NCBI RefSeq assembly: GCF_900104055.1
Contig: NZ_FNJQ01000034.1
Coordinates: 1 to 33,244 of the forward strand
DNA from: Pseudoselenomonas ruminantium
GTDB taxonomy: Bacteria > Bacillota > Negativicutes > Selenomonadales > Selenomonadaceae
Length of the DNA stretch: 33,244 bases
Direction: 5' to 3'
Every line of letters starts with the position of its first letter. The stretch's first letter is position 1. Below are positions 1 through 33,244 of this stretch, in pieces. Under the pieces are notes generated by a model. That model saw only the letters and a program-made list of their open reading frames with translations, was not told the origin of the DNA and searched no databases. The position numbers and the translations under genes are program-made.

Positions 1-264
1 AAGTTGTTCCGCGCCAAAATTGAACAGGCCGGTATGACACAAAGCATGTCCCGTGTAGCACATTGCCTAGACAATGGCCCCATGGAAGGCTTCTGGGGTA
101 TCTTGAAGCGCGAGATGTACTACAGGCGCAGATTTACTTCCCGGCAAGAGTTGGTTGAGTCAATAGAGGAATATATAAGATATTACACTTATGACAGACC
201 ACAGCGTCATTTAGGCATACGAACCCCAAGTGAGTACCACGAAAAACTGGTTGGAGCTGCATGA
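1..264 (+). CDS. IS3-family transposase (OrfB), C-terminal fragment, 5' end outside window
   Basis: The reading frame is open from the first base, so this is the 3' end of a longer gene and not a gene starting at 4. The visible 87 residues are the end of a DDE integrase domain. DNGPMEGFWGILKRE holds the third catalytic acidic residue (the Glu of PMEGF), followed by the YTYDRPQRHLGIRTPSEY block that ends most IS3-family OrfB proteins. OrfB, usually made as an OrfAB frameshift product, cuts and joins the element ends. A hairpin and a probable terminal repeat follow directly, so the right end of the element looks intact. Whether the whole transposase is functional cannot be judged from here. Confidence 0.9.
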   Translation, partial: KLFRAKIEQAGMTQSMSRVAHCLDNGPMEGFWGILKREMYYRRRFTSRQELVESIEEYIRYYTYDRPQRHLGIRTPSEYHEKLVGAA

Positions 265-269
265 AAAAA

Positions 270-317
270 GCTGCTCGCATTAGTTGCGAGCAGCAATGAA
301 TATTTTTATTTTTTTAC
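270..317 (+). terminator. Rho-independent terminator of the IS3-family element
   Basis: A perfect 10-bp stem (GCTGCTCGCA at 270-279, TGCGAGCAGC at 285-294) with a 5-nt loop starts six bases after the transposase stop. It is followed by a T-rich stretch to about 315. Confidence 0.75.
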
Positions 318-318
318 C

Positions 319-338
319 TGTCCACTTGACGGGGAGCA
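319..338 (+). repeat. Probable right terminal inverted repeat of the IS3-family element
   Basis: The sequence TGTCCACTTGACGGGGAGCA lies about 55 bp after the transposase stop and ends in CA, as IS3-family right ends do. The left end is outside the window, so the match between the ends cannot be confirmed. The exact boundary is an inference. Confidence 0.5.
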
Positions 339-345
339 CACCATC

Positions 346-375
346 TTGCCCGGCGGCCTTTTCTTATGCTATACT
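346..375 (+). promoter_or_regulatory. Promoter of the small hydrophobic peptide gene at 484
   Basis: TTGCCC (346-351), an 18-bp spacer and TATACT (370-375) with an extended TG at 367-368. It begins just outside the insertion sequence end, about 110 bp before the peptide start. This leaves a long structured 5' leader. Confidence 0.5.
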
Positions 376-446
376 GACGTTTAACGCACACAAAGGGAAG
401 CGGTTAGCCCTCTCCGGAGGGACTGTGACTCTCCGATGACATAGAA

Positions 447-478
447 ATCCCTTTAGGAAAATATGCATGGGAAGGGAT
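447..478 (+). promoter_or_regulatory. Hairpin that buries the ribosome binding site of the 484 peptide
   Basis: ATCCCTT (447-453) pairs perfectly with AAGGGAT (472-478), which is the ribosome binding site for the ATG at 484. A second hairpin, CCCTC/GAGGG, lies further upstream at 408-421. Sequestered ribosome sites are typical of type I toxin mRNAs. The structure was read by eye and not folded by program. Confidence 0.5.
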
Positions 479-483
479 GTCTT

Positions 484-579
484 ATGGCATTAGAGTCTGC
501 CATGGCCTTACTGGCTTTTGGCCTCGCCTGTTTTAGCATCGGCTATACAATCGGCAAAGACTTGAATACACGAAAATAA
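484..579 (+). CDS. Small hydrophobic peptide, holin-like/type I toxin-like, 31 aa
   Basis: This ORF encodes 31 residues: a short start (MALESAM), one hydrophobic segment of about 17 residues (ALLAFGLACFSIGYTIG) and a charged tail (KDLNTRK). This layout matches the short peptides usually annotated as putative holin-like toxins, which resemble membrane-acting type I toxins. It has its own extended -10 promoter, a long leader, and a ribosome binding site held in a hairpin. A 7-bp inverted repeat overlapping the stop codon (577-583 with 602-608) could mark the 3' end. A second peptide gene with the same plan lies at 22118. There are no phage genes nearby, so a lysis role is unlikely. No antisense RNA could be assigned with confidence. 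Confidence 0.55.
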   Translation: MALESAMALLAFGLACFSIGYTIGKDLNTRK

Positions 580-654
580 CCGCCCCGGTCTGGAAAACTG
601 AGCGGTTAAGTTCGAAACATCATTAATCGGGCTGACTGTTCCGCCGCCTACAAT

Positions 655-1527
655 TCACTCTATCCCGTAATAATGCAATAATGCCTGCGTCCCTTTATCT
701 CCCTCTTGCAGCCGTTCCATCTGCCGCACTTCACTGAGTACCTGTGCCAGAACTGGCAGGGCCGCACCATAGGCCGCTGAAGTCTCCGTGCCGATGGCCA
801 GATCCTTGCCGAAATGTTTCAGCATGAAGCCCGGCGCAAAGTCACCGGACAGCCCGCGGCGCACAACGTTGTTCATTTGGAAGCTGCTAGCGGCTCCCGT
901 CGAAATGGCCTGATAGGTCTTTTCCACATCCAGCCCCGAAGCCTTAGCATAGGCATAAGCCTCGCAGGCGCCGGCCAAAGCACCGGCAATGGCAATCTGA
1001 TTGCAGGCCTTGGCCTTCTGCCCGGCTCCGGCACTGCCCATATGCACGATGTTCTTCCCCATCGCCGTAAATACCGGCTGCAAAGCCGCAAAAGCATCTG
1101 CCTCGCCGCCCACGAGAATGGAAAGCGTGGCATTCTTCGCGCCCACATCCCCGCCGGTCACCGGCGCATCTACCGCATGAATGCCCTTGTCCCTGGCTGC
1201 CGCAAAGATCTTCTCCGCCAGGATTGGCGATGAAGTGGTCATATCCACCACATAGGCGCCTGCCGGGGCATTGGCCAGAATCCCATCGGCTCCCAGATAG
1301 ACATCCTCCACGTCTTTGGGATAGCCCACGATAGTGATCACAACATCCTGCCCCTTGGCACAAGCTCCGGGGCTGTCACACCAGATGGCCCCTTTGGCCA
1401 GCAGTCCCTCCGCCTTGGCCTGCGTGCGATTGTAAACACTCAGCTTGAAGCCTGCATCCATGAGATGCCCGGCCATAGCCGCCCCCATGATGCCCGTACC
1501 GATAAAACCGATATTCTTGATTTCCAT
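655..1527 (-). CDS. NAD(P)-dependent beta-hydroxyacid dehydrogenase (2-hydroxy-3-oxopropionate reductase / 3-hydroxyisobutyrate dehydrogenase family)
   Basis: A 290-residue protein of the GarR/GlxR/HIBADH family, which oxidises or reduces short beta-hydroxyacids such as tartronate semialdehyde or 3-hydroxyisobutyrate. The N-terminal Rossmann motif GFIGTGIMG is at about residues 7-15, the substrate-binding DAPVTGG block at about 120-126, and the catalytic Lys in GQKAKACNQ at about 173. Length is normal for the family. An upstream in-frame ATG at 1533 is only 3 nt from the AGGAGG at 1537-1542, whereas the ATG at 1527 is 9 nt away, so 1527 is the better start. It follows the heme operon terminator and so is probably transcribed separately. 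The substrate cannot be told from sequence alone. Confidence 0.85.
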   Translation of the reverse strand: MEIKNIGFIGTGIMGAAMAGHLMDAGFKLSVYNRTQAKAEGLLAKGAIWCDSPGACAKGQDVVITIVGYPKDVEDVYLGADGILANAPAGAYVVDMTTSSPILAEKIFAAARDKGIHAVDAPVTGGDVGAKNATLSILVGGEADAFAALQPVFTAMGKNIVHMGSAGAGQKAKACNQIAIAGALAGACEAYAYAKASGLDVEKTYQAISTGAASSFQMNNVVRRGLSGDFAPGFMLKHFGKDLAIGTETSAAYGAALPVLAQVLSEVRQMERLQEGDKGTQALLHYYGIE

Positions 1528-1580
1528 GCCCATCGTCCTCCTGCTAATACTATATCGTTGAATACTTCGCCGCGCATAGC

Positions 1581-1606
1581 AAAAAACCTGCCTGAAACGG
1601 CAGGTT
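1581..1606 (-). terminator. Terminator of the iron/heme operon
   Basis: On the minus strand an 8-bp stem, AACCTGCC/GGCAGGTT with a 6-nt loop, is followed by six T residues. It lies 17 bp beyond the stop of the binding-protein gene, the last gene of the 13-gene unit. Confidence 0.85.
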
Positions 1607-1623
1607 CATGTCATAGCGGGTAT

Positions 1624-2568
1624 TCACTGATATAAGTCAGCGGCCAGCACACGCAGCGCTTCGGCTGCTCTTATGCCAGGATTGACGGCGAAAAGGTCAT
1701 AAGGCAGTATATAGACCTTGCCCTGCTGAACGGCCTTCACGTTCTGCCAGGCCTCACTGCTGGCCAGTTCCTGCCGCATCTTTGTTTCGAGATCTTCCGT
1801 CTTGCCGTGCATGATGATGAAGATGACTTCGGGATTTTCCCGGGCCACAAATTCCATGCTGATAGGCAGATAACCGCCCTCCCCTTCGGCCTTGTCGGCG
1901 ATATTGCCTCCGCCCAGCTCATTCAGCAGACTGCCCGTGAAGCATTTGCCCGTTCCCATATTGAAACTATCAGGCGAACCAAAGACAATGAGGCTCTTGG
2001 GCGGTGTTTTTCCCGCCCCCTGCTGCTTGACTTCGTCCATATCCGCGAGCATTTTGACAGCAGCTGCCTGCGCTTTTTCTGCGTGACCTGTAAGCTTACC
2101 ATAGAATTGCAGCGCTGCAGTCAGCTCTTCCATACTGTCAAGGGATTGAATATAGAGCGGGATTCCCGCCTGGGACAACGTATCCGCCAGATTGGTATGG
2201 AAGGGCACATTCGTACCGATGACCAGATCCGGTTCGAGGCTCAGGATCTTCTCCACATCCGGGGAATGAATGATGCCAACCTCTTCGGCCTTTTCCACAG
2301 CCTTCATAACCTCCGGTGACAGAGCCTTGGACGTCGCCTTGCCCACGATATCCGCTTCGCCGCCTGCGGCCACATAAAGGTCAATATTGGAAGCATTTAG
2401 GATGACCACCCGCTGAGGATGGGCAGGCAAGGTCACTTCCCGGCCCGTACTGTCCGTTACAATACGGACTGAATCCGCTCTGCCGGCGGTCCCTGCCTGC
2501 GGCAGCAGGAAAAAGGCTGCTGCCCCGAGCAGGCACAAAAGGGCAAAGATTGCTGTCAATTTGCGCAT
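1624..2568 (-). CDS. Periplasmic iron-complex/heme binding protein (BtuF/FepB/HmuT-like)
   Basis: A 314-residue ABC transporter substrate-binding protein of the helical-backbone class that carries heme, siderophores or cobalamin. An N-terminal signal (Lys-rich start, hydrophobic residues about 5-23, then AGTAGRA) predicts export to the periplasm. There is no convincing lipobox. The core opens with the typical RIVTDSTGREVTLPAHPQRVV block (about residues 35-55), continues with the SLEPDLVIGT strand, and ends with the VQQGKVYILPYDLF and RAAEALRVLA segments. The strong AAAGGAG site fits the ATG at 2568. It starts 12 bp after the receptor gene and is last in the operon. It probably feeds the FecCD permease at 6918. 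Heme as ligand is inferred from the neighbours. Confidence 0.85.
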   Translation of the reverse strand: MRKLTAIFALLCLLGAAAFFLLPQAGTAGRADSVRIVTDSTGREVTLPAHPQRVVILNASNIDLYVAAGGEADIVGKATSKALSPEVMKAVEKAEEVGIIHSPDVEKILSLEPDLVIGTNVPFHTNLADTLSQAGIPLYIQSLDSMEELTAALQFYGKLTGHAEKAQAAAVKMLADMDEVKQQGAGKTPPKSLIVFGSPDSFNMGTGKCFTGSLLNELGGGNIADKAEGEGGYLPISMEFVARENPEVIFIIMHGKTEDLETKMRQELASSEAWQNVKAVQQGKVYILPYDLFAVNPGIRAAEALRVLAADLYQ

Positions 2569-2580
2569 AAAATCACTCCT

Positions 2581-4542
2581 TTAGAAGCTGACCTTCACAC
2601 CGCCGCGCCAGATGCGGCCATCGTAATAGAGCACATCGTTCTTGCGGTTGGTGAGGTTGTTGATACCGAAATAGGCACTGACCGTCTTGTTGAATTTCTT
2701 GTTCACTACCAGATTCATGATGCTCTCACCTGTATCTTTGGCGGCACTGCTTTCTGTGTAGTGGTAACCCGTCAGCCAATCATTCCAAAGGGTGGCATCC
2801 CATCCATGAGCAGTATCCGCATAGATGAGCTGCAGGGATGTCTTATGACGGGCACGGCCAGTCAGGAACTGATTGGTATTATCGTCCCGGGCATCCAGAT
2901 AGGTGTAGGTTCCCCGCAGGGTAAACATCCTGCCCAGTTTCTGCTTGGCCTCAAGTTCCAGCCCCTGCACCGTCGCCTTGTCCACATTCTCATAGCGGCC
3001 ATTAGCCGTGATGCGCATACCAGTGCCCGGAATATAGGCCCGGGTTATGGTGGTATTGAGATTGATCAGATTATCCACCTTGTTATGGAAATAGGTGATT
3101 TTCCCTGAGGTATGCTTGCGTTCCGCCTCCAGACCAAGGTCAAAGTTCAGGGATTTTTCCGGTTTCAGATCCGGATTGCCCTGAATATTGACCACCATAA
3201 CGGACGTAGGCGTATGCTGCCAGTTGAAATACAGTTCCGAAGCCGTCGGCGCACGATAAGCCGAACCCACATTCGCCTTGAAGCGCATATGCTTGCTGAG
3301 CTTGTAGGTAGAACCGAGCTTGCCTGTCACTTCATCACCGAAGTCATTGTTATGGTCCCAGCGCACCGAGGGAATCAGCAGCCATTTGTCTGTGGCCATG
3401 AATTCATCCTGCAGATACACAGCCCCATAGTGCTGCGAGACTTTGGAGATATTGTTGGCAATCCCCTCCCGCGTGATCGTGCGCATAGAACCGCCATTGA
3501 TACGGGTGCTTTCGTAATCTTCCTGACGATATTCGCCGCCCACGGTCAGGATATGCTGCTCGCCCAGATTCAGGGTGCGCTTGCCATCCACCACATAGGA
3601 GTCAAAGGTCATGTCGTCAAAGCTGTTCAAGGCATGCGTCGTGCGATTGCGGGTACGCTGGTCTTTGTCAAAATGCGTATAGTAAAACTGCATTTCATAG
3701 CTGCCCTGCTTATCCTTGCCGGAGTATTTCAGCCCCGTGGAGGTGCGGCGATGGTCATAATCCGTACCGGCCGTTGCCGAATCGATCATATAAAGGTCTT
3801 CATACATATGGTCCACAAAGAAATCCAGCTTTTTATTCTTAGCTAGATCCATGCGGCCGTCCAAGCCAATGAAGTATTTATCGCCATGCTGATTCGACGA
3901 AGCCCCGCTCATCCGCTTGCGGATATCACTATACTTGCCGTTCAATGCCCAAGCCCATTTGCCATTTTTCCCTAAATCATAGCGAAAACCCAGGTCTTTC
4001 TGCCGGGAAGTCCAATCCCCGCTGACAGAACCGCCCTGCGTGCCCGGCTTTTTTGTGATGATGTTGATGACGCCGCCCAGAGCTTCGGAACCATAAAGGG
4101 AACTTACCGCCCCGCGTACGATTTCCACCCGTTCCACGTTATCCATATTGACACGCTGGAGCTCGTAGTAGTTCTGCGTCTCACTGGTATTTTCCGTGCG
4201 CACCCGGCGCCCATCGATGAGAATGAGGGTTTGATTGGTGTTCATGCCACGGATGGAAGACTGATTCCCCACCATGCCATTTTCCAGCACATTGATGCCC
4301 GCAGCCAGCTGCAAAGCCTGCGCCAGGTTCTCGGCCCCCATTTTTTCGATATCCTCCCTGGTGATGACTTCTACGGCAGCAGGCGTTTCCTTTACTTCCT
4401 GCTCCGTACGGGAGGCCGTCACCACCACGTCCCTGGTCTGAATGCTGTCTGTGTCTGCGGCATCCGCGTGACCAACAGAAATCGTACCGATTACGGCAGC
4501 AGCTAACAATGTGTGTTTTTTCTTGGCAAGTTTTCTGATCAT
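2581..4542 (-). CDS. TonB-dependent outer-membrane receptor with heme-receptor motifs (HmuR/HutA-like)
   Basis: A 653-residue outer-membrane receptor. It has a signal peptide (cleavage likely after about residue 28), a TonB box DVVVTASR (38-45), a plug domain to about 165 (SSIRGMNTNQTLILIDGRR, RGAVSSLYGSEALGGVINI), and a beta barrel ending in Phe. YRAPTASELY (429-438) and GNPDL (455-459) match the FRAP/NPDL pair of heme receptors, with a His at 443 between them where those receptors carry their barrel heme-ligand His. This points to heme or hemoprotein as substrate, although FRAP-like motifs also occur in some other receptors. It is cotranscribed with the binding protein and the transport genes. 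Confidence 0.87.
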   Translation of the reverse strand: MIRKLAKKKHTLLAAAVIGTISVGHADAADTDSIQTRDVVVTASRTEQEVKETPAAVEVITREDIEKMGAENLAQALQLAAGINVLENGMVGNQSSIRGMNTNQTLILIDGRRVRTENTSETQNYYELQRVNMDNVERVEIVRGAVSSLYGSEALGGVINIITKKPGTQGGSVSGDWTSRQKDLGFRYDLGKNGKWAWALNGKYSDIRKRMSGASSNQHGDKYFIGLDGRMDLAKNKKLDFFVDHMYEDLYMIDSATAGTDYDHRRTSTGLKYSGKDKQGSYEMQFYYTHFDKDQRTRNRTTHALNSFDDMTFDSYVVDGKRTLNLGEQHILTVGGEYRQEDYESTRINGGSMRTITREGIANNISKVSQHYGAVYLQDEFMATDKWLLIPSVRWDHNNDFGDEVTGKLGSTYKLSKHMRFKANVGSAYRAPTASELYFNWQHTPTSVMVVNIQGNPDLKPEKSLNFDLGLEAERKHTSGKITYFHNKVDNLINLNTTITRAYIPGTGMRITANGRYENVDKATVQGLELEAKQKLGRMFTLRGTYTYLDARDDNTNQFLTGRARHKTSLQLIYADTAHGWDATLWNDWLTGYHYTESSAAKDTGESIMNLVVNKKFNKTVSAYFGINNLTNRKNDVLYYDGRIWRGGVKVSF

Positions 4543-4612
4543 GCAAATCCTCTTTCTCTAAAAATATCAATTAAACGACTATTGCAAGGAACTGATGCAC
4601 AGTCCCGTATTG

Positions 4613-5356
4613 CTAAAATTCACTATAGTTATGCACGCGGTAGACGCCATAGCCGTAGACCACAGCCGTCAGCAAAAGCAGAGCTAAAGCCTCTGCCCCT
4701 GTACCATCACCGAAACTTCCTGCCTGCAGCAGATGATTAGTCAGGGATAGCGGCAGGAACTGCACCACCTGCCGCACGATGTCCGGCAGATTGGCGATGG
4801 GGAAAAATGAACCGCAAAAGAAGGTCATCGGGGTGATGAAAAAATTGATGATGATGGAAAATTGCTCCTGCCCCTTGATGGACAGTCCCACCGCCACCCC
4901 GAAAGCCGCAAAGGCAAAGGCAGTAAGCAAAAGCCCCACCAGGCCCGGAAGCGACAACAGCTCCAGCCCGAAGAACAGCTTCGCTGCTATAAAGATCACC
5001 GCCGCAGCAGCCAGCGCCCGCACCGTACCCGCCAGCGCAATGCCGAAGACAATGGCACTGTCGCTGATGGGACTCAGGCGCAGGGTGGAAAAATTGCGGT
5101 AATAGAATCGGGAAGCGCTGACGGACAGTGCTGTCTGCTGGAAACCATTCATCATGACCGTGATGGCCAGCATCCCCTTGGCCAGATAAGCGAAGTAGCC
5201 ACCGGCCACCGCCACCCTGTCCCCGAGCCCCCAGCCAAAAGCCAGCAGATAGATCATGGGAAATAGCAGCCCTGAGAAAAGATAGCCCAGGCCGCCAATA
5301 CGTCGCACGAGCATCTTCATCTCCCGATAGAACACCGCCGAAAATCCCTTGAACAT
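4613..5356 (-). CDS. ABC-2-type exporter permease
   Basis: A 247-residue integral membrane protein with about six hydrophobic segments and the ABC-2 layout seen in NodJ and drug or polysaccharide exporters: an amphipathic start (VFYREMKMLVRR), and a conserved late loop (FFITPMTFFCGSFFPIANLP) before the last helices. Its start overlaps the stop of its ATPase by one base (TGATG), so the two are translationally coupled. Such pairs move hydrophobic compounds out of the cytoplasm. Its place inside a heme uptake and degradation operon is unusual: possible cargoes are excess heme, a tetrapyrrole breakdown product or a metallophore. The cargo is inference only. Confidence 0.8.
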   Translation of the reverse strand: MFKGFSAVFYREMKMLVRRIGGLGYLFSGLLFPMIYLLAFGWGLGDRVAVAGGYFAYLAKGMLAITVMMNGFQQTALSVSASRFYYRNFSTLRLSPISDSAIVFGIALAGTVRALAAAAVIFIAAKLFFGLELLSLPGLVGLLLTAFAFAAFGVAVGLSIKGQEQFSIIINFFITPMTFFCGSFFPIANLPDIVRQVVQFLPLSLTNHLLQAGSFGDGTGAEALALLLLTAVVYGYGVYRVHNYSEF

Positions 5357-6108
5357 CAGCCCACCTCCTGTACCAGCCGGCCATCTCCGCCATGGGACAG
5401 TTCCACGAAGGCCTCGTCCAGACTGAGCTCCCGCAAAGGAGACAGGTACTGGCGGAGTCCTGCGGTCGTCCCCGTATATACCAGCTGGCCACTTCGCAGA
5501 AAGGCAATGCTGTCACAGAGTGTTTCCGCTTCTTCCATATAATGGGTGGTCAGCAGCACGGTTTTGCCGGCAGACCGGAGCTGTTTCAGCAGCTGCCAGA
5601 TTTCTTGCCGCATATCCGGATCCAGCCCCACACTTGGTTCATCCAGAAGCAGGATTTCCGGTTCCGGCAGCATGGCCCGGGCAATCATCGCCCGCCGTTT
5701 CATGCCCCCGGAAAGCTTATCGGGGTATTTCTGGCGCCAGCCGCCAATCCGAAAGTGCTGGCAGATTTTCTCCACCTGCTGCCGTGGTTTAGGCAGGCCA
5801 TAGAGCCTGGCATAGCAGACCATGCTCTGCTCGATGGTCAGTTCACTTTCAAAATTGTTCTCCTGCGGCACCAGACCAATCAGGCGGCGGAAAGCCACGC
5901 TGCGCAGGGCAGCCTCCTCCCCCTTGACCAATATCCTGCCGCTGTCAGGCCGGGCCAGCCCGGAAATCAGACGGATCAAGGTGGTCTTCCCTGCTCCGTT
6001 TGGCCCCAACATTCCCATAACCGTCCCCTTGGGAATCTTCAGCGACACATTACGCAGGATGCTGCGATTTTTGCGAGAACAATTTACATTCTCAATGATA
6101 ATTGACAT
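5356..6108 (-). CDS. ABC-2-type exporter ATP-binding protein
   Basis: A 250-residue ATPase with Walker A GPNGAGKT (35-42), signature LSGGMKRR, Walker B ILLLDEPSVGLD and the switch His in LLTTHYMEEAE. The MKRR signature and GLDP D-loop place it with DrrA/CcmA/NodI-type exporter ATPases and not with importers. Its ATG directly follows the TGA of the importer ATPase, and its GGAGGG site lies inside that gene, so it is firmly in the operon. The partner is the permease at 4613. Two different ABC systems in one transcript, one inward and one outward, is the noteworthy point. Confidence 0.85.
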   Translation of the reverse strand: MSIIIENVNCSRKNRSILRNVSLKIPKGTVMGMLGPNGAGKTTLIRLISGLARPDSGRILVKGEEAALRSVAFRRLIGLVPQENNFESELTIEQSMVCYARLYGLPKPRQQVEKICQHFRIGGWRQKYPDKLSGGMKRRAMIARAMLPEPEILLLDEPSVGLDPDMRQEIWQLLKQLRSAGKTVLLTTHYMEEAETLCDSIAFLRSGQLVYTGTTAGLRQYLSPLRELSLDEAFVELSHGGDGRLVQEVG

Positions 6109-6915
6109 TCAACCCTCCATGCAGACGGCAGCGGGGAAAAATATATGTTCCAGCCTTCCCCGGACTTCCACCGTCCTGATCTCATTTTCGACACCATACA
6201 GATTGCGCAGCAGACTGCTGTTGAACACCTCTGCCACAGGACCATCAGCGATGATCTTCCCCGCCTGCAGGGCAACCAGCCGCTGACTGTAGCGGGCGGC
6301 CTGATTGAGGTCATGGAGCACCATCAGCACCGTAAGTCCCAGTTCCTGATGCAGCTTCGCCACGATATCCATCAAGGTCAGCTGATGGCGGATATCCAGA
6401 TAGGTCGTCGGCTCATCGAGCAGCAGGATCTCCGGTTGCTGGGCTAAGGCCAAAGCCAACCTCACCCGCTGCCGCTCCCCACCGGACAGAGCGCCCAAAG
6501 GGCGCTGGGCAAACTGCCTGAGCCCCGTCAGCGCCAGAACTTCTGCGCAGATTTTCTCATCTTCCCGCTGAAAGGAACTCCAAAAGCTGCGATGAGGCAG
6601 TCGCCCCATGCGCACCACTTCCGCTACAGTCAGATCCAGCGGCAGCATGGCACTCTGGGGCATAAAGGCAATCTTGCGGGCCACCTGCTTTTCCGGCAGC
6701 TGCCACAGCTCCTGTCCCAAGAACTCCAGCCTGCCTGCCGCAGGCTTCAGCAACCGGGCCAACGCTTTGAGCAGCGTGGATTTGCCGGAACCATTCGGGC
6801 CGATGATGGCCGTGATTTCTGCTCGACGGATGGCCAGGTCTAATCCCTCAGCCACCACCTTATGCCCGTATTCCAGCCGCAGTCCCTGCGCCTGCAGGAT
6901 GATTTCCTGTTGCAT
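6109..6915 (-). CDS. Heme/iron-complex importer ATP-binding protein (FhuC/HmuV-like)
   Basis: A 268-residue ATPase of the FecE/FhuC/HmuV group: Walker A GPNGSGKST (39-47), Q-loop in FMPQSAMLP, signature LSGGERQR, Walker B ILLLDEPTTYLD and HDLNQAARYSQR. It energises the FecCD permease encoded just upstream. A TTG in frame at 6921 is only 2 nt from the AAGGGG site, while the ATG at 6915 is 8 nt away, so 6915 is preferred. That start lies two bases after the permease stop, which indicates translational coupling. The ligand is inferred to be heme from the operon. Confidence 0.88.
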   Translation of the reverse strand: MQQEIILQAQGLRLEYGHKVVAEGLDLAIRRAEITAIIGPNGSGKSTLLKALARLLKPAAGRLEFLGQELWQLPEKQVARKIAFMPQSAMLPLDLTVAEVVRMGRLPHRSFWSSFQREDEKICAEVLALTGLRQFAQRPLGALSGGERQRVRLALALAQQPEILLLDEPTTYLDIRHQLTLMDIVAKLHQELGLTVLMVLHDLNQAARYSQRLVALQAGKIIADGPVAEVFNSSLLRNLYGVENEIRTVEVRGRLEHIFFPAAVCMEG

Positions 6916-6917
6916 CG

Positions 6918-7949
6918 TCAATGCCCCCTTTTCAGGCCCTGCTTCAACAGATACAGGAAGAAGGGCGCACCGATAAACGACATGAATACCCCCACAGGGA
7001 TCTCAATGGGAGCAAAGACCACCCGGGCCGCCACATCAGCCCCGGCCACCAATGCTGCTCCCCACAGGGCAGAAGCCGGCAGGAGATAGTCAAAGTCCGA
7101 GCCTGTGACCAGCCGCACCATATGGGGAATGACCAGTCCCACAAAACCCAGCATCCCCGCCGCGCTGACCGCCGAAGCGGCTAAAAGCGCGGCGAGCAGC
7201 AAGAGGTACAGGCGAACCCGTTCCACCCTCACGCCCAGGCTTCTGGCTGTATCCTCCCCCATCTGCAACGCATTTAGCCAGCGGCTGCCCAGAAAGGTTC
7301 CCGCCAGTCCCAAGAGGGTGTAGGGAAGGACCATCTGCACATGGCTCCAGCTGCGGCCGGCAAAGCCACCGGCCATCCAGTTCACCGTGCCCTGCACACG
7401 GTCTGAGTAAAAGACCATCAGTGCCGTCATGGCACCACCAAAAAATGCCGCCACTGCCACCCCGGCCAGAACCATGCGCAGCGGCTGGACACCGTTCTCC
7501 CAGGACAGGGAAAAGACCAAGGCCACTGATAAGAGCGCCCCGCCAAAGGCTACGAGCGGAACCAGCGAGGTGCTCTCGGGGAAGATGATCAGCACCACCA
7601 TCGCCGCCAGCCCTGCCCCTGCGGAAACTCCGATGATCCCAGGGTCCGCCAGAGGATTGCGCAGGATGCCCTGCAGTATGCAACCAGCCAACGCAAGATT
7701 GACACCGGTCAGTGCCCCCGTGATCAGGCGGGGCAGACGGATATGGTAAAGAATATTGAAATGTTCGTCCGCCGCCCCGCCCAGCAGGATCTGCCAAACT
7801 TCTCCCGGCGTGAACACCGCTGCCCCCTGACAGATGCTGACCAGAATGGCCAGGACCAGTACCACAGCTCCCAGTCCCAAAGCCCAAAGCCGCTTGCCTC
7901 TTCGCGGGTGCGCTGTCCTGCTTCCATACTCGCAAACAGCCGCGTCCAT
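6918..7949 (-). CDS. FecCD-family importer permease (heme/iron complex)
   Basis: A 343-residue membrane protein of the FecCD/BtuC/HmuU family with about ten hydrophobic helices. Family blocks are seen in order: IRLPRLITGALTGVNLALAG, GILRNPLADPGIIGVSAGAG, the GGFAGRSW segment, and GMLGFVGLVIPHMVRL, which precedes the ATPase-contacting loop, then IPVGVFMSFIGAPFFLYLL at the end. The ATG at 7949 overlaps the flavodoxin stop by one base (TGATG) and has a GGGGG site 7 nt before it. An upstream in-frame TTG at 7967 lies inside the flavodoxin gene and is less likely. It forms the importer with the ATPase at 6109 and the binding protein at 1624. Confidence 0.87.
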   Translation of the reverse strand: MDAAVCEYGSRTAHPRRGKRLWALGLGAVVLVLAILVSICQGAAVFTPGEVWQILLGGAADEHFNILYHIRLPRLITGALTGVNLALAGCILQGILRNPLADPGIIGVSAGAGLAAMVVLIIFPESTSLVPLVAFGGALLSVALVFSLSWENGVQPLRMVLAGVAVAAFFGGAMTALMVFYSDRVQGTVNWMAGGFAGRSWSHVQMVLPYTLLGLAGTFLGSRWLNALQMGEDTARSLGVRVERVRLYLLLLAALLAASAVSAAGMLGFVGLVIPHMVRLVTGSDFDYLLPASALWGAALVAGADVAARVVFAPIEIPVGVFMSFIGAPFFLYLLKQGLKRGH

Positions 7950-8455
7950 CACTGAGCCCCCAGACAAAGCTGGCTGAAATAAGCGCGTGCCGCCGCCAGG
8001 TCCTTTTCGTCCGGATGACTGGCGGCACGCTCAATGCGGGCCAGGCGTTCCGGCGTCATGGCATGGGGATGCCCGGCAGGGAACATCTGCTTCATCATTG
8101 CCACCATTTCATCCGCCACCTTGCCCTGACAGATGAATCTGCCGACGACCTCACAGCCCTCGCCTAAAAGCGCCGCGCCGTTTTCAAGGCATTTTGCAGC
8201 ATGTTCTGAATCCGCTTCGGCTCCCAGTGTGGCAAAGATTGCCACCTTCTGATTAACCAAGCCTCCCAGATAGGCTTTCATCCTGGCATCAGCCGTGCCC
8301 CGGTCCACCCAGAAGCCCGCGATGACCAGATCAAAACCGGCAGCATCAGGATTTTCCTCCACGGGAACCGGGCAGATATGCAGCGCTTCCCCGATGGCAT
8401 TGGCAACCTTCCGCGTGTTGCCGGTCTTACTGGAATAGACTAACAGTATTTTCAT
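7949..8455 (-). CDS. Flavodoxin-family protein, likely redox partner of anaerobic heme degradation
   Basis: A 168-residue flavodoxin-like protein. The FMN phosphate loop SSKTGNTRKVA is at 8-18, the second strand is FDLVIAGFWVDRGTAD, and the third is KVAIFATLGAEADSEHA. The C-terminal 40 residues form a helical extension. It lies in the same transcript as the HutW/ChuW-type radical SAM enzyme, which needs an electron donor. Fusobacterium has the same pairing (HmuF with HmuW), and related flavodoxins (BilS) accompany bilirubin reductase. I infer it supplies electrons to heme ring opening or reduces the product. The sequence alone does not decide between these. It ends coupled to the permease start. 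Confidence 0.78.
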   Translation of the reverse strand: MKILLVYSSKTGNTRKVANAIGEALHICPVPVEENPDAAGFDLVIAGFWVDRGTADARMKAYLGGLVNQKVAIFATLGAEADSEHAAKCLENGAALLGEGCEVVGRFICQGKVADEMVAMMKQMFPAGHPHAMTPERLARIERAASHPDEKDLAAARAYFSQLCLGAQ

Positions 8456-8464
8456 ATTTTCCTC

Positions 8465-9265
8465 CTATTGCAGATCAAAATGTATGGGCACAGTCAAGGT
8501 TATGCTGCGCGCGGCACCATGGGTGAACGGGCAGGAATTTCTGACAGCCTGCATAGCCGCTTTATCCAAAAGACTGCTGCCTGACGAACCGCTGACATAA
8601 ACGCTTGCCAGACTTCCAGCCTCCGACAGGGTAACGGTTACACTGGCCACACCGGTCTCCCCGCGCTTGATGGCCATATAGGGATATTCCTTATTCGCCT
8701 CCACCCGGGCAGCAAAACGGCCGGCAATACTGCCCATGCTTTCCGTCGGAGCAGGTGCCGGCGCTGCTGCGTTGCCTGCAGAATCTATCCCGCCCGTACC
8801 GGCTGCGGATGTACCGCCTGAACCTGCAGCATCCGCCGCTGTCCCGCTGCCCGCTGCCGTTCCTGTGCCGTCGCTTTCCCCGAAGCTGCCTTCTGCGGCA
8901 GTTCCCGGTATTGCCGCCGGACTTTCCGCTATGGCTGTTTCCAGCCCCTCGTCCGCGGTTATGGCCCGCTGATGCATCATGGGCGCCGCCATAGGATTTT
9001 TGATAGCCGGCATGGCAGCAGGACTGCCGCCTGCCTCACCGCCCCCCGTCACCTGACTGACAGAGATCATCTCCACCGCAATCTCCGGCGTTGTCCTGAC
9101 CGGTTCATCCGCGGTGTAGAATGTCCCCAACAATAGGCAGACGGTGCCAATGCCCACAACATGGCAGATACTGGAGAGTGGCAGCGGTCTTAGGCAAAGC
9201 TTCCAACTCAGCCTATGCCCCCTCTTCTGATGAAGATCTTTCTTCACGGACAACGTATAATCCAT
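8465..9265 (-). CDS. tonB: Energy transducer TonB (first paralogue, between hutW and the flavodoxin gene)
   Basis: A 266-residue TonB-like protein. It has a cytoplasmic start of about 33 residues, one membrane helix (about 34-52, SICHVVGIGTVCLLLGTF) and a long low-complexity periplasmic span rich in Gly, Ala, Ser and Thr in place of the usual Pro-Lys repeats. A compact C-terminal domain follows from about residue 190 (YPYMAIKRGETGVASVTVTL ... VPIHFDLQ). TonB couples the ExbB/ExbD proton motor to the outer-membrane receptors. AAGGAGAGG lies just before the ATG, and a Fur-like box sits 22 bp upstream, so it may have its own iron-controlled promoter. The second TonB at 10945 shares the plan but not the sequence of the linker. 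Confidence 0.85.
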   Translation of the reverse strand: MDYTLSVKKDLHQKRGHRLSWKLCLRPLPLSSICHVVGIGTVCLLLGTFYTADEPVRTTPEIAVEMISVSQVTGGGEAGGSPAAMPAIKNPMAAPMMHQRAITADEGLETAIAESPAAIPGTAAEGSFGESDGTGTAAGSGTAADAAGSGGTSAAGTGGIDSAGNAAAPAPAPTESMGSIAGRFAARVEANKEYPYMAIKRGETGVASVTVTLSEAGSLASVYVSGSSGSSLLDKAAMQAVRNSCPFTHGAARSITLTVPIHFDLQ

Positions 9266-9286
9266 AGCCCTCTCCTTATTTAATAT

Positions 9287-9301
9287 AAATAATCATTATC
9301 A
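9287..9301 (-). promoter_or_regulatory. Internal Fur-like box upstream of tonB
   Basis: On the minus strand the site reads TGATAATGATTATTT, 13 of 15 positions of the 7-1-7 Fur consensus TGATAATNATTATCA. It lies in the 46-bp gap between hutW and tonB, 22 bp before the tonB start, over a weak TTTACT/TTAAAT promoter-like pair. Confidence 0.55.
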
Positions 9302-9311
9302 GTAAAAACGA

Positions 9312-10904
9312 TCAGTTTCCTGTTCTCTGCAGCATTTTTTCCCGCATGGCGGGGGGCATGCCTGCGAGCATGCTCTGCAAAGTCTCCTTGCTTGAATGCC
9401 GGAGCATCATGCGTACCGCTGCCGGAATCTTACTGACCATTTGCCGGCGTTTTTCCGCCGTACTATCCGGCAGCATCTCCGCCAGGACCTCATCCAGTGC
9501 CTCCCCGGCCTTGCCATTGATCTCTTCGGCAGGCGCTTCAGCCTGTTCCTCCCATAGCACCTGCACACATTCCACGAGACTCTGCGTCAGACTGATATAC
9601 CAGAACTCGCCGGCTTTAGTCAGACGGTAAACACCCAGGTCCTCCTGCAAAAGCCCCCGCTCCTGCCAAAGAGTCAGCACTGTTTCCAGGTCTTCCAGGC
9701 GATTATCTGCAATCAGCAGGCGGCGGAAATCCACAAAACCCTTTTCCAGATCACGGATAATATCATCACAGATCCGGCCCAGCTTTGCCTCCACCTGATG
9801 GCCAGCCATCATGATGGGCTTTTTGCCTTCTGTCCGGTCGGCCTGATAAGCTGGCAGCGCCCGCTGATTCATGAAACTGATGCCGCCAAAGTGTCCGCCA
9901 GCCCCGCAGCCAAAGGCATAGACATCGGCGCCGGCCTTGGCCAGGGTATTATAGAGGCTACGCTCCCGTTTCGTACGCCGCCAGTGACAGAGGCTCAGCC
10001 TTTCCACTCCTTCAGCCAACAGATAGTCCCGGGCGGCGATATACATATCCGCCTGCCCCGCAATATCCGTGCAAGGCGGCACCACACCATTCTCTACGGC
10101 CTTGGCCAAAGGCCCGCCGGGAAAGATATTGAGCTGATAGAGGTCCATGCCATCCACATCTGCCTCAGCCAAAGTCTTCACATCCTCCAGCCACATAGCC
10201 AAAGTCTGCCCCGGCAGGCCATAGATCAGATCCACGATTACCGTCACATCATAGCTTTTCAAAAGCCGCAGCCGCCGCAATACCTCTTCCCGGGTATCAA
10301 TGCGGCCAATACGCTGGCGCAGAGCGGTATCAAAGGACTGTACACCCAAAGAAATACGGTTGACACCATATTGCAGCCAGGTCTCGATCTTTTCGGGCAC
10401 CAAATCATGGATGCGCCCTTCTAAGGTCACTTCGCAGAACTGTGTCAGACAAAACGATTGCTGCAAGGTTTGCAGCAAAGCTGCTACATTGGCCGGCGAC
10501 AGGGATGTCGGCGTACCGCCGCCAATGAAAACAGCGTCAATGGGGGTTCCCTGTAACTGCGTTGTCTGCGCCTCAGCCCTGATTTCCGCCAGCAGATGCT
10601 GGATATAAACATCTTCCACCTCCTGCCTGCTGGCATTCTGGTAAAATCCGCAGTAGAGGCATTTGGTCTGACAGAAGGGAATATGGATGTAGAGCGCATG
10701 CTGACGGCTCATATCAGCCTGCTTTCCCAAAGCCGCCTGATAAGCATCCTGCTGGCGTCCCTGCTCGAGGGGCGCGCCGATCAGCCCCGCATGGACCACC
10801 CGCTTGCTGGCAAAAGCCTGATGCAGCGGATCTGCAGTTTCCCTGCCCAATAATACTGCCCGCTTCTCTGGCGTCAGTTCCGCCAGATATGTTCCTAACT
10901 TCAT
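9312..10904 (-). CDS. hutW: HutW/ChuW-family radical SAM enzyme (anaerobic heme degradation, anaerobilin synthase-like)
   Basis: A 530-residue HemN-related radical SAM protein. The iron-sulfur motif CQTKCLYC (Cys 78, 82, 85) is followed by FIGGGTPTSL (about 127-136), RISLGVQSFD, VDLIYGLPGQ and the MDLYQLNIFPGGPLAKAV block, all as in HutW/ChuW and not in the coproporphyrinogen oxidase. ChuW opens the heme ring by radical methyl transfer without oxygen, freeing iron. The ATG at 10904 has AGGAG 10 nt upstream. An ATG at 10928 lacks a good site. About 85 C-terminal residues extend past the usual length (ChuW is about 445), with an acidic linker and a helical end from about 477. Context with TonB, receptors and flavodoxin supports the role strongly. 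Confidence 0.85.
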   Translation of the reverse strand: MKLGTYLAELTPEKRAVLLGRETADPLHQAFASKRVVHAGLIGAPLEQGRQQDAYQAALGKQADMSRQHALYIHIPFCQTKCLYCGFYQNASRQEVEDVYIQHLLAEIRAEAQTTQLQGTPIDAVFIGGGTPTSLSPANVAALLQTLQQSFCLTQFCEVTLEGRIHDLVPEKIETWLQYGVNRISLGVQSFDTALRQRIGRIDTREEVLRRLRLLKSYDVTVIVDLIYGLPGQTLAMWLEDVKTLAEADVDGMDLYQLNIFPGGPLAKAVENGVVPPCTDIAGQADMYIAARDYLLAEGVERLSLCHWRRTKRERSLYNTLAKAGADVYAFGCGAGGHFGGISFMNQRALPAYQADRTEGKKPIMMAGHQVEAKLGRICDDIIRDLEKGFVDFRRLLIADNRLEDLETVLTLWQERGLLQEDLGVYRLTKAGEFWYISLTQSLVECVQVLWEEQAEAPAEEINGKAGEALDEVLAEMLPDSTAEKRRQMVSKIPAAVRMMLRHSSKETLQSMLAGMPPAMREKMLQRTGN

Positions 10905-10944
10905 AACTTTCGTTCTCCTGTTGATCATTTCTATCCATGATTAT

Positions 10945-11757
10945 TTACGGCTGAAAAATCACGTGTTTCTCAAAGGGCACACGAATATTGACGCCCTGAT
11001 AATAAATCGGGGCAAAACGCATACTCCAAAGTGCCTCCTGCGCCGCTTCACGGAAGCCAAGCTTCGGCGGGCTGTTCAAAATGGTCACGCTTTCCACGCT
11101 GCCATCCAGCCCCACCATAATCCTGGCCACCACTTCCACCACATTGCTATAACCAATACTGCGGGCTTCCTCGGGATAAACCGCATTGGCATCCCGCAGT
11201 AATTGATAGTCTATCCCTGCAGCACTGGCGGCAGTATAGGTGCCATCACCATTAGGTGTAAAACCTGCGCCCAGTCCCTGGGATGTCCCCGTACCGCTGC
11301 CGCCGGTTCCCTCAGCACTGCCACTGCCGTTATCTCCGTCCGTACTGCCGCCATTCGCGCCAACACCAGCAGAGCCTTTGCCGTCCACTTCTGCCCCTGT
11401 TGAAGCTGCATCTATTGCCGCGGTGGCTTCTTCAACAGCGTTTTCTCTGTCAGCAGCTGAAACGGCAGGATTGCTGGCGGCTTCAGCTGAATGTCCCCGC
11501 AGGCTTTGCAGTTTTTCCACCGCTGCCACGGAGGCCGTTTTTATCGCCGGCCCCATTTTAGGGGCTTCGCCGCCAGCTTCCGAGCCGCCTGCCATACTGG
11601 CCACTGCAGTTTCCGCTACAAAGCCCACCTCAATAGCAGGCTTCTCCTCCGGCTCGCCTGACAGCCAGCCCAGCCCTGCAAATGCCAGAAGGGCAATGAG
11701 CAGGCCATGAACACCTGCCGCCAACCCCAGATAATAATTCCAACTTCGCTTTCTCAT
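10945..11757 (-). CDS. tonB: Energy transducer TonB (second paralogue, next to exbD)
   Basis: A 270-residue TonB. A short basic cytoplasmic start is followed by one membrane helix (about 10-30, LGLAAGVHGLLIALLAFAGL) and a periplasmic spacer rich in Gly, Ala, Ser and Asp. The classic C-terminal fold runs from about 190 (YPEEARSIGYSNVVEVVARI ... LGFREAAQEALWSMRFAPIY). It starts 12 bp after exbD, so ExbB, ExbD and this TonB form the standard three-part motor. The Pro-Lys linker of E. coli TonB is replaced by a Gly/Ser-rich linker here. Confidence 0.88.
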   Translation of the reverse strand: MRKRSWNYYLGLAAGVHGLLIALLAFAGLGWLSGEPEEKPAIEVGFVAETAVASMAGGSEAGGEAPKMGPAIKTASVAAVEKLQSLRGHSAEAASNPAVSAADRENAVEEATAAIDAASTGAEVDGKGSAGVGANGGSTDGDNGSGSAEGTGGSGTGTSQGLGAGFTPNGDGTYTAASAAGIDYQLLRDANAVYPEEARSIGYSNVVEVVARIMVGLDGSVESVTILNSPPKLGFREAAQEALWSMRFAPIYYQGVNIRVPFEKHVIFQP

Positions 11758-11769
11758 CCCATCATCCCA

Positions 11770-12174
11770 TCATCCTTTGGTATCTGTCGCAATATACACC
11801 TTGCTGATACCGAGATTCTTGATCATATCCATGACCTGTACTACTTTGCCATAATCAGCGGCCGCATCTCCGCGCAGGATAACGGACAAATCTCCCTGCT
11901 GCTTTTTTTCCCAGAGACGGCTCTCCAGATCAGCAAGTTTCATCTTTTCCTGTTCATAGTAAACGGCCCCGTCAGCAGTGACGGTGATGGGAATATTCTC
12001 CACCATGCTGACTTTAGCTGTAGTGGCCTGCGGCAACGTCAGCGGCACACTCTTCTGCACCACCATGGTCAGCATGCTCATCATAAAGAACACCAACAGG
12101 AAAAAGATGATATCAATCATCGGAATGATCATCAGGCGTGGTTTTTCCTCATTAGTAGTCAGATCAATGCGCAT
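11770..12174 (-). CDS. exbD: Biopolymer transport protein ExbD
   Basis: A 134-residue protein with one N-terminal membrane helix and a periplasmic domain. The segment MIPMIDIIFFLLVFFMMSML carries the conserved proton-path Asp (IDIIF) of the ExbD/TolR family. The periplasmic part ends with DYGKVVQVMDMIKNLGISKVYIATD, a typical ExbD tail. The ATG at 12174 has GGAGGG 8 nt upstream and overlaps the exbB stop by 11 bp. An in-frame ATG at 12198 deeper in exbB lacks such a site. It works with ExbB as the proton motor driving TonB. Confidence 0.92.
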   Translation of the reverse strand: MRIDLTTNEEKPRLMIIPMIDIIFFLLVFFMMSMLTMVVQKSVPLTLPQATTAKVSMVENIPITVTADGAVYYEQEKMKLADLESRLWEKKQQGDLSVILRGDAAADYGKVVQVMDMIKNLGISKVYIATDTKG

Positions 12175-12769
12175 CGTCACTACCCTCCGCCGCTGCATAC
12201 ATCATGGACACATATTCCACATCAGCAATGATGTTATTGGCCTTGTGCGAAAGGCAGGCATAGAGACACAGCGCCAGTATCGCGACCAAAAGCCCCGTAG
12301 CCGTAGCAATCAGCGCCTCACCCACACCACCGGTGATGGCAAAAGGTTCCCCATCGGCCACATTCAACACGGAAAAGGACTGGATCATGCCCGTAACTGT
12401 GCCCAGCAGCCCCAGCAGCGGTGCCATAGTCACAATCACGCTCAGGTATTCCAAATACTGCCTGAGGTCCAGCGCCTTGCGCTTGGCCGCCGCACATACC
12501 ACTTCTTCCCGGCTGCCAAATTTTTCTTCTTCCATGGCGGTAAGGATAACTTCTCCGGGCGCCCCCGCCATCCTGCAGAGATTTTCGGCCTGCTCCCTGT
12601 TGCCGGACTGCAAAAGTTCATGGATCTGACCGGAAAAATCCTCCACCTGCAAACGTTCCTTACGATAGTAAGCGAAACGCTCAAACGCAATAGTCACCGC
12701 AATGATAGACGCCAGCATGATGGGATACATGACCAGACCGCCCTTTTGAAACAATGCAAAAAACTCCAT
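12164..12769 (-). CDS. exbB: MotA/TolQ/ExbB proton channel family protein ExbB
   Basis: A 201-residue membrane protein. An N-terminal helix (MYPIMLASIIAVTIAFERF) leads to a cytoplasmic region, then the two conserved helices. The block YLSVIVTMAPLLGLLGTVTGMIQSF and the following GEALIATATGLLVAILALCLY match ExbB/TolQ closely. It has GGAG 8 nt before the ATG and lies 20 bp after the first receptor gene. Together with ExbD and TonB it powers both receptors encoded in this operon. Confidence 0.92.
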   Translation of the reverse strand: MEFFALFQKGGLVMYPIMLASIIAVTIAFERFAYYRKERLQVEDFSGQIHELLQSGNREQAENLCRMAGAPGEVILTAMEEEKFGSREEVVCAAAKRKALDLRQYLEYLSVIVTMAPLLGLLGTVTGMIQSFSVLNVADGEPFAITGGVGEALIATATGLLVAILALCLYACLSHKANNIIADVEYVSMMYAAAEGSDDAH

Positions 12770-12788
12770 GATGATTCTCCTTTACTAT

Positions 12789-14882
12789 TTAAAACTTATA
12801 ATTCATGCCCACAAAGTAAGTACGTTCAGATCCGGGTACCAAGGTAGCCGTAGCACCACCAGCCGAATCGTATTCATAGTAGTCCTTGCCAAGAACGTTG
12901 CTCACACCGCCGTACCAGGCCATATCCTTATTCTGCTGAAACTTGAAACTCAAATCCAGGAGTCCATAAGAATGGACGACATTGCCGTCTTCATGACGGT
13001 CACTTTCCTTGATAAAGTTATTGTACTTACCAAAGAATGTATACTTGGCATTGACACTCCACTGCTTGTCAAATTTGTAATCAGCAGAGAGCAATACCTT
13101 ATGCTGAGGCACGGCCTTCAGCCCACTATTGGTAAAGTCAATCTCATTCGCGCCATGAGATGCCATCAGGGAACGGCCCTGAGCAGTATAATCCCTGCGC
13201 CCATGCAGATAAGTGTAACCTTCCTGCAGGTGCAGCTTACCCAATCTCTGGAAAAAACTGGTTTCCACGCCCCGACGCTTGGTATTGTACATGTTATAAG
13301 TCTTGTACTCCCAGCCATATGCTCCCTTGAAATAAGGCCGCTCCAACTCGTTATTGGTTTCTGAAGCGAATAGTGTCAGGCTCACCGTGGAAATGCCCCA
13401 TTTATCCCTCAGACCCATTTCCCAAAGATTATAACGTTCCTCCTGTGCGCTTGTTGCCGCATAGACTTTTTTACTTCTGTCCGAATACACCTCGTCACAG
13501 ATCTGCAAGCCATCCGGACTTGTATAACCACGCTCATAACGCAGGAACACCTTGCCCAGATCACTATAGTTATAACCTACAGAAAGTTCCCCGGCTGTAT
13601 TCCACCGGTTGGATGAATCTACTCCGCCTATGGGACGAGTTGCCGTGCCGCCATCCTTATCAAATTTCCAGATCAGCTTTTCCCGCCGCAGTCCCTGTGT
13701 ATAAGTAAAACGTCCACGTTTCATCTTATTTAGCAGATACAAAGCTTCCGTGGTCTTATCGTAGTTGAAATCCATCAACTTGCCCTTAGCCGTGGTTTTA
13801 TACTTCAAATGGGATTCCTGTTCAAACAGATCCAAGCCGAGCAACAGTGAATCCTGTTTGCCATAGGCCCAGTCCAGACGCATGCGCGAGCCATAAGATT
13901 TCGTCTTCATCTTCCCGTCAAAGAATTTCGTATTGGTATAATAACCATCCGTATAAAAGAAATCCCCGCTGTACTTCAGCTTCCTGCCGAAATTCTGGTT
14001 ATAACTCATATTGTAAGTGTTCAGCAAACGATCACCATTCAGGTAATCACTGGCCTTATCCGGCCGGTAGTTATGACCATATTTATCAATCTTCCAGCGG
14101 CTCACATTCTGCAGGAACTTACTGTCCTCATCCAGATGGCTGTAACGGAAAGCAATACTATGATCCTTATCCGCATCATAGCGGAATCCACCATAGGCAT
14201 AATTGCTCTTGCGGTAGGTGTCAACAAAGAATAGATCACGATCCAGACGGGCAAAACCAGCCTGTACAGCCATCTTGTCTCCTGCCCTGGTGCCAAAATT
14301 CACGCTGGCCCGGTAACCATCGGAATTCCACTCCGTATTGACGCTGCTTTGCGGCTTCTGTAAAGAACGCAGATTCGTCGTGATATTGATAATGCCGCCA
14401 GCGGCACCGCTGCCGTAAATCACCGAACCGCCGCCAGGGATGATTTCAATCTTTTCAATCTGCTCCACAGGCACATAGTCATAGTTATTGGGCAAGGGAT
14501 GATTCACCATGGTCGTAACAGGCGCGCCATCCACCAAAACCTGAATATTGCGGGTTGCCTGATCACTTCCCTGGCCCCTTATATCAACCTGGCCCCAGCC
14601 TGTAGCCCCCACATTGATGCTCGGCTGGTCCTTCAGCACATCTGAAATGCTCTTATAGCCCTTCTCCTCCATATCCTTTTTCGTGATCACGATAATCTGC
14701 TTCGTATCCCGCAGCTTTTCTACCTCCACATAGCCCGGCCGCACATAACTGTCATTCAGGCGAATGGTTTCCTTAACAGTATTTTCTGCCGCTGCAACAG
14801 TCCCCATATCTGCCGCCCAAACATTACTGACTGCCAAAATCCCCAGAGCGATAAGCCCCGCCAACTTCCTGCTTTTCGTCAT
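12789..14882 (-). CDS. TonB-dependent outer-membrane receptor (first gene of the iron/heme operon)
   Basis: A 697-residue receptor with a signal peptide (MTKSRKLAGLIALGILAVSN, Ala-rich cleavage site about 23-24), a plug domain (about 55-180: VDIRGQGSDQATRNIQVLVDGAP, IIPGGGSVIYGSGAAGGIINI) and a barrel ending in YKF. It lacks the YRAP/NPDL pair of the other receptor, and the matching region reads YTSPDGLQICDE. It therefore probably takes a different substrate such as a ferric siderophore or another hemoprotein. A GGAGGATG site precedes the start. It is directly controlled by the consensus promoter and Fur box upstream and is the first gene of the operon. Confidence 0.85.
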   Translation of the reverse strand: MTKSRKLAGLIALGILAVSNVWAADMGTVAAAENTVKETIRLNDSYVRPGYVEVEKLRDTKQIIVITKKDMEEKGYKSISDVLKDQPSINVGATGWGQVDIRGQGSDQATRNIQVLVDGAPVTTMVNHPLPNNYDYVPVEQIEKIEIIPGGGSVIYGSGAAGGIINITTNLRSLQKPQSSVNTEWNSDGYRASVNFGTRAGDKMAVQAGFARLDRDLFFVDTYRKSNYAYGGFRYDADKDHSIAFRYSHLDEDSKFLQNVSRWKIDKYGHNYRPDKASDYLNGDRLLNTYNMSYNQNFGRKLKYSGDFFYTDGYYTNTKFFDGKMKTKSYGSRMRLDWAYGKQDSLLLGLDLFEQESHLKYKTTAKGKLMDFNYDKTTEALYLLNKMKRGRFTYTQGLRREKLIWKFDKDGGTATRPIGGVDSSNRWNTAGELSVGYNYSDLGKVFLRYERGYTSPDGLQICDEVYSDRSKKVYAATSAQEERYNLWEMGLRDKWGISTVSLTLFASETNNELERPYFKGAYGWEYKTYNMYNTKRRGVETSFFQRLGKLHLQEGYTYLHGRRDYTAQGRSLMASHGANEIDFTNSGLKAVPQHKVLLSADYKFDKQWSVNAKYTFFGKYNNFIKESDRHEDGNVVHSYGLLDLSFKFQQNKDMAWYGGVSNVLGKDYYEYDSAGGATATLVPGSERTYFVGMNYKF

Positions 14883-14934
14883 TCTCTAATCATCCTCCAA
14901 AAATGAATTCAATTCATAATTGAATTCTATTCAT

Positions 14935-14955
14935 AATTGATAATCATTATCAATT
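14935..14955 (-). promoter_or_regulatory. Fur box at the start of the iron/heme operon
   Basis: A perfect 21-bp palindrome: arms AATTGATAAT and ATTATCAATT around a central C. The core GATAATCATTATC is the canonical Fur site. It lies a few bases past the -10 element, so bound Fur would block transcription when iron is plentiful. Confidence 0.88.
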
Positions 14956-14966
14956 GCACGTTGACT

Positions 14967-14995
14967 ATATTATCAGCATTGATTATTATTGTCAA
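14967..14995 (-). promoter_or_regulatory. Promoter of the iron/heme operon
   Basis: On the minus strand TTGACA (14995-14990), a 17-bp spacer and TAATAT (14972-14967). It is followed at once by the Fur palindrome and about 80 bp later by the first receptor gene. Confidence 0.75.
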
Positions 14996-15003
14996 TACCA
15001 GCT

Positions 15004-15043
15004 AAAAAAAAAGAGCAAACCCGGCCTGTGAGCAGGGTTTGCT
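15004..15043 (-). terminator. Terminator of the enolase gene
   Basis: On the minus strand a 9-bp stem AGCAAACCC/GGGTTTGCT with a 12-nt loop is followed by a C and nine T residues. It lies 16 bp beyond the enolase stop. Confidence 0.85.
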
Positions 15044-15059
15044 TGCTTGCAAATATCCG

Positions 15060-16421
<1,362 letters not shown>

Positions 16422-16422
16422 T

Positions 16423-16438
16423 TATTATCATTATCATT
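16423..16438 (-). promoter_or_regulatory. Fur-like GATAAT array in the eno/diguanylate cyclase intergenic region
   Basis: On the minus strand the sequence reads AATGATAATGATAATAAC across 16423-16440, two of the three hexamers of the classical 19-bp Fur box. It sits immediately upstream of the enolase -35 element and about 60 bp upstream of the divergent promoter. A role in iron control is an inference. Confidence 0.4.
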
Positions 16439-16495
16439 TTGCTTTATGATATTTTCTTTTATCGACACAATTAGTTCTTTAGTCCTATTTTTAAC

Positions 16496-16524
16496 TTGCA
16501 AGCGGCTTATTGAATTGTTATAAT
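16496..16524 (+). promoter_or_regulatory. Promoter of the diguanylate cyclase gene
   Basis: TTGCAA (16496-16501), a 17-bp spacer and TATAAT (16519-16524) preceded by an extended TG. It lies about 40 bp before the AAGGAG site and the ATG at 16566. Confidence 0.75.
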
Positions 16525-16565
16525 TGAATATAGTTTACGGAACAATGTAGTTTAAGGAGTTTCTT

Positions 16566-17687
16566 ATGGCAGAACCGTATGCGGTCATTCCCAGCCATTT
16601 CAATCCCACCGTATACGAAGCATTAGAATCAGCAGATAACGTTATATTTTTCAAATGGGACTTGACCGACGACACATTTAAAATTCGGGAAACCGAGACA
16701 AAGCACCGCTATGACCTGCCTGACAGTTTTTCCCGCGCCTCTACACGCTTAACGCTGAATGGAATTGTTCATCCGGACGATGCCGGCATGTTGGAATACT
16801 ATATGCATCGCATCTATCAGAACCACCCCGCAGGCAGGCAGCGACACCAGTTGTCCGCCCGCTTACGCTTGCGCAGCAGCAAAAGGCCACAGTGGTTATG
16901 GTCGGAAATTCATCTTGTTACCTATTATCAGGGACAGCGGCCTATGGTAGCCTTCGGCAACATCCGCAACATCCAGGCAGAAAAGCTTTGGCAGGAACGT
17001 GTCTGCCGCCGGGCCAACACCGATGAGATGACCGGCCTGCTCAGCAAGGGCGCAGTCAAGACCCACATCCGGGCCGCCCTGCGAAAGATGTGCCCGCAAA
17101 AAGACACGGCTACCCTGTTGATTGTCGATGCTGATGATTTCAAAGCGGTAAATGATAACTTCGGGCACCTCTTTGGCGATGCCGTCCTGCGGGAAGTTGG
17201 ACAGGCCATAAACAAAAATTTCCGCCAAAGCGATATCAAAGGTCGCATTGGCGGAGATGAGTTCGTCATCCTGCTGCCAGGTATGGACAGTCCAGAAATC
17301 CTTAAGCGGCACTGTCTCGGACTATGCCGCCGGCTCTACCGGGTATTCCACAACCAGGATAAAAGCCAGAGTTTTTCGATCAGCGTGGGTGCAGCCCAGT
17401 ATCCTATCCATGGAGAAAGTTACACCGAGTTATTCAGCCATGCTGATCATGCCCTCTACGAAGCCAAGCGGCGGGGAAAGGGGCAGTATGTGCTTTATCA
17501 GGCGGACATGTCAGAAACCGCCTCTGGCATCAGCGGCTGCAATGTGGATACTATCAACGCCCTGCAGCCGGAACAGACACCACAGATGGAAACCATCGAA
17601 GACCTTCTGCAGCGTCTGGAAAATATGCAGCACACTATTGATTGTATGGGGAAGATGATGTGTGCGCTGCTCAAGACCAGTAATTAA
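16566..17687 (+). CDS. Diguanylate cyclase with N-terminal PAS-like domain
   Basis: A 373-residue soluble protein. Residues about 20-140 look like a PAS sensor (VIFFKWDLTDDTFKI, HPDDAGMLEYYMHRI, WLWSEIHLVTYYQGQRPM, IRNIQAEK), joined by a short helix to a GGDEF domain (about 150-315). The active-site loop GGDEF is intact (229-233), the metal Asp is in IVDADDFK, and an inhibitory RxxD site (RQSD, 220-223) lies exactly five residues before GGDEF, so product feedback is likely. The last 60 residues form a probable helical tail. It makes cyclic di-GMP. There is no membrane segment, so the signal sensed is cytoplasmic and unknown. A single-gene unit with clear promoter and terminator. Confidence 0.9.
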   Translation: MAEPYAVIPSHFNPTVYEALESADNVIFFKWDLTDDTFKIRETETKHRYDLPDSFSRASTRLTLNGIVHPDDAGMLEYYMHRIYQNHPAGRQRHQLSARLRLRSSKRPQWLWSEIHLVTYYQGQRPMVAFGNIRNIQAEKLWQERVCRRANTDEMTGLLSKGAVKTHIRAALRKMCPQKDTATLLIVDADDFKAVNDNFGHLFGDAVLREVGQAINKNFRQSDIKGRIGGDEFVILLPGMDSPEILKRHCLGLCRRLYRVFHNQDKSQSFSISVGAAQYPIHGESYTELFSHADHALYEAKRRGKGQYVLYQADMSETASGISGCNVDTINALQPEQTPQMETIEDLLQRLENMQHTIDCMGKMMCALLKTSN

Positions 17688-17718
17688 AAACAGCACATTA
17701 TAACAAACATAAAAAATA

Positions 17719-17761
17719 GACACCAGGCGCTTTTGGGGAAATGCTGCCTGGTGTCTTTTTT
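17719..17761 (+). terminator. Terminator of the diguanylate cyclase gene
   Basis: A perfect 10-bp stem, GACACCAGGC (17719-17728) with GCCTGGTGTC (17746-17755), followed by six T residues. Between here and 17945 there is AT-rich sequence with no gene I can support. Confidence 0.88.
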
Positions 17762-17944
17762 CGCTGCGAACTGGGGAAGCTCGCGTTTGGCAAAGCTCGT
17801 TGAAGTTTGGGGAAGGAACCTTGCCGAACAAACACTACGCTCTTATTATAAAATATATACCGAATAGGAATACTGTAAGTTTTTACAAAAATAAAAAGTT
17901 ATACTGTATAAATTTACAATGTCGGTCCCCCAAATATGCAAGCA

Positions 17945-17971
17945 CAAAAAAGCGCCGCAATCTGCGGCGCT
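17945..17971 (-). terminator. Terminator of tRNA-Gln
   Basis: On the minus strand a 9-bp GC-rich stem (AGCGCCGCA/TGCGGCGCT, 3-nt loop) followed by a T run, 12 bases beyond the tRNA CCA end. Confidence 0.85.
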
Positions 17972-17982
17972 GTGATTTCATA

Positions 17983-18058
17983 TGGCAGGGGTAGCTGGAC
18001 TCGAACCAACGCATGCGGGATTCAGAGACCCGTGCCTTACCAACTTGGCGATACCCCT
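17983..18058 (-). tRNA. tRNA-Gln (anticodon CTG)
   Basis: A 76-nt cloverleaf on the minus strand. Acceptor arms AGGGGTA/TACCCCT pair fully, the T-loop reads GGTTCGAGTCC, and CCA is encoded. The anticodon loop CTCTGAA gives anticodon CTG, reading CAG (Gln). The body (GGTATCGCCAAG) is typical of glutamine tRNAs. The anticodon stem has a U-U pair at its top, which is tolerated. Confidence 0.93.
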
Positions 18059-18091
18059 GTGTCTTGCGCTATCGCGCTATCAACAATAAAT

Positions 18092-18120
18092 ATTATAGCG
18101 ATAAGGCAAGATCATGTCAA
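18092..18120 (-). promoter_or_regulatory. Consensus promoter of tRNA-Gln
   Basis: On the minus strand an exact TTGACA (18120-18115), a 17-bp spacer and an exact TATAAT (18097-18092), about 34 bp before the tRNA 5' end. Confidence 0.88.
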
Positions 18121-18166
18121 GTCTTTTTTAATATTTTTTTGATACACCCAAGTCTTTTTTCAATTA

Positions 18167-19849
18167 TCAGGACAGATACGGCTTTACGGCTGCAGCCATC
18201 GCATCTTTAGCAGCCTGTGCTTCAGCCAAGTCTTTGCCCTTGGTCGTGTAATAAGCCTTGATCTTTGGTTCCGTGCCGGACGGGCGGATAATCACGGAAG
18301 AACCATCTTCCATCTCGTAAGTGAGTACATTGGCCTTGGGCAGTCCCGTAGCAGCGGTATCGAGATAGTCGATTACCTTGGCTACCTTCTTGCCAGCCAG
18401 GTCCTTGATGGGATCCTTGCGCAGATTCTCCATCATACCCTTCATCTTGTCCATGCCGGACAAACCGGGGAATTCAAAGCTGTCTACCTTGTTGAGGTAA
18501 CGGCCATACTGCTGATAGATCTCTTCCAGACGCTGTTTGATGGAAGAACCCTGGCTGCGGTAGTAAGCAGCCATCTCGCAGATCAGCATGGAAGCCACGA
18601 CTGCATCCTTATCGCGCACATAGGGACCAGCCAGATAACCGTAGCTTTCCTCAAAGCCAAAGATAAAGCGTTCCACTTCGCCCTTGTTTTCAAGGCCTAA
18701 AATCTGATCGCCAATCCATTTGAATCCCGTCAGCGTATGGCGCAGCTCTACGCCATAGTGTTTGGCCACGGCATCGGCCAGCGGCGTAGAAACGATGGAT
18801 TTCACCGCTACCGGGTTCTTGGGCATTGTGCCCTTTTCCTGACGGCCAGCGCAGATATAGTCAAGCAGCAGTACGCCCATCTCATTGCCGGACACCAGCT
18901 CATAAGAGCCATCCGGGCACTTCATGGCGATACCCACACGGTCAGCATCCGGGTCGGTAGCCAGCATCAGGTCTGCATCCTCTTTCTTGGCCAATTCCAC
19001 ACCTTTTTCCATGGCAGCGAGGATTTCCGGGTTCGGATAGGAGCAGGTCGTGAAATAGCCATTGGGGTATTCCTGTTCCGGTACAATCGTCACATCGTCA
19101 ATGCCGATATCGCGCAGCACGCGGGTAACGGGCACCAGACCGGTACCGTTGAGCGGGGAGTAAACCAGCTTCAGGCCAGCCGTCTTGCAAAGTCCCGGAC
19201 GCACCTGGCAGGCTTCGATATTTTCATAAAGACCTTCCTTGCAGTCTTCCCCGACAAACTTGATCAGGCCTTTTTCCACACCTTCAGCAAAGGACATGTA
19301 CTTTGCACCGGTCAGCACATCGGTCTTTTGGATGGCATTGTAAACCACATCAGCAGCATCGTCTGTCATCTGGCAGCCGTCCGGACCATAAGCCTTGTAA
19401 CCATTGTACTTGGCGGGATTATGGCTGGCCGTCACCATGATGCCGGCATTTGCTTTATAGAAACGGGTGGCAAAGGAAAGCGCCGGTACCGGCATGGGTT
19501 CATCATAGATGCGGACATGGATGCCATTGGCTGCCAATACGCCTGCAGCCTCTTTAGCAAAAGTCCAGCCCTTAAGGCGCGTATCATAGCTGATGGCTAC
19601 CGTCTGGGTGCCGCCCTCGCCCTTCACCCAGTCAGCCACGCCCTGCGTAGCCTGGCGCACCACCCAGATGTTCATGCGATTGGTACCAGCCCCGAGCGTA
19701 CCACGCAGGCCCGCCGTACCGAACTGTAAAGATGCCGCAAAACGCTCTTTAATGGCTTCATCATCACCTTCAATGTCCCGCAACTCTTTCCCCAGGTCGC
19801 AGTCAATCAGGTCAGCCCCCAGCCAGCGTTTGTATTCATCTTGATACAT
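18167..19849 (-). CDS. pgcA: Phosphoglucomutase/phosphomannomutase (alpha-D-phosphohexomutase family)
   Basis: A 560-residue four-domain phosphohexomutase that interconverts hexose 1- and 6-phosphates, linking glycolysis with sugar-nucleotide and polysaccharide synthesis. It shows FGTAGLRG near 43-50, the catalytic phosphoserine loop TASHNPAKYNGYK (Ser 142), the metal loop DPDADR (299-304), the sugar-binding GFEESYG and the C-terminal phosphate loop IRPSGTEPKIK. Size and order match the Bacillus PgcA type. The frame is open upstream to 19930, but the ATG at 19849 has AAGAAGGGTGG before it and starts the family-typical sequence (MYQDEYKRWLGADL), so the longer start is rejected. Glucose versus mannose preference is not decidable here. 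Confidence 0.92.
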   Translation of the reverse strand: MYQDEYKRWLGADLIDCDLGKELRDIEGDDEAIKERFAASLQFGTAGLRGTLGAGTNRMNIWVVRQATQGVADWVKGEGGTQTVAISYDTRLKGWTFAKEAAGVLAANGIHVRIYDEPMPVPALSFATRFYKANAGIMVTASHNPAKYNGYKAYGPDGCQMTDDAADVVYNAIQKTDVLTGAKYMSFAEGVEKGLIKFVGEDCKEGLYENIEACQVRPGLCKTAGLKLVYSPLNGTGLVPVTRVLRDIGIDDVTIVPEQEYPNGYFTTCSYPNPEILAAMEKGVELAKKEDADLMLATDPDADRVGIAMKCPDGSYELVSGNEMGVLLLDYICAGRQEKGTMPKNPVAVKSIVSTPLADAVAKHYGVELRHTLTGFKWIGDQILGLENKGEVERFIFGFEESYGYLAGPYVRDKDAVVASMLICEMAAYYRSQGSSIKQRLEEIYQQYGRYLNKVDSFEFPGLSGMDKMKGMMENLRKDPIKDLAGKKVAKVIDYLDTAATGLPKANVLTYEMEDGSSVIIRPSGTEPKIKAYYTTKGKDLAEAQAAKDAMAAAVKPYLS

Positions 19850-19904
19850 AATAAATCCACCCTTCTTGATAAAACTTGAGTCAATATATATTATATATAC
19901 AACA

Positions 19905-19926
19905 AGGCAGGATAAAAATCCTGCCT
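19905..19926 (-). terminator. Perfect hairpin between the MATE and phosphohexomutase genes
   Basis: A perfect 9-bp inverted repeat (AGGCAGGAT/ATCCTGCCT, 4-nt loop) 23 bp after the MATE stop. It looks like a terminator, but on the minus strand it is followed by TGTTG and not a T run. It may be a weak terminator or a stabilising 3' hairpin. Confidence 0.45.
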
Positions 19927-19948
19927 GCAATTAATTATTATTTTATTT

Positions 19949-21286
19949 TCAAGCGTATTTTCTTCTAAAAGTCCTTCGTGTCCAGAAGAACGCGATTGCC
20001 AAGGGAATACACGAACCAGCCCAAGCCATGGGATTGGCTACGCAGGCGCCGAAGTAGCCCCAGATCTCACAGAGGAAGATGGCCGCTCCGGCACGCATCA
20101 GGAGCTCCATTATGCCGGCAATGGTGGGCACTACGCTTTGGCCCAGGCCCTGCAGGGTATAACGGAAGATAAAGAGCAGCGAGAGTATCCAGTAGGTCGA
20201 GCCGTTGACAATCAGATACTCATGGCCCATGGCCACGACTTCATCCTGCCCCTGCCCCACGAAAAGTTCCATGATAAACGGCCCGGAAAGAATCAGGATC
20301 ACGCCAGCAAGTATGCTGAACCCCACGGACATATAGCTGCACTTCTTCACGCCTTCGGCAATGCGGTCATATTTCTGCGCACCGTAATTTTGCGCCGTAT
20401 AAGCCGCCATCGCAAGGCCGAAGGACATCATGGGCATCAGCGCGATGGAGTCCACCTTCTGTGCCGCCGCATAAGCTGCCACGGCCGTCGGTCCGAGATT
20501 GTTGAGCGCCACCTGCAGGATGACCGCCCCGATGGCAATGATCGAGGACTGGAAGCCCATGGGCAGCCCCAGATTGAGATGGGCTTTCAAAACCGGCCAG
20601 CTAAGCTGCCAATCCTCACGATAAGTCCTGAGCACCGGCACTTTCTTGCAGATATAGATATAGCAGATGACGTTGCCAAGGAACTGCGCGACGATCGTAG
20701 CTAATGCCGCACCGGGAATGCCCCAGCCCAGCACCAGGATGGCCACCGGCTCCAGGATGATGTTGATGATCAGTGCCGTCGCCAGGATCACAGTCGGCAT
20801 CCGGCTGTCCCCGAGCGCCCGCAAGAGATTCGTCTGCGTCTGCAGGCACACGAACATGATGATACCGCCACAGACGATACTGATGAAACTATACGCCCCT
20901 TCGATGATCTCGGGCGGCGTCTGCATCCAGATCAGGAAGTAACGGCACAGGCTGACACCGACAATGGTCAGCACCACCGCTTCAAGAAATGACAGCACCG
21001 CACAGGCTGCCGCACTCTGCCGCACGCCTTTATAGTCTTTTGCCCCATAGCGCTGCCCCGTATAGATCGTGATGCCTGTCGAAAAACCAATCACGAAGCC
21101 CAGCATCAAGAACATCAGGCTGCCCGTACAGCCTACTGCCGCCAACGCCTCCACGCCCAGAAAACGCCCGACGATCAGTGTGTCCACGAAAGCATACAAC
21201 TGCTGAAATATATTGCCCGCAATCAGGGGCAGGGTAAACATCAGGATCAGCCGTGCCGGGCTGCCTTCTGTCAGATTTTTTGTCAT
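19949..21286 (-). CDS. MATE-family efflux transporter
   Basis: A 445-residue membrane protein with twelve predicted helices in two similar halves. The start (LTEGSPARLILMFTLPLIAGNIFQQLY, then DTLIVGRFLGVEALAAVG) is diagnostic of MATE transporters of the DinF/NorM superfamily in Firmicutes. The second half repeats the pattern (LPMGFQSSIIAIGAVILQVALNNLG). Such proteins export cationic drugs or metabolites using Na+ or H+ gradients. Its ATG overlaps the stop of the YdcF-like gene by four bases (ATGA), so the two are cotranscribed. The substrate is unknown. Confidence 0.92.
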   Translation of the reverse strand: MTKNLTEGSPARLILMFTLPLIAGNIFQQLYAFVDTLIVGRFLGVEALAAVGCTGSLMFLMLGFVIGFSTGITIYTGQRYGAKDYKGVRQSAAACAVLSFLEAVVLTIVGVSLCRYFLIWMQTPPEIIEGAYSFISIVCGGIIMFVCLQTQTNLLRALGDSRMPTVILATALIINIILEPVAILVLGWGIPGAALATIVAQFLGNVICYIYICKKVPVLRTYREDWQLSWPVLKAHLNLGLPMGFQSSIIAIGAVILQVALNNLGPTAVAAYAAAQKVDSIALMPMMSFGLAMAAYTAQNYGAQKYDRIAEGVKKCSYMSVGFSILAGVILILSGPFIMELFVGQGQDEVVAMGHEYLIVNGSTYWILSLLFIFRYTLQGLGQSVVPTIAGIMELLMRAGAAIFLCEIWGYFGACVANPMAWAGSCIPLAIAFFWTRRTFRRKYA

Positions 21287-22038
21287 TCAAGATACCTCGT
21301 AACCAAAGCCCGCAAAACCTCCTGCAGGACGATCACATTATCATCCAATGCGCTGACGCTGGGCTTCAATTTATTGTAATGAAAATCATGGCGGGTATTC
21401 ACCCGGTAATCGGCAGGATAAGCCGTAACCTCCATCCCGCATTTGTTGAAATTCAACACGGAACGGCGCATATGAAAAGCTGAAGTCACCAGGATCGGCT
21501 TTTTCAGCCCTTTTTCCCGCATGATTTCCGTGGAGAACTGCGCATTCTGTGTTGTGTTGATGCTGCGTCCCTCCACGATGATCTTATCCTCCGGCACACC
21601 AAGGTCCATCAGGATGCGTTTGGCAATCACCGCTTCCGGCCCGGAATCACTGTATACCTGCCCCCCGGAAAGGATGATGGGCAGATCAAGCTTGCGTTGC
21701 AGCCTTACCGCCGTAAGCAGGCGATTAGCCGGCGAAGAACAAAGCGTGCCCTGCCCGCTCACGTCCGGCGTATCCGGATAGGCCCCTCCGCCCAGCATGA
21801 TGATCACATCCCCTTGCGGATTTGCCGGTGGCTCATAAGCAGATTCCAGCGCCCCCATAACCCGTTCCGATACCAACGGGGTGCACAAAAGGTAAAACAC
21901 CAATACCAAAGCAGCAAGCACACCAGCCAGCCCCTTTTCTCTTTTTTTATACAGCCGCCAGGCTGCAAACCATAACCCCAGGAAAAATATTCCCGGTGGC
22001 AATATCCAGGCGGCCCCAAACTTCAGCAAATAAACCAT
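21283..22038 (-). CDS. YdcF/ElyC/SanA-like DUF218 membrane protein
   Basis: A 251-residue protein with two N-terminal membrane helices (about 5-28 and 38-55) and a DUF218 domain from about 75. The domain shows DVIIMLGGGAYPDTP, RLLTAVRLQRKLDLPIILSGG, EAVIAKRILMDLGVPEDKIIVEGRSINTTQNA and LVTSAFHMRRSVLNF, the conserved blocks of E. coli YdcF, SanA and ElyC. ElyC and SanA affect envelope integrity. The biochemical activity of the family is unsettled. It overlaps the MATE gene downstream by four bases. Confidence 0.85.
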   Translation of the reverse strand: MVYLLKFGAAWILPPGIFFLGLWFAAWRLYKKREKGLAGVLAALVLVFYLLCTPLVSERVMGALESAYEPPANPQGDVIIMLGGGAYPDTPDVSGQGTLCSSPANRLLTAVRLQRKLDLPIILSGGQVYSDSGPEAVIAKRILMDLGVPEDKIIVEGRSINTTQNAQFSTEIMREKGLKKPILVTSAFHMRRSVLNFNKCGMEVTAYPADYRVNTRHDFHYNKLKPSVSALDDNVIVLQEVLRALVTRYLE

Positions 22039-22057
22039 TTTAATCTTTTCGTCCTCA

Positions 22058-22066
22058 TGTTATAAT
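22058..22066 (+). promoter_or_regulatory. Extended -10 promoter of the 22118 peptide gene
   Basis: TGTTATAAT, a consensus TATAAT (22061-22066) with an extended TG. The -35 region is weak. It lies about 50 bp before the peptide start and diverges from the YdcF-like gene. Confidence 0.55.
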
Positions 22067-22089
22067 ACTTCTCAAGCAGTTGATGAGCC

Positions 22090-22117
22090 GGCTTTCCCCC
22101 TTGGGGAGGTGGGAGCC
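22090..22117 (+). promoter_or_regulatory. Hairpin enclosing the ribosome binding site of the 22118 peptide
   Basis: GGCT (22090-22093) pairs with AGCC (22114-22117), directly before the ATG. Inside, TCCCC (22095-22099) pairs with GGGGA (22103-22107), which begins the GGGGAGGTGGGAG ribosome site. The whole site is thus enclosed in a stem. Read by eye and not folded by program. Confidence 0.55.
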
Positions 22118-22195
22118 ATGACGCTATATGAAAAGCTTTCGTTATTCGTTGCTATTCTGACGCTGATTGTCTCTATCCTTGGATTGTTTAAGTAA
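22118..22195 (+). CDS. Small hydrophobic peptide, holin-like/type I toxin-like, 25 aa
   Basis: A 25-residue peptide: MTLYEKLS, a hydrophobic segment of about 14 residues (LFVAILTLIVSILG) and a final LFK. The MTxYExLxLxxxxxTLxVxIL pattern is that of the short Firmicute peptides called putative holin-like toxins. It has a TATAAT extended promoter, a strong but hairpin-enclosed ribosome site and no phage neighbours. A minus-strand hairpin with a T run starts ten bases after the stop, so a convergent RNA ends against this gene. That RNA could be an antitoxin or just the 3' end of the ATPase transcript. Compare the similar gene at 484. Confidence 0.6.
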   Translation: MTLYEKLSLFVAILTLIVSILGLFK

Positions 22196-22204
22196 CTTAG
22201 CATG

Positions 22205-22224
22205 AAAAAAGCCGCCCATGCGGC
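22205..22224 (-). terminator. Minus-strand terminator facing the small peptide gene
   Basis: On the minus strand GCCGC-ATGG-GCGGC followed by six T residues. It could end the DUF815 ATPase transcript, whose stop is 111 bp upstream, or a short RNA from a TATAAT at about 22312-22318. Confidence 0.7.
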
Positions 22225-22334
22225 ACATGGCGACCTTTCTCCAAACAAACTATTCAATAAAGCAGGGAGAGTCGACGTTACCACACATCAACTGTCCTTT
22301 TTGTTATTTCCAATTATACATCATTACTTTTTTT

Positions 22335-23651
22335 TTAGCAAGTTTTCCCCGCGCTCAAAAGCGAATTAATATACTGCTGAGCCGCCCGGCCGGACAGGCC
22401 GGAATGACTCATCTCCCATTTGACTGCACCTGCCCGCAGTTCTTCGGTGGAAAGCGTTATCTCGGGGTGGCGGGCCGCCAGTTTTTCCACAATCGTGAAG
22501 TATTCCTTCTGATTGGGCTTGAAGTAGCCGATGGACAGGCCGAAGCGGTCAGCCAGCGAGAGTTTTTCCTGCACCGTATCGTTCTGATGCAGATCCGGAT
22601 CGATAAAGTCCGGCCGGTCATCCGTACGCTCCTTGATCAGATGGCGGCGGTTGCTCGTCGCATAGATCAGGATATTGTCAGGCTTGACCTCCAGCCCGCC
22701 TTCAATGACGGCTTTGAGGTATTTGTACTCGATTTCAAATTCTTCAAAGGACAGATCATCCATATAGATGATGAACTTGTAATTGCGATTCTTGATGCGG
22801 GCAATGATGCGCTGCAGGTACTTGAACTCATGCTTGTAAACTTCAATCATGCGCAACCCCTGGTCGTAATACTCGTTGAGGATTGCCTTGATGCTGGTGG
22901 ACTTTCCCGTCCCGGCATCACCGAACAGCAGCACATTATTCGCCTTGCGCCCCTGCACGAAGGCCTCGGTATTCGCCGCCAACCGTGCTTTCTGGCTCTC
23001 ATAGCCCACGATATCAGTCAAGCGGATATCTCCGGTGGTGGTAATGGGCTCCAATAGTTGTCCCGTCACCTCGATTTCCGGTGACACGCGGAAGGCCTTA
23101 TTGAGGCCCAGCATGCCTACACCGTATTTCGCATAAAAGTCCGTCACCACTTTGTACATGGCAGACGCATCTTTGGCGCCATCAATCGACAACGTCAGTT
23201 CCCGTACCTTTTCGCTGACACTTTTATTGTAGATCTGCGCCGGCTTAGCCACTGCCTGATAATCGCTGATGATGCTGAAGCAGTTCAGCCCCAGGGATTT
23301 TTCCAACGGCGAAAAATCATAATCCCAAAGCCGCTTGAAAATATAAAAGTCATTCTCGGCAAAGGCCTGCACACTGCCCTCCACGGCTCTCCGCTTTTCG
23401 CAGACCAATGTGAATGGTGCTTCGCTGCTGGCCAGCAAAAAAGCCAGATAGCAATGCCATAAGTTGCCGTCAAAGCCGTAGCGGGTAGCCACATCCAGCA
23501 GGCGGTTCACCTCGGTGAGCACCAATCCTCGCAACTCTGCCGTTTCATAGGCCTCAGCCTGAAAGCTCTGGCAGATATCTGCCAGGCGCCACAAGATAGC
23601 ATCCTTGGGAAAATTACGATAGATAACCAGTCCAGCCGTCAGATTGTACAT
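22335..23651 (-). CDS. AAA-type ATP-binding protein, DUF815 family
   Basis: A 438-residue protein. The N-terminal 190 residues are a poorly known helical region. The C-terminal part is a DUF815 ATPase domain: [19 protein letters not shown], Walker [10 protein letters not shown] (about 245-253), Walker B-like [11 protein letters not shown], and the sensor region [15 protein letters not shown], ending with a helical lid ([15 protein letters not shown]). DUF815 proteins are widespread in Firmicutes but have no firmly assigned function. A GGGGGA site precedes the ATG, 20 bp after the GNAT gene, so the two are probably cotranscribed. Confidence 0.88.
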
Positions 23652-23671
23652 AAATATCCCCCATTCTTCAC

Positions 23672-24208
23672 TTATAGCTCCAGGCCAGCCTCCTGCCGTG
23701 CCGCATATTCCCGGTCCAGAATTCCCAGGATCACCAGATTTTCATAGACACCATTCGTCAGGATGGTTTCCCGGATCAGGCCTTCCCGCACCATGCCTTC
23801 GCTTTCATACAGATGCAGGGCACGCTCGTTGTAATCCTTGCAATCCAGCCAGGCCCGGTGGAACTTTTTCACCGTGAAGCACCATTTCTTGATCAGCTTC
23901 ATGGCCTCATGTCCATAGCCTAACCCCTTCTTGCCGATGATTACGTGTGTCCATTCCATTTCCTTGGCATCGGTCTTGAGCCCCGCTACCAGAAAATATC
24001 CCACCTTTTCTCCTGTGGCGATTTCCTCCACGATCACATCCAACGAGGCCTCGCCTTTGGTCATGACGCTTTCATGGAACTCCCGGTCAAAGGGCACGAT
24101 ATAAGGAATGTTATCCTTGGCGTATTCCAAATCGATGATATAGTCAAGATCTGCCGTATCCGCCCGACGCAAACGCAATCGCGGGCCAGCAATCAATATT
24201 TCTGCCAT
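23672..24208 (-). CDS. GNAT-family N-acetyltransferase (RimJ/RimL-like)
   Basis: A 178-residue acetyltransferase, using acetyl-CoA to acetylate an amine on a small molecule or a protein N-terminus. It begins with the RimJ-like [19 protein letters not shown], has the central strand [10 protein letters not shown], the acetyl-CoA loop [19 protein letters not shown] and the final [27 protein letters not shown]. The ATG at 24208 has GGTGG at a fitting distance. In-frame TTG (24229) and ATG (24220) are too close to or upstream of the GAAGG site. The substrate is unknown. It precedes the DUF815 gene in the same direction. Confidence 0.87.
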
Positions 24209-24360
24209 AAATGCCACCATCCTTCTCAACCTAAGATAATTTTAACACCGACACGAACGCAATGTAAAGGAAGGCAATTTATTTCTTGAGGGATTGGCAG
24301 GATTTTTTCCCCATCGCAGCGAATTAGTGTAGCACATAGCGATTACGAGGAGGGACTTCC

Positions 24361-24672
24361 ATGGATAAACAGATTGCTGTCTGGCTCCTGAAGCGGGGCT
24401 ACGCTGACGATGTGGAACAGGGCGTGCGCTTTGCCGAAGCGCTGGCAAAAGATGAGATAACCGATGAGATGCTGGATACGCTGGGCCATAATATTGACGT
24501 ATTCATGACCGTTGGCGGTCCCGTCACAGCCGAAAACCTGCTGCCCTTCATGCAGGAGAAATATCAGATGGCCGTGAAACTCATCAAATTCTGGTCAGAA
24601 AATCCCAAAGATACCAATGCGGTCTTCTTCTTCAACGAATGCCGCAAGAACGGTGTAGAAGTAAAAGAATAG
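24361..24672 (+). CDS. Small protein of unknown function, 103 aa
   Basis: A 103-residue acidic protein that I do not recognise. It has a clear GAGGAGGG site before the ATG and a strong terminator 14 bp after the stop, so it is a real single-gene unit. No signal peptide, membrane segment or cysteine cluster is seen. There is one Cys near the end (NECRKNGVEVKE). The start, WLLKRGYADDVEQGVRFAEALAKDEITDEM, looks helical. It is convergent with the NagZ-like gene and divergent from the GNAT gene. Confidence 0.7.
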   Translation: MDKQIAVWLLKRGYADDVEQGVRFAEALAKDEITDEMLDTLGHNIDVFMTVGGPVTAENLLPFMQEKYQMAVKLIKFWSENPKDTNAVFFFNECRKNGVEVKE

Positions 24673-24685
24673 CCACATACACGAA

Positions 24686-24729
24686 AGGCGTTGTTACATA
24701 GCCTCCATGTAACAACGCCTTTATATTTT
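24686..24729. terminator. Bidirectional terminator between the 103-aa protein and the NagZ-like gene
   Basis: A perfect 14-bp stem, AGGCGTTGTTACAT (24686-24699) with ATGTAACAACGCCT (24707-24720), 7-nt loop, followed by TTATATTTTT on the plus strand. On the minus strand TTTCG follows, so it is stronger on plus. It ends two convergent genes. Confidence 0.85.
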
Positions 24730-25901
24730 TACTTTTGCGGCTGCAGGCCATGCAGGAGCTTCGCCTTGATCACTCGTCTTACCGACTCATCCAGACGTGC
24801 CTCACTGATAGTCCCGGCCTTGACGGCATCATAGATGCCCATATATGCCTGCTCAGCATGTTCATACTCATGGCAAACGAGCACGATATCGGCACCAGCC
24901 ATGATGGCAGCGGCTCCGGCCTGACGAAAATCCTGATGGTTGGCAATCGCGCCCATCTCCAGATCATCGGTGATGACCAGTCCCTGATAGCCCAGTTCCT
25001 CCCGCAGTAGTCCCGTGATGATCTTGGGAGACATGCTGGCAGGATGGTTGGCATCAAAGGCAGGATATTTCAGATGCCCCACCATGACCATGTAGTCGAA
25101 GTTCCGGCCTTTGTCGATACTATCAATCACGTCCCGGAATGGCAGCAAATCCACAGAGCGCAGTTCTTTTTCACTGGCTTCAATGTCAGAAATCTCCGTG
25201 TGGGAGTCCACCTTGCCACGGCCGATGCCAGGAAAATGCTTCAACGCGCAAATTACATTGCCTTCCTTATATCCCTCTAAAGCTGCTTTGACAAATTTTC
25301 CCGTTTCCTGAGGATCATCGCTATAAGAACGGCCATTGCCGGAACCCACATCGGCTACAGGAGCGAAATTGACATTGACACCGATATCTTTCAGCTTAGC
25401 GGCAATCTCAACCGCCTGTGCACGGGCGAGGGCTGGCTCTCCCTTCCTGCCAATATCTTCCTGGGACGGCGGTGGCGTGATAAAGCTGCTGCCCCGCACT
25501 ACCTTGCCGCCTTCTTCATCAATCGCCACAAACAAGGGCAGCTTTTCATCCGCGTTTTTCTGCAGGTCATCCACCAGCTTTTTCGTCTGATCAGCAGATT
25601 GCAGATTGCGGTCAAACAGTATCACACCGCCATAATGGAACTGATGCAGCACATACTTCGCATCATCTGTGATTTCCGCCCCTTGAACACCAAACATCAG
25701 CAGCTGGCCAACTTTCTCTGTCGTAGACATTGCCGCCACCAGTGCATCCACCTGTTCATCAAGCGTCAACTGCTTTTCTTCACCAGACCTATCCTGTTCA
25801 TCTCTGCCAGCCTGATCAGAGTTTTTACAACCAGCCAGCAGCAAAACTGCCAATAGCATTACACTCAGGAGCAGACTGCTCCATCTTATATTTTTTTTCA
25901 T
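24729..25901 (-). CDS. nagZ: Glycoside hydrolase family 3 beta-N-acetylhexosaminidase lipoprotein (NagZ-like)
   Basis: A 390-residue enzyme that removes N-acetylglucosamine from peptidoglycan fragments during wall recycling. An N-terminal signal with lipobox LLAGC (lipidated Cys 25) places it on a membrane facing the periplasm, unlike the cytoplasmic NagZ of E. coli. The GH3 signature KHFPGIGRGKVDSH (211-224) contains the Asp-His acid/base pair of NagZ, and VITDDLEMGAI holds the nucleophile Asp (about 302). The usual KHFPGHG reads KHFPGIG here, so the first His is replaced by Ile. It starts 4 bp after the mobAB stop and so is probably cotranscribed with it despite unrelated function. Confidence 0.88.
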   Translation of the reverse strand: MKKNIRWSSLLLSVMLLAVLLLAGCKNSDQAGRDEQDRSGEEKQLTLDEQVDALVAAMSTTEKVGQLLMFGVQGAEITDDAKYVLHQFHYGGVILFDRNLQSADQTKKLVDDLQKNADEKLPLFVAIDEEGGKVVRGSSFITPPPSQEDIGRKGEPALARAQAVEIAAKLKDIGVNVNFAPVADVGSGNGRSYSDDPQETGKFVKAALEGYKEGNVICALKHFPGIGRGKVDSHTEISDIEASEKELRSVDLLPFRDVIDSIDKGRNFDYMVMVGHLKYPAFDANHPASMSPKIITGLLREELGYQGLVITDDLEMGAIANHQDFRQAGAAAIMAGADIVLVCHEYEHAEQAYMGIYDAVKAGTISEARLDESVRRVIKAKLLHGLQPQK

Positions 25902-25905
25902 TCTC

Positions 25906-27006
25906 TCACCCTATATCCATAACATGGTCCCGACAAAGGAATATGATCAATTCCGCCGCTCCATCTAAATCATCCAGGTCATACTGACGCAGGGAAATGG
26001 CTTCCGGCTCGCCGCTGCTGAACAAGGCCACCGTCTCCTCATCTACGATGACCTCCCCCAGCCCCCGCCAGAGGGAAAGCTTCGGCATGACGCCGTGGCT
26101 CCGGCTCTCGATCAGCACGAGGTCCACGTTCTCCAGCATCCCTGCCACCGTGGCCAGGTCCTTGCGCTGCGCAGTCTTCTGCTGGATGAAATAGCCTTCG
26201 GGAGACACAACCGCCACACCTGTGGCGCCAGCCTCCTTGAAGCGCCAGCTGTCCTTTCCTTCTTCGTCCACCGTGTAGCCGTGGCAGTCGCCCTTCACCA
26301 CGCCCACCCGCAGGCCTTTCTCCCGCAAGCGGGGAATCAGCCGCTCAATGAAGGTGGTCTTGCCCGTATTGGACTGCGGCGCCGAAATGGTGACCAATGG
26401 CACCGCCCGATTCCGGTTGGCAAAGCGCCCCTGCACCAGACGGAAATCTGCCGGTGTATTCACATTGAAAAAGCCATCCCCAGCCGGCAGTTCCACAAAG
26501 CGATGCGGGACCGAGGCAATGACCTGCCCCAGCTTATGCTCCCCATGGGCCAGTGCCGCCTCTACAAAGGGCAGGATATCCCGATGATAAAGCCCTGCCA
26601 AAGGCTGGCGCCGCCCTCCGGCTACGGGAATCACCGCCAGTTCCCCCTGCGCTTCCGCCAGCAGTGGCTGCAACAGACTAAAATCAAACAGCGGCATATC
26701 CGCCGATACGGCCAGCGCATATTCCGCCTGCAGCCGGGAAAGCCCCGCCCGCAAGCCTTCCAAAGGCCCTGCTGCCTCCCGCTCATCGACCAGCAGCTCC
26801 ATGCCATAGCGCTGGGCCAGTTCCGCCAGCCGCGCATCAGCCATCCCGCCACACAGATACCGCTCGGCAAATGGCAGCTGCACCGTTTTCTGCAGCTGCC
26901 ACTCCAGCAGACAGCTGTCACCCAGCTGCAGGAACCGCTTATCCGTTCCCATCCGCGAACTCTGTCCCCCGGCAATAACCATGATGCCCAAACGTTCAAA
27001 ATCCAT
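25906..27006 (-). CDS. mobAB: Fused molybdenum cofactor proteins MobA-MobB
   Basis: A 366-residue fusion. Residues about 1-195 are MobA, the guanylyltransferase that makes the molybdopterin guanine dinucleotide cofactor: nucleotide loop AGGQSSRMGTDK (12-23), GPLEGLRAGL, SADMPLFD, and FFNVNTPADF. Residues about 203-366 are MobB, a GTP-binding partner: Walker A-like APQSNTGKTT (209-218; the first Gly is Ala), GVVKGDCHGYTVDEEGKDSWR and LVLIESRSHG. The ATG at 27006 is 9 nt from AAGGG. One at 27015 abuts that site and is unlikely. The product would serve molybdenum enzymes such as formate dehydrogenase or DMSO reductase family members, none of which lie in this window. Confidence 0.9.
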   Translation of the reverse strand: MDFERLGIMVIAGGQSSRMGTDKRFLQLGDSCLLEWQLQKTVQLPFAERYLCGGMADARLAELAQRYGMELLVDEREAAGPLEGLRAGLSRLQAEYALAVSADMPLFDFSLLQPLLAEAQGELAVIPVAGGRRQPLAGLYHRDILPFVEAALAHGEHKLGQVIASVPHRFVELPAGDGFFNVNTPADFRLVQGRFANRNRAVPLVTISAPQSNTGKTTFIERLIPRLREKGLRVGVVKGDCHGYTVDEEGKDSWRFKEAGATGVAVVSPEGYFIQQKTAQRKDLATVAGMLENVDLVLIESRSHGVMPKLSLWRGLGEVIVDEETVALFSSGEPEAISLRQYDLDDLDGAAELIIFLCRDHVMDIG

Positions 27007-27054
27007 AAGTGCCATCCCTTCATCAATGTTCTCTGCTATCAGTATACCACAAAG

Positions 27055-27091
27055 AACGCCCGCAGCTACAAATATTGCAGCTGCGGGCGTT
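27055..27091 (-). terminator. Terminator of the chemotaxis receptor gene
   Basis: A perfect 13-bp stem, AACGCCCGCAGCT (27055-27067) with AGCTGCGGGCGTT (27079-27091), 11-nt loop, starting 12 bp after the receptor stop. The trailing T run is short on both strands. Confidence 0.75.
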
Positions 27092-27103
27092 TTGCGGCAA
27101 ATG

Positions 27104-28672
27104 TTATTTGGTCCGGAACTTGTTGACGCTTTCCTTCAGCGAATCGGAGAAGTTGGACAGCTCATTACTGGAAGCTGCACATTCCTCGGACACGGCACTG
27201 TTGTCGGTGACCACGCCCAGGATGTCCTGCGACAGCGCGCTGACCTCCTCCATCTTGCCCTGCTGGGTAAGACTCTGTTCTTTCATCTTGCGGAAGGCCT
27301 CATCCAACACCGCCGTATTCTGGGACGTCCCTGCCAGGGACTCTGCGGCCTTGTTTACGACTTCCGTACCTCTGTCGATGGCAGCCAAAGCGTTGGAAAT
27401 CAGCTTCTGGATGTTCTGGGTGGAATCCGCCGACTGTTCGGCCAGCTTGCGGACGTTTTCTGCCACCACGGCAAAGCCGCGGCCAGCTTCGCCGGCGCGG
27501 GCCGCCTCAATCGAGGCATTCAGGGACAGCAATGCGGTCTGCCCCGTGATCTCGTCCAACGTTCCCAGGATGGACCGGATTTCCTTGGAGGCATCCTCGA
27601 TTTCCTGCATGGCTGCTACCACATTATCCATCTGCTGGCGGCTCTCATCGATGCGGTCCTTGGTGACCTTGCGGGCATCGAGTGCCTCATCCACATAAGC
27701 TCCAACCCTGGCATTCTCGGCAATGGCCTCGCCGATCTTGTTCTGCAGGTCCTGCACGGTTTCGTTCTGGCTCATAGCCCCTTCTGCCAGACTCTGGGAA
27801 ACCTTGGACACTTCGCCGGCACTCACGGCCACCATGTTGGCCATCTCGCCCATGCTCTGCATCTCCTGACACAGCGTCCTGCGGATATGGGCGATATTTT
27901 CCTGGATGGGAGCGTAATCGCCGATATATTTCATATCCGTCGTGCTGATCAGGTCGCCGCTGGCCATGGTATCGAGATTCTTCTCGATATCCTTGACATA
28001 GCCCAGGATTTCCTGCCGCATCTCATTCAGCAGCTTGTAGAGCGCACCAATCTCATCCGCGCGCGGATAGGTGAACTTCTGGGACATATGGCCGCGGGCC
28101 AGCTGGTTGACGCTGCCTTCCAATGCAGACAACGGCTGCACCACCCGTTCCTCGAAGGTCGCCGTCACCCGCTTGAGCACGAGATAAACCGCGGCGATGA
28201 ACGCTGCCAGCAAGATATAAAGAATAACGGCCATCACATCCACCATGGTCTGGGCAGCATCCACCATGGCATTGGTCTTATCGAAATATTTCTCACTGAC
28301 TTCCAACAGACGCTCCGGTTTCTTCGTCTGCTGATACTCCGCGATTGCAGGCTTTACCTCACCCTGCCAATATTTCTCCACTTCATCCCGCCGGTCCGGG
28401 AAACTGCCGATATTCATGCGGCTGCCCATCCCAGCGAGCAGCCCTTCGATCTTCGCCGTCGTCTTGCTGGCATCTGCACCGGCCAGCACCTGTTTCACGA
28501 TGCGCTGGCTGCCGCCACGCACCACGCCAGCGTCATTGACGAGGGCCACGTAACTGGTGAACAGATAGAGGCTCACTCCCACGATGGCCACGACACCGAC
28601 CACCATCATGAATACCTGCTGCAATAATTTCCTGATTACCCCGGCAATTGTCTCCTGATTCACTTGTACCAC
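27104..28672 (-). CDS. Methyl-accepting chemotaxis protein
   Basis: A 522-residue transmembrane receptor that controls CheA and flagellar rotation. Membrane helices are at about 20-40 and 143-167, enclosing a small helical periplasmic domain of about 100 residues. Residues 45-60 ([16 protein letters not shown]) resemble the P-box of nitrate/nitrite sensors, so an anion or similar ligand is possible. A HAMP domain follows (about 168-225), then the signalling domain with its hairpin tip [35 protein letters not shown] (about 375-415; given here as the family marker). The start codon is GTG at 28672 with AAGGA just before. A GTG at 28663 is an alternative. No C-terminal CheR-binding pentapeptide is seen. 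Confidence 0.92.
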
Positions 28673-28696
28673 TTCCTTCTCTTTAAAATTTATCCA

Positions 28697-29095
28697 ATGC
28701 GGCGTAAAACCCCGAGCTTTAGCTCTGGGGATATAAGCTGTGTCCTGCGAATTTACGTAAGTAATTGAAGCAGGACAACTGCTAACTTTTGTAGTATAAT
28801 AGACTTAACCTAAAGAATACGAAAGAAAGGAGAAGCCCTGCTATGATAGAGACTGGACGAATCGAAAATCAAGGCCTACGGGCAACCAGCTCTTAGCAGG
28901 TTGAGGCCATGTATGCTGGCCTGCCGTAATTTAAAGACCTTACGGTTGCAAAGATAAAAAGCTTTCAGTATACAAATACCGTGGGACACACGGGAATTAA
29001 CGCTTTTGGAGATTGTGTAAGACGAATTGGCTTAGGTCGATTCGCAACGGTCATTGAATTAAGAATCCCTTAGATTCATCCATGGGGAGTGTCAA
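28697..29095 (+). mobile_element. Decayed IS200/IS605-family element with both ends kept
   Basis: The left end has a subterminal hairpin CCCCGAGC-TTTA-GCTCTGGGG (28710-28730). The right end has an imperfect hairpin (TCCCTTAGAT ... ATCCATGGGGAGTGTCAA, 29066-29095). Such hairpins, in place of inverted repeats, are the ends used by single-strand transposases. Between them are only about 350 bp: no tnpA and only the tail of tnpB. A 7-bp inverted repeat (GTCCTGC/GCAGGAC, 28742-28776) and a TATAAT at 28795 lie inside. The exact borders are estimated. It fills most of the 520-bp gap between the chemotaxis receptor and pgi. Confidence 0.65.
28843..29073 (+). pseudogene. tnpB C-terminal remnant of the IS605-type element
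   Basis: One frame reads ETGRIENQGLRATSS, stop (28894), QVEAMYAGLP, stop (28927), then 47 residues to a final stop at 29071. The last part contains NTVGHTGINAFGDCVRRIG and ends VIELRIP, the kind of tail found on many Firmicute TnpB proteins. Two in-frame stops and the missing nuclease domain show it is broken. In intact elements this region also encodes the guide (omega) RNA, which could outlive the protein. Confidence 0.6.
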
Positions 29096-29139
29096 CCAAA
29101 CATCTACTATCCCCAATTTATACCATTATAGCAAAAAAA

Positions 29140-29180
29140 AAATCACAGTGGTGTGACTTCTGTTACACTCACTGTGATTT
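29140..29180 (-). terminator. Terminator of the pgi gene
   Basis: AAATCACAGTG (29140-29150) pairs with CACTGTGATTT (29170-29180), extended inward by GTGT/ACAC with one bulged base. A run of A residues at 29133-29142 gives the T tract on the minus strand. A T-rich stretch on the other side would let it work both ways. Confidence 0.85.
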
Positions 29181-29193
29181 TTCTTATTTTCAC

Positions 29194-30654
29194 TTATTTC
29201 TGATTGGCTGCTTTTACTTCGGCCAGTTTCGGTCCCATAATGCGCTTATAGGATTCAACGCCCGGCTGGTTGAAAGCATCCACGTTGGAGAGTTCGCCTT
29301 CATAAGCGACAGACATAGCAAGCATGTAAAGGAGCTCGCCGAGGTGGTAAGCGTTGAGCTTCGGCAGCGTGAAGCAAGCATTGTAGCGCTTGTTGGAAGC
29401 CAGTGCATCAGCATTGGACTGACGGGCAACTTCCAGTGCCTGGCCCATGGTCACGCCAGAGATATCGGACAGCTTCTTAGCCTCGGGGAATACATCGGGA
29501 ATCGTGAGATCCTTTTCCCAGTCAGCCAGACGGATGAACTGTACGACCTTGTTGAGCTTGCCTTCCTGATGCTGCTGCGTCTGGGAATGCATATCCGTCG
29601 TGCCGACAGCTACCAGCGGCGTACGGCCATAGCATACTTCCTTGCCGTCCTTGTTGAACTGCTTGCCCAGGGACTCAGCCAGGAGCTGGATGTACCACTC
29701 AGACACGGACTTCATGTAGTCACCATAGGGCATCATGACTTCGATGTCACGGCCATGCTTCTCGGAGGCAGCGAACTTCAGGGCTGCGTTGAGCATTGCC
29801 GGGTTCTGCCAGAGGTCATCGTTCTGGCAGGCCTTGTCCATATCGCGGGCACCCTTGAGGAAGGCTTCGATGTCAAAGCCTACGCAGGCAGCCAGCGTAA
29901 GACCTACTTCGCAGAAGATGGAGAAACGACCGCCCACCCCATCGGGTACAGCGTACTGCGGCCAGCCCTTTTCGATAGCCAGCTTCTTGAGGAGCGTCTG
30001 TTTTTCCATGTTCGGATCGGTTACAGCTACTACCTCAACATCGATGTCGCCGAGTTTCTGCAGGGCATCGTAGATGACCATGAAGTTGCTCATCGTATCG
30101 AGCGTACCGCCGGACTTGGAGATAACCAGCAGCAGCACTTTCAGGTTGCGCTTTTCATGGGATTTCGTGACCTTGGCGCTGTTTTCGAGGTAATGGATGA
30201 TATCACCCGTACGGCGCGGATCGATGTTCTGGCCACTGAAGATGATCTTCGGGAAACCGTTGCGTTCTGCTTTCGGCAGTTCATTCCAGAACTCGCCGCA
30301 ATGCACGTCGAAGATAACCTTGTCGCCCAGGAAGGAGCCGCCGATACCGAGAGAAACCACGAAGTCCACATTGTCCTTCACATGATCCGTCAGTTCCTGC
30401 AGATGCTTCAGGGAAGACGGGCTATTCAGATGACCTTCCTCAATGTAGGGCAGCTGGCTGAACAGAACCTTCTCCGGCTCGCCGTCTTTGGACAGATGCG
30501 CACGGATAAAGCCCTTCTCACGCATGACTTTCATGGCTTCATGTGCTTTCTTGAGGTCCTCTTCATAGGATTTCAGATCCGCTTCCGTAACCTTGCCTTC
30601 GCCGTAAAGGTTATCGTAATCAAACTCAAAACCAGATTGCAGCTTCAAACTCAT
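29194..30654 (-). CDS. pgi: Glucose-6-phosphate isomerase
   Basis: A 486-residue isomerase interconverting glucose 6-phosphate and fructose 6-phosphate in glycolysis and gluconeogenesis. Family blocks are DFVVSLGIGGSFLGDKVIFD, LLLVISKSGGTLDTMSNF (phosphate-binding SKSGGT), DGVGGRFSIFCEVGL (replacing the common VGGRYS), and EWYIQLLAESLGKQ with its catalytic Glu region, followed by TTDMHSQTQQHQEG. GAGGAG lies before the ATG. Length is between the short Gram-positive and long enterobacterial forms. A single-gene unit with a clear terminator. Confidence 0.95.
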   Translation of the reverse strand: MSLKLQSGFEFDYDNLYGEGKVTEADLKSYEEDLKKAHEAMKVMREKGFIRAHLSKDGEPEKVLFSQLPYIEEGHLNSPSSLKHLQELTDHVKDNVDFVVSLGIGGSFLGDKVIFDVHCGEFWNELPKAERNGFPKIIFSGQNIDPRRTGDIIHYLENSAKVTKSHEKRNLKVLLLVISKSGGTLDTMSNFMVIYDALQKLGDIDVEVVAVTDPNMEKQTLLKKLAIEKGWPQYAVPDGVGGRFSIFCEVGLTLAACVGFDIEAFLKGARDMDKACQNDDLWQNPAMLNAALKFAASEKHGRDIEVMMPYGDYMKSVSEWYIQLLAESLGKQFNKDGKEVCYGRTPLVAVGTTDMHSQTQQHQEGKLNKVVQFIRLADWEKDLTIPDVFPEAKKLSDISGVTMGQALEVARQSNADALASNKRYNACFTLPKLNAYHLGELLYMLAMSVAYEGELSNVDAFNQPGVESYKRIMGPKLAEVKAANQK

Positions 30655-30714
30655 TTCAGTAACACTCCTCTAATAGATTCATTCCATATTGTTATCATTA
30701 CATACGGTTTAATT

Positions 30715-30874
30715 ATAACGCAGTTGTTATGATTTTGCCATAGGCAAAATTACAAATTAGCGTTTCGACGTTTACGTCATAACGCAATTGTTCAAATTTT
30801 GCCATAGGCAAAATAATCATATTAGCGTTTCGACGTTTACGTCATAACGCAGTTGTTATGATTTTGCCATAGGT
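30715..30874. repeat. Tandem 64/65-bp palindromic repeat, two full units and one partial
   Basis: Units begin at 30715, 30779 and 30844 (partial). Each full unit holds two hairpins: one like ATTTTGCC-ATA-GGCAAAAT (30732-30750) and one nested, GCGTT/AACGC around GACG-TTTA-CGTC (30760-30785, spanning the unit joint). The units differ mainly between the hairpins. It resembles REP-type clusters more than any coding or CRISPR sequence. Confidence 0.8.
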
Positions 30875-30897
30875 AAGAATTAAAATCTACACACTAA

Positions 30898-30977
30898 GCC
30901 CGGTGCGTGGTGATGTTTTCCGGAACGTTTGGCGGCGCAGCCGTCTCAGTGAAGGAAAATATTACCACGTACCGGGC
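30898..30977 (+). repeat. Long imperfect palindrome, 24-bp stem
   Basis: Arms at 30898-30921 and 30954-30977 pair at all 24 positions if three G-U pairs are allowed, with a 32-nt loop that contains a GGCGGC/GCCGTC mini-stem. The wobble pairs work only in the plus-strand RNA. A short T run (TCTTTT) follows, so it could act as a terminator or a stable RNA. It lies 84 bp before the alcohol dehydrogenase. Confidence 0.7.
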
Positions 30978-31017
30978 GTCTTTTCACTTCGCTGTAGCAG
31001 GATTTTTCCTTTTTATA

Positions 31018-31023
31018 TATAAT
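31018..31023 (+). promoter_or_regulatory. -10 element of the alcohol dehydrogenase operon
   Basis: TATAAT, 38 bp before the ATG at 31062. No convincing -35 element is seen 16-18 bp upstream. Confidence 0.4.
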
Positions 31024-31061
31024 ACTCAATATGATAGCAAACAATCTATGGAGGTATAACC

Positions 31062-32246
31062 ATGCAAGCATTCAACTTCAAAGTCCCCACCGAGATCGTC
31101 TTTGGCCGCGGCGCCGAAGACAACGTTGCCACCAAGCTCTCCGCCTATAACGCCCACCGCATCTTCATCGTCTACGGTGGCGGCAGCATTGTCAAAAGCG
31201 GCCTGCTCGGCAAGATCGAGAGCCAGCTGCAGGCAGCGGGCCTGTCCACGCAGGCCAAAGGGGGCGTCCAGCCCAATCCGCGCCTGTCCTGGGTGCGGGA
31301 AGCCGTCAAAGAAGCCATCGCCTTCAAGGCTGACTTCATCCTCGCCATCGGTGGTGGCAGCGTTATCGACTCGGCCAAGGCCACAGCTCACGGTACCGCC
31401 AACCCCGAGATTGACGTCTGGTCTTTCTGGAACGGCACGGTGAAACTCGATAAGAGCCTGCCTGTCGGTGCCGTGCTGACGCTCTCCGCCGCTGGCAGCG
31501 AGACCAGCGACTCCGCCGTCATCACCAACGAGGAAACTGGCAAGAAGGCCGGACTCAATACCCCCTTCAACCGCCCGGCAATCGCGTTCATGAATCCGGA
31601 GCTGACCTTCACCGTACCGAAGAAGCAGCTCGTCTGCGGCATCGCTGATATCCTCATGCACACGCTCGAACGCTACTTCACGAGTGTCAAGGAGGAAAAC
31701 GCCCTGACCGACCGCATCGCCGAATCCCTGCTGACCACGGTCATCGATTGCTCGCACCGCGCCATCAAGGACCAAACGGACTACGATGCCATGAGCGAGA
31801 TCATGTACGCCGGCACCATCTCCCACTGCGGCCTCACCGAACTAGGACGCTGCAAGGACTTCGCCTGCCACAAGCTCGGCCATGAACTCTCCGGCCGCTT
31901 CGACGTCACTCACGGCGCCAGTCTCACCGCCGTCTGGGGTTCCTGGGCAAGATTCGTCTATCAGGACGATATCCCGCGCTTTGCCCAGTTCGCCGAAAAG
32001 GTATGGGGCATCCACGAGGGTACCGAAGAAGAACGTGCCAAAGCCGGCATCGAGCGAACCGTCGCGTATTTCCAGGAAATCGATATGCCCACCAACTTCA
32101 CCGAGCTCGGCATCGGCGTACAGGATGAAACCGTCCTCGCCGAGCTCGCCGACTCCTGCACTGCCGGTGGCACTAAAGTCGTAGCCAACTTCCACCCCAT
32201 CGACAAAGCCACCGCCATCGCCATCTATAAACTAGCTAACCACTAA
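31062..32246 (+). CDS. Iron-containing alcohol dehydrogenase (YqhD/BDH-like)
   Basis: A 394-residue group III alcohol dehydrogenase, reducing aldehydes to alcohols with NAD(P)H. It shows the nucleotide-binding IVYGGGSIVKSG and AIGGGSVIDSAK blocks (the GGGS loop is typical of NADPH-using YqhD/BDH types), LTLSAAGSETSDSAVI, and the metal ligands in GIADILMHTLERYF (Asp and His) and CHKLGHELSGRFDVTHGASL (two His). GGAGG precedes the ATG. Codons are overwhelmingly C-ending (TTC, AAC, ATC, ACC, GCC), clearly more than in pgi or the heme genes, which suggests high expression or recent acquisition. It is followed by the rubredoxin fusion 49 bp downstream. Confidence 0.92.
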   Translation: MQAFNFKVPTEIVFGRGAEDNVATKLSAYNAHRIFIVYGGGSIVKSGLLGKIESQLQAAGLSTQAKGGVQPNPRLSWVREAVKEAIAFKADFILAIGGGSVIDSAKATAHGTANPEIDVWSFWNGTVKLDKSLPVGAVLTLSAAGSETSDSAVITNEETGKKAGLNTPFNRPAIAFMNPELTFTVPKKQLVCGIADILMHTLERYFTSVKEENALTDRIAESLLTTVIDCSHRAIKDQTDYDAMSEIMYAGTISHCGLTELGRCKDFACHKLGHELSGRFDVTHGASLTAVWGSWARFVYQDDIPRFAQFAEKVWGIHEGTEEERAKAGIERTVAYFQEIDMPTNFTELGIGVQDETVLAELADSCTAGGTKVVANFHPIDKATAIAIYKLANH

Positions 32247-32295
32247 TCCTGGACGATCTGACCGGCATCTTCTAATACGAAAGGAGGAAATCCCT

Positions 32296-32916
32296 GTGAA
32301 TCCGAAAACCCTTTTCAACATCTCCTACGGCCTCTATGTCCTGACCACGAACCTCGACGGCAAGGACAACGGCTGCATCATCAACACCGTCACCCAGGTC
32401 GCCATGAACCCTGACCAGATTACCATCGCGGTCAACAAGGCCAACTACACCCGCGACCTCATTGCCGAGAGCCGGAAATTCACCGCCTCCATCATCAGCG
32501 AGGCCGCTGACTTCTCCCTCTTCAAGCACTTCGGCTTCCAGTCCGGCCGCAGCGTGGACAAATTCGCCGGCTTCGCCGACTGGAAGCGCGGAGCCAACGG
32601 CATCCCCATCATCACGGCCGGTACCAACGCCTATATCGCCGGTTGGGTGACACAGGAAATCGACTTAGGCTCCCATACCCTCTTCGTGGCCTCCGTCACC
32701 GATATGGATATCCTAAGCGATGCCCCCGCCTGCACCTACAACTACTACCAGCAGAACATCAAACCCAAGCCACAGCCAGCAGCCAAAGCCCCCGAGGGCA
32801 AACACGTCTACCGCTGCAAGATCTGCGGCTACGAATACATCGGCGACGAACTCCCCGCCGACTTCATCTGCCCCTTATGCAAACACCCAGCCTCAGATTT
32901 CGAACAAATCAGCTGA
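32296..32916 (+). CDS. hrb: Flavin reductase-rubredoxin fusion (high-molecular-weight rubredoxin)
   Basis: A 206-residue two-domain redox protein. Residues about 1-150 are an FMN-binding flavin reductase-like domain (ISYGLYVLTTNLDGKDNGCIINTVTQVA). A Pro/Lys-rich linker (about 152-165) leads to a C-terminal rubredoxin with CKICGYEY and CPLCKH, the four Cys that bind one iron. The arrangement equals Hrb of Moorella, which passes electrons from NAD(P)H to flavodiiron proteins that remove oxygen or nitric oxide. The start is GTG at 32296 with AAGGAGG 8 nt upstream. It shares the C-ending codon style of the alcohol dehydrogenase before it, so they probably form one transcript. Confidence 0.9.
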   Translation: MNPKTLFNISYGLYVLTTNLDGKDNGCIINTVTQVAMNPDQITIAVNKANYTRDLIAESRKFTASIISEAADFSLFKHFGFQSGRSVDKFAGFADWKRGANGIPIITAGTNAYIAGWVTQEIDLGSHTLFVASVTDMDILSDAPACTYNYYQQNIKPKPQPAAKAPEGKHVYRCKICGYEYIGDELPADFICPLCKHPASDFEQIS

Positions 32917-32973
32917 TAAATTGCAGTTTATCGGGGAGTTCGTGGCAAAGGTATCCCGCTCATGCGCAGTCAG

Positions 32974-33168
32974 GGGTTCACGGGGGAGTGCTTTTTCTGG
33001 TTGCGCTAAACGACCCGCTCGGCAAGGTCAACATTCCTTAGTCTGAATGCGCCGGGCAGGCCAACGGCGCGTCTTTCAGCGTGCTTTCTAGTTACTACCT
33101 GCGTCGGGCCGGTCTTCGCTTACGCTCAGACTGTCGCTCCTACAGCAAAAGCACTCCCCCGTGAACCC
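32974..33168. repeat. Perfect 22-bp inverted repeats bracketing 151 bp
   Basis: The left arm 32974-32995 (starts GGGTTCACGGGGGAGTGC) and the right arm 33147-33168 are exact reverse complements. The interior has further short stems (for example CGCCG/CGGCG) and no supportable ORF. The layout suggests a miniature transposable element or a long hairpin RNA. No direct repeat is obvious beside it. The last 76 bases of the window (33169-33244) show no gene. Confidence 0.7.
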
Positions 33169-33244
33169 AAGAAACGGAATTGACAATCAGCACGAACCGT
33201 TGCTCCCGTAACAAGAACATCGATGTAATTGCGGCTTCCAGCCG

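Follow-up and report, generated by a model that had tools for sequence, protein, structure and literature searches.

Genes and control-like sites of the operon

On the minus strand of the window (the whole stretch of DNA that was analysed, 33 kb in length), a 13-gene hutW heme operon runs from about 14.9 down to 1.6 kb. A TonB-dependent receptor gene comes first, followed by genes for ExbB, ExbD, TonB, HutW, a second TonB and a BilS/HmuF-like flavodoxin, and then by a block of importer and exporter genes; this 3' half encodes a FecCD permease, a FecE-like ATPase, an ABC ATPase, an ABC-2 permease, another TonB-dependent receptor and a binding protein, and ends at a terminator-like stem. The cluster is presumably read as a single transcript, as the term operon implies, and presumably under the control of iron.

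14967..14995, minus strand: promoter-like site TTGACA-17-TAATAT (weak alone; 12 such sites in the region against 10.3 in shuffles)
14933..14957, no strand assigned: palindromic Fur-like box, just past the promoter-like site and ahead of the first gene
12789..14882, minus strand: TonB-dependent receptor at the head of the operon (Plug domain, Pfam)
12164..12769, minus strand: ExbB-like protein (named by eye; homologues recur in other hutW loci)
11770..12198, minus strand: ExbD-like protein (named by eye; homologues recur in other hutW loci)
10945..11757, minus strand: TonB-like protein 1 (curated-model match, NCBIfam)
9312..10928, minus strand: HutW radical SAM anaerobilin synthase homologue (466.5 bits; TIGR04107 cut-off 400)
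9282..9306, no strand assigned: Fur-like box upstream of tonB2 (at best 15 of 19 matches)
8465..9265, minus strand: TonB-like protein 2, tonB2 (curated-model match, NCBIfam)
7949..8455, minus strand: BilS/HmuF-like flavodoxin (Flavodoxin_3, 172.3 bits)
6918..7949, minus strand: FecCD-type importer permease (319.6 bits; its ATG at 7949 overlaps the flavodoxin stop, and the ORF list gives 7967)
6109..6921, minus strand: FecE-type importer ATPase (likely start ATG at 6915)
5356..6108, minus strand: exporter ATPase of 250 aa, DrrA/NodI-like (ABC_tran and NCBIfam comparison)
4613..5356, minus strand: ABC-2 (type V) permease of 247 aa (Pfam, predicted fold and tree)
2581..4542, minus strand: second TonB-dependent receptor (curated-model and Pfam matches)
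1624..2568, minus strand: periplasmic binding protein nearest heme IsdE (151.9 bits, short of the cut-off of 298.65)
1584..1607, minus strand: terminator-like stem with T run, past the last gene (the region has 20 such sites, its shuffles 12.0)

HutW passes its cut-off, which places the cluster in the hutW class of anaerobic heme operons. The flavodoxin scored 118.3 bits with the BilS model, below the cut-off of 155, and no other model that it matched names HmuF. The second receptor had been called heme-type in the first-pass annotation; the company of the operon agrees with that label, whereas the B12 and hemin models scored the protein alike (238 and 234, both below their cut-offs), so the name comes from the operon and not from a model.

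Three places in the window hold Fur-like sites that match at 15 or more of 19 positions, against none in 20 single-base shuffles of it. The box at 9282..9306 lies upstream of tonB2 and therefore also upstream of the flavodoxin, importer and exporter genes. As far as such likeness goes, the boxes suggest control by iron starvation. The third site, at 16417-16441, falls between an enolase gene and a GGDEF-type gene (by eye). No riboswitch or other RNA reached its gathering score in window positions 1-17000. At the contig end, positions 4-264 encode what looks by eye like the C-terminal part of an IS3-like transposase.

By eye, the exporter ATPase carries the Walker A (GPNGAGKT), signature (LSGGM) and Walker B (ILLLDEP) motifs and a TTH loop; it matched ABC_tran (PF00005) at 122.8 bits and fell below the cut-off of each of the best 25 NCBIfam models shown. 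The permease matched ABC2_membrane (PF01061) at 66.7 bits (cut-off 26.9) and is accompanied by a separate ABC ATPase, as in ABC-2 transporters. At E 0.001, its Pfam matches were ABC2_membrane and ABC2_membrane_3 only, with no CcmB family among them. The pair falls outside DrrAB and NodIJ as curated: drrA scored 222.7 against a cut-off of 312.45, drrB 71.5 against 223.05, and nodJ 59.2 against 206.65. The earlier description had the exporter genes coupled by overlapping codons between the importer ATPase and the receptor. The ATPase and permease genes do share one base (TGATG at 5356), whereas the importer ATPase stop (6109-6111) directly adjoins the ATG of the exporter ATPase (6108) and shares no base with it, and the second receptor starts 70 bases after the permease.

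A profile search at E 0.01 found no sequence relatives of the permease among solved structures. When its AlphaFold2 model (24-row alignment; pLDDT 86.1, pTM 0.86) was compared with the PDB by Foldseek, the 15 matches with E below 0.001 were all ABCH, KpsM or Wzm (TMq 0.58-0.66), and the next, at E 0.003 to 0.04, were ABCG5/G8, TarG, ABCG25, NosY, ABCG2 and CcmB. ABCH, KpsM, Wzm and like folds are type V permeases and mostly exporters. The predicted fold of the permease is of type V, and because the matching folds are mostly those of exporters, the ATP-driven transport of the pair would be directed outward. Export of heme in the manner of cytochrome-c maturation (CcmAB) was considered and rejected, as no CcmB domain was found at E 0.001 and the likeness is in fold only. 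The only other PF01061 permease of the window genome (G000:C49, about 23600-26900; L193:5635-8904) sits with its own ATPase, and that pair adjoins an ATPase and a Zn/Mn-type importer permease (ZnuB-like, by eye).

Distribution of the exporter pair and its relatives

The hutW survey covered Negativicutes. HutW exceeded its cut-off in 101 of 300 genomes (108 matches), and the permease group, defined with profile A1 at E 1e-55, comprised 36 copies in 32 of the 300. The group scored at least 285 bits and the remaining matches in a 398-genome phylum sample at most 176.5 bits; intermediates of 200-240 bits came from 21 of 198 genomes of another phylum (that of G684), which was reached through a Desulfonema locus (L124). 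Four loci from that phylum were read; in two of them (L323:1-2235 and L324:1498-3732), near-copies of each other, the gene immediately upstream encodes a FecE-like ATPase. The careful tree resolved the permease group as one clade of 35 rows with 100/100 support and with the query permease inside it, and a quick tree of 73 rows gave the clade an SH-aLRT of 100. Before the careful tree, rows L081_1599, L191_2294, L222_7410, L185_15179 and L190_8502 were dropped for their long branches and L070_7271 as a duplicate of L071, and the G684 phylum contributed two additional rows.

Genomes with the permease group contained hutW in 25 of 32 cases, against 76 of 268 without it (Fisher p 6e-8, a value that ignores relatedness and is inflated because the genomes are related); three of the seven genomes with the group and without hutW were less than 80% complete. 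Among the 84 hutW loci that were laid out, 22 of the 36 copies lay beside hutW, on the same strand and within 9 kb, in nine families (f1, f5, f10, f17, f18, f23, f26, f31, f34). The recurrence of the same gene company in so many loci and families is more than chance, which bears out the earlier view that an exporter-type transporter is a real member of the anaerobic heme operon. Insertion by chance into one genome was likewise ruled out by the recurrence. The 24 matches left out of the layout were 23 congeners of laid-out genomes and one at a contig end (G204); as the permease group was absent from all 24 genomes, the rate is 22 of 108. Absence of the pair from related hutW loci had been named at the outset as a refuting observation; it is indeed absent from 86 of the 108 matches, so HutW works without it and it cannot belong to the core of the HutW chemistry. 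The pump is an accessory, optional member of hutW loci.

The commonest arrangement was importer ATPase, exporter pair, HmuF-like flavodoxin and HutW. Counting as neighbour the next gene recognised by the reference set, which is not always the adjacent one, the exporter ATPase was preceded by the importer ATPase in 18 of the 22 loci, by the flavodoxin in three and by none in one; the permease was followed by the flavodoxin in 14, a receptor in seven and the binding protein in one. Named carriers of a hutW-linked pair were Selenomonas ruminantium HD4, S. ruminis, Sporomusa acidovorans, Propionispora sp. 2/2-37, Mitsuokella sp. oral taxon 131 (its hutW seen in the twin locus L072), Anaerospora hongkongensis and an Acidaminococcales bin; the scan of named genomes used two short peptide patterns and is little informative for other phyla. 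A ChaN-like gene accompanied the pair in 11 of the 22 loci (PF04187, 182.8 bits in L073). In one hutW operon, the main pair is joined by another, only distantly similar ABC-2 pair behind the ChaN-like gene (L081:1506-3200; permease 26%, ATPase 36%). In one locus (L286:5862-6520; genome G127), the exporter ATPase survives as a broken remnant and the permease is gone, with the rest of the hutW operon intact.

The company of the 36 copies consisted of tetrapyrrole enzymes in 32 cases and of a FecCD-binding protein-receptor locus in two, and for two the contig was too short for a judgement (L189, L191). Ten copies stand beside CobN, ChlID-type AAA, NifH-like or CbiK genes (L087, L088, L089, L090, L184, L185, L186, L187, L188, L190). 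The two of the receptor type are arranged as FecCD, ATPase, pair, binding protein and receptor, in genomes with hutW elsewhere (G085, G121), and genome G042 has a copy beside CbiK (L087) as well as a hutW locus without the pair (L102). For CobN, CbiK, CbiZ, CbiC, CbiL, ChlID-type and NifH-like proteins, one example each was checked with Pfam and, the ChlID-type excepted, with NCBIfam; the remaining proteins were assigned by BLAST against these examples. The CobN/CbiK-type copies, with L189, form a group of ten rows with 100/100 support nested in the permease clade of the careful tree; several tetrapyrrole loci have thus drawn on a single protein lineage. In Negativicutes, NifH-like and NifDK-like proteins were also seen with CobN (L088:593-11000), ChlID-type (L190) or CbiK (L218) genes, and such loci may encode a tetrapyrrole pathway.

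More distant ABC-2 paralogues proved unusable as a neutral control, since 19 of their 33 loci hold a tetrapyrrole marker themselves; such a marker was present in none of ten random 16-kb regions. Tetrapyrrole company is therefore not peculiar to the hutW-linked clade. Eight of the 33 paralogue loci, which form one clade, lie beside a Zn/Mn-type importer in the manner of L193, and the wider family is accordingly not heme-specific. Paralogue pairs were also observed beside CbiK and tetrapyrrole methylase genes and a FecCD importer (L195:7691-13941, L199:1789-8197, L126:7312-12161, L125:3081-9765), and the CbiK of these loci has an apparent signal peptide (by eye). It is possible that these pairs export sirohydrochlorin for cobalt insertion outside the cytoplasm and subsequent re-import.

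Other kinds of exporter occur in hutW loci as well. An MsbA-like single-chain ABC exporter on the same strand, with 40% or more identity to the L104 protein (L104:11491-13218), was found in 10 of the 84 loci: nine lack the ABC-2 pair (L100, L104, L268, L270, L276, L281, L287, L290, L299), and L085 has both genes (43% identity to the L104 protein). The hutW-locus copies showed 41-51% identity to the L104 protein, over nearly the full length in eight loci; other full-length MsbA-like copies in the 15 genomes searched reached at most 39%, two ATPase-only pieces elsewhere reached 47%, and one full-length copy elsewhere (G039:C22) scored 443 bits, equal to the weakest of the eight. The gene follows the importer ATPase, in the slot of the ABC-2 pair, in L270, L276 and L290. 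Mutual exclusion of pair and MsbA-like gene was ruled out by the one locus in ten that has both (P 0.20), and L112, outside the 84-locus sample, holds the pair and a 33% MsbA-like piece. This co-occurrence counts slightly against the export reading set out below. In two genomes of one genus (L094, L269; G085, G121), hutW is followed directly by genes for a membrane-fusion protein and an RND pump, which share its strand. Three of the random regions contained exporter pieces, MsbA-like in L307 and L311 (L311 matches the MsbA reference at 41% over about 190 residues and, separately, at 32% over a longer stretch) and RND with a fusion protein in L308, and a fourth held a FecCD piece at 34% (L304). 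The RND genes beside two hutW loci are thus not above the level of the ten random regions, and it is identity, strand and position that make the case for the MsbA-like gene. Of the three exporter kinds counted (pair, MsbA-like, RND), 51 of the 84 loci have none, although a MacB-like gene is present in one of the 51 (L291); an exporter is thus common in hutW loci without being required. The expectation of the first-pass annotation that import loci normally carry no outward pump finds no support in that form, given the pair in 22 of 108 hutW matches, the MsbA-like gene and the paralogous ABC-2 pairs in other FecCD importer loci.

Proposed cargo and purpose of the pair

As to the cargo and purpose of the pair, we infer, at a little short of an even chance, that it is one exporter of an anaerobic heme-iron pathway and that it expels a spent tetrapyrrole, most likely anaerobilin or its reduced form. 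Heme would enter through the TonB-dependent receptors, the binding protein and the FecCD importer; HutW would open the ring and free the iron, and the HmuF-like flavodoxin would reduce the linear product. The ABC-2 pair would then spend ATP to drive the spent tetrapyrrole, as anaerobilin or a reduced form, out of the cytoplasm. Three cargoes had been proposed at the outset, a toxic tetrapyrrole product, surplus heme and a secreted heme-binding molecule, which sequence by itself leaves inseparable. The tetrapyrrole product fits the comparative evidence best and surplus heme is possible; the secreted molecule is least supported because no biosynthetic, siderophore or hemophore gene was seen in the operon.

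The pair might instead be a safety valve that expels surplus intact heme or metal-free porphyrin, resembling HrtBA in role without being related to it. Heme is toxic in the membrane, and the CobN/CbiK loci have no HutW nearby, which makes a ring such as porphyrin the more likely shared cargo. Yet a Fur-like box stands upstream of both the pair and the importer, simultaneous import and export of heme would be futile, and known heme efflux pumps are, in the parts of their literature available to us, induced by heme excess; we regard the valve as rather unlikely. It is less probable again that the pair serves metal exchange, sending out a metal-free or partly processed tetrapyrrole while the FecCD importer returns one, so that in the hutW operon the tetrapyrrole would be a carrier and not waste. 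FecCD-type importer genes do recur with ABC-2 pairs in CobN loci (L187, L188), and the paralogous loci join CbiK, CbiL, a binding protein, FecCD, an ATPase and an ABC-2 pair, with the signal peptide of CbiK apparent by eye (the CbiK and CbiL of L195 being the examples checked by Pfam and NCBIfam). However, no extracytoplasmic chelatase was seen in the hutW operon, and the supporting paralogues share only about 31% identity and fall outside the clade.

Finally, an unrelated compound (a drug, lipid, siderophore or hemophore) might be exported by a pair that merely rides along. ABC-2 exporters have very varied cargo, the drug and Nod-factor exporters DrrAB and NodIJ are among the nearest curated names, and some related pairs are accompanied by a Zn/Mn-type importer. 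We nevertheless consider this improbable in view of the tetrapyrrole-enzyme company of 32 of the 36 copies, the FecCD-binding protein-receptor locus of two more, and an operon in which neither a siderophore nor a hemophore gene was seen. Since paralogues keep the same company, the case for a cargo specific to heme is weaker: CobN, CbiK and other metal loci are served by relatives both within the clade and beyond it, and the cargo could be another ring or something else.

A broader reading, which we consider doubtful, would make the ABC-2 pairs a family of outward porphyrinoid pumps partnered with FecCD importers, with a role set by the type of locus. In hutW operons they would clear opened heme; in CobN/NifH-like loci they would clear or circulate metal-free rings; and in the CbiK-CbiL loci of the paralogues they would deliver sirohydrochlorin to CbiK in the periplasm, where it would receive cobalt before the importer returned it. 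Were this so, tetrapyrrole import and export would form one cycle, and the spent ring of anaerobic iron piracy would end in secretion. The recurring exporter clade of hutW loci supplies a named, deletable candidate for the ring's exit step; if spent tetrapyrrole does leave by this route, gut and rumen anaerobes would release tetrapyrroles usable by their neighbours.

Comparison with known systems

The hmu/hutW operons of Fusobacterium nucleatum (hmuTRUVWF), Veillonella, Campylobacter and Treponema share with the present operon HutW/HmuW, an HmuF-like flavodoxin, a TonB system, a FecCD-type importer and a receptor, as far as the sections available of PMC10404700 describe them. In the same sections, HmuF both reduces anaerobilin and passes heme to HmuW; anaerobilin is termed cytotoxic and in need of further reduction (PMC10404700). 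For the F. nucleatum-type operon, the figure legend of that paper names no exporter, and its main text contains no word that starts with 'export' or 'efflux'. Within the partly accessible literature, subscription journals apart, we found no description of an exporter in a hutW operon, and we found none that treats cbiK along with both ABC-2 and cobalamin. For the HmuS de-chelatase route, the available part of PMC12583661 has its authors stating that the fate of protoporphyrin IX remains undiscovered, and a review, in the part available, asks whether Gram-negative bacteria possess heme efflux pumps (PMC11442138). Protoporphyrin is handled by MacAB-TolC of E. coli and by efflux pumps of Streptococcus agalactiae, according to the excerpts available.

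DrrAB and NodIJ likewise combine a separate ATPase with a PF01061 permease and are among the nearest curated models, and their genomic company differs. ABCG2 (6hbu, 7ojh) and CcmABCD (8ce1 chain B) have a fold similar to that predicted for the permease (E 0.02-0.04), and ABCG2 exports porphyrins. HrtB is a MacB/FtsX-like permease, whereas the permease here is, by Pfam, of the ABC-2 type, which sets the pair apart from HrtBA. The HrtBA and PefCD heme and porphyrin efflux ABC pumps nonetheless have in common with it the proposed role of moving toxic tetrapyrroles outward. They answer, in the accounts partly available to us, to heme excess, whereas the pair described here lies with iron-starvation uptake genes.
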